From: Rhodobacterales bacterium LSUCC0387
Lineage (GTDB): Bacteria; Pseudomonadota; Alphaproteobacteria; Rhodobacterales; Rhodobacteraceae
Assembly (NCBI GenBank): GCA_015689775.1
Contig: WVSR01000001.1
Span: 683,501-747,500 of the forward strand
Reading direction: 5' to 3'
Length of the DNA: 64,000 bases
Shown here in pieces: positions 1 to 64,000 of the stretch. A model generated the notes under the pieces. It did no database searches, was not told the origin of the DNA, and saw only the letters and a program-made list of their open reading frames with translations. The position numbers were made by a program, and so were the translations under genes. The stretch's first letter is position 1. The number at the start of each line of letters is the position of its first letter.

Positions 1-269
1 ACCATCGTGATGCGGTAATTGGGCGAGTTGTCGGCCAGAACTGTGCCATGGCGGTCATAGATCACCCCACGCGCAGGGGGCAACAGGCGGAGGTTGATCC
101 GGTTTTCTTCGGCCAAAAGCCGAAAATCATCAGCCCGCTCAAGTTGCAAATAGCGCATGCGCCCTGCCAGCACGAGGCAGGTGGTGCTCATAAGCCCACC
201 CAAAACCAACGCGCGGCGGGACATTTGCGCGTTATTATCTTGGTTTTTGCGTTTCTGACTGCGGGCCAT
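1..269 (-). CDS. mrdA: Penicillin-binding protein 2, N-terminal part (cut by window edge)
   Basis: Peptidoglycan D,D-transpeptidase of the elongasome, anchored in the inner membrane. Only the first 89 codons are in the window. They show a short basic cytoplasmic tail (MARSQKRKNQ), one membrane segment at about residues 18-36 (RRALVLGGLMSTTCLVLAGR), then the start of the PBP dimerisation domain with the family words LAEENRIN and RGVIYDRHGTVLADN. The catalytic SxxK, SxN and KTG motifs lie outside the window. The ATG is 2 bases downstream of the mreD stop, so it is read as the last visible gene of an mreB-mreC-mreD-mrdA operon. The identification rests on the N-terminal words and the operon position. 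Confidence 0.9.
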   Translation of the reverse strand, partial: MARSQKRKNQDNNAQMSRRALVLGGLMSTTCLVLAGRMRYLQLERADDFRLLAEENRINLRLLPPARGVIYDRHGTVLADNSPNYRITM

Positions 270-271
270 GG

Positions 272-799
272 TTAAACATTGTCTGGGTCTGCGGCGGATA
301 GTCTATCCAACCCGATCAAATATTTCGAGATCACAACCAGCGCGGGGTAAGCTGCGATGGTCACAATCGCGTGCAAGGCCACCTCGCCAAAGGGGGGCTG
401 ATCCGCCAAAAGCAATGTCAAAAGCACCCGCTCGGCCAAAGTAACAGCCAAGATCACGATGGTCACTGTGCCAAACTCGCTGAGAAACGTCATGTTTTCG
501 ATTTGCGGCTGGCGTTTGCGCAGACTTTCGGAGGCTAAGACTATCAGCAGCGCACCCAAGCCGACAGGCGCATGGGTCAAAAAGTCTGAGATTAAGAAAA
601 CGATGGCAATAGCCCCAAGCGGGACAACATTGGGATGCCTGAGCAGCCAAGCAAGGGTTAGCGCCGTGATCAAGTCGGGGCTTGGCAGACTACCTTCGTC
701 AAAACCTAAAGGCAGGATTTGCCAAAGAAGGATGAACAGGCAGAGCGCCAGATAATAAGCGCGATAAATCCATATGCGGAGGGTCAAAGGGTCGGTCAT
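272..799 (-). CDS. mreD: Rod shape-determining protein MreD
   Basis: Small integral membrane protein of 175 residues, the usual size for MreD, with about five hydrophobic segments (for example residues 13-31, 41-53, 58-72, 75-87 and 104-125). MreD works with MreC and MreB to position cell wall synthesis during elongation. Sequence similarity in this family is weak, so the call leans on topology and on its place between mreC (4-base overlap of start and stop) and mrdA (2-base gap). No separate promoter is visible, so it is probably translated by coupling from the mreC message. Confidence 0.88.
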   Translation of the reverse strand: MTDPLTLRIWIYRAYYLALCLFILLWQILPLGFDEGSLPSPDLITALTLAWLLRHPNVVPLGAIAIVFLISDFLTHAPVGLGALLIVLASESLRKRQPQIENMTFLSEFGTVTIVILAVTLAERVLLTLLLADQPPFGEVALHAIVTIAAYPALVVISKYLIGLDRLSAADPDNV

Positions 800-1743
800 G
801 TGCCATCCCCCTCCGTGTCTTGTGCTGCGGCGGTTTCTGGCACGGGGTCGGCTTCGATCTGATCCCCTGTTCCCCCATTTTCGGGCAAGGGCGGGCCGAT
901 CAATGTGTCGCTGTCATTGAGCGGCACAACATCGGGGTTGCGCATGATCCGCAGGAAATTCAGCCGACCAAAATCAGCAGCAAGCCGTGCGCGCAGGTCG
1001 CGTTCTGGGTCAACGACCACTTGGCCAACCAACAGCCCCGCAGGGTATAATCCGTCCGCGCCCGATGTCACGATACGATCCCCTGCGGCGATGTCTTCGG
1101 GGGTTTCGATGAAATCAATAAGCGGGGCGGCGCTGTTGTCGCCTGTCAGCAAGGCCTGCTGCCCAGATGGTTGGATCAATACAGGCACGCGGCTGTTGCT
1201 ATCGGTCAACAATAAAACGCGCGCTGTGCGTTCCCCAAGGCCCGCGATCCGTCCGACCAAGCCAAGCCCGTCCATGGCGGCCCATCCGTCTTCCACCCCA
1301 TCGCGCGCGCCCACATTCAGCAGAACCGAGCGGCGGAATGGCGATCCGCTATCAGCCAAAACAATCCCTGAAATCCAAGTCAGCGATGGGTCAGGCTGAA
1401 CGCGGTTCAAATCCAACAGGCGGGCATTTTCTTGTTCAAGCTGAATCGCCGCCTCGCGCCATGCGCGCATCTGTTGCAACTCGCGGCGCAGCTGTTCGTT
1501 CTGTTCATAGAGGCGCGCGTAAGATTGGAAATCATCGACCATCCGCGCAAGCCCAGTAACGGGTGCCATGGCCCATTCCATGTTGGGAACGATGCGATCC
1601 ACCACAGCGGCGCGGATGCGTTCTGCGCGCGGGTTGTCAATGCGCCACAGCAAGATGAACCCAAAAAGGACGATGATCAGAATGACCACCAAAAGGCGGC
1701 GTGTTGGATTGGCGAGATTTTCCTCGTGTCTATCTCGTGCCAT
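796..1743 (-). CDS. mreC: Rod shape-determining protein MreC
   Basis: Bitopic periplasmic scaffold of the elongasome, 315 residues. A basic N-terminus is followed by one membrane helix at about residues 16-33 (RLLVVILIIVLFGFILLW), a coiled-coil stretch at about 70-112 (rich in E, Q and L), then the beta-rich MreC domain with family words such as GDRIVTSGADGLYPAGL and VGLVGRIAG. The C-terminal 35 residues are low-complexity and acidic, which is common in alphaproteobacterial MreC. It lies 61 bases downstream of mreB on the same strand and overlaps mreD by 4 bases. Confidence 0.95.
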   Translation of the reverse strand: MARDRHEENLANPTRRLLVVILIIVLFGFILLWRIDNPRAERIRAAVVDRIVPNMEWAMAPVTGLARMVDDFQSYARLYEQNEQLRRELQQMRAWREAAIQLEQENARLLDLNRVQPDPSLTWISGIVLADSGSPFRRSVLLNVGARDGVEDGWAAMDGLGLVGRIAGLGERTARVLLLTDSNSRVPVLIQPSGQQALLTGDNSAAPLIDFIETPEDIAAGDRIVTSGADGLYPAGLLVGQVVVDPERDLRARLAADFGRLNFLRIMRNPDVVPLNDSDTLIGPPLPENGGTGDQIEADPVPETAAAQDTEGDGT

Positions 1744-1804
1744 ATCCGCATAACCTTGTCATCTCGCCTCAGCCTCTCTGCCCGTAGACAGGAGACTGAC
1801 CCAA

Positions 1805-2935
<1,131 letters not shown>

Positions 2936-2990
2936 CTAGTAAGGTAAAGAACAATAAGGGCGTTGTTACCAAGCCGCTGTTGGTTGTAGC

Positions 2991-3021
2991 AAAAACCCGC
3001 CCCAAATTCAGGGCGGATTTT
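2991..3021 (-). terminator. Intrinsic terminator downstream of leuA
   Basis: Read on the minus strand, a stem CCGCCC / GGGCGG with an 8-base loop is followed by a run of five T. It begins about 9 bases past the leuA stop codon and separates leuA from the mreB promoter region. Confidence 0.75.
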
Positions 3022-3030
3022 AGGATCAGC

Positions 3031-4596
3031 TCAGTTTGCGTCCCGATAGGAAACTTCCTTGCGGTCACCCCCAGCTTTCCCGCGCCGCAAGATCAGACGA
3101 TTGAGCGCGTTGATATAGGCTTTCACGCTTGCCACAACGGTATCGGTATCTGCAGATTGCGCGGTTGCAATGCGTCCATCTTCCTCCATCCGCACGGATA
3201 CGGTGGCCTGCGCATCGGTGCCTTCGGTCACTGCGTGCACTTGGTAAAGTTGCAAACGGGCCGAATGTGGGAAGGCTTGTTTGACTGCGTTAAAGGCGGC
3301 ATCTACAGGGCCATCACCGGTGGCTGCAACGGTTTTTTCTTCATCGCCAACGCGGATCACCAGATCCGCATTCTGGGGTGCCTCGGTTCCGCAGATGACA
3401 CGAAGGAATTTCAACTCCAGGTGGTCGGAGGCATCAATGGCACCTGCATCTGTGACCAAGGCGATGATATCGTCATCGAACACTTCTTTCTTGCGATCCG
3501 CTAATGCTTTAAAGCGTACGAATACATCGTTGAGCTGATTATCGGCCAATTCAAAGCCCAAATCCTTGAGCTTCGCGCGCAAGGCCGCGCGACCAGAGTG
3601 CTTGCCCAGTGGCAGCGATGTCCCAGAGAGGCCGATATCCTCGGGGCGCATGATCTCAAATGTATCGGCCGATTTCAGCATTCCATCTTGGTGGATGCCC
3701 GATTCATGCGCAAAGGCATTTTTGCCGACAATCGCCTTGTTGAACTGCACGGCAAATCCCGAAACCGTGCTGACACGGCGCGAGATATGCATGATTTTTT
3801 TGGCATCAACACGGGTGTGATAGGGCATAATGTCATTGCGTACGCGCATGGCCATCACGACCTCCTCAAGCGCGGTGTTTCCTGCCCGCTCGCCCAAGCC
3901 GTTGATGGTACATTCAATTTGACGCGCCCCGCCTTCAACCGCGGCCAAAGCATTGGCGGTCGCCATGCCTAGGTCATTGTGGCAATGGGTGGCGAAGATG
4001 ATATCCTCTGCGCCGGGCACATCCGCGATAAGACGCTCAATCAGGCGCGCGCTTTCTCGGGGGGCCGTGTAGCCGACTGTGTCAGGAATGTTGATGGTGG
4101 TCGCCCCTGCCTGGATAGCAATTTCTACAACGCGCTTGAGATAATCCCATTCGGTGCGGGTGGCGTCCATCGGCGACCATTGGATATTGTCGCAAAGATT
4201 GCGTGCATGGCTGACCGTCTCATGGATGCGCTCGGCCATTTGATCCATTGAGAGGTTTGGGATCCCGCGGTGTTGGGGCGAGGTGCCGATAAAAGTGTGG
4301 ATGCGCGGGCTTTTGGCGTGGCGAACCGCCTCCCAGCAGCGGTCAATGTCTTTGAAATTCGCACGCGCAAGGCCGCAGATCGTGGAATTTTGGGTTTGCT
4401 TGGCAATCTCGGATACAGCAGCAAAATCACCCTCAGAGGCAATTGGAAAGCCTGCCTCGATGATATCAACGCCCATCTCGTCAAGCAGGGCTGCGATCTC
4501 TAGCTTTTCAGCATGGCTCATGGTCGCGCCTGGGCTTTGTTCACCGTCGCGCAATGTCGTGTCAAAAATCAAGACGCGGTTTTTATCGTCAGTCAT
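3031..4596 (-). CDS. leuA: 2-isopropylmalate synthase
   Basis: Catalyses the first committed step of leucine synthesis, acetyl-CoA plus 2-oxoisovalerate to 2-isopropylmalate. 521 residues, the size of the long bacterial form. The catalytic TIM barrel opens with FDTTLRDGEQSPG (residues 11-23), the metal-binding HCHND motif lies near residue 205, and the C-terminal third is the regulatory LeuA dimer domain that binds leucine. The frame is open for 20 codons further upstream, but the ATG at 4596 is preceded by GGGGAGAG and gives the normal N-terminus. Upstream lie a leucine-rich leader peptide and attenuator-like stems (separate entries), so both allosteric and attenuation control are likely. 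Confidence 0.96.
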   Translation of the reverse strand: MTDDKNRVLIFDTTLRDGEQSPGATMSHAEKLEIAALLDEMGVDIIEAGFPIASEGDFAAVSEIAKQTQNSTICGLARANFKDIDRCWEAVRHAKSPRIHTFIGTSPQHRGIPNLSMDQMAERIHETVSHARNLCDNIQWSPMDATRTEWDYLKRVVEIAIQAGATTINIPDTVGYTAPRESARLIERLIADVPGAEDIIFATHCHNDLGMATANALAAVEGGARQIECTINGLGERAGNTALEEVVMAMRVRNDIMPYHTRVDAKKIMHISRRVSTVSGFAVQFNKAIVGKNAFAHESGIHQDGMLKSADTFEIMRPEDIGLSGTSLPLGKHSGRAALRAKLKDLGFELADNQLNDVFVRFKALADRKKEVFDDDIIALVTDAGAIDASDHLELKFLRVICGTEAPQNADLVIRVGDEEKTVAATGDGPVDAAFNAVKQAFPHSARLQLYQVHAVTEGTDAQATVSVRMEEDGRIATAQSADTDTVVASVKAYINALNRLILRRGKAGGDRKEVSYRDAN

Positions 4597-4701
4597 TGGG
4601 TTCTCTCCCCAGCCAGTCTTTTGCGGCCCTGTGCATCTGCAAAGCGGCCGTGTCAATCAATGATGCTTTGTTTTGCTGAAGCTTTCGGCGCTAAGTCTCC
4701 C

Positions 4702-4784
4702 CTGAGCGGTCGCGCCGACTGGCACGCTCAGAGGCGGCTAAGAAGAAGCGCTAGCAATGCGTTTAAGCCGCCTGCTGGGCGGCT
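4702..4784 (-). promoter_or_regulatory. Putative leucine attenuator (alternative stems) of leuA
   Basis: On the minus-strand RNA the heptamer AGCCGCC occurs twice (4784-4778 and 4739-4733), and its complement GGCGGCT once between them (4772-4766). The middle copy can therefore pair with either the first or the second. The second copy overlaps the 5' arm of a further hairpin, CTGAGCG (4731-4725) with CGCTCAG (4708-4702). The leucine codons of the leader peptide lie between the middle and second copies. This is the layout of a translation-dependent attenuator. No U-tract follows the last stem, so the exact mode of termination is unclear. Confidence 0.6.
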
Positions 4785-4820
4785 CTGCATCGCTGTCATA
4801 TGTATCGCATTCTTGGTCAT
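4728..4820 (-). CDS. leuA leader peptide (leucine-rich, 30 residues)
   Basis: A 30-codon frame upstream of leuA on the same strand whose last 12 residues read LNALLALLLSRL: seven leucines, using TTA, TTG, CTA, CTT (three in a row) and CTC. The less common leucine codons TTA and CTA are among them. The stop codon falls inside the attenuator stems. The leucine run is what a leader peptide sensing charged tRNA-Leu needs. The start codon is less certain: ATG at 4820 has no clear ribosome binding site, and in-frame ATGs follow at codons 8 and 11. Confidence 0.72.
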   Translation of the reverse strand: MTKNAIHMTAMQSRPAGGLNALLALLLSRL

Positions 4821-4918
4821 GATGTGCAGACTATGCCGCGCAAGATCAGGGATGAAAACCCTTTTTTTATCTTAAGGTCAAACTTGCCCCGCCTGCGCCG
4901 CCCGCTACATCACGCCTT

Positions 4919-5599
4919 ATGACAGAGAATGGATTTCAGCGTGTTCTGATTGTGGGCGCATCAGGTGGCATCGGGCGCGCAATGGTTGCCCATTATCGCG
5001 AAAATGGTGCTGAGGTGTCTAGCCTGTCGCGCCGCGAGGACGGCTTTGATCTGACCGCGCCTGCCACAGTCGAGGCCCATTTGGCGGCACAAACTGGCCC
5101 ATTTGATTTGGTCGTTGTCGCCACAGGGGCGCTTGAGATTGACGGCAAAGGCCCAGAGAAATCTTTAAGCCACGTCAATGCAGAAACGCTTGCGCGGCAA
5201 TTTGCGATCAACGCCATTGGCCCCGCTTTGATCTTGCGCCATGTGCCGCGCTTGATGGATCGGCAGGGCGCGGGCGTCTGTGCCGTCTTGTCCGCGCGGG
5301 TGGGATCGATCGGGGATAACCGCGCGGGCGGGTGGTATGGCTATCGAGCGGCAAAGGCTGCGGTCAATCAGATCGTGCGGACAGGGGCGATTGAATTGGC
5401 GCGCAGTCACAAAGGCGCGGCCTTGATTGCCCTACATCCTGGCACAGTGCGCACAAAATTCACCGAAAACTATCTTGGGCGCCATCCCGCCGTTGCGCCC
5501 GAGGAGGCCGCCGCGAATATCGCGCGTGTTTTGGCAGGGATCGGCGCCGCGCAAACAGGCCAGTTTTTCGATTGGAAAGGCGAGCCTGTGCCATGGTAA
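4919..5599 (+). CDS. SDR family oxidoreductase (C-factor-like)
   Basis: Short-chain dehydrogenase/reductase of 226 residues. The N-terminal Rossmann motif is GASGGIGRAM (residues 13-22) and the catalytic YxxxK is YGYRAAKAA at about residue 141, with the active-site serine region ARVGSIGDN just before. The short length and the pattern around HPGTVRTKF resemble the CsgA/C-factor-like subgroup of SDRs, whose substrates are mostly unknown. Its stop overlaps the start of the downstream photolyase gene, so the two are probably co-transcribed. The start is divergent from the leuA leader, and both promoters must share the 98 bases between them. No strong ribosome binding site precedes this ATG. Confidence 0.85.
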   Translation: MTENGFQRVLIVGASGGIGRAMVAHYRENGAEVSSLSRREDGFDLTAPATVEAHLAAQTGPFDLVVVATGALEIDGKGPEKSLSHVNAETLARQFAINAIGPALILRHVPRLMDRQGAGVCAVLSARVGSIGDNRAGGWYGYRAAKAAVNQIVRTGAIELARSHKGAALIALHPGTVRTKFTENYLGRHPAVAPEEAAANIARVLAGIGAAQTGQFFDWKGEPVPW

Positions 5600-7122
5600 A
5601 TTCCCCGCCCCGCTTGATCCTGATTTTAGGGGATCAATTAAGTCCCGCTATCGTGGCGTTGCGCGAAGCAGATAAATCCCGCGACATCGTGGTCATGGCT
5701 GAAGTGTGGGATGAAGCGAGCTATGTGCCGCATCATCCTAAAAAAATTGCCTTGATCTTTGCAGCAATGCGCAAATTCGCGCAAGAATTGCGGAATGATG
5801 GCTGGACTGTCGCATACACCCGCCTTGACGATGCGCAAAATGCGCAATCCTTGGTGGGTGAAGTCATCCGCCGCGCTGCTGAAACTGGCGCAAAAGAGGC
5901 GATTGCCACAGCCCCTGCCGAATGGCGCGTGATTGCCGCCTTGGAGGATTGCCCAATCCCCGTTCATCAATTTCCTGATGATCGTTTTTTGTGTCATGCC
6001 TCAGAATTCGCCGATTGGGCCGAAGGGCGTAAAGAATTGCGAATGGAGTTTTTTTACCGCGAAATGCGCCGCAAAACAGGGATTTTGATGGCGGGTGATC
6101 ACCCTGAAGGGGGAAAATGGAACTTCGACCATGACAATCGCGAACCGCCAAAGGAGGGGCTGTCCAATCGTATGCCCCCGCAATTTGAACCAGATGAAAC
6201 CGTCCTTGAGGTGCTTGATTTGGTTGAGTTGCGATTTGGCGCACATTTTGGCCGCTTGCGCCCCTTTTGGTTTGCGACAACCCGCGCCGAGGCTTTGGTC
6301 GCGTTAGAAGATTTCATCCAGAACCGCCTCCCTGATTTTGGGCGGTATCAAGATGCAATGGTGCAGGGCGAGGCGTTTCTGAACCATTCGATCTTGTCGA
6401 TGTATTTGAACATTGGGCTGTTGAATTGGCGCGAGATTTGTGAGGCGGCTGAGGCAGCCTACCGCAAAGGAACGGCGCCCTTAAATTCGGTCGAGGGGTT
6501 CATTCGCCAGATCATTGGTTGGCGTGAATATATTCGCGGCATTTATTTCCTTGAGGGGCCAGATTACACATCGCGCAACGCGCTTGGGCATAGCCGTAGC
6601 TTGCCTGCGTTTTACTGGTCGGGCGATACGGACATGGCCTGTCTGCGGGATGCGATCCTGCAAACGCGTGACCATGCCTATTCGCACCATATCCAACGCT
6701 TGATGGTGACGGGGAATTTTGCGCTTCTTGCGGGGGTTGATCCCAAAGAGGTGCATGAATGGTATCTGGCGGTTTATGCCGATGCCTTTGAATGGGTCGA
6801 AGCTCCCAATGTGATTGGGATGAGCCAATTCGCCGATGGCGGCATTGTGGCCTCAAAACCATATGTCTCGGGCGGCAATTATATCCATAAGATGTCAAAT
6901 CATTGTGGACGTTGCGCCTATAAGGTGAAAGAAAAAATTGGGGCGCAAGCCTGCCCCTTTAATGCGTTCTATTGGCATTTCTTGATCCGAAACGAAGAAA
7001 AATTCGCAAAAAATTCGCGTATGGCGCAAATGTATCGCGTTTGGGCCAAGATGGATGCCGATACACGCGCCGCAACCCTTGAGACAGCCGAGGCCAATTT
7101 GGCGCGGCTTGATCAATTGTGA
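5593..7122 (+). CDS. FeS-type bacterial cryptochrome/photolyase
   Basis: Deoxyribodipyrimidine photolyase-related protein of the FeS-BCP group (CryB/PhrB type), 509 residues, expected to bind FAD and a [4Fe-4S] cluster and to repair UV lesions or sense light. The N-terminus is the antenna-type Rossmann domain (LILILGDQLSP). In the C-terminal half, CGRC and, 13 residues after its second Cys, CPFNAFYW, together with an upstream Cys in DMACLRDA, give the four-cysteine cluster pattern of this group. W- and H-rich flavin-binding words (IRQIIGWREYIRG, HHIQRLMVTGNFALL) are present. The ATG at 5593 overlaps the SDR stop codon. An in-frame start 7 codons upstream is less likely. Confidence 0.92.
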   Translation: MVNSPPRLILILGDQLSPAIVALREADKSRDIVVMAEVWDEASYVPHHPKKIALIFAAMRKFAQELRNDGWTVAYTRLDDAQNAQSLVGEVIRRAAETGAKEAIATAPAEWRVIAALEDCPIPVHQFPDDRFLCHASEFADWAEGRKELRMEFFYREMRRKTGILMAGDHPEGGKWNFDHDNREPPKEGLSNRMPPQFEPDETVLEVLDLVELRFGAHFGRLRPFWFATTRAEALVALEDFIQNRLPDFGRYQDAMVQGEAFLNHSILSMYLNIGLLNWREICEAAEAAYRKGTAPLNSVEGFIRQIIGWREYIRGIYFLEGPDYTSRNALGHSRSLPAFYWSGDTDMACLRDAILQTRDHAYSHHIQRLMVTGNFALLAGVDPKEVHEWYLAVYADAFEWVEAPNVIGMSQFADGGIVASKPYVSGGNYIHKMSNHCGRCAYKVKEKIGAQACPFNAFYWHFLIRNEEKFAKNSRMAQMYRVWAKMDADTRAATLETAEANLARLDQL

Positions 7123-7227
7123 GGATCATTTTGGGGCTTCCCAAACCCGTAGGATTTTGCACATAGCTTAATAGTGCCTCCTGCCGATCATTGGGATCGG
7201 GGCAGGGTGGTGCGATGGGTTTCTGAC

Positions 7228-7779
7228 ATGATTGATCTTTACGCTGCCCCCGCGGCATTCACCGAGGCTGAATGTCTGCGTATTTTGGATAAGATCGCGT
7301 CTGCCCCTACCCGCGATGCGAAACTGGTGGGACAAGCGCAGCACCATAATGTGCGCCGTGCGGATCTGGTTTGGTTGGACGAGGTCGAGGGATGCGAATG
7401 GGTGACCGAGCGCGCCATTGATCTGGTGCGCGTGGCCAATCGTGAGATGTTTGATTTCGACATTACCGATTTTTCTGAAAGCCCGCAGGTTGCCCGATAT
7501 GACAGCAGTCGAGAAGGTCATTTTGATTGGCATTCCGATATTGGGGATGGCCGATTGGCCGCGCGGCGCAAATTAACCATTGTCATCCAACTTGATGCAG
7601 GGGCGGGGTATCAGGGGGGGGATTTGCAGATCATGCCAAGCAACCACACTGAGACCGCCGCGCGCGGGCGCGGGGATGCGGTCATGTTTCCGTCTTTCAT
7701 GTTGCATCGGGTGACACCCGTCACCAAAGGCACGCGCCATTCGCTGACCTTGTGGTGTCACGGGCCAAGCTTTCGCTAA
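7228..7779 (+). CDS. 2OG-Fe(II) oxygenase family protein (prolyl 4-hydroxylase-like)
   Basis: Predicted non-haem iron, 2-oxoglutarate-dependent oxygenase of about 183 residues. The double-stranded beta-helix iron ligands are visible as HxD in DWHSDIGD, with the distal His in LHRVTPV and the co-substrate Arg in KGTRHSLTLW. The middle region YQGGDLQIMP fits PiuC/P4H-like enzymes that act on small molecules or proteins. The substrate is unknown. The frame is open upstream to 7174. The internal ATG at 7228 was preferred because it gives a compact N-terminus, but neither start has a good ribosome binding site. It stands alone between the photolyase and gltX. Confidence 0.82.
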   Translation: MIDLYAAPAAFTEAECLRILDKIASAPTRDAKLVGQAQHHNVRRADLVWLDEVEGCEWVTERAIDLVRVANREMFDFDITDFSESPQVARYDSSREGHFDWHSDIGDGRLAARRKLTIVIQLDAGAGYQGGDLQIMPSNHTETAARGRGDAVMFPSFMLHRVTPVTKGTRHSLTLWCHGPSFR

Positions 7780-7869
7780 TGGGATTTCCCAACATCCTAT
7801 CCGCAGCGATATGGACAAATCTGATGGGCTGTGAAACACGGGGCGCTTGAAACACAGGAGGCTTTGAGC

Positions 7870-9195
7870 ATGACAACAGTCACCCGTTTTGCGCCGTCCC
7901 CAACTGGCTATTTGCACGTTGGCAACCTGCGCACGGCTTTGTTCAATCACCTCATTGCGCGGCGCACAGGCGGAAAATTCATTTTGCGCCTTGATGATAC
8001 GGATCCTGAACGCTCAAAGCAGGAATATGCGGATGCGATCCGCGAAGATTTGGAGTGGCTGGGCCTGACTTGGGATCAGGAGGAGCGCCAATCGGCGCGG
8101 CTTGATCGATACGAGGCTGCCGCCCAAGAATTGCGCGACAAAGGACGATTTTATGAGGCGTTTGAAACGCCCACAGAACTCGACCTTAAGCGCAAAAAAC
8201 AACTGAATATGGGGCAGCCGCCCGTCTATGATCGCGCAGCGCTTAAATTGAGCGAGACCGAGCGCGATGCATTGCGCGCCGAGCGTGGTATGGGCGTATG
8301 GCGGTTCTTACTGGACCAAGAACGCATCGAGTGGACGGATGGTATTTTGGGCGATTTGTCGATTGACGCGGCCAGCCTGTCTGACCCTGTTTTGATCCGT
8401 CAGGATGGGCAGTTTTTGTATACATTGGCCTCGGTGGTCGATGACACAGATATGGGCATCACCCATGTAGTGCGCGGGTCGGATCACGTGACCAACACAG
8501 CGACTCAAATTCAGATTATGGCGGCCCTTGGCTTCGCTGCGCCTAACTTCGCGCATCATTCACTTCTGACAGGCCCGCAGGGTGAGGCGTTATCGAAACG
8601 CCTTGGCACTTTGGCCTTGCGCGATTTGCGTGCAGCAGGGGTGCATCCTATGGCGCTGCTGTCGTTGATGGCGCGGCTTGGATCGTCCCAACCTGTTGAG
8701 ATTGCAAGCAGTCTTGATGACTTGGCTGCGGGATTTGATTTGGCGCATTTCGGCGCGGCCCCCACGAAATTTGATGTTGATGATTTATATCCGCTGACCG
8801 CACGCATTCTGGCGGCGCAAGATTTAAGCGTGGTGGCAGATGCTGTGCGTGCTGCAGGCGTGCCTGATAATCTGGCGCCTCTATTCTGGCATGTGACGCG
8901 TGAAAACATCACCACGCTGCATGATCTGGCGGGTTGGTGGCAGCTGTGCCGTGATGGTGCGGCCCCATTGGTTGACGCAGAGGATCAAGCATTCATTGCC
9001 GAGGCCCTCGCCCTGCTGCCTGAGCCACCTTACGGGCCAGAGGCATGGTCGAACTGGACGAACGCGGTGAAAGACGCCACGGGACGCAAGGGGAAATCCC
9101 TTTTCATGCCGCTGCGCAAAGCTGTGACCGGGCGTGAGCGCGGGCCTGAAATGGCCGATCTTTTGCAGTTGTTGCAAAACAAGCCCACGCTGTAA
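7870..9195 (+). CDS. gltX: Glutamyl-tRNA synthetase
   Basis: Class I aminoacyl-tRNA synthetase charging tRNA-Glu, 441 residues. The HIGH region reads APSPTGYLHVGN (residues 8-19) and the KMSKS equivalent is ALSKRLG near residue 240. The anticodon-binding domain is at the C-terminus. At about 440 residues it belongs to the shorter of the two GluRS types found in many alphaproteobacteria, one of which may prefer tRNA-Gln or modified substrates. The ATG at 7870 follows AGGAGG at a good distance. The in-frame start 13 codons upstream would not fit the family N-terminus. Confidence 0.94.
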   Translation: MTTVTRFAPSPTGYLHVGNLRTALFNHLIARRTGGKFILRLDDTDPERSKQEYADAIREDLEWLGLTWDQEERQSARLDRYEAAAQELRDKGRFYEAFETPTELDLKRKKQLNMGQPPVYDRAALKLSETERDALRAERGMGVWRFLLDQERIEWTDGILGDLSIDAASLSDPVLIRQDGQFLYTLASVVDDTDMGITHVVRGSDHVTNTATQIQIMAALGFAAPNFAHHSLLTGPQGEALSKRLGTLALRDLRAAGVHPMALLSLMARLGSSQPVEIASSLDDLAAGFDLAHFGAAPTKFDVDDLYPLTARILAAQDLSVVADAVRAAGVPDNLAPLFWHVTRENITTLHDLAGWWQLCRDGAAPLVDAEDQAFIAEALALLPEPPYGPEAWSNWTNAVKDATGRKGKSLFMPLRKAVTGRERGPEMADLLQLLQNKPTL

Positions 9196-9272
9196 GCACC
9201 TGTTGAAAGCACTGCCTTTTTCATGCCACCCTAATCACTATTGGGGTGGCAATTAGAAAGGTTCAGGTTCCC

Positions 9273-10025
9273 GTGAACGCGCAAGCCGCAAAACCGCCAA
9301 AATTCCCCGAGATTTGCCAGACGGGTTATGCTGGACTGGTTGTGCGCTTTGGCGATCAATTGAACGAAGCAGGCAATCGCGCAAGCCTTGCCTTCGCTGC
9401 TGAGGTGACTGCCGCAGGTCTGGCGGGGGTTTTGGAAGTCTCAACCGCCCTGCAATCTGTCCTTTTGCGGTATGACCCGCTGCTTGTATCCCCTGAAGCA
9501 CTCCGCGCGGATCTCGCGGCGGCTCTTACGCAGCGCGATTGGTATGCTGCATCCCTGCCTCAGGGGCGCACACTTTGGGAGGTGCCTGCCTGTTTTGGCG
9601 GTGCATATGGCCCAGAATTCGAACAGGCTTGTTCGCTCGCAGGCGTCAGTCAGGCTGAGGCGGTTGCAGAATTGTGTGCAACCCCGCTTCGGGTTCAGGC
9701 AATCGGGTTTGCGCCGTCACAGCCCTATTTGGGAGAGTTGCCGCCCAATTGGGACTTCCCAAGACAGGCAACCCTAAATCCGCAGGTGCCAAAAGGGGCG
9801 TTGCTTGCAGCAATCCGCCAGATTGTTCTGTTTTCCGTGCCATCGCCAACGGGCTGGCTGCATATTGGTCAAACGGGCCTCAGCCTGTTTGACCCCGCGC
9901 GTGACCCCGCCTTCATGTTGCGGGCGGGAGACGAAATTGCACTTCGGCCTGTTTCTGAGGCGGAATTTGAGACGTCATGTGCCGCCGCGCCATATGGCGG
10001 TGCTGTACGGCGGGCGCTGCCATGA
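9273..10025 (+). CDS. pxpB: 5-oxoprolinase subunit B (KipI/Allophanate hydrolase subunit 1 family)
   Basis: About 250 residues of the carboxyltransferase C/D domain family (AHS1). PxpB and PxpC form the ATP-dependent kinase part and PxpA the hydrolase part of the prokaryotic 5-oxoprolinase, which opens pyroglutamate to glutamate. Family words seen are GYAGLVVRFGDQLNEAGN near the N-terminus, a CFGGAYGPE turn, GFAPSQPYLGELP, and the C-terminal PSPTGWLHIGQTGLSLFDP. The frame starts at a GTG at 9246, but the GTG at 9273 has a GAAAGG upstream and is preferred. The end overlaps pxpC by 4 bases (ATGA), indicating translational coupling. Confidence 0.88.
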   Translation: MNAQAAKPPKFPEICQTGYAGLVVRFGDQLNEAGNRASLAFAAEVTAAGLAGVLEVSTALQSVLLRYDPLLVSPEALRADLAAALTQRDWYAASLPQGRTLWEVPACFGGAYGPEFEQACSLAGVSQAEAVAELCATPLRVQAIGFAPSQPYLGELPPNWDFPRQATLNPQVPKGALLAAIRQIVLFSVPSPTGWLHIGQTGLSLFDPARDPAFMLRAGDEIALRPVSEAEFETSCAAAPYGGAVRRALP

Positions 10026-11038
10026 CGGCAGTGTTTCTTGTTCACCAAGCAGGGCCTGCCGTGACTGTGCAGGATTTGGGGTGGCACGGCTATGTCGCCC
10101 AAGGTGTGTCGCGCGGCGGGGCGATAGATATAGTAGCGATGGCAGAAGGCGCGGCCTTGTTAGGGCAATCGCCCAACTTTGCAGCGTTAGAGATGGCAGG
10201 GTTCGGCGGTGCCTTTAGCGCCACCCGCGACTGCGTCATTGCGCTGACGGGGGCCGAGATGCGCGCGGATTTGGACGGGCGTGCCTTGGCATGGAATGCG
10301 ACCCATGCTGTGCCGGCGGGCGCGAAACTGAAGATCGGGCCTGTCATGCGCGGAGTTTATGGGTATCTGCATATATCAGGCGGATTTGAGCCACCATTGA
10401 TCTTGCAGGGGCGCGGAACGCATTTGGCCGCAGGCCTGCGCGCGGCAATTCGCGCGGGGGCGGAACTGCCCTTTGGCGCATCCTCCGCGACCCGAGCAGG
10501 CCTGTCCCTAGATGTGGCAGATCGCAGTGAGGGCGGTGTCATTCGCATTTTGCCGACCCTACAAAGTGATATGTTTGGGGCTGATCTGTTAGCGGCGTTT
10601 CAAAATATAAGTTTCACGCGCGACCGGCGCAGCAATCGGATGGGGGTGCGCTTGGCCGCGCCCGATGCGCCCAATTTCGCCCCTGAAGCCGCGCGCAATA
10701 TCCTTTCTGATATTGTGATGGAGGGGGATATCCAGATCACAGGCGATGGAACACCTTATGTTTTGATGGCCGAAAGCCAGACGACAGGGGGCTATCCACG
10801 GATCGCGCAGGTTCTGCCTTGTGATTTGCCGCGCTTGGCGCAACTCTCAAGCGGGGCCGAGGTCAGGTTTCAGATGATCAGCCATGGCGAGGCGGTAGAG
10901 ATTGAGCGCGCCGCACAGGCTGCGCGCGCGCAACTTGGGGCCATGTGTAAGCCAGTTTTGCGTGACCCGCGCGAGGCAGGTGATCTTCTGGCAATGCAAT
11001 TGATCAGCGGTGTCACCGCTGGGGAGGACGAGGGATGA
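10022..11038 (+). CDS. pxpC: 5-oxoprolinase subunit C (biotin-dependent carboxyltransferase family)
   Basis: 338 residues of the AHS2/KipA family, partner of PxpB. Family words visible: TVQDLGWHGYVAQGVSRGGAID near the N-terminus, ALTGAEM, GVYGYLHISGGF, and the region TRDRRSNRMGVRL at about residue 205. The start ATG overlaps the pxpB stop (ATGA) and its own stop overlaps the pxpA start in the same way, so the three subunits are made as a coupled unit. The order B-C-A without a transporter gene suggests recycling of internally formed pyroglutamate rather than dedicated uptake, which is an inference. Confidence 0.9.
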   Translation: MTAVFLVHQAGPAVTVQDLGWHGYVAQGVSRGGAIDIVAMAEGAALLGQSPNFAALEMAGFGGAFSATRDCVIALTGAEMRADLDGRALAWNATHAVPAGAKLKIGPVMRGVYGYLHISGGFEPPLILQGRGTHLAAGLRAAIRAGAELPFGASSATRAGLSLDVADRSEGGVIRILPTLQSDMFGADLLAAFQNISFTRDRRSNRMGVRLAAPDAPNFAPEAARNILSDIVMEGDIQITGDGTPYVLMAESQTTGGYPRIAQVLPCDLPRLAQLSSGAEVRFQMISHGEAVEIERAAQAARAQLGAMCKPVLRDPREAGDLLAMQLISGVTAGEDEG

Positions 11039-11787
11039 AGGTCGATCTCAATGCCGATTTAGGCGAAGGTTTTGGCCCTTGGCCAATGGGTGCTGATACG
11101 GCGATGATGGATGTGATTTCATCGGCCAATATCGCCTGCGGCTTTCACGCGGGCGATCCTGATCAGATGCTAAAATCCATGGCAGCTGCAGTGGCGCGTG
11201 GTGTGGGCTTAGGCGCGCATCCGGGGTTTCCTGATTTGCAAGGGTTTGGACGGCGCCCGATGCAGATGAGCCATGCAGAGGTGGCCAATATGGTGACCTA
11301 TCAAACAGGCGCTGCCATGGCGATGGCGCGCGCGGCGGGGGGGCGCTTGCGCCATGTCAAATTGCATGGGGCCTTGGCCAACATGGCGGCTGATGATGCG
11401 GCCCTTGCACGCGCCGCCTATGAAGGGGCGTTGCGGGCGGATCCTGACCTGATCGTTATGGTGATTGCTGGCACAGATCAGGAAGAAGCTGCCCTTGCCA
11501 TCGGTGCCCCAATCGCGCGCGAGATTTTTGCGGATCGGGCCTATTTGCCAAATGCCCGCCTGCAAGATCGCAAAATTGCAGGCGCGGTGATCCATGATCC
11601 AGAGCAGATCGCGACTCGCATTTTGGCGATGTTGCAGGAGGCCGCGATTATTGCCGAGGATGGAACCCGCATCCCCACACAAATTGATACAATCTGCCTG
11701 CATGGGGATACGCCGCAGGCGGTTGAGATTGCGCGTAATTTGCGCACGCGCCTTGAGGCGGAGAATATCCAAATCGCGCAATTTTAA
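11035..11787 (+). CDS. pxpA: 5-oxoprolinase subunit A (LamB/YcsF family)
   Basis: 250 residues, the usual length. The N-terminal VDLNADLGEGFGPW (residues 2-15) and SSANIACGFHAGDP (around residue 30) are diagnostic of the LamB/YcsF family, the TIM-barrel-like subunit that carries out 5-oxoproline ring hydrolysis with PxpB and PxpC. REIFADRAY and ICLHGDTP are also family words. Last gene of the pxpBCA operon. The glycine riboswitch begins about 100 bases downstream and belongs to the next transcription unit. Confidence 0.95.
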   Translation: MKVDLNADLGEGFGPWPMGADTAMMDVISSANIACGFHAGDPDQMLKSMAAAVARGVGLGAHPGFPDLQGFGRRPMQMSHAEVANMVTYQTGAAMAMARAAGGRLRHVKLHGALANMAADDAALARAAYEGALRADPDLIVMVIAGTDQEEAALAIGAPIAREIFADRAYLPNARLQDRKIAGAVIHDPEQIATRILAMLQEAAIIAEDGTRIPTQIDTICLHGDTPQAVEIARNLRTRLEAENIQIAQF

Positions 11788-11888
11788 TTGCTTCTGCGAA
11801 GGTTCTGCCGTTTTTTGCGGCGCAATAGTCGTAAATGGTGCGATTATTCTTGATGCCCTGCGCGGCATTAATTATGATAGAGGCATAT

Positions 11889-12049
11889 ACAGGGAGACAT
11901 TGCGCCACTTGCGCAAGGCCGAAGGAGCAACCGCCCCGGTAAACTCTCAGGCAAAAGAACCTGTATGTGCGAAAACTCTGGAGAGTGATGCTGTGTTGCG
12001 CATCCGCCGAAGGGATAACGATCTCAGGCGAAAGGACAGAGGGGGCATC
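11889..12049 (+). ncRNA. Tandem glycine riboswitch
   Basis: Two glycine aptamers in a row, upstream of gcvT. Aptamer 1 (about 11891-11985) has the conserved GGGAGAC, CCGAAGGAGCAA, AAACTCTCAGGCAAAAG and CTCTGGAGAG. Aptamer 2 (about 11986-12049) repeats CCGAAGGGATAACG, ATCTCAGGCGAAAGGAC and AGAGGG. Tandem aptamers of this kind bind glycine and activate glycine cleavage genes. About 50 bases lie between the second aptamer and the gcvT ribosome binding site; a short GCCGA/TCGGC hairpin (12054-12067) sits in that linker and may be part of the expression platform. No U-tract terminator is evident. Confidence 0.95.
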
Positions 12050-12107
12050 GACAGCCGATTTTTCGGCGTAACCGATTCCGAGTATATCTCGGGGTGTTGG
12101 AGGGTTG

Positions 12108-13211
12108 ATGACCACGGGGCTTTTGGAACTGCCACTTAAGGGGCTTCACGCAGAACTAGGCGGAAAATTCGTGCCTTTTGCGGGCTACTCTATGCCCGTG
12201 CAATATGCTGCGGGCGTGATGGCCGAACATCTTTGGACGCGCGAAAAGGCGGGACTGTTTGATGTCTCGCATATGGGGCAGGTGCGGCTGCCCTTAGATC
12301 AAGCTTCGGCACTTGAACAGATCGCGCCCATTGAGGTTGAAGGCCTCGCAGAGGGTCGCCAGCGCTATGGTTTCCTCACCAATGAGGCGGGCGGTTTGGT
12401 CGATGATTTCATGATCGCGCGCTACGCAGATTGTTTCGTTATCGTGATCAATGCCGCCCGCCGCGCCGAGGATTTGGCACTGTTTGAGAAACACTTAGCG
12501 GGTTTTGAGGTCATCACTGACCGTGCCCTTTTGGCTTTGCAGGGGCCACTGGCCGAAAGCGCGCTTGCGCGTCTGCTGCCTGATGTGGCGACACTGCGCT
12601 TTATGGATGTGCGCAGATTGACATGGCAAGGTTTGGAGCTGTGGCTGAGCCGTTCTGGCTATACGGGCGAGGATGGGTTTGAGATTTCCGTGCCTGTGTC
12701 CGTCTGCAATGCCTTCGCCCGCGCTTTATTGGCGATGGATGAGGTTGCGCCCATTGGTTTGGGGGCGCGTGACAGTCTGCGGATGGAGGCGGGCCTGCCC
12801 CTATATGGCAACGATCTTTCCGAAACCATTTCCCCAGTTGAGGCAGGCTTGTCTTGGGGTATTTCCAAATCACGCCGCCTCGATGAGGCCAAGGCGGGCG
12901 GGTATTTGGGTGTTGGGGTGATTGCCTCTCATCTTGCGGGTGAAGCTGCGCGCAAACGGATCGGTCTTGTGCCAGAGGGGCGCGCGCCGATGCGCGGCGG
13001 TGTGCCCCTGTTTTTGTCAGAGACAAGCCAAACACAAATCGGCGAGATCACTTCGGGTGGGTTTAGCCCAAGCCTGGGTCACCCGATTGCGATGGCGCTG
13101 GTGCAATCTGACACGGATGCACATGCGCCAATCTGGGGCGAATTGCGTGGCAAACGACATCCTATGCGGCAGGTTGATCTGCCATTCTTCAAAACATCCT
13201 ACAAACGATAA
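12108..13211 (+). CDS. gcvT: Aminomethyltransferase, glycine cleavage T protein
   Basis: 367 residues, the T protein that moves the methylene group from aminomethylated GcvH to tetrahydrofolate and releases ammonia. Family words: [13 protein letters not shown] near residue 22, [14 protein letters not shown] near residue 45, the folate-site region [11 protein letters not shown], and [18 protein letters not shown]. The ATG at 12108 follows TTGGAGGG; a TTG one codon upstream is less likely. First gene of the gcvT-gcvH-gcvP operon, directly under the glycine riboswitch. Confidence 0.96.
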
Positions 13212-13228
13212 GACAGGGAGACATCCAA

Positions 13229-13591
13229 ATGCGTTTCACAGAAGAACATGAATGGTTGTTGGTCGATGGTGATCTGGTTGTAGTCGGCATCACCGAACAC
13301 GCGGCCACTCAATTGGGTGATGTGGTTTTCGTAGAATTGCCAGAGCTTGAGACTGCAGCCGCGAAGGGTGATGAGGTTGTGGTTATTGAATCTGTCAAAG
13401 CGGCCTCTGACATCTTGGCCCCGCTGGACGGTGAGATTGTCGAGGTCAATGACGCCTTGGTTGATAACCCCTCTTTGGTCAATGACGATCCCACCGGTGA
13501 GGCGTGGTTCTTCAAGATGAAGGTAGACGATCTCTCTGCGGTCGATGCCTACATGACCGAGGATGAATACAAAGATTTCATTGGCGAATAA
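13229..13591 (+). CDS. gcvH: Glycine cleavage system H protein
   Basis: 120-residue lipoyl carrier that shuttles the aminomethyl intermediate between GcvP, GcvT and lipoamide dehydrogenase. The lipoylated lysine is K57 in [30 protein letters not shown] at the N-terminus and AWFFKMKVD near the C-terminus are typical. The ATG lies 17 bases after the gcvT stop with GACAGGGAGAC as ribosome binding site. No lipoamide dehydrogenase gene is in this cluster, so that subunit must come from elsewhere in the genome. Confidence 0.97.
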
Positions 13592-13613
13592 GCCCCCCGA
13601 GCAGGTGTGAGAC

Positions 13614-16454
13614 ATGACAAAGTGGATGCGTGAAACCTATGATCCGACCGATTTTGGCAATCGCCGCCATATCGGGCCTTCCCCTGCCGAAATGGCAGAG
13701 ATGCTAAAGGTGATCGGTGCACCAGATTTGGATGCGCTGATTGATGAAACATTGCCGAAGGATATTCGTCAGACCAAGCCACTTGAATGGGCGGCAATGT
13801 CTGAGGCGGAATTGCTGGCGCATATGCGCGAGATTGCAGCCAAGAATAAGGTCATGGTTTCGATGATTGGGCAGGGGTATTACAACACCCATACCCCGCC
13901 TGCGATCCAACGCAATGTCTTGGAAAACCCTGCTTGGTATACGGCCTATACCCCCTATCAGCCTGAGATCAGCCAAGGCCGCCTTGAGGCCCTGCTCAAT
14001 TTCCAGACGATGATTGCTGACTTAACAGGGCTTGAGATTGCCAATGCTTCGCTTCTTGATGAGGCCACCGCCTGCGCCGAAGCGATGGTGATGGCCGAGC
14101 GCGTTGCAAAATCAAAGGCGCGTGGTTTCTTCATCGACCAAAATTGCCACCCGCAAAATATTGCCGTGATGCAGCGCCGTGCAGAACCTTTGGGGATTGA
14201 GGTGATTGTGGGCGATCCGAAGGATATGGACGCAAGCACGGTCTTTGGTGCGATTTTCCAATATCCAGGCACATTCGGGGATCTCCATGATCCATCTGCG
14301 CAAGTTGCGGCCTTGCATGCTGCAAATGCCGTGGCGATTGTTTGCACGGATTTGCTGGCCCTAACAGTTCTGCGCGAGCCTGGGGCGATTGGCGCCGATA
14401 TCGCGGTGGGCTCAGCGCAACGCTTTGGTGTGCCGCTGGGATATGGTGGCCCGCACGCAGCATTTCTTTCCTGTCGCGAGGCCTATAAGCGGGCCATCCC
14501 GGGTCGGCTTGTTGGCGTATCGGTCGATGCGCAGGGGCGCCGTGCCTATCGGCTGTCCTTGCAGACGCGCGAGCAGCACATTCGCCGCGAGAAAGCCACC
14601 TCGAATGTCTGCACCGCGCAGGCGCTTTTGGCCGTCATGGCCTCGCTTTATGCGGTGTTCCACGGCCCGCGCGGATTGCGCGCGATTGCGCAGCGGGTGC
14701 ATTTGCACGCAGCGCGTCTCGCCAAAAGTCTGGAGGCGGGCGGCTTTTCGCCGCAGACGCAAAGCTATTTTGACACGATCACAGTCAAGGTCGGGGCCAA
14801 ACAATCGCGGATCATGGCCGCGGCTGTGGCGCGGGGGATCAACCTGCGTGATGTTGGTCAAGATCGGATTGGTATTTCCGTGGATGAGGTGACAACCGAA
14901 GCCCATTTGGCCGCGGTCTGTGAGGCGTTTGGCACACCGCTTTTGGATGCGGTTGAAGCGCCATCTATCCCTGACGCGCTCTTGCGGGAAACAGAGTATC
15001 TCACCCATCCGATTTTCCACATGAACCGCGCGGAATCCGAGATGATGCGGTATATGCGCCGCCTGTCGGATCGTGACTTAGCACTGGATCGTGCCATGAT
15101 CCCGCTTGGCTCTTGCACGATGAAGCTGAACGCCGCGGTTGAGATGATGCCAATCACATGGCCCGAATTTGGCGGGCTGCACCCTTTTGCGCCACAAGAT
15201 CAGGCCGAGGGCTATGCGCAAATGCTGGCGGCCCTGTCGGATTATCTGTGCGAGATCACAGGCTATGATGCGATGTCGATGCAGCCCAATTCGGGTGCGC
15301 AAGGTGAATATGCAGGCCTTTTGACCATTGCCGCCTATCATCAGGCGCGCGGGGATCATCATCGCAAGATCTGTCTGATCCCTGTTTCTGCACATGGCAC
15401 CAACCCTGCCTCTGCACAGATGGCGGGAATGGATGTGGTTGTGGTCAAATCTGCGGAAAACGGTGATGTTGATCTTGAAGATTTCCGCGCCAAGGCCGAG
15501 GCGGCGGGTGATCGTCTGGCCGCTTGCATGATCACCTATCCGTCCACCCATGGCGTGTTTGAAGGCACGGTGCGCGAGATTTGTGAGATCACCCATGCCC
15601 ACGGGGGGCAAGTCTATCTGGATGGTGCGAACCTCAACGCCATGGTGGGCCTGTCCAAACCCGGTGAGATCGGGGCAGATGTGAGCCACTTGAACTTGCA
15701 CAAAACCTTCTGCATCCCGCATGGTGGTGGCGGGCCGGGCATGGGGCCGATTGGCGTGAAGGCGCATCTTGCCCCCTATCTGCCGGGACATCCAGAATTG
15801 GACAGCGACCAAGGGCCTGTGTCGGGCGCGCCCTATGGTTCGGCTTCGATCTTGCCGATTTCTTATGCCTATATCAAATTGATGGGTGGGGCAGGTCTGA
15901 CGCAGGCCACCAAAATCGCAATTCTCAATGCCAATTACATCGCCAAGCGCCTATCGGATGCCTATCCGATCCTGTTCACAGGGCAGGGTGGGCATATCGC
16001 GCATGAATGCATCCTTGATTGTCGCCCCTTTGCCGAGGCGGGCGTGACAGTCGATGATATCGCCAAGCGTCTGATGGATAACGGTTTTCACGCGCCCACG
16101 ATGAGTTGGCCTGTGGCAGGCACATTGATGGTCGAACCAACCGAAAGCGAAACCAAGGCGGAGATTGACCGCTTCTGTGATGCAATGCTCGCTATTCGGG
16201 CGGAGATTGCCGATGTCGAGGCGGGCAAAATCGCCGCCGAAGACAGCCCTCTGCGTCATGCGCCCCATACGGTCGAAGATTTGGTTGGCCCATGGGAGCG
16301 CGCCTATAGCCGCGAGGTGGGCTGCTTCCCTGCGGGGGCGTTCCGCGTTGATAAATATTGGCCGCCCGTGAACCGCGTGGACAATGTCTATGGCGACAGG
16401 CATCTGATTTGCACCTGCCCGCCCGTCACAGATTATCTGGACGCGGCGGAATAG
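13614..16454 (+). CDS. gcvP: Glycine dehydrogenase (decarboxylating), P protein
   Basis: PLP enzyme that decarboxylates glycine and loads the aminomethyl group on GcvH. 946 residues, so both halves (GcvP1- and GcvP2-like) are fused in one chain, the common proteobacterial form. The PLP-binding lysine is K697 in [16 protein letters not shown], next to the glycine-rich loop. Other family words: FIGQGYY-like [13 protein letters not shown] near residue 80 and [10 protein letters not shown] in the middle. It lies 22 bases after gcvH and ends the operon. The 3' end is convergent with the DUF4329 gene, with only 3 bases between stops and no clear terminator. Confidence 0.97.
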
Positions 16455-16457
16455 GCC

Positions 16458-16991
16458 CTAACCCCCAAAGCGGCGATACAGCTGATCGAGCGTGTAGGTT
16501 TTGGCTGCTTCGGGATGTGGGTCTGAGACAACATTTGGGTCTGCGGGCAGACAATTCTCGCCGCAGACCTGACGCATCACGCCCCTCTGGCCATCAATAA
16601 ACCATAACCGCCCCGCAGGGGTGGCGACCCATCCATTCGTGCCACGGCTCATATCGCCCTCAACATCAATCGTGGAGGGCACCTCATTATCATAGCGCGG
16701 ATCAAAAGCCGCATGGGTGTGCCAAGAGGATATAATCCGCATCCCCGCAGGCGCATCCATCATCGCGCAACTGTCGCGCCCGCCCCAACTGGATTTCGAA
16801 CTGGACAAGCGCCCCGCTTGATCGCGCAGGACGTAGCCACAGACCTCGCGGTTATAGGTGATGGAATGGCGGTTCATGGAGCGCATCAGTGCCATGACCA
16901 ATTGCTGTTCATCCGCATCTTGCGCATGGGCGGGCAGGCCGAGGCATAGGCCAACGAACAGACTTGCAAGGGTCAACTTCATCTTGGGCAC
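16458..16991 (-). CDS. Secreted DUF4329-like protein with metalloprotease-like residues
   Basis: 177 residues with an N-terminal signal peptide (LTLASLFVGLCLGLPAHA, predicted cleavage after AHA). The mature part resembles DUF4329 proteins. It contains an ordered set E (REVCGY), HTH (SWHTHAAFD), then SxxD (PSTIDVEGD), similar to the zinc ligands and catalytic Glu of JAB/MPN metalloproteases, though the HxH to SxxD spacing is longer than the classic seven. Six cysteines would suit an oxidised compartment. The start is GTG at 16991 with GGGAG upstream; an ATG three codons later is also possible. Function unknown. It is convergent with gcvP. Confidence 0.7.
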   Translation of the reverse strand: MPKMKLTLASLFVGLCLGLPAHAQDADEQQLVMALMRSMNRHSITYNREVCGYVLRDQAGRLSSSKSSWGGRDSCAMMDAPAGMRIISSWHTHAAFDPRYDNEVPSTIDVEGDMSRGTNGWVATPAGRLWFIDGQRGVMRQVCGENCLPADPNVVSDPHPEAAKTYTLDQLYRRFGG

Positions 16992-17175
16992 GGGCGGTGC
17001 TCCCTGAACCAGTTGCCTATAAGATAAAGGAATTGGGGGAGTAAACCAGAGCTTAGGCTTCGGAAATCTAGGAACTCATGTCGTGTTTCTTAAGATTGGC
17101 GAGTGTGGGGGTCTGCGCTCACGGAGTTCAAAATGAATGCAGCGTTCGGGTTCAGCGTCAGAATTCACCCGAGAG

Positions 17176-17202
17176 AAAGCCGCCCCGCAGCGGGGCGGCT
17201 TT
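17176..17202 (-). terminator. Strong intrinsic terminator after ettA
   Basis: A perfect 13-base inverted repeat with a one-base centre (AAAGCCGCCCCGC / GCGGGGCGGCTTT). It lies 6 bases past the ettA stop. Read on the minus strand the stem ends in TTTCTCTC, and on the plus strand in TTTGTT, so it may work in both directions. Confidence 0.85.
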
Positions 17203-17208
17203 GTTATC

Positions 17209-18864
17209 TCACCGCGCGAATTTCTTGTATTTCACCCGTTTCGGCTCAAGCGCGTCTGGCCCGAGGCGGCGTTTTTTGTCTTCTTCGTAATCGGAGAAGG
17301 CGCCTTCAAACCATTCTACATGGGCCTCGCCTTCGAAGGCGAGGATATGGGTGCAGATGCGGTCAAGGAAGAAGCGGTCGTGGCTGATCACCACCGCGCA
17401 GCCTGCGAAATCGGTCAGCGCATCTTCGAGCGCGCGCAAGGTTTCCACGTCCAAATCGTTGGTCGGTTCGTCTAACAGAAGAACATTTCCGCCTGATTTT
17501 AAAAGCTTGGCCATATGCACGCGGTTGCGTTCGCCCCCTGACAAAAGGCCCACTTTCTTTTGCTGATCCCCGCCTTTGAAGTTGAAGGCCGAGCAATAAG
17601 CGCGGCTGTTCATGGTGGCATCGCCCAGTTCAATGATCTCGGCCCCGCCCGAAACCTCTTCCCAAACTGTTTTTTCTGGATCCAGCGCATCGCGGGATTG
17701 GTCGACATAGGACAGCTTGACCGTATCACCATATTCAAGCGTACCCGCGTCAGGCCCTTCTTGGCCCGTTAGCATCCGAAACAGCGTGGATTTACCCGCG
17801 CCGTTTGGTCCGATCACGCCCACGATCCCACCAGGAGGCAAGCTAAAGCTGAGATCTTCGATCAACAGCTTGTCACCATAGGCCTTGGTCAGTTTTTCGA
17901 TTTCGATCACCTTTTGACCCAAGCGTGGGCCATTGGGGATGACGATCTGCGCGCGGCTTATTTTATCGCGTTCGGATTGGCCCGCCAATTCCTCATAGGC
18001 GTTGATACGGGCCTTTTGCTTGGCCTGACGCGCCTTTGCACCCTGCCTGATCCATTCCAATTCGCGCTCAAGGGTTTTCTGGCGCGATTTATCCTCGCGG
18101 GCTTCTTGCTCAAGGCGTTTGGCTTTTTGTTCCAGCCAGCTTGAGTAATTGCCTTCGTATGGAATGCCGCGGCCGCGGTCGAGCTCGAGTATCCACCCCG
18201 TGATGTCGTCCAAAAAGTAACGGTCATGGGTAACGATCAAAATCGTGCCTTTGTAGTCGATCAAATGCTGCTGCAACCAAGCGATGGTTTCCGCGTCCAA
18301 GTGGTTGGTCGGTTCGTCCAACAGCAGCATATCAGGCGCTTCAAGCAGTAATTTGCACAGCGCCACACGGCGGCGTTCCCCGCCTGAAAGATTTTCTGGC
18401 ATTGCCTCATCGGGCGGGCAGCGCAAGGCCTCCATGGCCACATCAATCTGGCTGTCGAGATCCCAAAGGTTGTTGCTGTCAATCTCATCTTGCAGCGTGG
18501 CCATTTCATCGGCAGTTTCATCCGAATAGTTCATGGCCAATTCGTTAAAGCGATCAAGCTTAGCTTTCTTCTCAGCCACACCCAGCATGACGTTTTGGCG
18601 CACCGTGAGGGTTTCATCGAGTTGCGGCTCTTGGGGCAGATAGCCCACCTTTGCGCCTTGAGCGGCCCATGCCTCGCCAGAGAAGTCCTTGTCCCAGCCT
18701 GCCATAATCCGCAGCAATGTGGATTTACCAGCGCCGTTGACACCGACCACACCGATTTTCACACCGGGCAAGAAGCTGAGGCGGATATTCTCGAAGCATT
18801 TCTTGCCACCAGGATAGGTCTTAGAGACACCGTCCATGTGGTAGACATATTGATAGGAGGCCAT
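17209..18864 (-). CDS. ettA: Energy-dependent translational throttle protein EttA (ABC-F)
   Basis: ABC-F ATPase of 551 residues that binds the ribosomal E site and gates translation according to ADP/ATP ratio. Two ABC cassettes are visible: Walker A GVNGAGKST and GPNGAGKST, signatures LSGGERRRV and LSGGERNRV, Walker B LLLDEPTNHLD and LLLDEPTNDLD, joined by the basic arm/linker (KARQAKQKARINAYEEL). No membrane segments. The reading frame is open for 73 codons upstream, but the family N-terminus MASYQYVYHMDGVSKTYPGG and the AGGAGG directly before it fix the start at 18864. Confidence 0.96.
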   Translation of the reverse strand: MASYQYVYHMDGVSKTYPGGKKCFENIRLSFLPGVKIGVVGVNGAGKSTLLRIMAGWDKDFSGEAWAAQGAKVGYLPQEPQLDETLTVRQNVMLGVAEKKAKLDRFNELAMNYSDETADEMATLQDEIDSNNLWDLDSQIDVAMEALRCPPDEAMPENLSGGERRRVALCKLLLEAPDMLLLDEPTNHLDAETIAWLQQHLIDYKGTILIVTHDRYFLDDITGWILELDRGRGIPYEGNYSSWLEQKAKRLEQEAREDKSRQKTLERELEWIRQGAKARQAKQKARINAYEELAGQSERDKISRAQIVIPNGPRLGQKVIEIEKLTKAYGDKLLIEDLSFSLPPGGIVGVIGPNGAGKSTLFRMLTGQEGPDAGTLEYGDTVKLSYVDQSRDALDPEKTVWEEVSGGAEIIELGDATMNSRAYCSAFNFKGGDQQKKVGLLSGGERNRVHMAKLLKSGGNVLLLDEPTNDLDVETLRALEDALTDFAGCAVVISHDRFFLDRICTHILAFEGEAHVEWFEGAFSDYEEDKKRRLGPDALEPKRVKYKKFAR

Positions 18865-18983
18865 GCGTGCGTTGTCCTTTGAGATAAGATTTTTTCCTCT
18901 TCTAATGGGGATGGCTGCTTTCGGCAATCGCTTCGCCTGCTTTCCTTGCGGCTTTGCTTCGTGATAGAGGCGAAGGTGGACGT

Positions 18984-19613
18984 ATGATTTGTCGTGGAAG
19001 TTTACCTGTGCTTCGCCACACCCTGCCCTTTGCCCCTGAGGCTGCGCGCATTGGCCTATTTGGTGGTTCGTTTGATCCGCCACATGCAGGGCATTTGCAT
19101 ATCAGTCGCGAGGCGCTCAAGCGGCTGCGGTTGGATCAAGTTTGGTGGTTGGTCAGCCCGGGAAATCCGTTGAAATCTCACGGGCCCGCGCCCCTTGATG
19201 CGCGGATTAACGCCGCGCGGGCCTTGCAAGTGGGTCATCCGAAACTGCGGGTCACGGGAATTGAAGCGCAGCTTGGCACAAGGTTCACCGCGCAGACATT
19301 GCGACAGATGCAGGCGCTTTATCCAAAGCTGCGGTTTGTGTGGATGATGGGGGCTGATAATTTGGCTCAGTTTCACCTGTGGCAAGATTGGCAGGAGATT
19401 ATTTCAAGCCTTCCGATTGCTGTTTTTGCGCGCCCGCAAGCGGGGTTGCCTGCCCGCTTCTCGAAAGCTGCGCGCGCCTATGATGCGGCGCGGGTGGCGC
19501 CTGAATTGGCCTATGGCTTGGCCGATTACGAAGCCCCAGCTTGGACTTATCTCACCCTACCTCTGCGCAGTGAAAGTTCATCGCAATTGCGCGCAGCAGG
19601 TGTATGGTCTTGA
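18984..19613 (+). CDS. nadD: Nicotinate-nucleotide adenylyltransferase
   Basis: Forms deamido-NAD from nicotinate mononucleotide and ATP in NAD synthesis. 209 residues with the nucleotidyltransferase motif GGSFDPPHAGH (27-37). WWLVSPGNPLK and WMMGADNLAQFHLWQDW are characteristic NadD words. The ATG at 18984 follows AAGGTGGA; the open frame 10 codons upstream has no such signal. Divergent from ettA. dacB follows 62 bases downstream on the same strand. Confidence 0.93.
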   Translation: MICRGSLPVLRHTLPFAPEAARIGLFGGSFDPPHAGHLHISREALKRLRLDQVWWLVSPGNPLKSHGPAPLDARINAARALQVGHPKLRVTGIEAQLGTRFTAQTLRQMQALYPKLRFVWMMGADNLAQFHLWQDWQEIISSLPIAVFARPQAGLPARFSKAARAYDAARVAPELAYGLADYEAPAWTYLTLPLRSESSSQLRAAGVWS

Positions 19614-19675
19614 GAAACCCGTGCAGGCTTGGCTTACTGCGCGGCAAGATCGGCAAGGGATAACGAGGTGGGCAG

Positions 19676-21157
19676 ATGATCACGCGGCGCGGGGTTTTGG
19701 CGGGTGGTATCTCGGCTGCGGCAAGCGCGGCCTATGGGCAGGCCCCGTTGTCTTCCCTCGTGCCGATGCCGCGTCCGACCGCGCCCACCTCCGCAGGGGC
19801 GGCAGGTCTTGAGAACCTTATTTCCGCAAGCCCCTATCAAGGCGCGGTGGCGGCTGTAGTGGCCGATGCGCGTACGGGCGAGATATTACAAGGCCATAAC
19901 GCCAGCACAAACTTGCCCCCCGCAAGTACGATGAAGGTTTTTACCACGCTTTACGCGTTGGACGCCCTTGGGGCAGGATATCGATTTGCAACGAGGGTTT
20001 TGGCCACGGGCAATTTACGAAACGGGCGGCTTGAAGGGGATCTTTGGCTTTATGGCGAGGGGGACCCCCATTTGGACACCACAGGGCTTGCCACGCTGGT
20101 CACGGGCCTGCGGGACATTGGTCTGCGCGAGTTGACAGGCGCGCTGCACCTCGTGGATACATCCCTGCCGTCACTTCCCCTCATCGATGCGACACAGGCC
20201 GATTATGCAGGGTATAACCCTGCAATCTCGGGTCTGAATTTAAATTTTAACAGGGTCTATCTGGCATGGGAGCAGGGGGCGAACGGTCTACAGGTTGGGC
20301 TTGATGCCCGCGCCGATGACTTGCGCCCTGCAGTTTTGGGAATTGGCTTGTCGGTCGAGGATCGGGCGGCCCCTGTTTTGGACTACCGCACAGAAACGGC
20401 AAGGGCGCGAGAGGGCTGGTCAGTGGCCAGATCGGCCTTAACGGGTGATGGGGGGCGCTGGTTGCCTGTGCGCAATATGGCTGCTTATGTGGGCGAAGTT
20501 TTTGCCTCGCTTGCGCGATCTTCGGGCATCGTGCTGAGTAGCGTGCAGCGTGCGACTGCCGTTCCGTCTGAGGCTGTGGTTCTTTCTGAAATTTCAAGTG
20601 CGCCGCTTGATGCGATGCTGCGCTCTATGCTGCGCTATTCCACAAATCTCACGGCTGAGGTCGTGGGATTGCGCGCAACACAGACCCTAACGGGCGCGGC
20701 CAATCCAAGTTTGCGCCAATCTGCCGATAACATGATGGCACAGCTTGAAGGGCGCTATGTGTCGGGGCGGGCTGATTTACATGATCATTCTGGCTTGCAG
20801 GATTTAAGCCAGATGACGCCTGTGCAAATGGTGCAGGCTTTGGTGGCGGCGGGCCCAAGGGGGCGCTTGCGAAGCCTGTTGCGGGCGCATCGCGTGAATG
20901 GCGAGGTGCAAGCCCAAATTGGCACGGTGGAGATTGTGACCAAAACAGGCACGCTAAATTTTGTCTCGACCTTGACGGGCTACATGGAGGGGCCCAATCG
21001 GCCCTTGGCCTTTGCAATTTTTAATGCAGATTTGCCCCGCCGTGCGGCGCTTGGCCCTGATGAGCGCGACCACCCCTCAGGTGGGCGGACATGGATAGGT
21101 CGCGCCCGCACACTGCAAAACGATATGCTGGTGTCATGGCTGCGCGGCTTTGGATAA
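19676..21157 (+). CDS. dacB: D-alanyl-D-alanine carboxypeptidase/endopeptidase (PBP4 type)
   Basis: Periplasmic class C low-molecular-mass penicillin-binding protein of 493 residues, trimming or cutting peptidoglycan cross-links. The three catalytic motifs are visible: SxxK as STMK (S84, K87), SxN as YSTNL near residue 322, and KTG as TKTGTLNF near residue 423. The N-terminus RRGVLAGGISAAASAAYGQA reads as a signal peptide of possible Tat character (two arginines). Between the first two motifs is the long insertion typical of the PBP4 group. Probably co-transcribed with nadD. Confidence 0.9.
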   Translation: MITRRGVLAGGISAAASAAYGQAPLSSLVPMPRPTAPTSAGAAGLENLISASPYQGAVAAVVADARTGEILQGHNASTNLPPASTMKVFTTLYALDALGAGYRFATRVLATGNLRNGRLEGDLWLYGEGDPHLDTTGLATLVTGLRDIGLRELTGALHLVDTSLPSLPLIDATQADYAGYNPAISGLNLNFNRVYLAWEQGANGLQVGLDARADDLRPAVLGIGLSVEDRAAPVLDYRTETARAREGWSVARSALTGDGGRWLPVRNMAAYVGEVFASLARSSGIVLSSVQRATAVPSEAVVLSEISSAPLDAMLRSMLRYSTNLTAEVVGLRATQTLTGAANPSLRQSADNMMAQLEGRYVSGRADLHDHSGLQDLSQMTPVQMVQALVAAGPRGRLRSLLRAHRVNGEVQAQIGTVEIVTKTGTLNFVSTLTGYMEGPNRPLAFAIFNADLPRRAALGPDERDHPSGGRTWIGRARTLQNDMLVSWLRGFG

Positions 21158-21204
21158 CATCTACCGATCAGGCGGCGTCCAATCTTGCGGCGAAAATTGC
21201 CGCC

Positions 21205-21624
21205 TTAGAGAGTAATATGCCGCGCGCGCGCGCCGCGTTCAATCGCTGCCGCCGCAAGACGATCGATGTCCAATTGATAGCGGATTTCCATCAGCATGCG
21301 CAGTTCCGTTTGCCCCAACAACCCATCTGCGGCGGCCACATCGCAGCACAGCGCATATGCGGTTTCATGGAGCTTTTCTGGCAAAGCTTGGTTCACAAGA
21401 CCAAACAGCGCATCCAAGCCATCTTCCTCTTCGAACAGGTCGAACACAGTTTTTGAGACATTTTGCATCCGATCTGCATCGTAATTTGCAAAGACGGGCA
21501 AGTTATTCACCAAGGCCTCGATGGTGACCAGTTCAGCGGTGCCGACTGACTCATCCGAGAGCGAGACTGCCATCATGAGCGCAACAAGCGCGTCTTGCGC
21601 AGAAATGGAGGTTTCAGAGCTCAT
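21205..21624 (-). CDS. TerB family tellurite resistance-like protein
   Basis: 139 residues, predominantly helical, with the acidic TerB-fold words ALMMAVSLSDESVGTAEL near residue 13 and CCDVAAADGLLGQTELRML near residue 92. The two paired acidic helices (SLSDESV and VAAADGLLG) are the hallmark of the TerB metal-binding fold. TerB-like proteins occur in many alphaproteobacteria outside tellurite operons, and their function there is unclear. No other ter genes are seen here. It is divergent from lysS, 116 bases apart. Confidence 0.8.
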   Translation of the reverse strand: MSSETSISAQDALVALMMAVSLSDESVGTAELVTIEALVNNLPVFANYDADRMQNVSKTVFDLFEEEDGLDALFGLVNQALPEKLHETAYALCCDVAAADGLLGQTELRMLMEIRYQLDIDRLAAAAIERGARARHITL

Positions 21625-21740
21625 GCGTGATCCTTTCGGGGTTCTGTTTTGGGTTTAGATTATTGACCCCGCTCGGTTGCCGCAATAGGTGCAGGGGCAA
21701 TGCGGCCACCCGATGCCGCGCTTGTGATGGATGAAGCCAA

Positions 21741-23321
21741 ATGTCTGATTTTCGTGATGCCGCACTCAGTTCCAAAGCTTGGCCTTTTGAGGAAGCGCGC
21801 GCGATTTTGAAACGGTATGAAAAAGCCCCGCCTGAAAAGGGCTACGTGCTGTTTGAAACGGGCTATGGCCCCAGTGGCTTGCCGCATATCGGCACATTTG
21901 GCGAGGTGCTGCGCACCACAATGATCCGCCGCGCCTTTGAAGCGATCAGCGATATTCCAACGCGACTCGTTTGTTTTTCGGACGATCTTGATGGGATGCG
22001 CAAGGTTCCGGGCAATGTGCCTAACCAAGACATGCTGCGCGAGCATCTGCAAAAACCGCTGACATCCGTGCCCGATCCGTTCGAAGAATTTGACAGTTTT
22101 GGCGACCATAACAACGCCATGCTGCGGCGGTTCCTTGATACGTTTGGTTTTGAGTATGAGTTTTATTCGGCGACCGAATTCTATCGGTCAGGCCAGTTTG
22201 ATACGGTTCTGAAGCGTGCTGCAGAGCGCTATGACGATATCATGAAGGTGATGTTGAAATCGCTGCGCGAAGAACGCCAACAAACCTACTCCATCTTCTT
22301 GCCGATCCACCCTGATACGGGCCGCGTTCTGTATGTGCCAATGAAAGAGGTGAATGCGCAGAACCATACGATCACCTTTGATGATGAGGACGGGCGTGAA
22401 TGGACGTTGCCCGTGACGGGCGGCAATTGCAAGTTGCAGTGGAAGCCCGATTTTGGCGCGCGCTGGGCGGCGTTGGGTGTTGATTTCGAAATGTATGGCA
22501 AAGACCATTCCACAAACACGCCGATTTATGACGCGATTTGTGAAATCTTGGGCACACCTGCGCCGCATCATTTCACCTATGAATTATTCTTGGATGAGAC
22601 GGGGCAGAAAATCTCGAAATCGTCTGGCAATGGGATTTCGATTGATGAATGGCTCAGCTACGCCTCGACCGAGTCCTTGAGCTATTTTATGTTTGGAAAA
22701 CCCAAAACCGCCAAGCGGCTTTATTTTGATGTGATTCCCAAGGCCGTGGATGAATATTATCAACAATTGCGGGCTTATCCCGATCAAGATTGGCCGCAGA
22801 AATTAGCTAACCCTGTGCATCACATTCATAACGGCACTGTGCCCGCGTCAGATATGGTGGTCAGTTTTGCGATGTTGCTCAATCTTGCCTCTGTAGCTGG
22901 GGCAGAAGACAAGGAAACCCTTTGGGGGTTCATCCGCCGTTATGCGCCGGATGCTTCTCCTGAAACTAATCCAGACATGGATCAAGCGGCGGGTTTTGCG
23001 GTGCGATATTACAATGATTTTGTGAAGCCAGAAAAAACCTTCCGTCTGCCCAATCACACAGAGCGCGCAGCCCTTGAGGATCTTGTTGCGCGGCTCAAGG
23101 TCTATGATGGGGCGATTGAAGATGAGGCGCTGCAAACGCTTGTCTTTGCGGTTGGCAAAGATCATGGGTTTGAGCCGCTGCGCGATTGGTTCCGCGCACT
23201 CTATGAGGTCTTGATGGGCGCAAGCCAAGGACCGCGCTTTGGAGGGTTCATCGCGCTTTATGGTGTGAATGAGACAATCGCGCTGATCGAGGCAGGATTG
23301 CGCGGCGATTTGGCGGCGTGA
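21741..23321 (+). CDS. lysS: Lysyl-tRNA synthetase, class I
   Basis: Class I LysRS of 526 residues, the archaeal-type enzyme also standard in alphaproteobacteria. The HIGH equivalent is PHIGTFGEV (residues 48-56) and the KMSKS motif is KISKSSGNG near residue 291. It also carries the C-terminal helical anticodon-binding part. No class II lysine enzyme is seen in the window. It is sometimes named lysK. A short DUF4864 gene follows 71 bases downstream. Confidence 0.95.
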
Positions 23322-23392
23322 GGCGCAATTGACCTTTACCTTTTGACCCCTACCTATTTTCAACAAGGGGAAGAGTTCAAAGGTCATCAGGC

Positions 23393-23827
23393 GTGATCCG
23401 TCATTATTTCATTACTTTGATTTTGGTTCTGGGGGTGGGCTTGGCCGTTGCGCCGCGCGCGGCACTGGCGCAGTCTGTACCTGAGGTTGATAATCGCGTT
23501 GAAGCGACCATTGCCGCCCAGCTTGAAGCCTTTCGTGCCCGAGATATCTTCCGCGCATGGAGCTATGCAAGCCCTCTCATTCAGAATTTATTCGGCGATC
23601 AGGATCAATTTGCCCGCATGGTCGAGCAAGGTTATCCCATGGTGTGGCATCCGCTGACCTATCGATTTGGCGCGGCGCGCATGACCCAAGGCGGTGTCTT
23701 TCAGCAGGTCGAAGTGATTGATCGCGATGGGCAAAGCCATCTTTTGATTTACGAGATGGTTGAGATTGCGGGTGATTGGCGGATCAATGGCGTTCATTAT
23801 ATGCCGCAGCCGCCTGCCTCGGTCTAA
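23393..23827 (+). CDS. DUF4864 domain-containing secreted protein
   Basis: 144 residues with a clear signal peptide (FITLILVLGVGLAVAPRAALA, cleavage after ALA). The mature protein begins with a predicted helix (NRVEATIAAQLEAFRARD) and continues with W- and Y-rich beta words (MVWHPLTYRFG, DWRINGVHYM). This is the pattern of DUF4864, a probable NTF2-like fold with no known function. The start is GTG at 23393 with an AAAGG upstream. Probably follows lysS on the same transcript. Exported to the periplasm by inference from the signal. Confidence 0.8.
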   Translation: MIRHYFITLILVLGVGLAVAPRAALAQSVPEVDNRVEATIAAQLEAFRARDIFRAWSYASPLIQNLFGDQDQFARMVEQGYPMVWHPLTYRFGAARMTQGGVFQQVEVIDRDGQSHLLIYEMVEIAGDWRINGVHYMPQPPASV

Positions 23828-23984
23828 GGGTTAATGCGTTTTAACAAGTTTGGCGTAGAACCCGTCCGCAATGCATCACCCCCTATACCACGATGCGGCA
23901 TGGGGTTTGGCGCGGGTAAATTCGCTTGAACTGGCAGCAGCACGTGCGTGGCACTGTGCAATTGATAGCGCTCTTTGATACGCC

Positions 23985-24464
23985 CTAAGGCCTTAGATCA
24001 TCGGGGGTAAGATGAAAGGCCTGACCAAAGCCGCCGTTTAAGAACGCGGCTTTGACGTTGAATTCTACCATACGGAAATCGCCAAAATCAAAATAGAGCT
24101 TTGCTTTGGGATAAGCGGCCAGATAGGCCGCTTTTTTTTCTGCCTTGTCACAGGGCAGGGCACAGGTTTCTAAACTCAAGCGGGGATGGGTCAAAGGATC
24201 GCCGCGATCAGGCACAGAGCCGATCAAAAGCCCACAGTTTGGCCGTTTTGCTAAGGCGCCACTGTGCGCTGAGAGATCCGAAATGAGACTGAGGATTTGT
24301 GCCGTTTCCGGAAGCCAGACATAAGCGATACGGCTGAGGACGGGCGCACCCGTTTGTGGGTCAGTGACCCCAAGAGCTGCATAGTTATGGTCTGCCAATA
24401 TCCCGCGGGTCAATGTGCGGGCTGCATCATCGGTAGGGCGTATGGGGTTGGTCGCTTTTTCCAT
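23985..24464 (-). CDS. Pyridoxamine 5'-phosphate oxidase-like / HugZ-type protein
   Basis: 159 residues of the split-barrel flavin/haem-binding family. An N-terminal helix (DDAARTLTRGILADHNYAAL) is followed by GAPVLSRIAYVWLPE, ILSLISDLSAHSGAL and the C-terminal YFDFGDFRMVEFNVKAAF with GGFGQAFHL, a series typical of the short HugZ-like proteins in Rhodobacteraceae. A role in flavin- or haem-linked chemistry is likely but no substrate can be read. The ATG at 24464 follows GAAAGGC; the frame is open 28 codons further upstream without a better signal. Divergent from the carboxymuconolactone decarboxylase-like gene. Confidence 0.8.
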   Translation of the reverse strand: MEKATNPIRPTDDAARTLTRGILADHNYAALGVTDPQTGAPVLSRIAYVWLPETAQILSLISDLSAHSGALAKRPNCGLLIGSVPDRGDPLTHPRLSLETCALPCDKAEKKAAYLAAYPKAKLYFDFGDFRMVEFNVKAAFLNGGFGQAFHLTPDDLRP

Positions 24465-24546
24465 GGGCCCGCGCCTTTCGCTTGCAAGTTTTGTCCCTGC
24501 GCGCCACGTTCTGCCCCGCAAGGGTAAAAGAAGGGAGACTTGTATC

Positions 24547-25143
24547 ATGGCATTGATCCGCCCGCTTGAGGAAGAGGAAATGGAACGCGATCTGGTAGAT
24601 CACGTTCAGTTTTTCAAAGGGCCTTTGGGGGTGATCCCAAATTCTGTGCGCACCATGGCACATCGCGCGCCTATCGCGCGGGCCTTTACTGATTTGAATG
24701 TGGCGGTAATGACAGATTACGGCGCCGTTACGCCTGAATTCAAACGCCTGCTTGGGTATGTGTCCAGTCAGGCGTCAGGGTGCCTGTATTGTCAGGCTCA
24801 TATGATCTTGGCGTCTGAGCGGTTCGGCGCGTCAGAAGATCGGTTGAACGATGTGTTCACCTTTGACGATAGCCCCCATTTTACCGAGGCCGAGAAAGCC
24901 GCCTTGGCTTTTGCGCAGGCGGCAACCCTTGTGCCAAATGCGGTGACACCAGAAATTGGCGCACGCCTAAAGGCGCATTGGGGTGAGGCTGCAGTGGTCG
25001 AGATCATGGCCGTTGTCGCGCTGTTTGGATATCTCAATCGTTGGAATGACAGTATGGGATCAGCCCTCGAAGATCTTCCAATCAGCAAAGGCGAGGCGCG
25101 TTTGAAAGACACCACAGGGTGGAGTGTCGGCAAGCATGTCTGA
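24547..25143 (+). CDS. Carboxymuconolactone decarboxylase/AhpD-like protein
   Basis: 198 residues, all-helical, with the AhpD-type redox motif CLYCQAHM (CxxC followed by H three residues later) near residue 80. Members of this family act as peroxidase-related alkylhydroperoxidases. The upstream helix LLGYVSSQASG and the downstream VEIMAVVALFGYLNRWNDS are typical of the peroxidase-related subgroup. The ATG follows GAAGGGAGACT. The stop overlaps the trmL start, suggesting co-transcription. Confidence 0.86.
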   Translation: MALIRPLEEEEMERDLVDHVQFFKGPLGVIPNSVRTMAHRAPIARAFTDLNVAVMTDYGAVTPEFKRLLGYVSSQASGCLYCQAHMILASERFGASEDRLNDVFTFDDSPHFTEAEKAALAFAQAATLVPNAVTPEIGARLKAHWGEAAVVEIMAVVALFGYLNRWNDSMGSALEDLPISKGEARLKDTTGWSVGKHV

Positions 25144-25624
25144 GCGCCCCCAAGCCCCGCATCAGATGAAGATCGTGCTGTGCCAACCTGAGATACCTGG
25201 GAATACGGGTACGATTGGGCGCACTTGCGTGGGCTTGGATATGGAATTGATCTTGATCCAACCCTATGGTTTTGAGCTATCGGAGAAATCAGTGCGCCGC
25301 GCGGGATTAGATTATTGGAAATATGTCCGCCTGACAGAATATGATAATTGGGAAGCATTTATCGCAGCGCGCACGCCGCGCGCGGATCAGTTGTTTCTCT
25401 TCGAAAATGATCGGGCGCAATCGGCCTATGAGGTCGACTTTCCTCAAGATGCCTATTTGGTTTTTGGTCGTGAGACGACAGGGCTGTCTCCTGAGATTAT
25501 CGCAGCCAATGAGGATCGGCTTGTCTCTCTGCCGATGTATTCCCCGCATATTCGCTCATTGAATCTTGCGAATATCGCCTGTGCCGCTGCCTACCAAGCC
25601 TTGCGCAGTCACGCTTTAGCGTAA
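25136..25624 (+). CDS. trmL: tRNA (cytidine(34)-2'-O)-methyltransferase
   Basis: SPOUT methyltransferase that methylates the wobble nucleotide ribose of certain tRNA-Leu species using SAM. About 162 residues. The N-terminal words CQPEIPGNTGTIGRTCVG and the knot-forming YLVFGRETTGLS and PMYSPHIRSLNLANIA are the TrmL signatures. The ATG at 25136 overlaps the stop of the upstream gene; the ATG before KIVLCQPEIPG at 25166 is an alternative and may be the true start. The 3' end overlaps by 9 bases the convergent transglycosylase gene. Confidence 0.93.
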   Translation: MSERPQAPHQMKIVLCQPEIPGNTGTIGRTCVGLDMELILIQPYGFELSEKSVRRAGLDYWKYVRLTEYDNWEAFIAARTPRADQLFLFENDRAQSAYEVDFPQDAYLVFGRETTGLSPEIIAANEDRLVSLPMYSPHIRSLNLANIACAAAYQALRSHALA

Positions 25625-26872
25625 AGCGGTCAGCAGGGTTTGCGAGGGTTGGCCTGTGATTGGCCATCCTCTCTCAGCCTCAAAGGCGCGAATGGCGGCT
25701 TCGGTTTGGCGGCCAAACACACCATCTACTGTGCTAATCTCATAGCCACGCGCCTTAAGGCCCTCTTGGATGGCGCGGCGATCTTCGATCAGCAGCCCAT
25801 ATTGATCTGGTGGGAATGGCGTTGATATGGATCCCGCCCCAGTCAGCCGCCCTGCAAGATAGATTACACCAAGCGCGTAATTATCCGATGCATTATATCG
25901 CAAGAGCGCGCTGAAATTGGGCGAAACGAGAAACCCAGGCCCGTTTGGCCCTGCAGGCAGCAGCAGGGCGGCGTTGCCCAAGTCGCGGGTGAAGGTCACC
26001 ACAGGCACGACCCCGCGCGCAATCCAAGTGGCAAGCGTGCTTGGCGCGCTACGCCCAGAAGGCCCTGAATATCCTTGGGGTAGGCGCACCTCGCAACCCA
26101 CGCCAAATTGGCTTTGCCATCTACCCACTTCGCTCAAATAGGCTGCGGTCGAGGCCAAGGCATCTGTGGGATCAATGCCCCAAATATCTTTCTTGCCATC
26201 GCCATTGAAATCCACCGCATGGGCCGCAAAGGTGGTGGGGATGAATTGGGTATGTCCCATTGCCCCTGCCCATGATCCTTTGAGGTTTTCGGAGGTTGTA
26301 TGGCCTTGCTGTAAAATCCGCAGAGCAGCAAAAAGCTGCGCCTCGAAAAAGGCCGCGCGCCGTCCGTCATAGGCAAGGGTCGATGTGGCTGAGATCACGG
26401 GAATATCCCCGCGCTTTGCACCAAATTCGCTTTCAACGCCCCAGATCGCCGCCACCAATTCGCGCGGGACGCCATATTGGTCTTCGATGCGGCGCAAGAG
26501 ACGCGATTGATTGGTGAAGGCTGCGCGGCCCGAAGTCACCTTGGCTTCAGAAGCGACAAGGTTCACATAATCCTCGAAACTGCGGGAGAATTCTGCCTGA
26601 TTGCGGTCGCGGGTCACGACACCCGGCAAATAGCCTGTACCACGAAAGGCCTGCGAAATGGTGACGGGGTGTATTCCCCGTGCCTCGGCGCGGGATTTGA
26701 AATTGGCCACCCATTGGGCGTAGCCCGCATTAGGGGTTGGTTGTAGATCAGGTGGGGTCGGGCGCATGAAGTTTTGACCTGCTTGGGTTAAGCCATCCAA
26801 TTGGTTTGACACGCACCCGCCAAGCAGGGATGCGCCCGTGTTTAGCATCATCATGCGTCTGGTGAGGGTCAT
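25616..26872 (-). CDS. Lytic murein transglycosylase (MltB-like lipoprotein) with peptidoglycan-binding domain
   Basis: Cuts the glycan strand of peptidoglycan with anhydro ring formation. 418 residues. A lipobox-like LLGGC gives a lipidated C20. The catalytic domain holds the essential Glu E147 in AAIWGVESEFG, followed by GAMGHTQFIPTTF and the DFNGDGKKDIWG loop of family 3 enzymes. The last 60 residues (LLIEDRRAIQEGLKARGY ... DGVFGRQTEAAIRAFE) form a PG_binding_1 domain. Likely periplasmic, attached to a membrane. Convergent with trmL. Confidence 0.93.
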   Translation of the reverse strand: MTLTRRMMMLNTGASLLGGCVSNQLDGLTQAGQNFMRPTPPDLQPTPNAGYAQWVANFKSRAEARGIHPVTISQAFRGTGYLPGVVTRDRNQAEFSRSFEDYVNLVASEAKVTSGRAAFTNQSRLLRRIEDQYGVPRELVAAIWGVESEFGAKRGDIPVISATSTLAYDGRRAAFFEAQLFAALRILQQGHTTSENLKGSWAGAMGHTQFIPTTFAAHAVDFNGDGKKDIWGIDPTDALASTAAYLSEVGRWQSQFGVGCEVRLPQGYSGPSGRSAPSTLATWIARGVVPVVTFTRDLGNAALLLPAGPNGPGFLVSPNFSALLRYNASDNYALGVIYLAGRLTGAGSISTPFPPDQYGLLIEDRRAIQEGLKARGYEISTVDGVFGRQTEAAIRAFEAERGWPITGQPSQTLLTALR

Positions 26873-27042
26873 GCTCGCGGCCTCTTTTTCTTATGCTCTC
26901 TCTTCTACCAAATTCTTCGCGCAAGGGCGACAAGAATGCGGGATGATTATCCGCAAAAATTGGCAGATGTGCAGTTTCATAGGCCTTTGTTGGCGCGGTT
27001 CAAAAGGCCAGTTTGGGGCGTGACGGCGCGCAGGCTGCCGCC

Positions 27043-29256
27043 CTATCTGCGGCGCTTGACCCCGCCTCGTTGTCCTGGTCGCCCTGCAGTGCTGCGCCCT
27101 TTCGCGGCGCTCGCTGCCTCGACCGCTTCATCCACGGCAGATTGGCGGGCTAGTGGGTCATCCGCCACAGCCAGTTCTACCGCCTCTAGACGTTTGACCT
27201 CATCGCGCAAGCGTGCGGCCTCTTCGAATTCCAAATTCTCTGCCGCTTTGCGCATTTGCGCGCGCAGCCCATCGAGATGGGCTGCCAGATTTGCACCGAC
27301 CATGGGTTTGTCGACCTTTGCGGTGACGCGGCTCATGTCCACATCGCCTTGATACAGCCCGGCCAAGATATCCTCGACATTCTTCTTCACTGTCGTGGGG
27401 GTGATCCCGTGTTCCTCGTTATAAGCGATCTGTTTGGCGCGGCGGCGGTCGGTTTCGGCGATGGCGCGTTCCATGCTGCCTGTGATCCGGTCAGCATACA
27501 TGATGACACGGCCATCCGCATTGCGTGCTGCCCGTCCAATGGTTTGAATGAGTGAGGTTTCAGAACGTAAAAAGCCCTCTTTGTCGGCGTCCAAAATTGC
27601 GACAAGCTCACATTCAGGAATGTCCAATCCTTCGCGCAACAGGTTGATCCCGATCAGAACGTCAAAGGCGCCAAGGCGCAGATCGCGCAAAATCTCGATC
27701 CGTTCTATTGTGTCGATATCGCTGTGCATATAGCGCACGCGGACACCGTGTTCGTGCAGATATTCAGTCAAATCTTCGGCCATGCGCTTGGTCAATGTGG
27801 TGACAAGCACACGCATGCCCTTAGCCGCGATTCCGCGGATTTCATCTAACAGATCATCCACTTGTGTCTCAATTGGCCGGATCTCAATTTGCGGATCTAA
27901 TAGGCCCGTTGGGCGGATCACTTGTTCTGTAAAGACGCCGCTTGCCTGTTCCAACTCCCAAGCAGCGGGGGTGGCCGACACAAAAATAGATTGTGGCCGC
28001 ATCGCGTCCCATTCTTCGAATTTCAGCGGTCGGTTATCCATGCAAGAGGGCAGGCGGAACCCGTGTTCGGCCAAAGTGAATTTGCGCCGATAGTCCCCGC
28101 GATACATGCCCCCGATCTGCGGCACAGTAACATGCGATTCGTCAGCAAAGACGATGGCATTATCTGGGATATATTCAAACAGGGTGGGCGGCGGCTCGCC
28201 CGGGGCGCGGCCTGTCAAATAGCGCGAATAGTTCTCAATGCCGTTGCAGACACCTGTGGCCTCAAGCATTTCAATGTCGAAATTCGTACGCTGTTCAAGG
28301 CGCTGTGCCTCAAGCAGTTTCCCGTCAGCCACCAGTTGGTCCAAACGATGGCGCAATTCTTCTTTGATGGCCTTAACCGCCTGCTGCATGGTTGGGCGTG
28401 GGGTGACGTAATGCGAATTGGCGTAGATGCGGATTTTGTCGAATTTATCGCTGCTTTGACCCGTCAGCGGATCAAATTCGGTGATGCCTTCTAGTTCCTC
28501 GCCAAAAAAGGAAAGACGCCATGCGCGATCTTCGAGGTGCGCGGGCCAAATCTCCAGACTGTCGCCGCGCACACGGAAAGAGCCGCGCTGAAACGCCTGA
28601 TCATTGCGCCGATATTGCTGTGCGACCAAATCCGCCATGACCTGCCGTTGATCATAGTCTTGTCCCGCGAACAGATCGACCGCCATAGCCGTATAGGTTT
28701 CGACCGAGCCAATGCCGTATATACAGGAGACGGATGCCACTATGATCACATCGTCCCGCTCTAACAGTGCGCGGGTGGCGGAATGGCGCATTCGGTCGAT
28801 CTGTTCGTTGATCTGGCTTTCTTTCTCAATAAACGTGTCCGTGCGCGGGACATAGGCCTCGGGTTGGTAGTAATCGTAATAGCTGACGAAATACTCGACC
28901 GCGTTATCGGGGAAAAAGCTTTTGAACTCACCATAAAGCTGAGCTGCCAAGGTCTTGTTGTGGGCAAGTATGATTGCGGGGCGCTGTGTTTCTTCAATCA
29001 CCTTGGCCATGGTAAAGGTCTTGCCCGTGCCAGTTGCCCCCAACAAAACTTGATTGCGATCCCCATCTGTTACGGCTGCTGCAAGCTCGGCAATCGCGCG
29101 GGGTTGGTCGCCCGCGGGGGTGAATTCTGTCTGCATGACAAAGCGCTTGCCGCCTTCGAGCTTTTCGCGCGCCAAACGATCGCTATTGGCGCGCCCCTCG
29201 CGCGGGGACGCAGCCCGTGGCAAATTGGGCATAGAGCTTGGCGAATTGTTATGCAT
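27043..29256 (-). CDS. uvrB: Excinuclease ABC subunit B
   Basis: DNA-damage helicase subunit of nucleotide excision repair, about 737 residues. Walker [10 protein letters not shown] near the N-terminus, beta-hairpin region [12 protein letters not shown], helicase motif VI region QTIGRAARN, and a C-terminal UVR motif ([20 protein letters not shown]) that contacts UvrC. The last 40 residues are basic and low-complexity (RRGVKRRR-type end). The ATG at 29256 follows GGAAGGGCC. The 30 residues before the usual UvrB start are an extension, so a start nearer the core is possible. No palindromic LexA-type site was identified upstream. Confidence 0.96.
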
Positions 29257-29674
29257 TTTGGCCCTTCCACCGGTCACACGCATGGTTTGTGCTCTGGGTC
29301 TATCCTATAGCGCTGCGCGCCAAGGACAAGCGATAGAGGGCTCATTCATTGGGGTGCTGTGAGGTTTTCAAAAAGTTTATCGACTCAGAACAATTTGTCG
29401 TAAATTTATACAACTTTAAGGAGAAGTCTTGATTGCATCCGATAGAAAATTTCCGTAGCTTTTCCCTGCAGCAGCAAATCAACGGTCGATCGGGATCGCA
29501 CTACCCACCCCTCGCTCCCTAGATCTCGCCCGGCAATTCAATTTTGTGATATTTCATACTGCCCGCGCTCATCTTCATCTTGCAACTTCCGCGCGTTTTG
29601 CCGATATGTGAAGCAGTTTTGATGGTTGAGCGGTACCCCTAACGCTCAAAACCAATAGAATGACGGAGCAAGCC
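29257..29674. other. Intergenic region between uvrB and the NDUFS4-like gene
   Basis: About 420 bases. An AT-rich core (29360-29430) probably carries the divergent promoters. No convincing small gene, RNA fold or repeat was recognised. Confidence 0.5.
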
Positions 29675-29986
29675 ATGGTTGCGCGCATTTACAAACCCGC
29701 CAGAACCGCAATGTCCTCGGGCAGTGCTAAAACCAAGGATTGGGTTCTAGAGTTTGCTCCTGAAAGCGCGCGCGAGATTGATCCGTTGATGGGGTGGACA
29801 TCAAGCGGCGATACAAAAGCGCAAGTGCGCCTTTATTTCGACAGCCAAGAGGCAGCCGACGATTATGCCCGCGCCCATGGCATTGAAGCAGTGGTGTTGC
29901 GTCCCAAATCGCGCAAGCCGAATGTGCGCGCAGGCGGCTATGGCGAGAACTTCGCCACCAACCGTCGCACGGTTTGGACGCATTAA
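29675..29986 (+). CDS. NDUFS4-like (18 kDa) accessory subunit of respiratory complex I
   Basis: 103 residues of the ETC complex I conserved-region family, homologous to mitochondrial NDUFS4 and kept in alphaproteobacteria. The N-terminal ARIYKPARTAMSSGSAKTKDW and the C-terminal pattern AGGYGENFATNRRTVWTH are characteristic, with LMGWTSSGDT in the middle. It would sit on the peripheral arm of NADH dehydrogenase at the membrane. The ATG at 29675 has GACGGAG upstream; an ATG five codons earlier is in frame. The tRNA-Arg gene that houses the island follows 59 bases after the stop. Confidence 0.9.
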   Translation: MVARIYKPARTAMSSGSAKTKDWVLEFAPESAREIDPLMGWTSSGDTKAQVRLYFDSQEAADDYARAHGIEAVVLRPKSRKPNVRAGGYGENFATNRRTVWTH

Positions 29987-30045
29987 CCCAACATCCCCTT
30001 TGCCCGTTTACGCAGGCTGCAAGATTGGGTAATCAGCCCTCATGC

Positions 30046-30122
30046 GGTCCCTTAGCTCAACTGGATAGAGCAGCTGACTTCTAATCAGCAGGTTCGGGGT
30101 TCGAGTCCTCGAGGGATCGCCA
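30046..30122 (+). tRNA. tRNA-Arg (anticodon TCT), integration site of the island
   Basis: A complete 77-base cloverleaf with encoded CCA. Acceptor GGTCCCT pairs with AGGGATC (one G-T wobble), anticodon arm GCTGA-CTTCTAA-TCAGC with TCT at 30080-30082, T arm CGGGG-TTCGAGT-CCTCG. Its bases 3-77 plus one more recur at 41369-41444 and its last 38 recur with one change at 44319-44356. The 5' flank is ordinary host sequence and the 3' flank is island sequence. Confidence 0.95.
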
Positions 30123-30123
30123 T
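30048..30123 (+). repeat. Attachment core, left copy (attL of unit 1)
   Basis: A 76-base stretch from tRNA position 3 to one base beyond CCA is identical to 41369-41444. The two copies bound an 11.3-kb unit that contains its own integrase gene, so this is the direct repeat left by site-specific integration into tRNA-Arg. Confidence 0.9.
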
Positions 30124-30430
30124 AAAAATAAGAAAAAAATTCACTTTTACATCTTCGCGCGGAATATAAGCGAGACATTCAGCGAGACGAAATGGCGTGG
30201 AATCGCGTAATTTGACGTAGACGGTAAAGCACCGTCCCACGCGCGCTTGGCTGCGTGTTTGCTCCCGCGCGCGCGCGCGTCGCTCCCGTTTTGTGTGTGA
30301 TTAGTCACCGAACGCTGTGTATGCGAGGTGACGTGCCACCTTGGTTCATCGATTGTATCTTGGATTTTTAGTATAAATATGGCATTGATGTGCGCCATAG
30401 AAACTTAACCGTCAGGCAAGTTGTTAAACT
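30123..30430. other. Left end of unit 1, non-coding
   Basis: About 300 bases between the tRNA and the first cargo gene. It contains the left pair of AGCGAGAC repeats (30169-30188) and a GC-alternating stretch near 30270. An 83-codon minus-strand frame here overlaps the repeats and is not credible. The promoter of the gene at 30431 should be in the AT-rich 30350-30425 part. Confidence 0.55.
30169..30195 (+). repeat. Putative integrase arm-type sites, left
   Basis: AGCGAGAC occurs twice with a 12-base period (30169 and 30181), followed by GAAATGG. The same 27-base block, with three differences, stands at 41259-41285 in the same orientation next to the integrase start. In the circular form the two blocks would flank the tRNA core at about 46 and 84 bases, as arm sites of lambda-type integrases do. 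Confidence 0.65.
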
Positions 30431-30727
30431 ATGCGCTCAAAGGAAATGAGTTTTGCCCAATTGAAAAGAATGCTTCTTATGATGGAAGCAGACCTCGGGA
30501 TGACGGATCTTTCCCAAGATGAAAAGGACATATTGGCTGCTGTCTTTGAACTGCGAGATGCCAATGGGTATTTTGAAAGTGACAGTGTAAGATCACACGA
30601 ACTTACATCTAGTGTATCTCACGGTACTTTTTTTCGGGCGCTAAGGTCTCTCGTTGAGCGTGGCTTGATCGAGAAGGGGGAAGGAAGGCAGCGTAAGCTT
30701 TATCGACTATCTTTGCAGGCTTCTTAA
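30431..30727 (+). CDS. Small winged-helix-like protein
   Basis: 98 residues, not recognised as a named family. It begins with a helical region (FAQLKRMLLMMEADLG), and the C-terminal half has the look of a winged helix-turn-helix: SSVSHGTFFRALRSLVERG as the recognition region and LIEKGEGRQRKLYRLS as the wing. The pattern is like MarR/plasmid-type DNA-binding proteins. As the first cargo gene it could regulate the element or the cargo. Its end overlaps by 21 bases the convergent membrane protein gene. A similar small protein, in general pattern only, lies at 57839. Confidence 0.55.
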   Translation: MRSKEMSFAQLKRMLLMMEADLGMTDLSQDEKDILAAVFELRDANGYFESDSVRSHELTSSVSHGTFFRALRSLVERGLIEKGEGRQRKLYRLSLQAS

Positions 30728-31291
30728 ACCTCTGAACATCAGCATCAATGCCCCAAAACAGACAAGCGTGCCTGTGGTGTCGCCAATAAGGAAGGCTGCC
30801 ATTATCGGAATGCTGTCTTGTGGCAGAATATTTGACGCGAAAATTATATTATGCCCAACAGAATTTAAAACTGATGATATGAATCCAACAATCAATAAGT
30901 GACGCCATGTCGCCAAGGTTGTCGGGCGGTTGGCTGCATAAAGATTTACTCCTGCGAGCCGTAGTGTTTCGAACGTCACGAACGCCACCGAACTTACCAA
31001 AAACCAAGCTAGTATAGATTTTGTTGTTAAGTCGGCATCTGGGGTCAATATAAAATGCATAAAAAAATTGGCTGCAAAAAGATAAACTACTGACCAGGCC
31101 CCAAACAGCCATGCCGCAATAACCCGAACACCATGAAGCGGGAAGATTAACGCAGCAAAAACTGTCACACTAGGAAGGTACGTCTGTTGTGCAGGGACGA
31201 TGACTTCTTTGACCAAAATCATCGCAATTACGTATCCAACTGTAACTAAAAGCACATTTAAAGTGTGTATTTTTATGGTTTCCAATTTCAT
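30707..31291 (-). CDS. Multi-pass membrane protein, MASE1-like
   Basis: 194 residues with about five or six hydrophobic segments (from VLLVTVGYVIAMILV at the N-terminus to FLIGDTTGTLVCFGALMLM near the end). The conserved-looking GDTTGT in the last helix and overall topology recall MASE1 sensory domains, but no GGDEF, kinase or other output domain is attached. The start at 31291 has AGGAAATG upstream; a start 9 codons earlier is also open. It is convergent with the winged-helix gene. Function unknown; sensing or transport are both possible. Confidence 0.6.
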   Translation of the reverse strand: MKLETIKIHTLNVLLVTVGYVIAMILVKEVIVPAQQTYLPSVTVFAALIFPLHGVRVIAAWLFGAWSVVYLFAANFFMHFILTPDADLTTKSILAWFLVSSVAFVTFETLRLAGVNLYAANRPTTLATWRHLLIVGFISSVLNSVGHNIIFASNILPQDSIPIMAAFLIGDTTGTLVCFGALMLMFRGLRSLQR

Positions 31292-31455
31292 TTTGTAGCA
31301 TTTCCTAATATCTAACAAAGCTAGATTACCTCAATTTATTCAGAGTGCAAAACGCTATTTGGCCGTCCATTAGAGTGCGGCTTTTTCAAAATTTTGGGTT
31401 TACTTACCCTCCCAGTATACAATAATTAAGTACCAAAATGTAAATTGAGGCCTAG

Positions 31456-32433
31456 ATGAATCGCCCATGTATTTTCCTGTCACTGGCTGTCGCTTTCTTC
31501 CCAGTCATGGGAGTAGCCGATGGTAGTCCAAATGATGTGATGCAGGAGCATGCCCTGCCTATTATCATGTCCCTAGCCTCCGACGAAGGTTACTCACTAA
31601 GTGATGAGGTACAGCAGCTCGGCCTTTCGTTCTTGAACACCAATTTGAATGAATTTGAGCGGGGCGTTTTGGGCAGTTCGAACTTTACCCATTTTGAGAT
31701 TTCGGTTGGTGCAGACGCTTTTGGATTACGTTCTACCGGAACCTCAACAAAAACTGAAATGATTGCAGTTTACCGCCTGCACGAAAGTCAAAATTGGTTC
31801 CATTTCAATCAGACTTCGCTCGTACGTTTTAATGGGCGTAATACCGTCAATCTCGGTTTTGGCAGTCGTTACATTAACGATCCTGAAACAGTTATTCTCG
31901 GTGGCAACATCTTTTATGACTATGAACTCGACAGCGACCATGAACGAAGTGGCTTTGGGGTAGAGGTTTTAACCTCCTTGCTAGAGTTCAGAGCCAACCG
32001 CTATCACGCGATATCGGGAACCGTTAATTATCAAAGTTCCGATGAGACTGCGCTCGACGGACATGACATAAAACTGACTGCTAACTTGCCTTACTTGTAT
32101 TCATCCAATGTATATTTTGAGCAAAGCGATTTTGACGATGGTGCGGCTTATTCAGTCGAAACAGATGAGTATGGCGTACAGCTAGAGGTCGCTCCCAATC
32201 TAGTTTTCAGTTTTTCAGAACAGCAAGAACAAGGTAGCCCCACAGAACGTGTAGCATCCTTGACCTATTCCATCGCGTTAGGTGAGCAAAATGCTCCGAC
32301 GCGTGTAATGCAAGATGGTGATTGGGCTGCTCAGTTGCAGCCAATCCGCGATCAGCTGTACCGACCAGTTGAGCGCGAAAATAGAATTATGAAGAAGACA
32401 GTGGTCTTCGGCGTCACGGCTAGTGGATATTAA
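31456..32433 (+). CDS. Inverse autotransporter beta-barrel protein without passenger
   Basis: 325 residues. A signal peptide (CIFLSLAVAFFPVMGVADG) is followed by a short linker and an outer-membrane beta-barrel. Words such as VNLGFGSRYI, ILGGNIFYDYE, HERSGFGVEV and EFRANRYHAISG match the inverse-autotransporter (intimin/invasin, type Ve) barrel. It ends soon after QLYRPVERENRI, the place where the passenger Ig-like domains normally begin; here only about 15 residues follow. So this is a barrel alone. The next gene starts 2 bases after its stop, suggesting an operon in which a separate secreted protein may take the passenger role. Confidence 0.82.
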   Translation: MNRPCIFLSLAVAFFPVMGVADGSPNDVMQEHALPIIMSLASDEGYSLSDEVQQLGLSFLNTNLNEFERGVLGSSNFTHFEISVGADAFGLRSTGTSTKTEMIAVYRLHESQNWFHFNQTSLVRFNGRNTVNLGFGSRYINDPETVILGGNIFYDYELDSDHERSGFGVEVLTSLLEFRANRYHAISGTVNYQSSDETALDGHDIKLTANLPYLYSSNVYFEQSDFDDGAAYSVETDEYGVQLEVAPNLVFSFSEQQEQGSPTERVASLTYSIALGEQNAPTRVMQDGDWAAQLQPIRDQLYRPVERENRIMKKTVVFGVTASGY

Positions 32434-32435
32434 TC

Positions 32436-33323
32436 ATGAGATATTTTGTAATATTAGTGTTTTGCCTTTTCATTTTCCCACTGGGCGCTCTTGAGGCTGC
32501 TGGTCCCCCAATTTGCACAGAAGACAGTAGTGGCCGAATTACGAATGTAGATGCAGGCGGCTCTAACGATTTTTGCAGACTGTCGCCGTCGGAACTGCAA
32601 ATTACACTTAAGTATCTCGGTCTTTGTACCAGCCAACCAAGTGTCAGTTCATATAGTACTGTCTGCACTCCACTCTTTGAAAGCGCCGTTGGAGAAGAGT
32701 TGACTTTGGCATCAGGTGGTTCGGTGCCGTTAGTTGGGTCAATATCAATTCCGGAGGGCACTTACACACATGCTTGGATATTAACTTCAAACACAGTCAA
32801 GCTCAGCATTTTGGGCCATTTTACACCGGATCGCACAGGGAAGTCGGGCACAGGCCCTTACTGCTGGACGTTATCGGGGAATTCTTCAGGCGGCACTGGC
32901 GCGATAAACGAGAGTACGTCTCAATCTTCTTGGTTAGCTGAATGTGGAACACTTGCAGATTCCGACCCGCAGCTAACCACCTCTACAATGGTGGCGTTTT
33001 ATGATTTCGCAGGAAGGACTGGCTACTTAAACACCAGCTCTGGAACGAACAGTTCTGGGAGCTATGAAATTATTCTCATCGATAGTGCTGGGAACGAAAG
33101 TATTGTCGCGCTCAGCGGATCCAGCTCAAATCCAGCCACACAATTCGGTGGGACACAAACATTTACAACGCCGGTGGTAGTTTCGCCAAGTACGACATCA
33201 ATTGATGTAGGCTTTCGCCTTGAGAATACTGGTGGAGTTTTGTTCGGAACGGTCGGGGGAGACACGAGCCATATCCCACGCTTTGGTGTAGGAGGTTTTG
33301 AATTCCGCGTTCAAACTAACTGA
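32436..33323 (+). CDS. Secreted protein of unknown family, Ser/Thr/Gly-rich
   Basis: 295 residues with a signal peptide (FVILVFCLFIFPLGALEAA). The mature part starts with a cysteine-containing region (PPICTEDSSG, NDFCRL, LGLCTSQ, STVCTPLF), then SISIPEGTYTHAW and a long low-complexity region of predicted beta structure rich in S, T and G, without charged clusters. I do not recognise the family. It begins 2 bases after the inverse-autotransporter barrel gene and could be a surface partner, pilin-like or adhesin-like, but this is inference from position and composition. Confidence 0.7.
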   Translation: MRYFVILVFCLFIFPLGALEAAGPPICTEDSSGRITNVDAGGSNDFCRLSPSELQITLKYLGLCTSQPSVSSYSTVCTPLFESAVGEELTLASGGSVPLVGSISIPEGTYTHAWILTSNTVKLSILGHFTPDRTGKSGTGPYCWTLSGNSSGGTGAINESTSQSSWLAECGTLADSDPQLTTSTMVAFYDFAGRTGYLNTSSGTNSSGSYEIILIDSAGNESIVALSGSSSNPATQFGGTQTFTTPVVVSPSTTSIDVGFRLENTGGVLFGTVGGDTSHIPRFGVGGFEFRVQTN

Positions 33324-33376
33324 ATCTATCGATGATCTAAATTTGATCATTCGACAGCCCATACGGAAACGATGCA

Positions 33377-34504
33377 ATGCTACTTTTCAGAAACCTTGGC
33401 TTAGTGTTTGCTCTAGCTTTCCCATCTGTTGCCTTGGCTGACGATACAGCTCGCATGGCCCAGTCTTTACTGAACGAGTTGGGGTATTCTATTGCTGTTG
33501 ATGGTGCTTGGGGGCCAAACAGCCAGAGAGCCTTGGAGTCATTTTACAATCAAAATGACCAGGTTTTTGACGGCACTTTTGATGAAACAGAATTGGCTGA
33601 TTTAGCAGCAGCAAATAACCCGATTGCAGCAATTATGGATGCGGAAACCGCTGCATTATTTGGTGTTCATGACCAAAATATTTCCTCCGAAGATGGGCTT
33701 CAAATTGTTGAGTTTGAAGGCCGGACGGCAGCTCGTTTCTTTTTGAGATATGCCGATGGTGGTGGGGCGGAGGACTGGAACCCAAACGACATGAACGGAA
33801 GAGCGCAGCGCATCCAGGTTAGAGAAATTCCCGAGTATGGCGAAATGCGGGATGGGTTTGAATATTGGTACAAGTTTTCAATGTATATCCCCACTCCGTT
33901 CGGTGCGCGCGGTCATTCAAACTCTCCGTGGGATATCAAGTTCCGAGATGGCGGTGTCCAAATGTATCCAACCTTCTCGTTTGTTAACCACTGGGGAAAC
34001 CTCACATACCAGGCCCCCGAAGAGGAGGTTGTCTGCTGGGAGGCCGAAGATCAAAATGGCAACACAACAGAGATGTGCGGTAATGTTGGTTTAACCGCTG
34101 TGATGAACTACCCGCAGTCCTATTATGACCAGTGGGACGATTATGTTTTACAGGTAAATATGCGTGAGGGTCGGGAGATAACTCGCATTTTCCGTAATCA
34201 GGAACTTTTGGGAGTTCTGCCCGGCGATTTGAGCCGAGACGGAGATTATGCTGGCTTCAAATTTGGCCTCTACCGTTTCCGAATATCGGGTGAGCCATTA
34301 GACGAAACAATTTACTTTGCAGACGTCATGCGCAGGTCAAGCTGTGAGGAGTTGGGTATTGGGAACTGCGAGGCCATGACATCAGCTCAGTCGGTACCAG
34401 GCATATATGGCGCGATGGAAATGACGCTCTGCGGCATTGAGCCATATGAAAATCGGCCATGTCCGACGCTGTGTAGAGGCAACCAGTGCAACAGGCTGCA
34501 ATGA
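33377..34504 (+). CDS. Secreted polysaccharide-lyase-like protein with N-terminal peptidoglycan-binding domain
   Basis: 375 residues. Signal peptide (LVFALAFPSVALA), then a PG_binding_1 domain at about residues 25-75 (MAQSLLNELGYSIAVDG, WGPNSQRALESFY). The remaining 270 residues resemble the jelly-roll fold of heparin-lyase/alginate-lyase-like enzymes: YWYKFSMYIP, HSNSPWDIKFRDGG, SYYDQWDDYVLQVN, YAGFKFGLYR. Several cysteines near the C-terminus (CEELGIGNCEAM, CPTLCRGNQCN) suggest disulfides. It probably acts on an acidic polysaccharide outside the cell or in the envelope. Active-site residues cannot be fixed from sequence alone. Confidence 0.72.
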   Translation: MLLFRNLGLVFALAFPSVALADDTARMAQSLLNELGYSIAVDGAWGPNSQRALESFYNQNDQVFDGTFDETELADLAAANNPIAAIMDAETAALFGVHDQNISSEDGLQIVEFEGRTAARFFLRYADGGGAEDWNPNDMNGRAQRIQVREIPEYGEMRDGFEYWYKFSMYIPTPFGARGHSNSPWDIKFRDGGVQMYPTFSFVNHWGNLTYQAPEEEVVCWEAEDQNGNTTEMCGNVGLTAVMNYPQSYYDQWDDYVLQVNMREGREITRIFRNQELLGVLPGDLSRDGDYAGFKFGLYRFRISGEPLDETIYFADVMRRSSCEELGIGNCEAMTSAQSVPGIYGAMEMTLCGIEPYENRPCPTLCRGNQCNRLQ

Positions 34505-34570
34505 TGTCTTCCTCCCAGTCGTTTCAATGATTCAAGTTGAACGCGGTTTGTAGTTTAAAGAGTTGGATTT

Positions 34571-36841
34571 ATGGCAACCATATCAGACAGAATAGCTTGG
34601 GTATTGGTGTCATCATTCCTATCTGTCGTTTATGCAAGTGCACCAACTCTTGCCCAAAATTTTTTGGCTGAGACAACCCACTCCAGAAATTTCAGAGGCT
34701 ATGCAGCAGGCCATGAATTAACTACACCAAATTATTCCGACTTTTTTGCTTTTGAAAATCCATTAGAGCTAAGGTCTGTTGGAGCGGTTATTTCTGCTGC
34801 GGGCAATTTAATAGCCTATGACGACCAGCCTGCCATTCAATACGATATAATTATTAATTGGGGGGGCTTCGAGTTTCCGGCCACAATTTGCCACCAATAC
34901 ATAGAAAGCGTCGGTTATTTTGGCACCAGTATTGCGGTATCTTCAGGCCAGGGTTTCGGTGGCATTGAGGATCTTGAGCAATATGCAGACACCAAATGTC
35001 ATGATGATGGGCCATTGGTGGCAGTTCGGAGTTGGCGGCCACCAATCGAGTTTTCGCCAATCGGGCTTACAGCACTGTTCTTGGAATTGAGGCGTGAATA
35101 TATCGCCATCCAATTACTAAATAGCTTACCCAACTTACCTATTACACACCAAGACATGTTTAGTGATGCGCTTGGAATTCCAATAACTGGTGCGTCTCAG
35201 ACCCTGCCGCGAGCACAATCAGGCCTCACGCCTTCAGTTAACAATGCAACTCTCCAGCTTGTGCATCCATATGCGGAATTCCGAGATGAACAAGGTGAGA
35301 ATGTTGGCGCTTATGGATACGCAGCCGCTATCAGTATCATTGATATAAATGATGATGGTTACCCTGAAGTTTTGTCGTTTCCTACCAATAGAATTGAAGC
35401 GCGGCCTCTGCAGATTTTAGCTTACGAAAATACTGGGGAGACGTTTTCATATAACGATCAAATGATCACCCCGTCCAATCAAGAGGCAGTTAGGGACAGG
35501 ATTGTCGCTGACTTTGATAACGACGGATTCGATGACCTTCTCGTCGTAGACACAGGCTGGGAACTTGATAACAGAAATCCGTCTGCCTTTAAGGGTGCCA
35601 CCCTGAAACTTTTCATGGGCAACGGAGTCAACTTGGATTTTGTTCCTGATGAAGAGTGGTTTGGTAGAGAAATGCCACGTTTCTATAACCACATGGGTTC
35701 GCATGGCGATTTGGATAATGACGGTGACATTGACATAGTCGTTGCGGCCATGAGTGGGCCAATCATACAGGGGGGGTTGCGGGTGCTAATAAATGACGGA
35801 AATGCTCGCTTCTCAGAACATGTATTTACGCACGCACAGACGGGTCTTGTCGGCGATCCATCGGGAGTAGTTGTAGTTGAATCCGTTGATGGGCCAAGAA
35901 TTATTGCCTCTGGATATCGTTCATGGACTGAAGAAAATCCCTCCTCAGTGCCTGGTGTATTTCGATTTTCTAATGGACGCCTAATTCGTGAGGCATCAAT
36001 TGAGAAGCCATTCTCAAATAGCACTGTTTGGATGAATTACGGTGGGGCTGATGCTTATGCCGTCGACATAAACAACGACGGAATAGAGGACTATGTACAG
36101 CTCTGGGAAACAGAACCTACTAATACAGGCATATTTGATGAATGGAGCCACATTGGCGATTTGCGGGTAGAGAGTAGGTATGAAACTCTCGGCATGAACG
36201 ATGACATGGTCGCGGTCTATTTGCAAAATTCAGCAGGTGAGTTTCTTCTATCTAGCGTCTTTCCATTGTCACAAGATGGAAGCCCATTGTTAGAGTTTGC
36301 AGATGTCAACAACGATGGCTGGGTCGATTTTTACACTTATGGATATCATGTTAAGCGTAATTCAATTCATGAAACGATTTGGCTGAACGATGGAACGGGC
36401 CAATTTGGGAATCCTACTGAAATACCTGTTCAAGGATTTGGCCCCCGACTAAGCGTTACAGGCTTTCTACTTGATTTTGACAAAGACAATGACTTTGATT
36501 TTTTAGGTCTTTGGGGGCACGGCGGCGGCGAGCGGTTGTTGGTCTTTGAAAACCACGGCGTTGATTTTGAATTGGATGACGCAACTGTGGTTAATCATGT
36601 AATTTCAATGCGCGACTTCTTTGGCTTCCAAGTTGAACAAGCGTTACAAAATGATCGATCGAAAGTAGTCCAATTGCAGACCGCGCTAAATCAGCTTGGT
36701 TACAATGCCGGCTCTCCAGACGGCATTTTCGGGCCAGCCACGCGCAGAGCGATAGAGGCCTTTAACGCTGACTACTCTGGTCGCTTCGTCGCTGGTCTGA
36801 CACAATCAAACGCGGCCGCGATTTTATCAGCGGTTGAATAA
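34571..36841 (+). CDS. Secreted FG-GAP/VCBS repeat protein with C-terminal peptidoglycan-binding domain
   Basis: 756 residues with a signal peptide (VLVSSFLSVVYASAPTLA). From about residue 255 to 640 there are six calcium-loop words of the FG-GAP/VCBS beta-propeller type: DINDDGYPE, DFDNDGFDD, DLDNDGDID, DINNDGIED, DVNNDGWVD and DFDKDNDFD. Residues of about 699-740 are a PG_binding_1 domain (QTALNQLGYNAGSPDGIFGP). The first 250 residues are not recognised. It is the last of the four exported cargo proteins and the second with a peptidoglycan-binding domain, here at the opposite end. A large extracellular or wall-bound adhesin or scaffold is the simplest reading. Confidence 0.78.
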   Translation: MATISDRIAWVLVSSFLSVVYASAPTLAQNFLAETTHSRNFRGYAAGHELTTPNYSDFFAFENPLELRSVGAVISAAGNLIAYDDQPAIQYDIIINWGGFEFPATICHQYIESVGYFGTSIAVSSGQGFGGIEDLEQYADTKCHDDGPLVAVRSWRPPIEFSPIGLTALFLELRREYIAIQLLNSLPNLPITHQDMFSDALGIPITGASQTLPRAQSGLTPSVNNATLQLVHPYAEFRDEQGENVGAYGYAAAISIIDINDDGYPEVLSFPTNRIEARPLQILAYENTGETFSYNDQMITPSNQEAVRDRIVADFDNDGFDDLLVVDTGWELDNRNPSAFKGATLKLFMGNGVNLDFVPDEEWFGREMPRFYNHMGSHGDLDNDGDIDIVVAAMSGPIIQGGLRVLINDGNARFSEHVFTHAQTGLVGDPSGVVVVESVDGPRIIASGYRSWTEENPSSVPGVFRFSNGRLIREASIEKPFSNSTVWMNYGGADAYAVDINNDGIEDYVQLWETEPTNTGIFDEWSHIGDLRVESRYETLGMNDDMVAVYLQNSAGEFLLSSVFPLSQDGSPLLEFADVNNDGWVDFYTYGYHVKRNSIHETIWLNDGTGQFGNPTEIPVQGFGPRLSVTGFLLDFDKDNDFDFLGLWGHGGGERLLVFENHGVDFELDDATVVNHVISMRDFFGFQVEQALQNDRSKVVQLQTALNQLGYNAGSPDGIFGPATRRAIEAFNADYSGRFVAGLTQSNAAAILSAVE

Positions 36842-36861
36842 ATATTCCTCACATTCAGCAG

Positions 36862-36903
36862 ACGACAAGACGACACCCCTAAAGGGGGGTGTCTGTCGTG
36901 TCG
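36862..36903. terminator. Hairpin between the cargo cluster and the primase gene
   Basis: GACACCCC pairs with GGGGTGTC around a 6-base loop (36872-36893), with imperfect extension by flanking GACGACA/TGTCGTG. It sits between two convergent genes and may stop transcription from either side, although no clean T-run follows. It could instead be part of the iteron region. Confidence 0.5.
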
Positions 36904-37140
36904 CCATCTGCAGGGTTATGTCAGGCGTCATTTTAAGGATTGTCGCCCGATGTCGCCTTGTCGCCGAGTGAGTAGTAATCATCTTTTGCTGCCAATAATC
37001 CCTTTGCAACAAGGTCGCGTCGCGCGCGGCTAAAGGCATCATTCTTCGACTTATCATTGTCGCCTGTGTGTCGCTGGAGAAAAATCGGACGCCAGTCATC
37101 CAAATGCAGGCGACAAGGCTCTGGTTTTGATTTTGTCGCC
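36899..37140. repeat. Cluster of TGTCGCC iterons, candidate replication origin
   Basis: The heptamer TGTCGCC occurs at 36899, 36941, 36951, 36959, 37058 and 37134, with an inverted copy at 37109 and a one-base variant (TGTCGCT) at 37068. That is seven exact copies in about 240 bases, where chance would give far less than one. They lie across the 3' end of the primase-helicase gene and just beyond it. In some phage-inducible islands the origin with iterons lies right after the rep/primase gene, so this is a candidate origin. Confidence 0.5.
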
Positions 37141-38684
37141 TCCTTGAACGTGTCCATCGCCAATTGCTGAGCAGGGCTGAGCTTCTCATTGTTTTTGCGC
37201 TGGCGATACTCCACGCGGTGCAGGACAGACGTGTCATCAATTGTCACAAAGCAAAACTGCATCGGCTCAAATGGCGCGGCGTCTTTTTGTTTGTCGCAGA
37301 TCAACTGCACGTCATGCTCACCAAATTTTCGCATCACCATCGATGTATCAAGTGCGGCAAAAAAGGATGAGTGGCCACGCGCGCCTGCTGCACCGTCTTT
37401 GCCGTGGTGATGAACAATCAGAACGGTTGCTCCGAAAGCATGCATCAACTCATCGCAGGCACTGACAAACTCACCCATGTCCTGCGGGGCATTTTCGTTG
37501 CCACCTCCGAAATTGCGTGCGAGCGTGTCAATAACGATCAGCTTAACGTCTTTGACCTTGCTGATATCGTCCCGGAGGACCTCTAACCGCGTGCGGTCGC
37601 GCATGTCGATGCTCGAATTCGAGAAGTGCAAAGGGCTGTTTTTACGATCGAGCTGCACGCCGCGGTCTTTTGCCCAAGCTTCCGCGCGTCGACGGATGCC
37701 TTGCCGCCCCTCACCAAGGATATACATCACCCCGCCTTGCTCGACTGTATGTCCGTGGAAGTCGTGGCCTGTTGCGATGCTACACGCCATATCGACGGCC
37801 ATGAAGCTCTTGCCTGTGTATGAGGGAGCAACCAGGGCTGCTGAGGCATATTTTGGTAGTATGCCATCGATAATGAAGCTTGGCGGCTCCAGATTGATGT
37901 CCAACACATGGCTGAACAGCTGCAAAGCCTTGGGGCTGGTGACGTTACCCACAGCTGCTCGCACTGCTGCATCACCTTCGCTGTCCCACAAGTCCCACCA
38001 GTCTTTCACAACAGGGGGGGTGACATGGGGCAAGCCTGCAGCTTTTACAGCTTTGCGTCCTGCCTCATCATTGTCAGCTGCAATAATGACATTGTAGCCC
38101 TGTGCCTTGAGCTGCTTAGCTGAAGCAGGAAGGGTATTCGCATCTAGTGCAAAAAACACCTGCTGACCTGTCACGAGATACAACACAACAGCATCCGCCC
38201 AACCCTCCGTGACGTAAAGTACGTCTGACTTCTCGCCAATAAACGTGCCAGCTCCTTCTTTTTTCATGCCTGGGCTGAAGCGCTTTGAGCCATCAGAGTT
38301 GATGAATTGTTTGCCGCGAAGTTCACCCGTTTCGATGTCACGAATTTCGACAACAACCGTGTTGCCGTCACAAACAGCGCCTGTGCCTGCTAGCTCAATG
38401 CGTTTCTGAATGTGATATGGCACATCGGACTTTGGTTGCCGTGGTAGATCTGGAACCCTTGGCTCGAACTTTGGCAGCAATCCATCTTGCTCCATATGGC
38501 GTGTTCGGTCGGATAAGGCGCAATCTTTTCGACAGTGATGCTTCAGATTGCCGTTGTGGTCAGAAATCCAAAAACGGTCGTCACCGCCGCAGTTTGGACA
38601 TGGGCCATGCCATTCATGGCCAACTTTTTTCAGCCCATATTTTTCAATGATTGGCTGCGAATACTGATCAAATGGAATATCCAT
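36933..38684 (-). CDS. Primase-helicase (zinc-ribbon, Toprim, RepA-like AAA ATPase)
   Basis: 583 residues. N-terminal zinc-binding domain with C29, C32, C51 and C55 (CPNCGGDDRFW), a Toprim-type domain (VTEGWADAVVLYL, IIAADNDEAGRKA), then a RecA-like helicase domain with Walker A APSYTGKSFMAV, Walker B LIVIDTLARNFGG and VLIVHHHGKDG. This domain order is typical of replication proteins of satellites, plasmids and integrative elements. The ATG follows TTGAGGTCAAGC. It is the last gene of the minus-strand mobility module. The C-terminal end overlaps the TGTCGCC iterons. Confidence 0.9.
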   Translation of the reverse strand: MDIPFDQYSQPIIEKYGLKKVGHEWHGPCPNCGGDDRFWISDHNGNLKHHCRKDCALSDRTRHMEQDGLLPKFEPRVPDLPRQPKSDVPYHIQKRIELAGTGAVCDGNTVVVEIRDIETGELRGKQFINSDGSKRFSPGMKKEGAGTFIGEKSDVLYVTEGWADAVVLYLVTGQQVFFALDANTLPASAKQLKAQGYNVIIAADNDEAGRKAVKAAGLPHVTPPVVKDWWDLWDSEGDAAVRAAVGNVTSPKALQLFSHVLDINLEPPSFIIDGILPKYASAALVAPSYTGKSFMAVDMACSIATGHDFHGHTVEQGGVMYILGEGRQGIRRRAEAWAKDRGVQLDRKNSPLHFSNSSIDMRDRTRLEVLRDDISKVKDVKLIVIDTLARNFGGGNENAPQDMGEFVSACDELMHAFGATVLIVHHHGKDGAAGARGHSSFFAALDTSMVMRKFGEHDVQLICDKQKDAAPFEPMQFCFVTIDDTSVLHRVEYRQRKNNEKLSPAQQLAMDTFKEATKSKPEPCRLHLDDWRPIFLQRHTGDNDKSKNDAFSRARRDLVAKGLLAAKDDYYSLGDKATSGDNP

Positions 38685-38767
38685 CGCTTGACCTCAATAT
38701 TTGATTGGCGGCCAAGCACGTGGTATTCTGCAGATGGTTAAAGCGTTCAAACTAACCCACCCAGAAG

Positions 38768-38788
38768 CCGCGTGCCTGAGGCGCGCGG
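38768..38788. other. Strong hairpin after the 99-residue gene
   Basis: A 9-base-pair stem CCGCGTGCC / GGCGCGCGG with loop TGA, one G-T pair. It starts 4 bases past the stop of the minus-strand gene at 38792. On the plus strand it is followed by TTTTCATTTT and looks like a terminator; on the minus strand there is no T-run, so there it might stabilise or attenuate the message before the primase gene. Confidence 0.45.
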
Positions 38789-38791
38789 TTT

Positions 38792-39091
38792 TCATTTTGG
38801 CGAGTAGGCTTTCTCGGGAGCCTGTGGCCGAGACGGCAGCGCATCCACCACATCCGTAGCGTCACGCTCGGAGAGGCCCCCAAAGCGCCGGAGTGCTTTG
38901 ATTAGGCCTGGTCGGGTCATCACATACGCGCAGACCCTCCAACGCGGCACTCCGCGACTTGCTCCATCTCTCACCTGCACAAGCCACTGAATGCCGTTGC
39001 GGCAGACAGCGATGCGCAGGTTGCTAAGCGGCCGCGCTATAACATTCATGTAGAGGTCGCTGGTTTCAGATGCGCGAGCATTGATGATCAT
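38792..39091 (-). CDS. Small protein of unknown function in the mobility module
   Basis: 99 residues, basic and not recognised. It contains NGIQWLVQVRDG and the SRGVPRWRVCAYVMTRPGL segment, followed by RRFGGLSERDATDVVDALP. The ATG at 39091 overlaps the stop of the 37-codon gene upstream (ATGA), so it is read by translational coupling; a GTG three codons earlier is the longer option. Genes of this kind recur between integrase and primase in integrative elements of related bacteria by position, but no function can be assigned. Confidence 0.5.
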   Translation of the reverse strand: MIINARASETSDLYMNVIARPLSNLRIAVCRNGIQWLVQVRDGASRGVPRWRVCAYVMTRPGLIKALRRFGGLSERDATDVVDALPSRPQAPEKAYSPK

Positions 39092-39201
39092 TGGCCGCAC
39101 TCCTTTACGGAGCAGGATGGCGACCGACCCGTGCAGGGTCCTGCATCAAAGCTACCCCCGTCTAATTTGATGAAGGGGGGGGTATCGGTGTGTTCGCTCA
39201 T
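39088..39201 (-). CDS. Very small gene, 37 residues, coupled to its neighbours
   Basis: A 37-codon frame (MSEHTDTPPFIKLDGG ... CSVKECGQ) that starts 2 bases after the stop of the 78-residue gene, with GGAGGTG as an excellent ribosome binding site, and ends with an ATGA overlap to the next gene. This tight placement on both sides is the main argument that it is translated. It has two cysteines and several prolines near the middle. No family recognised. Confidence 0.55.
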   Translation of the reverse strand: MSEHTDTPPFIKLDGGSFDAGPCTGRSPSCSVKECGQ

Positions 39202-39203
39202 TG

Positions 39204-39440
39204 TCACACCTCCGCTTGCTTATAAGCCGGGGCGGCTTCAAACTTTTGCTCCGCGTGTTGAAGCAGCTCTTCCACCTCGAATATGGCCGCTTTGTTTGGG
39301 CGGCGAACAACTAGCGGCCATTTTTCTAGCGTTCGCGGGCTGATTGGAAAAAAGAGATGGGTGACTATCGCTGCGGCTGTCACTTTGTCAGCGTATTTCG
39401 GCAGAGGTTGATCTGGCTGCCATTTAGGGTTGCGTAGCAT
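39204..39440 (-). CDS. Small DNA-binding-like protein (possible excisionase/AlpA type)
   Basis: 78 residues (LRNPKWQPDQPLPKYADKVT ... SPRTLEKWPL). The segment ADKVTAAAIVTHLFFPISPRTLEKWPLVVRR reads like a MerR/AlpA-type helix-turn-helix in which a prolyl ISPRTLEKW recognition helix is followed by a basic wing. Position two genes after the integrase on the same strand fits a recombination directionality factor. This is inference from pattern and place. The stop is 2 bases upstream of the 37-codon gene. Confidence 0.5.
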   Translation of the reverse strand: MLRNPKWQPDQPLPKYADKVTAAAIVTHLFFPISPRTLEKWPLVVRRPNKAAIFEVEELLQHAEQKFEAAPAYKQAEV

Positions 39441-39520
39441 TAGGTAGCTCCAAGTTGTTGGTTGCCACCCTTAGATACCTTGTCGAATCATCCCGCCTCG
39501 CAATCTGCCTAAAATTCAAG

Positions 39521-40024
39521 TTATCCTAATTTTTCACGCTCAAATCGTCGATACGCTTGCCAAATGTTGTCTACTTGTTTCGGTGAGAGTGCGAATTTTT
39601 TCGCAACTTTTGCAATGATCTGGCTGCGAGTGCCTTTGGGAGGAGTGTTCTTCAGGGTAACAAGTCGCGAAGTTGTAACTTTACCCCCGCATTTTTTGTT
39701 AATTGCCTTGATTTCCTCATTGATATCAGCCTGATGCTGCTCATAGCCTTCCTCGAGTTCGTCATCGCCTCTGCTTTGAAGCCATTGGCGTCGTTGCGGG
39801 ACTGGTATCGAGTTCACCTTGCTCCATGTGGCGTCCAACTCCGTGTCCCCGATTAGCTTGTCGCGTCTCATGCGTAGGGCGGCGTGTTGGGCCTGCCTGT
39901 GTAGGGTTTCACAATCTTGGCCAACTTCCATTACGAACCAAAAATCCCATTTACGAGGCCGCCCCGCTCCCCGTCGTTTGCCGCCGTGGCTGTTCAACGG
40001 GCGTTGCTGTTGTTTGGAACCCAT
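39521..40024 (-). CDS. Basic protein of unknown function with AT-hook-like N-terminus
   Basis: 167 residues. The N-terminus has HGGKRRGAGRPRKWDF, an AT-hook-like or phage-terminase-like basic word, then a helical charged region (DTELDATWSKVNSIP, EEGYEQHQADINEEI) and a C-terminal KVAKKFALSPKQVDNIWQAYRRFE that resembles a helix-turn-helix. The ATG at 40024 follows GGAGGG and lies inside the 3' end of the integrase gene (31-base overlap), so it is co-transcribed with int. Likely DNA-binding, role unknown. Confidence 0.55.
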   Translation of the reverse strand: MGSKQQQRPLNSHGGKRRGAGRPRKWDFWFVMEVGQDCETLHRQAQHAALRMRRDKLIGDTELDATWSKVNSIPVPQRRQWLQSRGDDELEEGYEQHQADINEEIKAINKKCGGKVTTSRLVTLKNTPPKGTRSQIIAKVAKKFALSPKQVDNIWQAYRRFEREKLG

Positions 40025-41253
40025 AACCAACCCTCCAGCAGCATAGCCCAGGTTCGCATCGCATCGCGTCTTTTATCGAGGAGCTTTGCATGCTGATAAT
40101 GCTTGATGACGCCTCCGCGTGTCTCGCTTTGTTTGTGGTTCAATAATCCATCTATTACGTCCACTGACACCTCTGAATGTTCTGCCATTAATGTCGAAAA
40201 TGTTCGCCTCAAGTCATGCAGTGTAAATTCCTCTACCCCCGAAGCCTTTCGCACCTTTTTATTAAAATGGCTCCAAGATTGCATTCTTGCGTCGGGAGTT
40301 CTTGTTAGTTGGAATACTCTAAATTCCTGCGGCGCTTTGGAATGACCAAGAATGTCAAATGCTAAGGGTGTTACTGGCATCACGAAATGAGCAGAATTTT
40401 TTGTTTCTGTGTGCGATAACCGAATTTCACTTTGCGGGTGTATTACTTGTGACCAGGTTAGGGTAGCGCCTTCATCTGCCCGCAGTGGCGTCGTTATCAT
40501 GAACCTAAGGTATCGCAGGTATTCAGGCTTTAAACTTTCACATTGCCACAGTCGCTTGAGTTGTTCGGGCGTGTAGTAGGACATCCGTGGCGGCGGTGGT
40601 TTAGGGCGTCGCTTTTTAGCAATTAAAGAAGTGGGGTTTGTGTGGATGACCTCCTCATCGATCAGATATTCTAGAAAACGCGAAAGCGCGCCGAAGCGGT
40701 GACGATTGGTTGCTGGTGCAAGGTGGTGTCGCTCCAAAAGCGACCTGATGTGTTTAGTATCAATGCAATCAGGACGAAGGTAGGATGCTCCCATTTCCTC
40801 CAAGCTGAGGCGGACATGCCGAGTTTCATCTCGCTCGTGTTTGCTTCCTCCACCGTTCAGCTCGCTGTGAGTGTAAATTTCAAGCCATTCGCTGCAGGTT
40901 TTTTGCCGTGCTTCTGCGGCGCGCTTCAACGCAGTTTGTTCGCGTTGCTCCAGCGCGGGGTCGAGGCCATCACGGACCTGAGCTTTAATTAGCTCAGCTT
41001 TGGTGCGGGCTTCACTCGGCGTCATTAGAATCGGATCGCCGAGCTTCATGGCTCTTTGGGGATGGCGCTTGCCACCATCTAAATAGCCTCGTTTGCGATA
41101 TGTATACACCCAGCTGGAACTTGAATTGTTAATTACCAGTTTAAGGCCAGGGCAGCCTTCGTCCCTGAGCGTTAGCCTTTGATTTATTGCTCTTTGCTGT
41201 TTGATGAATTTGTCGATTTTTGATCGATCGATATAGCAAGATACGGTCGGCAT
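39994..41253 (-). CDS. Tyrosine-type site-specific integrase
   Basis: 419 residues of the phage-integrase family with an N-terminal DUF4102/arm-binding part (TYRKRGYLDGGKRHPQ, KLGDPILMTPSEARTKAELIK). Catalytic residues can be read as R258 (TTPLRADEG), H346 and R349 (HDLRR), H373 (LLNHKQ) and Y386 (KHYQHA). The start lies 5 bases from the right pair of AGCGAGAC repeats and about 115 bases from the right tRNA copy, the usual int-att arrangement. It directs integration into tRNA-Arg(TCT). First gene of the minus-strand module. Confidence 0.95.
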   Translation of the reverse strand: MPTVSCYIDRSKIDKFIKQQRAINQRLTLRDEGCPGLKLVINNSSSSWVYTYRKRGYLDGGKRHPQRAMKLGDPILMTPSEARTKAELIKAQVRDGLDPALEQREQTALKRAAEARQKTCSEWLEIYTHSELNGGGSKHERDETRHVRLSLEEMGASYLRPDCIDTKHIRSLLERHHLAPATNRHRFGALSRFLEYLIDEEVIHTNPTSLIAKKRRPKPPPPRMSYYTPEQLKRLWQCESLKPEYLRYLRFMITTPLRADEGATLTWSQVIHPQSEIRLSHTETKNSAHFVMPVTPLAFDILGHSKAPQEFRVFQLTRTPDARMQSWSHFNKKVRKASGVEEFTLHDLRRTFSTLMAEHSEVSVDVIDGLLNHKQSETRGGVIKHYQHAKLLDKRRDAMRTWAMLLEGWLWVPNNSNAR

Positions 41254-41258
41254 TTATC

Positions 41259-41285
41259 AGCGAGACTTTCAGCGAGACAAATTGG
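41259..41285 (+). repeat. Putative integrase arm-type sites, right
   Basis: AGCGAGAC twice with a 12-base period (41259 and 41271), followed by AAATTGG; 24 of 27 bases match the left block at 30169-30195. It lies immediately upstream of the int start codon, so integrase binding here could also repress its own gene. Confidence 0.65.
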
Positions 41286-41366
41286 GGTAAGTTTGCGAAG
41301 CATAGCGTAGTTCAATACTTCTTGAAAATCTGTTTTATTCAGAATAATTGGGTTAAAATACTTACT

Positions 41367-41443
41367 TATCCCTTAGCTCAACTGGATAGAGCAGCTGACT
41401 TCTAATCAGCAGGTTCGGGGTTCGAGTCCTCGAGGGATCGCCA
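41367..41443 (+). tRNA. Second tRNA-Arg(TCT) copy, altered at the first two bases
   Basis: Bases 3-77 are identical to the left tRNA-Arg, including the TCT anticodon at 41401-41403 and the encoded CCA. The first two bases are TA instead of GG: base 2 can pair with T71, but base 1 (T) faces C72, leaving a mismatch at the end of the acceptor stem. It is both the right attachment site of unit 1 and the left one of unit 2. Whether it makes a working tRNA is uncertain. Confidence 0.75.
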
Positions 41444-41490
41444 TTAAATCAATGACTTAGGTGATTTTAGTTAGTCTTGAGACGCATTTG

Positions 41491-41509
41491 GGGTGCCATA
41501 TGGGTGCCA
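41491..41509 (+). repeat. Putative arm-type sites of unit 2
   Basis: GGGTGCCA occurs twice with an 11-base period, 47 bases past the tRNA core. Unit 1 has its own repeated pair at 46 bases from the same point of the core. The similar placement but different word suggests binding sites for a different, now absent, integrase. Confidence 0.45.
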
Positions 41510-41569
41510 AAAATGTTCAGGGGTTACTTGGCCTGACCAAATTCCGGCAACAAAGAATCGTGTACCGGG

Positions 41570-41639
41570 GGACCCCCTAAATCGGACCGTGCGCCTTGGA
41601 GGGGTGGCTATAGTGCTGCGTTGGTGGCTTTATTGAATG
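41570..41639 (+). repeat. Direct repeat flanking the glycosidase-like gene, copy 1
   Basis: About 70 bases, from GACCCCCTA to TTATTGAATG, imperfectly repeated at 43632-43702 in the same orientation (roughly 70 percent identical by eye with small gaps). The two copies enclose only the gene at 41866-43533, so this gene may have moved as a unit. Confidence 0.5.
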
Positions 41640-41865
41640 AGAGGTTTTGTTTGTAAGGTTTATTGAAGGAAAGTAACCTAAGTTTGCGTAATTAGTTCTG
41701 GTACAAAAGTAACCAAGCCAAACAGGCGACGGCACCGTAAAATTAGGCCTAAGTAACTGGTAAATATCCTGTTTTGTTTGTGTCATTTGTTATTTGGACT
41801 GGTTCTAGCATTCTACAAACAATGGAGATGCAAGAAAAGTTTGGGAACTCATGGGGAGATGCGCA

Positions 41866-43533
41866 ATGAAACGAGAGCATGGCTACTTTTCAGGTTTGGT
41901 AACAGTGATTGGAGGGTATGATCACGTTCATGCTCTGCGCAGATTGCGCGAGGAATACCCTGACATAAACTGGCAAGCCGCGACATTGCCAACGGGCTCA
42001 ACACCTTGCTTGTGCTTCCATGAAGACCGATCAATGTCTGAAGGCTCGTTTCGCATTCAAACTGAGTGGAAGGAGGGTACCCCTGCAAAAGTTGATGTAA
42101 TTGGTGGACCGTTTTCTGGTGTTATTTATGGGGTTGAAGAACTAATTTCTCAAGGAGGCTCCGACAAAGCGCGCATGGCATTGCCTCAAGAGACTTTCGA
42201 AGACGCGCCAGGTCTAACCTATCGCACTTTTTGGACCTGGGACCATTCGACAAATTGGGAGCTTTCGCAGATTGGCCAACAGGAAATAGGCGTTTTTAAC
42301 CCTTATGGTAAACCGCCTGGAGGCTTTCTGCGTGACTACAAACGCTGCGTCGATTTCTGCTCAAAAAACCGTATCGCTGCAATTGTCATCTATGGCTTTC
42401 TACGAGACAGCCATGGCGGCGTTGAAGCCGCAAAGGAGCTGTGCATCTATGCCAAAGAGCGTGGCGTCCGCATTCTGCCTGGCATCGCCATTGGTTCATA
42501 TGGCGGCGTTTATTGGGAGGGAGACAATCAATATAATCTAGCCACATGGCTAAAGAAGAACCCACAAGCTGCCGCGACTCTAGAGAAAGGCGTTGGTTTT
42601 CAGATTGCTGACCTTGCTTTCCCTCTCAACTTTCCACGTTCGGATTATACGCTTTCTGCCTGCCCGTCTGCACCTGAAACTATGGCCTGGATGGAAGAGG
42701 GCGTCAGCTGGCTCTGTGAGACTTTTGAAGTAGGCGGTGTCAACATCGAGGCCGGAGATTATGGTGTTTGCGGATGTTCTCGATGTGTCGCGCGCCGCGC
42801 TAATGAAGAAGAAGCCGCTCGGCGTCGTGATGTGCATGGAGATTATTGGTCGCATACGGATATGGCAGATAATTTCCCACGCCTATTTAATGCCGCTCGA
42901 GCAGCTCGAGCTGACACCTGGATATACTCGGAGATCCAGTGGGACAATCTGCTAGACCCTGTTTCGTTGGAGGCCCAGCGTAAGCTGCCGGCTGGCGGTA
43001 TCTATCAACACACAACAAATCGTACCTATTGGAAACGGATTTCGACCGAGCTGACGAAAAGCTACGTCGAAGCACTTCCGATGCAACCAAATGTGCTACG
43101 GTGTCAATTTGCGTGCCAGTGGAATGGTGACGAACGTACGGAACGCTACGCGCTTAATGCTCCGGTCTTCGCAGAAATGGCACAATTAAGTTACCGCACT
43201 GGGATGAAGGGTCTAACCATATGGGGTGAGCCATCGCCTTGGTATGCGACAGTCGAGCTGTCCTATCTCGCATTTGCTCGTTTTTCGTGGAACCCTTCTT
43301 TGAGGTATGAAGAATTTATGAGCAACGATGTTGCGCCACTAATGGGCGGCGTGGAAGCAGCAGAAAAATTCATCGCCATCGCCAGTGAAATAGATGTCAA
43401 TCAACGCCTCCCCTTAGAGAGGCTGCAGGCGCTTCAGAGGGAATGTTTGGCGTATCGCGCATCTGGTGAAGCAGGAAGGCGCTGGCTTTCACTGGAGGAA
43501 ATAATTTCGCGGCGGATTTACATGGGGGAATAA
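41866..43533 (+). CDS. Glycoside-hydrolase-like protein (GH20/GH67-related)
   Basis: 555 residues without a signal peptide. The first 100 residues resemble the alpha/beta N-terminal domain found before GH20/GH67-type catalytic barrels (ending in GPFSGVIYGVEELI). Then DAPGLTYRTFWTWDHS opens a probable TIM barrel, with KNRIAAIVIYGFLRDSHGG, ERGVRILPGIAIGSYGG, GGVNIEAGDYGVCGCSRC, and TWIYSEIQWDNL near the end. Acidic residues at strand ends could be catalytic but cannot be identified with confidence. The ATG at 41866 follows GGGGAGATG. It is isolated in the island, flanked by a 70-base direct repeat. Substrate unknown; cytoplasmic location is inferred. Confidence 0.65.
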   Translation: MKREHGYFSGLVTVIGGYDHVHALRRLREEYPDINWQAATLPTGSTPCLCFHEDRSMSEGSFRIQTEWKEGTPAKVDVIGGPFSGVIYGVEELISQGGSDKARMALPQETFEDAPGLTYRTFWTWDHSTNWELSQIGQQEIGVFNPYGKPPGGFLRDYKRCVDFCSKNRIAAIVIYGFLRDSHGGVEAAKELCIYAKERGVRILPGIAIGSYGGVYWEGDNQYNLATWLKKNPQAAATLEKGVGFQIADLAFPLNFPRSDYTLSACPSAPETMAWMEEGVSWLCETFEVGGVNIEAGDYGVCGCSRCVARRANEEEAARRRDVHGDYWSHTDMADNFPRLFNAARAARADTWIYSEIQWDNLLDPVSLEAQRKLPAGGIYQHTTNRTYWKRISTELTKSYVEALPMQPNVLRCQFACQWNGDERTERYALNAPVFAEMAQLSYRTGMKGLTIWGEPSPWYATVELSYLAFARFSWNPSLRYEEFMSNDVAPLMGGVEAAEKFIAIASEIDVNQRLPLERLQALQRECLAYRASGEAGRRWLSLEEIISRRIYMGE

Positions 43534-43631
43534 AAACAACTTAGTAGGTGGCTTGTATTGTCGTGGAATAATCATCCAATAACCACGTTCAGAAGATCGC
43601 GGTCCTCTGAACTATATTTGCAGACTTAGAA

Positions 43632-43702
43632 AGACCCCTTACATCAGGTACCTGTGCCTCGGACTTTGGGGTTTAATGCTGGGTTAGCAGTTTCATTGAA
43701 TG
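43632..43702 (+). repeat. Direct repeat flanking the glycosidase-like gene, copy 2
   Basis: From GACCCCTTA to TCATTGAATG; partner of 41570-41639. A short inverted relative (TGCCAACCCAGCATA) is also visible at 44263-44277. Confidence 0.5.
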
Positions 43703-43742
43703 GCTTTTTTGTTGGATAGCGCGTGGCGTGCAATCCTTTTGT

Positions 43743-44213
43743 TCAGCAGTAGGATGCACGTTCAATAGAAGCGATGGCGGCGCCTGTCTCGAGCCCTGCA
43801 TATCGGCCGCCTGAATATCTCCTGCAATCAAGCGCAAAACCGTTTCTGATTGCTATGGCCCCGATATCCTCTCCATTGAGATAACAAATGCCTATTAGCC
43901 GGTCATGACTGCGTTCACCCGTCAGGTTGCATGCGACTTCTCTGTTCAAGACAAGCTTAGCCATAAAAAGTTTTGCTTCTTGTCCAACCTGCGTTGAGAG
44001 TTCTGGCCCGTCGATGCCGTTTAGCCTTACAGCAATACCACCCAATTCAACTGTGTCGACGTCTCTGACGTGGGAAACTATCCCTGTTATTTGAGTTTCG
44101 CGGGCGTCTAACTTTTCCGATAAAACCGATAAAACCATTGTGCACAGCATGAGTAATATCGAACTGAACGTATAAGATAGGTTTATCAATTTGCCCCTGG
44201 ATTTTTCTGACAT
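43743..44213 (-). CDS. Staphylococcal-nuclease-like (thermonuclease) exported protein
   Basis: 156 residues. An N-terminal hydrophobic segment (SSILLMLCTMVLSVLSEKLDA) should export or anchor it. The SNase fold is shown by HVRDVDTVELGGIAVRLNGIDGPEL, with the catalytic Arg in VRLNGID and acidic residues after it, and the second Arg in SHDRLIGICYLNGEDI. It ends normally, with CRRYSGGRYAG. Likely a calcium-dependent nuclease outside the cytoplasm. No ribosome binding site was seen before the ATG at 44213. It is the last gene of the island. Confidence 0.82.
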   Translation of the reverse strand: MSEKSRGKLINLSYTFSSILLMLCTMVLSVLSEKLDARETQITGIVSHVRDVDTVELGGIAVRLNGIDGPELSTQVGQEAKLFMAKLVLNREVACNLTGERSHDRLIGICYLNGEDIGAIAIRNGFALDCRRYSGGRYAGLETGAAIASIERASYC

Positions 44214-44579
44214 TGTTTGCGATCCATTCTTTAGCTGAACACCTTCTTAATCGATCCAGTTTTGCCAACCCAGCATAACTCTCAGCTACATCCTTGAGTT
44301 ATAATCATCCTGTTCTAGCAGCAGGTTCGGGGTTCAAGTCCTCGAGGGATCGCCATTTTCCAGGAAAAGTAACACGAATCGTGCGGTCCGTCCGTTATGG
44401 ATGGCGCAGCGTGAGGTCTATGTGAAATCTCTGCGACATACTGAATTTCCTCGCCCACGCGCTGATATCCACGCATTTAGCGGCCAAACCTTAAAAAAAA
44501 TTCTGCTTTTTGGTTCCTAGGCGCGTATGAAAGGCTTATACAGTTTTGCAACACACATGTGCTTGCGGGGAGGCATGAC
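44214..44579. other. Island right boundary and ihfB upstream region
   Basis: About 365 bases. The tRNA-Arg fragment at 44319-44356 marks the island end. The remaining 220 bases up to ihfB hold an open stretch of about 50 codons without a start that I do not consider a gene, and the ihfB promoter region near 44500-44560. Confidence 0.55.
44319..44356 (+). repeat. tRNA-Arg 3' fragment, outer right attachment site
   Basis: 38 bases equal to the 3' end of the tRNA-Arg gene plus one base, with one change in the T loop region. It contains no anticodon arm and is not a tRNA gene. It is the typical leftover of integration at a tRNA 3' end and marks the right edge of the compound island. Confidence 0.8.
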
Positions 44580-44858
44580 ATGATAAGATCAGAACTTGTG
44601 CAGAAACTTGCGGAGGAAAATCCGCATCTTTATCAGCGAGATGTTGAGCGGATTGTGGCAGCAATTTTTGGTGAAATTATCGAAGCCATGGCGCGTGGAG
44701 ATCGGGTGGAATTGCGCGGCTTCGGCGCGTTTTCGGTAAAAAAGCGTGATGCGCGGTTGGGCCGCAACCCACGGACGGGCGAGACTGTATCAGTTGAAGA
44801 AAAACATGTTCCCTTCTTTAAGGCGGGCAAATTGCTGCGTGACCGATTGAATTCGTGA
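44580..44858 (+). CDS. ihfB: Integration host factor subunit beta
   Basis: 92-residue DNA-bending protein of the HU/IHF family that pairs with IHF-alpha and acts in recombination, replication and transcription. Words seen: [14 protein letters not shown] at the N-terminus, [14 protein letters not shown] and the DNA-intercalating arm [10 protein letters not shown], with a hydrophobic [13 protein letters not shown] end. The ATG at 44580 follows GGGGAGG; the seven-codon longer frame is not needed. First gene after the island and the start of the ihfB-lapA-trpF-trpB order. Confidence 0.94.
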
Positions 44859-44881
44859 CGAGAACTGCGCGAGGGTAAGGC

Positions 44882-45256
44882 GTGATCCGAATAATTAAGC
44901 TGAGTTTCATTCTCTGTATCGCAGTGGTTCTGATTGTCCTGGCGATTGCCAATCGCGATCCGGTGGTGATCTATCTGTTGCCTACCGATGTGGCGCTGTG
45001 GCTGCGGATGGATTTGTCTGCATCCCTTCCGTTGTTCTTGATCATTTTTGGCGCGATTGCCGCAGGTTTGGTGTTGGGTTTTGTGTGGGAATGGCTGCGC
45101 GAACATCGGCATCGTGCGGATGCATCGCGCTCAAAGCGTGATGCTACACGCCTGTCGCGGGAATTGGAAATCCTCAAGGGCGAGGCGCGGGCGAAAGAGG
45201 GGCAGGATGACATTCTTGCTCTGTTGGAGAATGACAAGCCCTTGCGGCTTGGTTGA
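44882..45256 (+). CDS. LapA domain-containing membrane protein (DUF1049)
   Basis: 124 residues with two membrane helices at about residues 4-22 (IKLSFILCIAVVLIVLAIA) and 46-66 (LFLIIFGAIAAGLVLGFVW), then a cytoplasmic basic, coiled-coil tail (REHRHRADASRSKRDATRL). This is the LapA/DUF1049 pattern, related to lipopolysaccharide assembly protein A. It starts with GTG after GAGGGTAAGG, 23 bases after ihfB, and is followed by trpF 6 bases after its stop, so the three are probably co-transcribed. Confidence 0.85.
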   Translation: MIRIIKLSFILCIAVVLIVLAIANRDPVVIYLLPTDVALWLRMDLSASLPLFLIIFGAIAAGLVLGFVWEWLREHRHRADASRSKRDATRLSRELEILKGEARAKEGQDDILALLENDKPLRLG

Positions 45257-45262
45257 TCTGCC

Positions 45263-45904
45263 GTGAGCATTTCCGTTAAATTCTGTGGTCTTTCTCAGCC
45301 AGCCGATATTTTGGCTGCGGCTGCGGCGGGTGCGCTCTATGTGGGCTTTGTGTTTTTTCCAAAATCACCCCGGGCGATTAGCCTTACCGAGGCCTATGAT
45401 TTGGCGCTTGCAGTTCCCGCGGGCGTGGCCAAGGTGGGCTTGGTGGTCGATCCAGAGGATGCCTTTTTGGAGGAACTTCTGGCCGAAGTGCCGCTTGATA
45501 TCCTGCAATTGCACGGCCATGAAACACCTGCCCGTGTGGCGGAAATCCGTGCGCGCACAGGCCTGCCTGTGATGAAGGCCATTGGTATCGCAGATGCGGA
45601 TGATTTGGAGCAGATTGCGGATTACGCAGCGGTCAGTGACCAATTGCTGATTGATGCAAAGCCGCCTAAAAATGCTGATCTTCCTGGGGGCAATGGTTTA
45701 TCTTTTGACTGGCGGTTGTTGGCAGGGCGCAGATGGCCTGTGCCATGGATGCTGGCGGGTGGATTGACGCCAGACAATGTGCGTCTTGCCGTGCAAATGA
45801 CAGGCGCGCAGCAGGTTGATGTTTCATCAGGCGTGGAAAGTCGGGCAGGGGTAAAAGACCCTGCGTTGATCCATGCTTTTGCTGATGCTGTGAACGGGGG
45901 TTAA
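45263..45904 (+). CDS. trpF: Phosphoribosylanthranilate isomerase
   Basis: 213 residues, one TIM barrel, converting N-(5-phosphoribosyl)anthranilate to the CdRP intermediate in tryptophan synthesis. The general acid/base Cys is in [12 protein letters not shown] near the N-terminus. [25 protein letters not shown] and [10 protein letters not shown] are family words, and [16 protein letters not shown] forms the phosphate site. GTG start at 45263, 6 bases after lapA. trpB follows 74 bases on. Confidence 0.95.
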
Positions 45905-45978
45905 ACCTTGCCCCTTTCTCTTGCTCAATTCTTGCGCCCGCGTTAGGCAGTGGGTCAAATGTGAAAAAAGGTGCCTCC

Positions 45979-47205
45979 ATGCCCGATGATATCTTGAACA
46001 GCTTTATGACTGGCCCTGATGAAAGCGGCCGCTTCGGCCAATTCGGCGGGCGGTTTGTATCAGAAACCTTGATGCCGCTGATTTTGGAATTGGAAGCCCA
46101 ATATGAACGCGCCAAAACAGATAAATCCTTTTGGGATGAAATGCATGATTTGTGGACGCATTATGTGGGCCGTCCGAGCCCCCTTTATTTCGCGGAGCGC
46201 CTGACCGAGCATTTGGGTGGCGCAAAAATCTATCTCAAGCGGGATGAGCTGAACCATACGGGCGCGCACAAGATCAACAATGTGTTGGGTCAGATCATTT
46301 TGGCCCGCCGCATGGGTAAGACGCGGATCATCGCGGAAACAGGCGCGGGTCAGCATGGCGTGGCCACGGCGACCGTGTGTGCAAAATTCGGCTTGAAATG
46401 CGTGGTCTATATGGGCGCGCATGATGTCGAACGCCAAGCGCCCAATGTGTTCCGCATGAAGCTGCTAGGGGCCGAAGTCGTGCCTGTAACCTCGGGGCGT
46501 GGCACTTTGAAAGACGCAATGAACGATGCCTTGCGCGACTGGGTCACCAATGTGCGCGATACATTCTATTGCATCGGCACTGTAGCAGGCCCACACCCAT
46601 ATCCCGCGATGGTGCGTGATTTCCAAGCGATCATCGGCAAAGAGGCCCGTGAACAGATGTTGGCCGCCGAAGGCCGTTTGCCAGACACGATCATTGCGGC
46701 CATTGGCGGCGGTTCAAACGCGATGGGGCTGTTTTATCCCTTCTTGGATGACAAGGATGTGCAGATCATCGGTGTTGAGGCAGGCGGCAAAGGTGTCAAT
46801 GACAAGATGGAGCATTGCGCAAGCCTAACAGGGGGCCGCCCGGGCGTGCTGCATGGCAACCGCACCTATTTGTTACAAGACGAAGATGGACAAATCCTCG
46901 AGGGACATTCGATTTCGGCGGGGCTTGATTACCCTGGCATCGGCCCTGAGCATTCATGGCTCCACGATATTGGTCGCGCTGAATATGTCTCGATCACCGA
47001 TAGCGAAGCCTTGCAGGCGTTTCAGCTGTGCTGTCATCAAGAGGGCATCATTCCCGCGCTAGAGCCAAGCCATGCCTTGGCCCATGTGATGAAAATCGCG
47101 CCGACCTTCCCAAAGGATCATTTAATCTGCATGAATATGTGTGGTCGCGGTGATAAGGATATCTTCACAGTGGCCCGCGCGTTGGGGTGGGAGATGCAGG
47201 GGTGA
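45979..47205 (+). CDS. trpB: Tryptophan synthase beta chain
   Basis: PLP enzyme joining indole and serine, 408 residues. The Schiff-base lysine is K98 in HTGAHKINN; the glycine-rich phosphate site is [10 protein letters not shown], and [13 protein letters not shown] and [12 protein letters not shown] are conserved. The ATG at 45979 follows AAAAGGTG; an upstream GTG six codons earlier is also open. Unlike many bacteria, trpA is not next to it: the alpha chain lies at 51705 on the opposite strand. Confidence 0.96.
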
Positions 47206-47264
47206 TCCCCTCATCTGTCCATAATTTTTAAGCCCGTCCTGCTTCGATACCATTGGTTTGGGCA

Positions 47265-47630
47265 TCATTCAATTTGATGCAATTCCAATATGTTCAGTGG
47301 AATGATTTCGAGCGCGCGCATATGCGTTGCGTGAAGATTGACCTTTGGTGCAACCCCGTCGTCATGGGCCTGGAGGAAGCGAGAGGCGCACAAGCACCAG
47401 CGATCCCCTTCTTTTAGGCCTTGAAACCCATATTCTGGACGGGGCGTGGTTAAGTCATTGCCCACATATTTGGAAAAAGCCAGAAATTCACGCGTCATCA
47501 CCGCGCAAACTGTGTGCGAGCCAAAATCATTATCGCTGGTGTCGCAGCATCCATTGCGAAAAAAACCCGTCATTGGATCGCTGCTGCAACTTTGCAGCGG
47601 CGCACCAAATACATTTACGCTTTCATCCAT
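47265..47630 (-). CDS. DUF2237 family protein
   Basis: 121 residues with the DUF2237 words NVFGAPLQSCSSDPMTGFFR, GCCDTSDNDFGSHTVCAVMT and GDRWCLCASRFLQAH. Several conserved cysteines and Trp are typical of this small family, found in many bacteria, plants and archaea, with no established function. It lies between trpB (convergent) and pth (same strand) and is probably transcribed after pth, 64 bases downstream of its stop. Confidence 0.88.
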   Translation of the reverse strand: MDESVNVFGAPLQSCSSDPMTGFFRNGCCDTSDNDFGSHTVCAVMTREFLAFSKYVGNDLTTPRPEYGFQGLKEGDRWCLCASRFLQAHDDGVAPKVNLHATHMRALEIIPLNILELHQIE

Positions 47631-47694
47631 GTTCTATCCTCATAAGTGCCAGAGATATTGCGAGAGAGGGATAGGAACACCCAAGGCGCTAAAT

Positions 47695-48384
47695 TTATCG
47701 AAACCGATCAACCAGTTTCTGCAACGGGCTTCGGCTGTCTTGCGGTGTCTGTACGGCCTCCGCAGGGGTTGGAGCCGTGTCGAGTGATTTGCGCTCTTGA
47801 ACTGTTTCGCGAGCGGGTGCGGTGGTTTTCATGGCCACTGCATTTTGGAACTGCGCGCCGTTATCCTCAGCCAACGCTTTGGCCCCATCCGAAATGCCCC
47901 GCAACACCAACTCCAACCAAGACTGATCTGCCTTGGAAAAATCTGACAAAACATAGGCCGCGACCCGATCCTTGTGGCCTGGATGACCAATACCAAGACG
48001 TACACGGTGATAAGCCTCACCGATATGTTCATGTAGTGACCGCAGGCCATTATGCCCTGCATGCCCCCCTGACGACTTAAGCCGAAGTTTCGATGGCGCA
48101 AGGTCAAGCTCGTCATGAAAAACTGTGACATCTTCCGCGGTCAGTTTGAAAAACCGCATCGCCTCGCCCACGGATTGGCCCGAGCGGTTCATGAAGGTTT
48201 CTGGCTTGAGCAAGATCACCTTTTGGCGGCCTAAAACCCCTTCGCAGATTTGGCCTTGAAATTTGCCGCGCCACGGAGAGAACCCATGATCTGCTGCAAT
48301 ATGATCCAAGGCCATGAACCCGATATTATGACGGTTCTGGCTGTATTTCGCGCCTGGATTTCCAAGACCAACCCAAAGTTTCAT
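47695..48384 (-). CDS. pth: Peptidyl-tRNA hydrolase
   Basis: Releases peptides from peptidyl-tRNA that drops off the ribosome. The Pth core has the GLGNPGAKYSQNRHNIGF N-terminus with catalytic H19, the KPETFMNRSGQSV loop and FHDELDLAPSKLRLK with the catalytic Asp. 229 residues is longer than the roughly 190 of E. coli, owing to a proline- and glutamate-containing C-terminal tail (about 190-229) of low complexity, common in this group of bacteria. It follows rplY on the same strand but a strong terminator lies between them. Confidence 0.95.
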   Translation of the reverse strand: MKLWVGLGNPGAKYSQNRHNIGFMALDHIAADHGFSPWRGKFQGQICEGVLGRQKVILLKPETFMNRSGQSVGEAMRFFKLTAEDVTVFHDELDLAPSKLRLKSSGGHAGHNGLRSLHEHIGEAYHRVRLGIGHPGHKDRVAAYVLSDFSKADQSWLELVLRGISDGAKALAEDNGAQFQNAVAMKTTAPARETVQERKSLDTAPTPAEAVQTPQDSRSPLQKLVDRFR

Positions 48385-48437
48385 AGCCGCTGTGATACTC
48401 CGATTGCCCGTCTCATAAAAGGGTGGTGTACGATAAA

Positions 48438-48469
48438 ATAAAGGCGCGAAGAAATCTTCGCGCCTTTAT
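48438..48469 (-). terminator. Intrinsic terminator between rplY and pth
   Basis: A perfect 15-base inverted repeat with a two-base loop (ATAAAGGCGCGAAGA / TCTTCGCGCCTTTAT), 24 bases past the rplY stop. A T-rich end on the minus strand (TTTATTTTATC) supports termination after rplY. The pth gene start, 54 bases further, would then need its own promoter or read-through. Confidence 0.85.
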
Positions 48470-48493
48470 CAATTCGCCAGAAGATCCGCCTGG

Positions 48494-49120
48494 TTATTCG
48501 GCGACTTCTTCTTCGCTTTCAGCAGCGGCTTCGTTATCTGCACTTACCAGACCAGATGGGGCGGTGATATTAGCGATCACGAAATCGCGGTCGATCGTTG
48601 GTTTAACGCCCTCTGGCAGGGTTACATCAGAGATGTGGATCACATCGCCAATGCCGCGGCCTGTCAGGTCAACAGTGATCCCCTCAGGGATATCACCTGC
48701 AATCACCGAAAGCTCAACCTCGGCGCGTACGACTGTCAAAACGCCGCCGCGTTTGATACCAGGTGCGGCTTCATGGTTGATGAAGTTGACAGGGATGAAC
48801 AGCTTCACGCGCGAAGTGCGGCGCAGGCGCATCAAGTCAACATGGGTCGGCAGATCTTTTACCACATCGCGCTGCACGCCACGGCAAATCACGCGCACAT
48901 CTTCTTGACCGTCAACCTTGAGGTTGAAAAGGGTCGCAAGGAACCGGCCCTCTTTCAGGCGTTTGAGCAATTGGTTAAAGGGGATTTGAATTGCAAGAGG
49001 GTCAGCCCCACCGCCATACACAATACCGGGCACTTTGCCTTCACGGCGAGCTTGACGAGCGGCCCCCTTGCCTGTCCCCGTCCGTGCCTCGGCGATAAGA
49101 TCAGGAATCTCACCAGCCAT
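48494..49120 (-). CDS. rplY: Ribosomal protein L25 / general stress protein Ctc
   Basis: 208 residues, the long TL5/CTC form with an N-terminal 5S rRNA-binding domain ([20 protein letters not shown]) and a C-terminal beta domain ([21 protein letters not shown]). The tail is acidic ([12 protein letters not shown]). Part of the 50S subunit. Start ATG at 49120 follows GGAGATATA. Order rplY-pth on one strand is common in bacteria. Confidence 0.94.
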
Positions 49121-49275
49121 AGCTATATCTCCATATGTTATGGGCCGCCTCCAAGGGTGTCGGGCCCGTGAGCTCGCGCTCTTACAAGCATTTTTTGCCT
49201 TTGGCCAGAACTAAATCTGCTATTTTGCACATATATCGCTTGAGCCATTCCAATCGGCGGGGTAGCGGTTTCAGC

Positions 49276-50484
49276 ATGCATGCGCTTGGCAAAATTGCAC
49301 AGGATCTTTCGCTCACCATCAGGCCCGTATTCGGCTTTATGGTTTTGGGCTCTTTTTGGGGGTCTTATGCAGCGCTTGCCCCGCAAATCAAAGCACAGAT
49401 TGGGGCAGGTGATGGGCTCTTTGGCACCCTCCTTTTGATGTCAGCTTTGGGGCTTGTTACTGCGATGTGGTTGGCGCCACGGGTGGATCGGCATTTGGGT
49501 AAATGGGGCCTGCCCCTCGGCGCGGGTCTTTTGGCCTTATCGTTTGTGGTTTTGGGTGCGGCAAGCCGACCCTTGGAATTTGGCTTTGGGATGGTTTTGG
49601 CGGGAGCGGCTTCGGGGCTGACGGATGTCATTATTAATGCCCGTGTTTCAGAGGCAGAGGCTGCTCACAGGCGTCCGTTTATGTCCCTCAATCATGCGAT
49701 GTTTTCTTTCGCCTATGCGCTTGCTGCACTCAGCGCAGGTGCCGCGCGGGAATTTGACGCTTCAGCCTTACAGGTGTTTCTGGCCTTGGGGGTTATCGTT
49801 GCCCTAGCTTTGCCCATTTTGCGCAGCCCATCTTTTTTTGTTGGTGCTTCGGGCGATGGTGCTGCGGAGCAGACTGCTGATTTAGTGCCGTTTTGGTCGG
49901 GTTTGGTGATCTGGCCAGGATTGGTGGTGATGTTTGGCTTCATGTCAGAGGCCGCGATGGAAAGTTGGTCTGCCTTGCACATTGAACGCTCGCTTGGCGG
50001 GCGGGCTGTCGAAGGGGCGATTGGCCCCCTCATGTTGGGCTTAACCATGGGGATTGGCCGACTTGCGGGGCATTTTCTAACGCAGGCGCATGATACGCTG
50101 CGCATGGTTTCGCGCGCGGCCTTGGTGTCGGCGACGGGGGCAGTGATCGCCGCTTTTGCAGTGTCGCCCGAGATGGCATATACGGGATTTGCAATCCAAG
50201 GACTGGGCGTGTCGATTATTGCGCCTTTGGCGCTTGGCATCGTGGGGCAACTCGCAGGGTCTGGGGAAAGAACACGGATAATCGCTCGCGTGTCGGTCAT
50301 TGGTTTTGCGGGGTTTTTGATAGCCCCTGCTACAATGGGTTGGATGGCAGAATTGGCCAGTCTGCGGGTGGCTTTTGGCATAATTGCTGTGATTTTGCTC
50401 ATCATTCCGCTCATCTGCGCGCGTGCGCTGCGCCCCCTTTCTCCCGCGGGTGGCGGGCAAAAGGGGCCCATTAGTGGAGCTTAA
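49276..50484 (+). CDS. MFS transporter
   Basis: About 402 residues with roughly twelve hydrophobic segments (for example PVFGFMVLGSFWGSYAAL, GLFGTLLLMSALGLVTAMWLA, GFGMVLAGAASGLTDVI), the pattern of a major facilitator with a 6+6 layout. The substrate cannot be read; the FucP/YbjJ-like short MFS proteins are the nearest general pattern. The ATG at 49276 is chosen because it places a short cytoplasmic N-terminus before the first helix; upstream 47 codons are open but unlike a transporter start. Its stop overlaps by 4 bases the convergent lldD-like gene. Confidence 0.82.
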   Translation: MHALGKIAQDLSLTIRPVFGFMVLGSFWGSYAALAPQIKAQIGAGDGLFGTLLLMSALGLVTAMWLAPRVDRHLGKWGLPLGAGLLALSFVVLGAASRPLEFGFGMVLAGAASGLTDVIINARVSEAEAAHRRPFMSLNHAMFSFAYALAALSAGAAREFDASALQVFLALGVIVALALPILRSPSFFVGASGDGAAEQTADLVPFWSGLVIWPGLVVMFGFMSEAAMESWSALHIERSLGGRAVEGAIGPLMLGLTMGIGRLAGHFLTQAHDTLRMVSRAALVSATGAVIAAFAVSPEMAYTGFAIQGLGVSIIAPLALGIVGQLAGSGERTRIIARVSVIGFAGFLIAPATMGWMAELASLRVAFGIIAVILLIIPLICARALRPLSPAGGGQKGPISGA

Positions 50485-51644
50485 GCCCACTCCCCACTAA
50501 AGTTTTTCGGAACAAGCAGGTTGTGGCGTCCAAGCGCCTTTACATCGCGTTCGCCGCACAGCGCCATAGTGCTGTCGAGTTCCTTGTGGATGACTTCCAA
50601 AGCGCGGGTGACGCCTGCTTCCCCCATAGCCCCAAGCCCGTTGACGAAGGCGCGTCCGATGTAGGTGCCTTTCGCCCCCATGGCCAAGGCCTTAAGGACA
50701 TCCTGACCAGATCGAATGCCACTGTCGAGATGGACTTCAATCTTGTCTCCGACCACATCCAAAATTGGCTCTAGCATACGGATTGAGGATAATGCCCCAT
50801 CCAATTGCCGTCCACCATGGTTGGACACGACGATGGCATCTGCGCCGACCTTTGCAGCCATTTTTGCATCTTCGGCATCCAAGATGCCTTTAATGATTAC
50901 AGGGCCATCCCACATTTTGCGGAATTGCTTGATGCGCTCCCAATCAAGGCTTTGATCAAAGGCCTGCGCTATCCATGAACTGAGTGAGGAGGGGTCATCA
51001 ATCCCGTCCACATGACCCACAATATTGCCAAAAAACCGCCGCTTGGTGCCAAGCATCTCAAGGCCCCATTGCACTTTGGTCATCATATCAGCCACGGATT
51101 TCACAGTGAATTTGGGCGGCGCTGATAGCCCGTTTTTGAGGTCTTTGTGACGTTGACCCAAAAGCTGCAAATCCACTGTAATCACGATGGCTGAGCATTT
51201 TGCGTCTCTCGCGCGCTGAAACAGCCGCGTCATGAAATCATCGTCTTTAAGCGTGTAGACCTGAAACCAGAAGGGCTTTCTGGTGTGCTCAGCCACATCC
51301 TCGATAGAACAGATCGACATGGTCGAGAGGGTAAACGGCACGCCGAATTTTTCTGCGGCCCGCGCCACTTTGATCTCGCCATCAGCGCGCTGCATGCCCG
51401 TCAACCCAACAGGGGCCAAGGCCACGGGCATCGTCACATCATGGCCTATCATGGTCGAGGCCGTTCTGCGGTTTGACATATCAACCGCCACTCTTTGGCG
51501 CAGGCGGATCAGATCAAAATCGGATGAGTTTTCCCGGAACGTCTGCTCTGTCCAACTGCCAGATTCTGCGTAATCGTAAAACATCTTTGGCGTGCGCTTT
51601 TGATGCAAGCGGCGCAGGTCTTCGATTTCGGTGATGACGGGCAT
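50481..51644 (-). CDS. lldD: FMN-dependent alpha-hydroxy acid dehydrogenase (L-lactate dehydrogenase-like)
   Basis: 387 residues of the alpha-hydroxy-acid oxidase/dehydrogenase TIM barrel. N-terminal substrate Tyr is in KRTPKMFYDYAESGSWTE, FMN-binding region VALAPVGLTGM, catalytic His in SNHGGRQLDG, and HLDSGIRSGQDVLKALAMGA. The motif set is that of L-lactate dehydrogenase LldD, but glycolate or mandelate oxidases share it. The ATG at 51644 follows GGAGTACC. It could feed hydroxy acid oxidation at the membrane. Next to trpA only by chance. Confidence 0.85.
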   Translation of the reverse strand: MPVITEIEDLRRLHQKRTPKMFYDYAESGSWTEQTFRENSSDFDLIRLRQRVAVDMSNRRTASTMIGHDVTMPVALAPVGLTGMQRADGEIKVARAAEKFGVPFTLSTMSICSIEDVAEHTRKPFWFQVYTLKDDDFMTRLFQRARDAKCSAIVITVDLQLLGQRHKDLKNGLSAPPKFTVKSVADMMTKVQWGLEMLGTKRRFFGNIVGHVDGIDDPSSLSSWIAQAFDQSLDWERIKQFRKMWDGPVIIKGILDAEDAKMAAKVGADAIVVSNHGGRQLDGALSSIRMLEPILDVVGDKIEVHLDSGIRSGQDVLKALAMGAKGTYIGRAFVNGLGAMGEAGVTRALEVIHKELDSTMALCGERDVKALGRHNLLVPKNFSGEWA

Positions 51645-51704
51645 GATGGTACTCCTCCGCAAGGTCGGTAAGGAAGTCTTACCAATTCTCCCAAAGGCCC
51701 GCAA

Positions 51705-52499
51705 TCATTTGGCGCGATGCGCCCCATCGGCCAAGGATTTCACAAAGGCGGTGATTTCTGGCACGGATTTACCCTGCTCAATCAGGCTCACGATAGCCGA
51801 ACCCACGACTGCGCCGTCGGCCACACTAGCAATTGCCTCGGCGGCTTCAGGAGTTTTGATGCCAAAGCCCACAATGACAGGAAGATCGGTTTGCGATTTG
51901 ATCCGAGCCACCTCTGGCCCGACATCACCCGCCTGCGCGTTAGCGGCCCCAGTGATGCCTGTGATCGAAACGTAGTAGATAAAGCCTGAAGTGTTTTCCA
52001 ACAATTTGGGCAAGCGATTGTCATCACTGGTGGGTGTCGCTAGACGGATGAAATTCAGCCCTGCATTTTGCGCAGGAATGCATAGCTCGCTATCTTCTTC
52101 AGGAGGCAAATCAACAATGATCAGGCCATCAATGCCCGCGTCTTTGGCTTGCTCCAAAAAGCGATCCACACCACGGCTGTAAATCGGATTGTAATATCCC
52201 ATCATCACAATCGGCGTTTCATTATCGGTTTTGCGCAGCTCACGCGCCATTTGCAGCGTTTTGTCGAGGGTCTGCCCCCCTTCAAGCGCGCGCTGCCCCG
52301 CAAGCTGAATGGTCGAGCCATCCGCCATTGGATCGGTAAAGGGAAGGCCCAATTCGATGATATCTACGCCTGCCGCGGGAAGGGCTTTGATCAACTCAAG
52401 CGAGGTGGCGTAATTAGGATCGCCCGCCATGACATAGGCGACAAAGGCCTTTTTGCCCTCTCGAGCCAGCCGCGCAAAAGTGGTGTCGATCCGTGTCAT
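51705..52499 (-). CDS. trpA: Tryptophan synthase alpha chain
   Basis: 264 residues, TIM barrel that splits indole-3-glycerol phosphate. The catalytic Glu and Asp are in [37 protein letters not shown] and VGFGIKTPE are family words. It lies on the minus strand about 4.5 kb from trpB, separated by pth, rplY, an MFS transporter and lldD, so the two subunits are not in one operon here. No special regulatory feature is seen in the 142 bases to ychF. Confidence 0.96.
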
Positions 52500-52641
52500 A
52501 GATGCCTCCCGCGAAATCGTTCGTTTGGGGTTTGCGGCAAATAGCGGCGGAAATCAATGGGGCCTGACGGTTTGGGGCCATTGCCCCGCCGCGCACTTCG
52601 CCCTAGAAGGCAGCCAACGCGCATCACGGAGGTCGCTTGCA

Positions 52642-53739
52642 ATGGGTTTCAAAATGGGAATCGTCGGTCTGCCCAATGTTGGGAAATCCACGCTGTTCAA
52701 CGCCTTGACCAAAACCGCAGCCGCACAGGCCGCGAATTTCCCTTTTTGCACCATCGAGCCAAATGTGGGCGATGTGGCCGTTCCCGACCCGCGCCTTGAG
52801 AAATTGGCCGCGATTGGAGGCTCAAAACAGATCATCCCAACCCGTATGACCTTTGTCGATATTGCGGGTCTTGTGCGCGGGGCCTCAAAGGGCGAGGGGT
52901 TGGGCAACCAATTCCTTGCCAATATCCGCGAGACCGATGCCATCGCCCAAGTGTTGCGCTGCTTCATTGATGAGGATGTGACCCATGTGGAAGGCCGCGT
53001 TGACCCCGTCGCGGATGCTGAAACTATCGAAACCGAATTGATGTTAGCTGATCTCGAAAGTATCGAGAAACGTTTGCAAAACCTGACCCGCAAGGTGCGC
53101 GGCGGTGATAAAGAGGCGGTGCAGCAAGAGCGCCTGTTGAAAGAGGCGCAGGCAATGTTGGAGCAGGGCAAACCCGCCCGCATGGTCGAAGTTGCCGAGG
53201 ATGATGCGAAAGCGTGGAAGATGCTTCAACTTTTGACCACGAAGCCCGTGCTTTACGTCTGCAATGTGGATGAGGCCTCCGCCGCCACGGGCAATGCATT
53301 ATCCGCGCGGGTCGAGGAGATGGCTAAGATGCAGGGTGCGGCATGTGTCGTCATCTCTGCGGCGATTGAGGAAGAAATCAGCCAACTGCCCGCCGAGGAT
53401 GCCGCCGTGTTTTTGGGCGAAATGGGGTTGGAGGAGGCAGGTCTCGACCGCCTTATTCGCGCGGGCTATGACCTTTTGGCACTGGAAACCTATTTCACCG
53501 TTGGCCCAAAAGAGGCCCGCGCATGGACTATCAGCCACGGCACCGCCGCGCCACAGGCTGCAGGCGTGATCCATGGCGATTTCGAGCGCGGCTTCATCCG
53601 CGCCGAAACCATCGCCTATGAGGATTATGTCACATTAGGCGGCGAGGTTGCAGCAAAAGACGCAGGTAAAATGCGGGTTGAGGGGAAAAGCTACATCGTC
53701 AAAGATGGTGATGTGCTGCATTTCCTCTTTAACGCCTAA
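52642..53739 (+). CDS. ychF: Redox-regulated ATPase YchF
   Basis: Obg-family P-loop protein that uses ATP rather than GTP, 365 residues. The P-loop is GIVGLPNVGKSTLFN (residues 6-20), with the TKTAAAQAANFPFCTIEPNVG switch region, then the coiled-coil insert and a C-terminal TGS domain (TYFTVGPKEARAWTI, FIRAETIAYEDYV). It may take part in ribosome or stress functions. The ATG at 52642 follows CACGGAGG; the 63-codon upstream extension is not family-like and overlaps trpA. Confidence 0.96.
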   Translation: MGFKMGIVGLPNVGKSTLFNALTKTAAAQAANFPFCTIEPNVGDVAVPDPRLEKLAAIGGSKQIIPTRMTFVDIAGLVRGASKGEGLGNQFLANIRETDAIAQVLRCFIDEDVTHVEGRVDPVADAETIETELMLADLESIEKRLQNLTRKVRGGDKEAVQQERLLKEAQAMLEQGKPARMVEVAEDDAKAWKMLQLLTTKPVLYVCNVDEASAATGNALSARVEEMAKMQGAACVVISAAIEEEISQLPAEDAAVFLGEMGLEEAGLDRLIRAGYDLLALETYFTVGPKEARAWTISHGTAAPQAAGVIHGDFERGFIRAETIAYEDYVTLGGEVAAKDAGKMRVEGKSYIVKDGDVLHFLFNA

Positions 53740-53800
53740 TCGCGGCGGGCCACAAATTCCCCCCTTGCCCCTGCGCCCCCATGTCGTTAGACGGGTCGGC

Positions 53801-53890
53801 GGAGACGTGGCCGAGTGGTCGAAGGCGCTCCCCTGCTAAGGGAGTAGACGGGAAACCGTCTCGTGGGTTCGAATCCCATCGTCTCCGCCA
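53801..53890 (+). tRNA. tRNA-Ser (anticodon GCT)
   Basis: Complete 90-base class II tRNA with encoded CCA: acceptor GGAGACG / CGTCTCC, anticodon arm CTCCC-CTGCTAA-GGGAG with GCT at 53835-53837, a long variable arm and T arm GTGGG-TTCGAAT-CCCAT-type. It is followed by AT-rich sequence and genes of unusual composition, so it may be an insertion site, though no second copy of its 3' end was found. Confidence 0.95.
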
Positions 53891-54013
53891 CAAATCTTAA
53901 TTAATTCATTGATATCTTGATGATCTAAAACCAATCTACTCGTAGATAATCGCTTTCTGCGTCTCTACTCATTTCAATTGTCTAGATAGCTTAATTCCGA
54001 CTGTCAGGTAGCC

Positions 54014-54313
54014 TCATGTTGGATCGTAACCCACAACCTGAACAATAACTCCCTCTGAGTTCTCCTGTCGTGCTTTGCGGACTTCTACATAGCGCGGGTC
54101 ATCATAGAACTTCTGAGCTACTTCAATGCTTGGGAACTCAATGACTACCATTCTGTCGTGGTCTAGTTTGCCTTCTACTACATTCTTATCACCACCACGG
54201 ACGAGATAACGGCCACCATACTCACCGACCAAAGCACCAGTCTGCTCCATATAGGGTTTATATGGCTCAGGGTTTGTCACTGTAACCAAACCAATGATGT
54301 AACCTTTAGGCAT
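54014..54313 (-). CDS. DUF1330 domain-containing protein
   Basis: 99 residues of the ferredoxin-like dimeric alpha/beta barrel DUF1330 family: GYIIGLVTVTNPEPYKPYME at the N-terminus, GGRYLVRGG, and MVVIEFPSIEVAQKFYDDP. Function not established; proposed for small stress-related or cofactor-free enzymes. Flanking sequence is AT-rich, unlike most core genes nearby, and no promoter partner is obvious. It is the first gene after tRNA-Ser on the minus strand. Confidence 0.88.
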   Translation of the reverse strand: MPKGYIIGLVTVTNPEPYKPYMEQTGALVGEYGGRYLVRGGDKNVVEGKLDHDRMVVIEFPSIEVAQKFYDDPRYVEVRKARQENSEGVIVQVVGYDPT

Positions 54314-54576
54314 GAATGATCTCCTTTGCGGGCAAATAAGTTATTTTTTGTAAACATACTTATGGTGGTGGCGCAGGTACCGTTTACGTCTAGCGTAGTG
54401 TTGCTACTGCAATATTACCAATTTGCAGTAACATAAGGATTATTTATCTTCCGAATGGTACTACTTGAGGGTGCAAGGGAACGATACGACATCCTGCTGC
54501 GGTTTTCCCATGGAATTCTCTCTTTGTCGGAGAGCACAGTGAAGTTTTGTTCGTTTTGAGCGCGCGAATGCTGGCT

Positions 54577-56235
54577 TTAGCGCTGCTCATCGCGCCATTT
54601 GGGGTGGAAGAACGGTGTGTCGTTGGCGCGTGGCAGTGGTGTGCGTCCAAGGATGTGGTCTGCCGCCTTTTCGCCGGTCATGATGGAAGGGGCGTTTAGA
54701 TTGCCGTTGGTTATCCGGGGGAAGATCGATGAATCAGCAACGCGGAGTCCCTCAACACCGATCACCCGGCACTGTGGGTCGACAACCGTCATCCGATCAT
54801 TAACAGCGCCCATCCTTACTGTCCCGCACGGGTGATAGGCGCTTTCGGCATTATCCCGAATAAAGGCATCAATATCCGCATTGGAGGTGGCCGCCTCCCC
54901 AGGCTGGATCTCGGCCCCACGATAGGGGTCCATCGGGGTCTGCCGGATGATCTCGCGGCTCAGCTTGATACAGCGGCGGAACTCCACCCAGTCATAGGGA
55001 TGGCTCATATAGTTGAAGCGGATTTCAGGCGGTGTTGCCGCGCTGTTGTCACGGATATGGACATGTCCGCGCGATTTTGATCGCATTGGCCCGACATGAA
55101 GCTGGAAACCATGCCCCGCGGCCGGAGCGGTACCGTCATAGCTGATCGCCACAGGCAGAAAATGATATTGAATGTCGGGATAGGCGATGCCGGCGTCAGA
55201 GCGGATGAAACCAAGAGTCTCGAACTGGTTTGAAGCGCCGAGCCCGGTCTTGAAGAACAGCCATTCCGCCCCGATGCGCGCCTTTGCCAACAACCCCAGA
55301 TGGCTGTAGAGGGTGATCGGCTGTAGACAGGCGATCTGGAAATAGACCTCGAGATGGTCCTGTAGGTTGGCCCCGACACCGTCGCGGGTGACGATCGGCG
55401 TGACACCGGCGGCTTGCAGCACCTTCCCGGGTCCGATGCCGGAACGCTGCAGGATTGCTGGCGAGTTGATCGCCCCGGCTGACAATACCACCTCGGCATT
55501 TGCTCTTGCCTCATACTGCGCGCCACCGCGCAAATAGGCAACGCCCACAGCGCGGCCACCCTCGAATAAGATGCGCTCTACCATCGCGCCGGTCACCAGA
55601 CGAACATTGCCACGCGTCAAGGCCGGTTTCAGATAGGCATTTGCCGCTGACCAGCGCCGCCCCTTCCACACGGTCATATCGGCTGGACCGAAACCTTCCT
55701 GACGATACCCGTTATAGTCGGGCGTGGCGGCGTAGCCCGCTGCCTCGGCGGATCTGACAAAGGCGTCATGGAGTGGGTTGTCGCGGGCCCCACGCGTAAT
55801 GTGCAGCGGGCCGGAAGTGCCTCGCCAGGGCGCCTCGCCACCATGCGAATTCTCCATCCGTCGGAAATAGGGCAGCACATCGGCATAACCCCAGCCGGCG
55901 GCCCCTGATTCCTCCCAGTGTGCGTAGTCACCTGCGTGGCCACGCACATAGATCATACCGTTGATCGAGCTTGACCCGCCAATCACCTTGCCGCGTGGAC
56001 AGACAAGCGCACGCCCGCCAAGCGCTGGTTCCGGCTCGGCGCTGTAGCCCCAGTCATAGCGTGTCATGTTCATCGGATATGAGAGCGCCGCCGGCATCTG
56101 GATCAGCGGGCCGGCATCGCTGCCACCATATTCTAGCACAAGCACGCGCCGCGCTCCGTCCTCACCAAGCCTGTAGGCTAGCGCGCTTCCGGCCGAGCCC
56201 GACCCGATGATGACATAATCATAATTCCCGTCCAT
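54577..56235 (-). CDS. GMC-family oxidoreductase (choline dehydrogenase-like)
   Basis: FAD-dependent alcohol/choline-type dehydrogenase, about 552 residues. The FAD-binding [15 protein letters not shown] is at the N-terminus, followed by [16 protein letters not shown], and the catalytic His is in [13 protein letters not shown] with [11 protein letters not shown] at the C-terminus. Similar enzymes act on choline or other alcohols. Codon use (many GCC, GGC, CCG) and higher GC differ from the neighbours. The ATG at 56235 is preferred; the frame is open 17 codons further. No betaine genes lie alongside, so the substrate cannot be settled. Confidence 0.88.
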
Positions 56236-56461
56236 CGCGACACTATTGGGAGCGCCGCCAAGACCGTCAAGCGCCGTAACTTCCAAGATTAGTTCTGGAA
56301 TGATTTTTGCGATAGCCTGTGCGATTGGTTGAATTTGATTTGGTCACAAGGGTTGTGCGCCGCCTTGCGCGTCTATGTGACAGTGGATTAAGCCCTTGGC
56401 ATTTGCAGGGTCTTTGCGCCTATAGTCGGGACAAAGATCCTCGACAACAAAGGCCCGCACC

Positions 56462-56875
56462 ATGAAGCTAGAATTTCACCATATCAATTTCGTCTCCGAA
56501 GATGTGGATCGGTTGCACGCGTTCTATACGGGTGTTTTGGGTCTAGACGACATCCCAATCCAATCCTTCCCGCGCCCTGAGGCAACATCGCAAAGCGGTT
56601 ATGATGGTAAAATTCGCTTCGCCACGGACGGGCAGATGCAGATGCATCTTGCCACTAAGGATTTATCTGTCGCCTTTCGCAATGGCGAGGTGATCAACCC
56701 TGTCGAACGCGGGCACATTGCCTTTCGCACGGATGATATTGCAGCTTTTATGGCGCTGCTTGATCAACATAACATTCCGTATTCCGATTATGGCACGGCC
56801 TTTGCGAAAGAGTGGCATCAGGTCTTTTTCCACGATCCCGAGGGCAATGTGATTGAGGTGCATCAAGCCGTATGA
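56462..56875 (+). CDS. VOC (glyoxalase/bleomycin resistance) family protein
   Basis: 137 residues with paired beta-alpha-beta-beta-beta modules. The N-terminal HHINFVSEDVDRLHAFYTGVLGL and the C-terminal VFFHDPEGNVIEVHQAV give metal-binding His and Glu positions typical of this superfamily, which includes glyoxalases, dioxygenases and epimerases. The substrate is not identifiable. It overlaps by 4 bases the next gene (ATGA), suggesting co-transcription. Confidence 0.88.
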   Translation: MKLEFHHINFVSEDVDRLHAFYTGVLGLDDIPIQSFPRPEATSQSGYDGKIRFATDGQMQMHLATKDLSVAFRNGEVINPVERGHIAFRTDDIAAFMALLDQHNIPYSDYGTAFAKEWHQVFFHDPEGNVIEVHQAV

Positions 56876-57312
56876 TGGGGGGTCTGTGGCTTCTCTTTTG
56901 GGCGGCGTTCCTCGCGGCAAGCTTAGTCCCTGCGCAATCTGAGGCGGTCTTGGTCGGGTTAATCCTTAGGCAGACCTATCCCGTCTGGGTGTTGGTCTTG
57001 GTGGCAGGTATTGGCAATGTTCTGGGCTCTTGTGTTAATTGGGGTTTGGGGCGAGTGGCAGAAACCCAAGCCGATCAACGCTGGTTTCCGGTATCCCGCG
57101 CCAACTTGGCCCGCGCGCAAGAGCGCTATCAGCGTTGGGGTTGGATCAGCCTTCTGGCCTCATGGGTGCCGATTATTGGTGACCCCATTACCCTCGCTTC
57201 GGGGGTCATGCGCGAGCCTCTTTGGCGGTTTTTTTTGGTCGTCAGCATCGCCAAATTTGGCCGCTATATCGTTTTGACGGCCACAGTTTTGGGCGCTGAG
57301 CGTTTCTTTTGA
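56872..57312 (+). CDS. YqaA/DedA-like membrane protein (VTT domain)
   Basis: 146 residues with about four membrane segments. MGGLWLLFWAAFLAASLVPA, SEAVLVGLILRQ and VLVLVAGIGNVLGSCVNWGLG match the short YqaA branch of the DedA/SNARE-associated (VTT) family. The ASWVPIIGDPITLASGVMRE motif is characteristic. Function unclear; related proteins are linked to lipid scrambling and membrane stress. The ATG at 56872 overlaps the VOC gene stop. Confidence 0.88.
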   Translation: MMGGLWLLFWAAFLAASLVPAQSEAVLVGLILRQTYPVWVLVLVAGIGNVLGSCVNWGLGRVAETQADQRWFPVSRANLARAQERYQRWGWISLLASWVPIIGDPITLASGVMREPLWRFFLVVSIAKFGRYIVLTATVLGAERFF

Positions 57313-57379
57313 GATCGGGGGTTTTCAACGGGTATTCTGTCCCTAGGTCCCCATTACAAATATCAAAGTTGAGTGCAAA

Positions 57380-57511
57380 ATGATGAGTGACTCTGGATGC
57401 GTACGTTCGCCAACTGGAACATGCGTGGGTTGGCACAATCTGACGGAGGAAGAATATCTCGAAAAGAAAGCCGCTTGGGAAAAGCGGCAGGCAGAAAAAG
57501 ACGCCAATTAA
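57380..57511 (+). CDS. Small protein of 43 residues
   Basis: A 43-codon frame that starts with tandem ATGs and reads GTCVGWHNLTEEEYLEKKAA and WEKRQAEKDAN at the end. The second half is a charged helix (about residues 22-42). A Trp and a Cys in TCVGWHN are preserved-looking features. No family is recognised and there is no strong ribosome binding site. The frame is free of stops and lies in a gap of about 500 bases between two genes. It may be a genuine small gene. Confidence 0.4.
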   Translation: MMSDSGCVRSPTGTCVGWHNLTEEEYLEKKAAWEKRQAEKDAN

Positions 57512-57838
57512 TCTGCGCGACAATCAAGCGGTTTGGGAGTTGAGAAAGAGCCTGATATGCGCGCCGTTTTGGCCCTGAGTATGGGTGTTTTTTAAGCACA
57601 TAAATAAGATCATGGAGCGAATAAGACGGGGCGCATGACGGCGTATGGGGTTGGAAAGTCACCCAACACGCCGTTTAGCTTTTGACGGTTGAAAGTGGGA
57701 ATTAGGCAAATCAAAAAATTATCGTTTTGATCTTTTAAGATAGGTAGGAATTTTATAGGCTCGCGCTAGCCTGCGCTGTCCAATCTGTAGTTCGGGGCAG
57801 CGTTTTGGTTTCATATAATAGTTGGTGAGGATAGTTTG
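57512..57838. other. Intergenic region before the winged-helix-like gene
   Basis: About 330 bases. AT-rich segments near 57700-57750 are likely promoter positions. No RNA fold, repeat or gene recognised. Confidence 0.45.
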
Positions 57839-58192
57839 ATGTCAAAGCAAATGGCACTGGTCGATCTTAATCTATTGGCCGAAACAAGCCGATTTCCGGT
57901 TTTGAAGGGTTTCATGCGCTCGCCGGCGCATTGGGAATTGCTTTGCAATATCTATGTCCTAGATGGCGATGAAACCTATGGCATCAACGATTATATCGAT
58001 ATGTGCAAAACGGGTAGTGTGACCCGATTGACGCTCTCTAATTTCCTGCGCGCGCAAATTTCGAATGGCGCGTTGGAAGCGCAATTTGGCGCCAAGAAAA
58101 GTCGTAAAACCCTGACCTTGTCCAGCAGCCTGAAGGCGGAGGTCGAAAATTACTTTGCGCTTCGCACACGCTTGACGAAAGAGCACGCCTAA
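57839..58192 (+). CDS. Small helix-turn-helix-like protein
   Basis: 117 residues. The middle reads AETSRFPVLKGFMRSPAHWELL and YGINDYIDMCKTGSVTRLTLSNFLRAQISNG as helices, and KKSRKTLTLSSSLKAEVENYF as a possible beta wing and helix. This fits a winged helix DNA-binding fold with no close family. The ATG at 57839 has GAGGATAG upstream; a TTG one codon earlier is also open. The pattern is distantly reminiscent of the 98-residue protein at 30431 in the island. Isolated in the genome section. Confidence 0.5.
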   Translation: MSKQMALVDLNLLAETSRFPVLKGFMRSPAHWELLCNIYVLDGDETYGINDYIDMCKTGSVTRLTLSNFLRAQISNGALEAQFGAKKSRKTLTLSSSLKAEVENYFALRTRLTKEHA

Positions 58193-58385
58193 TCAAAAAC
58201 GCGCTCAAAACTGTGTCGCAAGTCGCCTTTTGCGGGCGCAGTGTCGCAGTATTGAGGGCGCAGATATGTGAAATAGGTGTTTCACATGCACCATGGCAGG
58301 GTCTAATAGCGTAACAACTAACGCAATTGGTCGCGCCTATCTTGCGGATATGAACCTTAGTCTATCATTTTGGGGATGGTTTGTG

Positions 58386-59456
58386 ATGACCTCTTTTTCA
58401 GGACTTTCGAATAAATTAACTGGGCTGACACGGTGCAGCCTGATTGCTGCGGCTTTTGGCTTTGCCGCGCTCCCCTCGATGTCTATGGCGCAAGAGGTGA
58501 CCTTGCGTCTTCATCAATTCTTACCCGCACAATCCGTTGTGCCTGCGCAGATTTTGGATGTATGGGCCGATAATGTCGAAGCGGCCTCTGGCGACCGGAT
58601 TGAGATTGAACGGTATCCATCGATGCAGCTTGGCGGCACGCCGCCTGAATTGATTGACCAACTCCGCGATGGTGTGGCAGATATCGTTTGGACCGCGGTA
58701 GGCTATACGCCTGGTCGCTTCCCCACCACTGAGGTGTTTGAGCTGCCCTTTGTGGTCGAAGATGCCGCCGCTGCCTCATACGCCTATTGGACGATGTTTG
58801 AGCGGCACATGGCGCAAGGTGAATTTGCCGATTACCATGTTTTGGGGACTTGGGTGCATGGCCCGGGCGTGTTCCATGCCAATGCGCCCATTTCGGTGCC
58901 CAGCGACCTTGAGGGGATGAAAATCCGTGGTGGCTCGCGACTTGTGAACCAATTGCTAGAGCAATTGGGTGCTGAGCCAGTTGGTATGCCCGCCCCCGCT
59001 GTTCCCGAGGCTCTTTCGCGCGGTGTGATTGATGGTGCGACCTTCCCTTGGGAGGTTACGTCGTCCGTGCGCGTGGCTGAGTTGATTTCTTATCACACGG
59101 AATTCGAGGGGCCTGCCGTCTACAACCTGACCTTCGTTATGGCGATGAATAAAGATGTTTACGCGGGGCTGCCCGATGATCTGAAGGCGGTCATTGATGC
59201 AAATTCAGGGTTAGAGTTCTCAGTTTTTGCAGGGCGCACACAGCAAGCCGCCGATGCGCCTGCACGCGATATCGCCGTCGATTTGGGAAATGAAATCATC
59301 ACGATCCTAGAGGCGGATGCAGCCCAGTGGCGCGATCTTGCCACGCCCGTATACGAGGCATGGGTGGCCGATATGGCGGCGCAGGGGCGTGATGGTGCGG
59401 CTCTAATTAACGAGGCACGCGCCTTGATGGCCGAATACGAGGCCGCAAACCCCTAA
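58386..59456 (+). CDS. TRAP transporter substrate-binding protein DctP
   Basis: 356 residues with a signal peptide (SLIAAAFGFAALPSMSMA, cleavage before QEVTLRL). The DctP fold is shown by LGTWVHGPGVFHANAPI, GMKIRGGSRLVNQLLEQLGAEPVGMP (substrate Arg in IRGG region) and GVIDGATFPWEVTSS. It captures a carboxylate in the periplasm and passes it to the DctQ/DctM membrane subunits encoded next. The ATG at 58386 was chosen because it precedes the hydrophobic signal; longer frames lack such a signal at their start. First gene of an operon through 63761. Confidence 0.93.
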   Translation: MTSFSGLSNKLTGLTRCSLIAAAFGFAALPSMSMAQEVTLRLHQFLPAQSVVPAQILDVWADNVEAASGDRIEIERYPSMQLGGTPPELIDQLRDGVADIVWTAVGYTPGRFPTTEVFELPFVVEDAAAASYAYWTMFERHMAQGEFADYHVLGTWVHGPGVFHANAPISVPSDLEGMKIRGGSRLVNQLLEQLGAEPVGMPAPAVPEALSRGVIDGATFPWEVTSSVRVAELISYHTEFEGPAVYNLTFVMAMNKDVYAGLPDDLKAVIDANSGLEFSVFAGRTQQAADAPARDIAVDLGNEIITILEADAAQWRDLATPVYEAWVADMAAQGRDGAALINEARALMAEYEAANP

Positions 59457-59483
59457 GCCCAATTGGAGGGGGATTTGCGCCCC

Positions 59484-60029
59484 ATGTTGGACAGGTTCTT
59501 TCATCGCGTGGCGATTGGAATGGCCCTCGCGGGGGGCATTGTTTTATGCGCTGTGATTGTGATGGTGGGCTTGTCTGTCTTAGGGCGCGCCTCTAGTGAT
59601 CTTGCTCATGGCCTGCGCGATAGCCTGCCTTTCGCGCAAGCGCTGATTGATTTGGGCCTTGGGGCTATACGCGGTGATTTTGAATTGGTCGAAGCGGCCC
59701 TAGGGTTTGTAATTTTCGCCTTCATGCCCCTTGCGTCTTTGCAGCGCGCGCATGCACGGGTTGATCTCTTGGCCCCTTATCTGCCCCGCAGGATCAAGGT
59801 GGTAAGTGATCTTTTCACTGCTTGGGGATTTGCCACCGCATTTGCCGTCATGGCGGCCATGTTGTCGGTTGGAACTTGGTCAAAATATCAATCAGGTCAG
59901 ACCTCGTTTATCCTCGCTATTCCTGTATGGATGCCGCAAGCCTCGGCTGTCATTGCGGCTTGGGTGGCGGCCATAGTCGCGCTCTATCTTGCGCTGCACC
60001 AATTTGGGCAAGGGTCACAAGATGAGTGA
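59484..60029 (+). CDS. TRAP transporter small permease DctQ
   Basis: 181 residues with four membrane segments (AIGMALAGGIVLCAVIVMVGL near the N-terminus, and AWGFATAFAVMAAMLSVG in the middle). The short four-helix form and the LASLQRAHARVDLLAPY word fit DctQ. It pairs with DctM in the inner membrane. The ATG at 59484 follows GGAGGGGG; a TTG seven codons upstream is in frame. Its stop overlaps the dctM start by 8 bases, so coupling is likely. Confidence 0.88.
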   Translation: MLDRFFHRVAIGMALAGGIVLCAVIVMVGLSVLGRASSDLAHGLRDSLPFAQALIDLGLGAIRGDFELVEAALGFVIFAFMPLASLQRAHARVDLLAPYLPRRIKVVSDLFTAWGFATAFAVMAAMLSVGTWSKYQSGQTSFILAIPVWMPQASAVIAAWVAAIVALYLALHQFGQGSQDE

Positions 60030-61515
60030 TCTTTGGATCGGCATCCTGTCCTTTCCGACCCTGCTTGCGCTGATTTTTCTGCGCATTCCGATTGGGTTGG
60101 CGATGTTTGGGGTTGGCTTTTTTGGCCTTTGCGCCGTACAGGGGGACGCCAGTCTGGCCTTAGGGCGGCTGCGCAGTGAAAGCTACACCACATTCTCGAA
60201 TTATGCGCTTTCTATCATCCCGATGTTTCTATTGATGGGCCATTTCGCCACTTTGGGTGGAATGAGCCGTGCGCTTTTTGATGCGGCGGCCTCTTACTTA
60301 GGGCATCGGCGGGGCGGGGTGGCTATGGCTGCGATTGGGGCCTGTGCGGGCTTTGGGGCCATTTGCGGCTCCTCTCTGGCCACGGCGGCCACAATGGGGC
60401 GGGTCGCCTTGCCCGAGCTGCGCGCCAAGGGCTATTCGGGGGGGCTTGCCACCGCCACATTGGCGGCAGGGGGCACATTGGGCATTTTGATCCCCCCCTC
60501 CATCGTTTTGGTGATCTATGCGATCCTGACAGAACAAAATATTGCCAAGCTTTTTGCCGCCGCGCTGATCCCTGGGGTTTTGGCGGCCCTTGGTTATATG
60601 GCGGCAATTGCGATCTATATGCGCCGCCACCCTAAGGAAGGCACGCTGAGCCCGCGTGCCCCTTGGGCGATGCGCGCGCGGGCTTTGCGCGCAACTTGGC
60701 CTGTCTTGGCGGTGTTTTTGGTGGTGGTGGGTGGCATTTATGGGGGCATCTTTACCCCCACTGAGGGCGCTGCAATCGGTACGCTTGGGGCAGGTGGTGT
60801 GGCTTGGGCGCAGGGCGGGTTGACCCGCGAAACCCTCGCGCAAAGCCTGCTGCAAACGGCAAGTTCAACCGCGATGATATTTTTCATCATTCTAGGCGCT
60901 GCCTATTTCAATGGGTTTCTTGCCCTCACCCAAGTGCCGCAAGGCTTGGCCGAATGGGTTGGGGGGCTGGGATGGAACCCCTATGTGATCCTCTTGCTGA
61001 TCCTGTGCCTTTACCTGCTGTTTGGGTGTATCATGGACAGCCTGTCGATGATCCTTCTTACGATACCAATTTTTTTCCCTGTCATCTTGTCCCTTGATTT
61101 TGGCCTGCTGGATTTCACTTCGTTACAGCTAGAGGCTGTGGGCGAGGTTCTAAGTGGTGATCTCTCTGGCTTCGCAGCGGATCAACTGGCCGAGGCGCGA
61201 ACTGCCTTGGAGGCAGGCCTGTCCCTTGCCCATGATTCCGCGCGGGCTTTGGGGATTAATTTGACCGAGGCGCGTGTCGCGCGGATGGAGGCCGAATTGG
61301 TGGCTATTTGGTTCGGCATCCTCGTGCTGATTGTGGTCGAAACAGGGTTAATTACGCCACCTGTTGGGATGAACCTCTTTGTGATTTCCGCGATGGATGG
61401 CGACACGCCTGTCTCCGCCACCTATCGGGCGGTTCTTTACTTTGTCACCAGTGACTTGTTGCGCGTGGCCTTATTGGTAGCCTTTCCTGCAATCACTTTG
61501 ATCTGGTTGATCTAA
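60022..61515 (+). CDS. TRAP transporter large permease DctM, with an unusual insert
   Basis: 497 residues, many membrane helices. GAICGSSLATAATMGRVALPE and GTLGILIPPSIVLVIYAI are hallmarks, as is the ETGLITPPVGMNLFVI motif near the end. Usual DctM proteins have about 425-440 residues. Here residues 361-427 add about 65, a soluble-looking helical stretch (EVLSGDLSGFAADQL, LAEARTALEAGLSLAHDSARA) between the FFPVILSLDF and AIWFGILVLIVVE helices. The reading frame is uninterrupted, so it is a true insertion in the loop. Symport with sodium is inferred from the family. Confidence 0.92.
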   Translation: MSDLWIGILSFPTLLALIFLRIPIGLAMFGVGFFGLCAVQGDASLALGRLRSESYTTFSNYALSIIPMFLLMGHFATLGGMSRALFDAAASYLGHRRGGVAMAAIGACAGFGAICGSSLATAATMGRVALPELRAKGYSGGLATATLAAGGTLGILIPPSIVLVIYAILTEQNIAKLFAAALIPGVLAALGYMAAIAIYMRRHPKEGTLSPRAPWAMRARALRATWPVLAVFLVVVGGIYGGIFTPTEGAAIGTLGAGGVAWAQGGLTRETLAQSLLQTASSTAMIFFIILGAAYFNGFLALTQVPQGLAEWVGGLGWNPYVILLLILCLYLLFGCIMDSLSMILLTIPIFFPVILSLDFGLLDFTSLQLEAVGEVLSGDLSGFAADQLAEARTALEAGLSLAHDSARALGINLTEARVARMEAELVAIWFGILVLIVVETGLITPPVGMNLFVISAMDGDTPVSATYRAVLYFVTSDLLRVALLVAFPAITLIWLI

Positions 61516-61586
61516 GCCTTGCTCGTGCAGCGCTGCAGGTTAGGATAGCAGAAATCTGAAAAACTTCGGCAGGGAGAGAGACAGTA

Positions 61587-62471
61587 ATGGCAAAACTTGC
61601 ATTTTTAGGCTTGGGCGTGATGGGCTATCCGATGGCGGGCCATCTGCAAAAAGCGGGTCACGAGGTGACAGTTTATAACCGCACCACCGCCAAGGCAGAG
61701 AAATGGGCGGCGGAGTATGGGGGAGGCTTCGCCACCACCCCGCGCGCTGCAGTCGAGGGCGCAGATGTGGTTTTGTCTTGCGTGGGCAATGACGATGATT
61801 TGCGGGCCGTTGTGCTAGGGGAAGAGGGCGCTTTGGCAGGTATGGTCAAAGGTGCGCTTTACGTGGATCACACGACAGTTTCCGCGATCGTCACGCGCGA
61901 GCTTGGCGCCACGACTGCCGCGGCTGGTGTGGGTTGGGTTGATGCCCCCGTCTCAGGGGGGCAGGCAGGCGCAGAAAATGGACAGCTTGCCATCATGTGC
62001 GGTGGTGCGGATGCCGATTTCGCCCGTGCAGAGAGCATCGTCGCGGCTTATTCCAAGGCGACAGTCCATTTCGGGGACTTGGGCAATGGCCAAATCACCA
62101 AAATGATCAATCAAGTCTGCATCGCAGGCGCCATTCAAGCCGTTTCTGAAGGGCTGTTCTTCGCTATGCAGGCAGGGCTTGATGCGAAAAAAGTGGCCGC
62201 CCTTGTGTCGCAAGGGGCGGGCGGGTCATGGCAATTGGCCAATCGCGCCGAGACAATGGTGGACAATAAGTTCAATCACGGCTTTGCGGTGGATTGGATG
62301 CGCAAAGATCTCGCCATTGCCTTAGGTCAGGCCAAGGAATTGGGCATCTCACTGCCAGTGACGGCCATGGTGGATCAATATTACGGCGATGTGCAGGCAT
62401 TGGGGGGCGGGCGTTGGGATACGTCTAGCCTGATCCAACGCTTCCGCAAATTGCACGATATGGATATCTAA
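61587..62471 (+). CDS. Beta-hydroxyacid dehydrogenase (tartronate semialdehyde/3-hydroxyisobutyrate type)
   Basis: 294 residues. N-terminal Rossmann GLGVMGYPMAGHL (7-19), the DAPVSGGQAGAENGQLA substrate signature, and the catalytic Lys in NGQITKMINQVC. The family includes 3-hydroxyisobutyrate dehydrogenase and tartronate semialdehyde reductase GarR. The neighbour glycerate kinase points to tartronate semialdehyde to glycerate, by inference. Starts 71 bases after dctM with GGGAGAGAGAC as ribosome binding site. Ends 3 bases before the glycerate kinase gene. Confidence 0.9.
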   Translation: MAKLAFLGLGVMGYPMAGHLQKAGHEVTVYNRTTAKAEKWAAEYGGGFATTPRAAVEGADVVLSCVGNDDDLRAVVLGEEGALAGMVKGALYVDHTTVSAIVTRELGATTAAAGVGWVDAPVSGGQAGAENGQLAIMCGGADADFARAESIVAAYSKATVHFGDLGNGQITKMINQVCIAGAIQAVSEGLFFAMQAGLDAKKVAALVSQGAGGSWQLANRAETMVDNKFNHGFAVDWMRKDLAIALGQAKELGISLPVTAMVDQYYGDVQALGGGRWDTSSLIQRFRKLHDMDI

Positions 62472-62474
62472 CGC

Positions 62475-63761
62475 ATGAAAAAGTCGGCGGCCCCCATGGA
62501 TCCTCAGGGGTTTTTGCGGGATATCTTTAACGCGGCGATTGCCGCCGTTGATCCGCGTGCAATCCTTGCCCAGTATTTGCCTCAGCGCCCAAAGGGCCGT
62601 GTGGTGGTTATGGGGGCGGGTAAGGCCACAGCGCGGATGGCGCAGGCGGTTGAGGCCGCATGGGGGCCATGCGAGGGGCTCATTGCAGTGCCGTATGGCG
62701 CAAGCCTGCCTTTGCGGGGGATAGAGGTGGTAGAAACCGCCCACCCCGTCCCTGACGCGGCCAGTGAAGCCACGGCGGTGCGTCTGCTTGAACTGGTGCA
62801 AGGCCTAGGCGCGGATGATCTCGCGCTGTTTCTCATTTCAGGTGGGGGATCGGCGCTTTTGGCCGCCCCTGCCGAAGGGGTTAGTCTCGCTGATAAGCAA
62901 GCGGTGCATCGCGCGCTGTTGCGCTCGGGCGCGTCCATTTCGCAAATGAATATTCTGCGAAAGCAGCTATCAGCAATCAAAGGCGGCCATCTGGCCGTGG
63001 CAGCCCATCCCGCGCAGGTGGTGACCCTCTTGATCTCGGATGTCCCGGGCGATGACCCCGCGATTATTGCATCAGGGCCGACTGTGCCTGACCCATCAAC
63101 AAAAGATGAGGCGCGCGCAATCGTGGGGCGCTACGCCCTTGATCTGCCGTCAAGCGTATCGGCGCGCCTTGCGTCAGGGCAGGGCACGCCGTCCGCGGAT
63201 CACCCTGTTTTTGGGGCTGCACAGACCCATATGATTGCAACGCCTATGGCGGCGTTGCGCGCCGCGCAAGCTCGCGCGGAGGCGCTTTGGCCTGATCTTA
63301 ACGTGGTGATCTTGGGCGACGCTTTGGAGGGGGAGGCGCGCGATTTGGGCCAAGCCATGGCAGGGATCACGCAATCCATCTTGCGTCACGGCGCACCATT
63401 CTCTGCGCCTGTATTGCTTTTGTCAGGCGGAGAAACCACCGTCACCATTGGGCAGACCAAGCCCGGGCGGGGTGGCCGCAATTCCGAGTTTCTTTTGTCC
63501 TTTGCCATCTATGCTCCTGAAGGGGTCTATGCTTTGGCCTGTGATACTGATGGGATAGATGGGGCGGGCACTAATGCGGGCGCGATCTGGTCGCCGCGCG
63601 TGGCCCGCCAAGGCGCAGATCTTGATAAACGCGCCTTCCTTGCTGCCCATGATGCGTTGCAGTTTTTTGAGATGGCAGATGGGGTTGTCACAACTGGCCC
63701 AACCCATACCAACGTGAATGATTTTCGGGCCATCCTGATCCCTGCGGATGCCACGCTATGA
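62475..63761 (+). CDS. Glycerate 2-kinase (MOFRL family, GckA/TtuD-like)
   Basis: 428 residues of the glycerate kinase/hydroxypyruvate reductase-like family with a MOFRL C-terminal region. Family words: VVMGAGKATARMAQAVE near residue 46, LFLISGGGSALLAAP, KQLSAIKGGHLA, LLISDVPGDDPAIIASGPTVPDP, and GGETTVTIGQTKPGRGGRNSEFLLSFA at the end. It makes 2-phosphoglycerate from glycerate, sending carbon into lower glycolysis. Together with the dehydrogenase and TRAP genes it completes a small catabolic operon. Its stop overlaps the mnmH start (ATGA). Confidence 0.9.
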   Translation: MKKSAAPMDPQGFLRDIFNAAIAAVDPRAILAQYLPQRPKGRVVVMGAGKATARMAQAVEAAWGPCEGLIAVPYGASLPLRGIEVVETAHPVPDAASEATAVRLLELVQGLGADDLALFLISGGGSALLAAPAEGVSLADKQAVHRALLRSGASISQMNILRKQLSAIKGGHLAVAAHPAQVVTLLISDVPGDDPAIIASGPTVPDPSTKDEARAIVGRYALDLPSSVSARLASGQGTPSADHPVFGAAQTHMIATPMAALRAAQARAEALWPDLNVVILGDALEGEARDLGQAMAGITQSILRHGAPFSAPVLLLSGGETTVTIGQTKPGRGGRNSEFLLSFAIYAPEGVYALACDTDGIDGAGTNAGAIWSPRVARQGADLDKRAFLAAHDALQFFEMADGVVTTGPTHTNVNDFRAILIPADATL

Positions 63762-64000
63762 TTGCCCTTGATGGTTTGAATTTTGCGGCCCTCTCCGAAT
63801 TTGATGCGATATTGGATGTTCGCAGCCCGTCTGAATTTGCAGAAGATCATATGCCCAATGCCATCAGTTGCCCCGTGCTGTCCGATGAGGAGCGCGCGCG
63901 GGTTGGCACGGTCTATAAGCAAGACAGTCCCTTTGCTGCGCGCAAGATCGGGGCGGCATTGGTTGCGCGGAACGCGGCGCATCACATTGAAACCCAACTG
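63758..64000 (+). CDS. mnmH: tRNA 2-selenouridine synthase, N-terminal part (cut by window edge)
   Basis: First 81 codons of MnmH (SelU/YbbB). The rhodanese domain start is visible as FDAILDVRSPSEFAEDHMPNA with DEERARVGTVYKQDSPFAARKIGA, which is the characteristic MnmH linker. The catalytic Cys and the P-loop domain are beyond the window. It would exchange sulfur for selenium or add a geranyl group at the wobble uridine of certain tRNAs. The start overlaps the glycerate kinase stop, so it is translated from the same message, though the function is unrelated. Confidence 0.88.
   Translation, partial: MIALDGLNFAALSEFDAILDVRSPSEFAEDHMPNAISCPVLSDEERARVGTVYKQDSPFAARKIGAALVARNAAHHIETQL

Follow-up and report, generated by a model that had tools for sequence, protein, structure and literature searches.

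A cluster of seven copies of the heptamer TGTCGCC at the 3' end of a primase-helicase gene is very probably the iteron array of the replication origin of an integrated island, read by the C-terminal winged helix of the initiator that the gene itself encodes. We favour this reading because the words found at the same spot in related elements change together with the DNA-binding tail of the protein. At the level of sequence, the cluster, the gene, the integration, the arrays at homologous loci and the linkage between word and winged helix are established. The integrated island is probably satellite-like and may be phage-inducible.

A heptamer cluster at the end of the initiator gene

We counted words across the window, i.e. 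the whole 64-kb stretch of DNA analysed. TGTCGCC (GGCGACA in the sense of the gene) occurs 23 times, compared with a mean of 10.74 and a largest count of 20 in 100 shuffles, and seven exact copies fall between 36899 and 37140. When all 7-mers were compared, this was the densest cluster in the window (7 copies per 250 bases); next came an offset version of this heptamer (5), then clusters of 4. The whole window was also subjected to 60 block-wise dinucleotide shuffles, each of which gave a top 7-mer cluster of 3 to 5 copies, with 5 reached once. The first-pass annotation had described seven exact heptamers, six in one orientation, as far above chance, and this was confirmed (seven copies against a shuffle maximum of five); a chance origin was rejected both by the window shuffles and by the control tiles and stops at homologous loci (see below). 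Because the initiator gene ends at 36933 on the - strand, six of the seven copies are intragenic (within its last 208 bases) and the copy at 36899 lies 3' of the stop codon, which bears out the overlap with the end of the primase-helicase gene that had been claimed. The span originally given, 36899-37140, does contain all of the copies but leaves outside most of a hairpin at 36861-36905. One-mismatch copies are also present at 36861, 36869, 36924 and 37069. The features of the array and its gene are:

36861-36905, - strand: terminal hairpin, comprising the last exact iteron, an inner stem and one-mismatch inverted copies at 36861 and 36869
36899-36905, + strand: iteron TGTCGCC, exact match, 3' of the stop codon (+27)
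36941-36947, + strand: iteron TGTCGCC, exact match, intragenic; sense frame 0 (GDN)
36951-36957, + strand: iteron TGTCGCC, exact match, intragenic; sense frame 2 (KAT)
36959-36965, + strand: iteron TGTCGCC, exact match, intragenic; sense frame 0 (GDK)
37058-37064, + strand: iteron TGTCGCC, exact match, intragenic; sense frame 0 (GDN)
37109-37115, - strand: iteron TGTCGCC, inverted, exact match, intragenic; antisense over CRL
37134-37140, + strand: iteron TGTCGCC, exact match, intragenic; sense frame 2 (EAT)
36933-38684, - strand: initiator gene, 583 aa, with zinc ribbon, Toprim, RSF1010 RepA-type helicase and C-terminal winged helix (Pfam, sequence and fold)
36966-37175, - strand: segment encoding residues 504-573, the C-terminal winged helix that is proposed to bind the iterons (AlphaFold2 models)

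The inner stem of the hairpin (GACACCCC / GGGGTGTC, 36872-36893, palindrome score 8) lies between the last exact iteron and a pair of inverted copies that each have one mismatch. Palindromes scoring at least 9 occurred within 200 bases past the stop at 12/33 array loci and 41/68 viral loci, compared with 49/2537 control tiles, a cut-off below which the window's own hairpin (8) falls. An intrinsic terminator at the hairpin was rejected, as a terminator scan gave no T-tailed site there; the only site returned was at 37103-37085, with 0.6 expected in shuffles. We also rejected an AT-rich opening site for the window, where none is clear. The 30-base stretch of lowest G+C in the window region falls outside the array, compared with a position between copies in L007 and L009, and the iteron copies form groups without a clear AT-rich middle between them. 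A search of Rfam with 29900-41600 returned nothing except two tRNAs.

The integrated island and its sister

The initiator gene sits within an island, the other features of which are:

30046-30122, + strand: tRNA-Arg(tct), left attachment copy
30431-36841, strand not specified: cargo, comprising a PadR-like regulator (weak), an inverse-autotransporter barrel, lyase-like and FG-GAP proteins with peptidoglycan-binding domains, and two familyless ORFs
38792-39100, - strand: 102-aa ORF, kept in the sister island, with weaker matches beside the helicases of L038 and L053
39204-39440, - strand: 78-aa ORF, excisionase/HTH_17-like, by eye only
39521-40030, - strand: 169-aa ORF that overlaps the integrase gene and is also retained by the sister island
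39994-41253, - strand: tyrosine integrase with arm-binding domain (Pfam), 98% identical in the sister island
41367-41443, + strand: tRNA-Arg(tct), second copy, at the right end of the island; only one copy is present in a relative that lacks the insertion

From the right end, the gene order is therefore integrase, 169-aa, 78-aa and 102-aa ORFs, initiator, and then the cargo with its inverse-autotransporter barrel; the end of the initiator gene faces a convergent cargo gene. Searches of Pfam, PHROGs and NCBIfam gave no family for the 78-aa ORF. In a genome of the same genus (G513), window positions 29078-30123 adjoin 44313-52808 around one tRNA-Arg, so that about 14.2 kb has been inserted: the island, which extends to 41443, and a second piece from there to 44356. 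An integrase with a specific attachment site, which is one criterion for a Gram-negative PICI, is accordingly present here (duplicated tRNA-Arg; one-copy relative).

The two tRNA-Arg(tct) copies are identical save for the 5' end. By eye, the right copy starts with TA (41367-41368) where the left starts with GG, and so loses the first acceptor-stem pair; the left copy is therefore probably the working gene. The second inserted piece (41444-44356) lies between the island and a 3' tRNA-Arg fragment (44319-44356), and encodes a 560-aa ORF without a Pfam match and a nuclease-like protein (SNase). Since there is no integrase among its listed ORFs, this piece may be mobilised by the integrase of the neighbouring island.

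A sister island occupies the same tRNA-Arg site in a second genome of the same genus (G289), again between two tRNA-Arg(tct) copies. The DNA of the two islands is 95% similar from 41443 to 37954 only (codon 243 of the initiator), plus the tRNA repeat, whilst the helicase half, winged helix, word and cargo all differ jointly. The helicase half of the sister is 21% identical to that of the window by alignment, and the 4.4 kb surrounding the sister helicase (L006) has no copy of GGCGACA. The sister word, TATCAAC, has three exact copies at +2, +11 and +20 and one-mismatch inverted copies at +40 and +49 (first 60 bases); with one mismatch allowed, the best 7-mer of the sister reaches six copies, a number equalled in 1/500 base shuffles. 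None of the cargo proteins of the window was matched in the sister island. Both islands carry outer-membrane barrel cargo, an inverse autotransporter beta-domain in the window (31456-32433) and an autotransporter beta-domain in the sister (L035:7944-9380).

Domains of the initiator

Pfam matched the 583-aa protein to AAA_25 (4.8e-40), with Toprim_2 barely above the cut-off and a primase zinc ribbon below it. RSF1010 RepA (1g8y, E 0.00011) was the sole PDB sequence match at E ≤0.01, and in an AlphaFold2 model of the initiator (23 sequences; mean pLDDT 81, pTM 0.48), residues 252-499 aligned to RSF1010 RepA with Z 24.4 and rmsd 2.8 over 226 positions. By sequence and predicted fold, the helicase domain is closest to RSF1010 RepA, which sets it apart from the initiators of SaPI, PICI and P4; we take this RepA-type helicase to be of the SF4 class.

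Residues 504-573 are predicted by AlphaFold2 to fold as helix-strand-helix-helix-strand-strand, i.e. a winged helix, with a mean pLDDT of 82 when modelled alone. VIA-align matched it to the winged helices of MukF, Nse, ORC and Cdc6 among others (Z 8-10), and Foldseek with the lone winged helix gave no match at E 0.001 or better. The P4 alpha C-terminal domain was not named among the matches listed (best 50) in either winged-helix fold list.

Arrays at the stop codons of homologous genes

The first-pass annotation had suggested looking in related elements for iterons at this place, whether with this word or another, and homologous stop codons do indeed have them. The homologue set comprised 89 loci (87 bacterial genomes and 2 viral contigs), from which seven with identical protein tails and one with <150 bases past the stop (L099) were dropped before counting. 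This gave 81 loci (79 from bacterial genomes), the window's own gene among them. An array was scored where some 7-mer occurred at least 5 times in 250 bases, within 600 bases around the stop. By this measure there were arrays at the helicase stop of 33/81 loci, compared with 8/620 tiles taken from other parts of these loci. The proportion was 28/51 for loci whose profile match extends into the C-terminal domain and 5/30 for the remainder. For the viral set, the best 80 of at least 583 relatives were fetched (72 distinct), and eight loci with identical tails and four without enough downstream sequence were dropped. Arrays were present in 43 of the 68 contigs counted, compared with 1/1229 control tiles, although the viral count is inflated by the many contigs that are close kin.

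The same contrast was seen among stop codons. In 21 context stretches, five copies were reached at 14/20 helicase stops but at only 6/299 stops of other ORFs (excluding ORFs <100 aa and stops ≤900 bases from the helicase stop or ≤300 from the end of the stretch). Ten phages were hand-picked out of 1327 matching records, and seven had arrays of at least 5 copies (CRP-406, CGphi29, 1N2-2, XX1924, CRP-811, CRP-831 and Rhizobium phage 16-3); in the other three (Indlovu, 5sent1 and MW202475) the count was below five. Across the bacterial and viral sets, 73/149 counted loci had fewer than five exact copies (48/81 and 25/68, respectively), a count of exact words that overlooks degenerate arrays. At this level of sensitivity, stop-codon arrays are common without being universal. 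A separate cluster, of GGATTCA (10 copies within 300 bases, L004:4637-4980), lies on a viral contig, well away from the stop codon of the helicase.

The word differs by lineage, and includes GGCGACA, AACGACA, CGGGACA (L010), CGTTACC (L020), CGTTCCC, CGTCACA (L061), CGGACAA, CTACAAA, GTATAAA and others. One common word for the family was rejected, there being 52 distinct top words among 83 loci. Since 25 of these 52 hold ACA/TGT, compared with 12.5% of background 7-mers, there is merely a shared leaning across the family.

We mapped the contexts of 20 stretches besides the window's, and scanned ten neighbour proteins from five of these in PHROGs. An integrase recognised by the window's own lies upstream of the helicase in 6/20 contexts besides the sister (L037, L040, L042, L043, L044 and L049). 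By gene content, some relatives resemble capsid-carrying satellites, or else prophages: in L042 (7582-17148), from a genome of the window's family, an integrase and RepA-type helicase are followed by terminase large subunit, major head protein and portal, and in L040 portal and tail-terminator genes come after the helicase. The layout of L042 is that of a capsid-forming, satellite-like element, and its own stop-codon cluster (L013) has merely 3 copies. In L038, a DUF6079 protein (12423-13745; E 5e-218, first third of the model) lies downstream of helicase and array, and is possibly defence cargo.

The terminase, head and portal genes directly after the helicase gene in L042 might suggest that the cluster is a packaging site (cos/pac-like) for a terminase. 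We regard this as exceedingly improbable for the window, given that terminase, portal and capsid genes found no match among the 11 main ORFs of its island (each scanned in at least one library) and that the word tracks the tail of the helicase protein.

Copies persist with different peptides and outside the gene

A quite different view is that the words merely mirror codon or peptide repeats (GDK, GDN, KAT) in the protein tail, which the first-pass annotation had named as the result that would overturn its own reading. Three of the six coding copies do encode G-D (frame 0) and two encode A-T (frame 2), and the copy at 37058 covers an HTGD motif that is also kept by homologues with another word. 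Against this, the copies occupy two sense frames, the antisense strand (the sixth coding copy) and a site 27 bases beyond the stop, and exact copies lie entirely 3' of the stop codon in 28/41 arrays. The peptides under the inverted copy differ: PEPCRL in the window, NGDVAG in L007 and KGNVAS in L008. The layout of L007 and L008 (-193, -178 inverted, -117, -18, 0 or +1, and +42) and that of the window (-208, -183 inverted, -132, -33, -25, -15 and +27) coincide after a 15-base shift, except for the inverted copy, which is off by 10; the window copy at +27 is then in the register of the +42 copies. As copies persist with a different peptide and outside the gene, the codon explanation was rejected, and we consider it extremely improbable.

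The word follows the winged helix

To separate the two halves of the protein, we compared words, C-terminal identity and helicase identity after removing loci with helicase cores ≥85% alike (n = 45). With helicase identity controlled, word similarity correlated with C-terminal identity (partial Mantel 0.335; 0/1999 permutations), compared with 0.033 (554/1999) for the helicase core with C-terminal identity controlled. Intragenic words could force such a correlation, and so the comparison was repeated with sites beyond the stop only. The values were 0.326 (0/1999) for the winged helix vs 0.066 (335/1999) for the helicase (n = 39), and with at least 5 copies, 0.283 (0) vs 0.133 (79) (n = 36). 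Shared descent is not fully removed by the Mantel test, which is no substitute for trees.

Arrays of short words can be operators, and the end of the initiator gene faces a convergent cargo gene, so the cluster could be an operator array for a different regulator (the 78-aa or 102-aa protein), or a site at which the initiator acts on transcription only. We find this very unlikely: across elements the word tracks the initiator's own winged helix, a sigma-70 scan of 36700-37200 at this gene end gave no promoter-like match, and the sister island retains the 102-aa and 169-aa ORFs yet has another word.

Array geometry is partly conserved where the word is not. In 41 arrays, 81 of 124 same-orientation neighbours ≤30 bases apart are spaced by 8-11 bases, with a peak at 9 and 10. 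Phages CRP-811 (CTACAAA) and CRP-831 (GTATAAA) have 10 site positions and directions in common, although their words differ, and L023 and L061 share 6 site positions. Over 680 pairs with different words, the mean number of common sites was 1.46 in register vs 1.10 displaced, and 15 pairs had at least 4 common sites in register vs 0 displaced. Retention of the layout despite a new word is thus true for some arrays, but is weak overall.

A model for initiation

The candidate origin of the first-pass annotation remains the best reading, supported by the homologous arrays, by the linkage of word and winged helix and by the failure of the codon account. In the origin model, the gene product would be a self-contained initiator. 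Its winged helix (residues 504-573) would bind the GGCGACA words and gather several copies of the protein on the DNA, whereupon the RepA-type RecA-fold domain would make a ring helicase and the zinc-ribbon/Toprim part would prime DNA synthesis. The hairpin at the end of the array (iteron plus imperfect inverted copies) may end transcription or aid strand opening. The integrase would excise the island from the tRNA-Arg site, after which the island would replicate apart from the chromosome, as do the SaPI, PICI and P4 satellites. Binding, ring loading, priming and use as an origin are the steps that we infer.

Comparison with known systems

Iterons often serve copy control, and those of the window could serve copy control or partition instead of, or besides, an origin. 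A partition, incompatibility or copy-control site that is not itself the start would fit the present data as well as a start site does. We nevertheless judge it highly unlikely, as no partition family was matched among the 11 main ORFs of the island and the location is that of PICI origins, immediately 3' of the initiator gene (PMC6092414). According to the same paper, the Gram-negative PICI origin has two iteron sets around an AT-rich stretch, and the pri-ori of one Escherichia coli PICI was functional in a plasmid test (PMC6092414).

The proposed origin resembles the pri-rep-ori of PICIs and SaPIs in that a small integrated island has iterons at the 3' end of its primase/initiator gene. The Gram-negative PICI criterion of iterons immediately 3' of the primase/rep gene finds its counterpart here, though six of the seven are intragenic. 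Unlike PICIs and SaPIs, the window has an RSF1010 RepA-like helicase (RecA fold), mostly intragenic words and no clear AT-rich middle. SaPI and PICI helicases are of the AAA+/SF3 kind. Because helper dependence and AlpA are both putative, we do not class the island as a PICI.

P4 alpha is similar in that primase and helicase parts are combined in one polypeptide, with crr repeats (GGTGAACA type) directly 3' of the P4 gene. The helicase class of P4 alpha differs from the RSF1010 RepA type; the window helicase is not alpha-type, matching AAA_25 and RSF1010 RepA. The P4 alpha primase is described as Toprim-type in PMC4234260. Unlike the window, P4 has two separated regions, and its annotated type 1 repeats are outside the alpha gene. 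Applied to P4 as a control, the same count recovered the crr repeats annotated 3' of alpha (5 copies), and the cluster at the annotated origin was stronger. Searches of family libraries (rather than direct comparison with the P4 proteins) found no match to psu, delta or sid among the 11 main island ORFs.

The likeness to IncQ plasmid RSF1010 lies in the RepA-type helicase (sequence and fold), and RSF1010 also has iterons and a primase. According to PMC4234260, it uses three polypeptides (RepA, RepB' and RepC), with RepC reading the iterons and a primase in the replicon. In the window, by contrast, zinc ribbon/primase, helicase and winged helix are one protein from one ORF; RepC had no match in family scans of the island ORFs, three small ORFs of which have no family match at all.

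The helicase class of SCCmec Cch2 also differs from that of the window initiator. According to PMC7581432, the C-terminal domains of SaPI Rep and SCCmec Cch2 read such repeats, that of Cch2 binding direct repeats beside its own gene, as proposed here; unlike the window, SCCmec Cch2 has a separate primase-polymerase (PMC7581432). Phages CRP-406, CRP-811, CRP-831 and Rhizobium phage 16-3 have a homologous helicase and a word array at its stop codon, but unlike the window island they are full phages and their words are different. The stretches of these phages that were fetched carry no origin annotation.

Implications

SaPI, PICI, P4 and SCCmec already provide described cases of initiators that read repeats next to the gene encoding them. 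In the full-text literature (few subscription journals), we found no earlier report of iterons beside RepA/AAA_25-type primase-helicases, and our literature search returned no description of a one-protein replicon class of the following kind. We consider it fairly likely that the window island belongs to a widespread class in which one protein combines Toprim primase, RSF1010 RepA-type helicase and winged helix, with a private array of a 7-base word at the end of its own gene. The word would change with the winged helix whilst spacing and direction can stay, and helicase half, winged helix and array would move jointly between islands. In the window's branch, the origin would lie inside the code of the domain that reads it, and a change of word would therefore also alter residues; for instance, GGCGACA gives G-D and AACGACA gives N-D in L009.

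If a further helicase class shares this plan, the plan would seem to have evolved more than once. The reading would also predict replication origins in phages and islands like those read here, none of which is annotated. Dozens of pairs of word and winged helix make target change by replication initiators directly testable and, if the reading is true, phages and satellites would offer a natural collection from which the DNA code of the winged helix could be learned.
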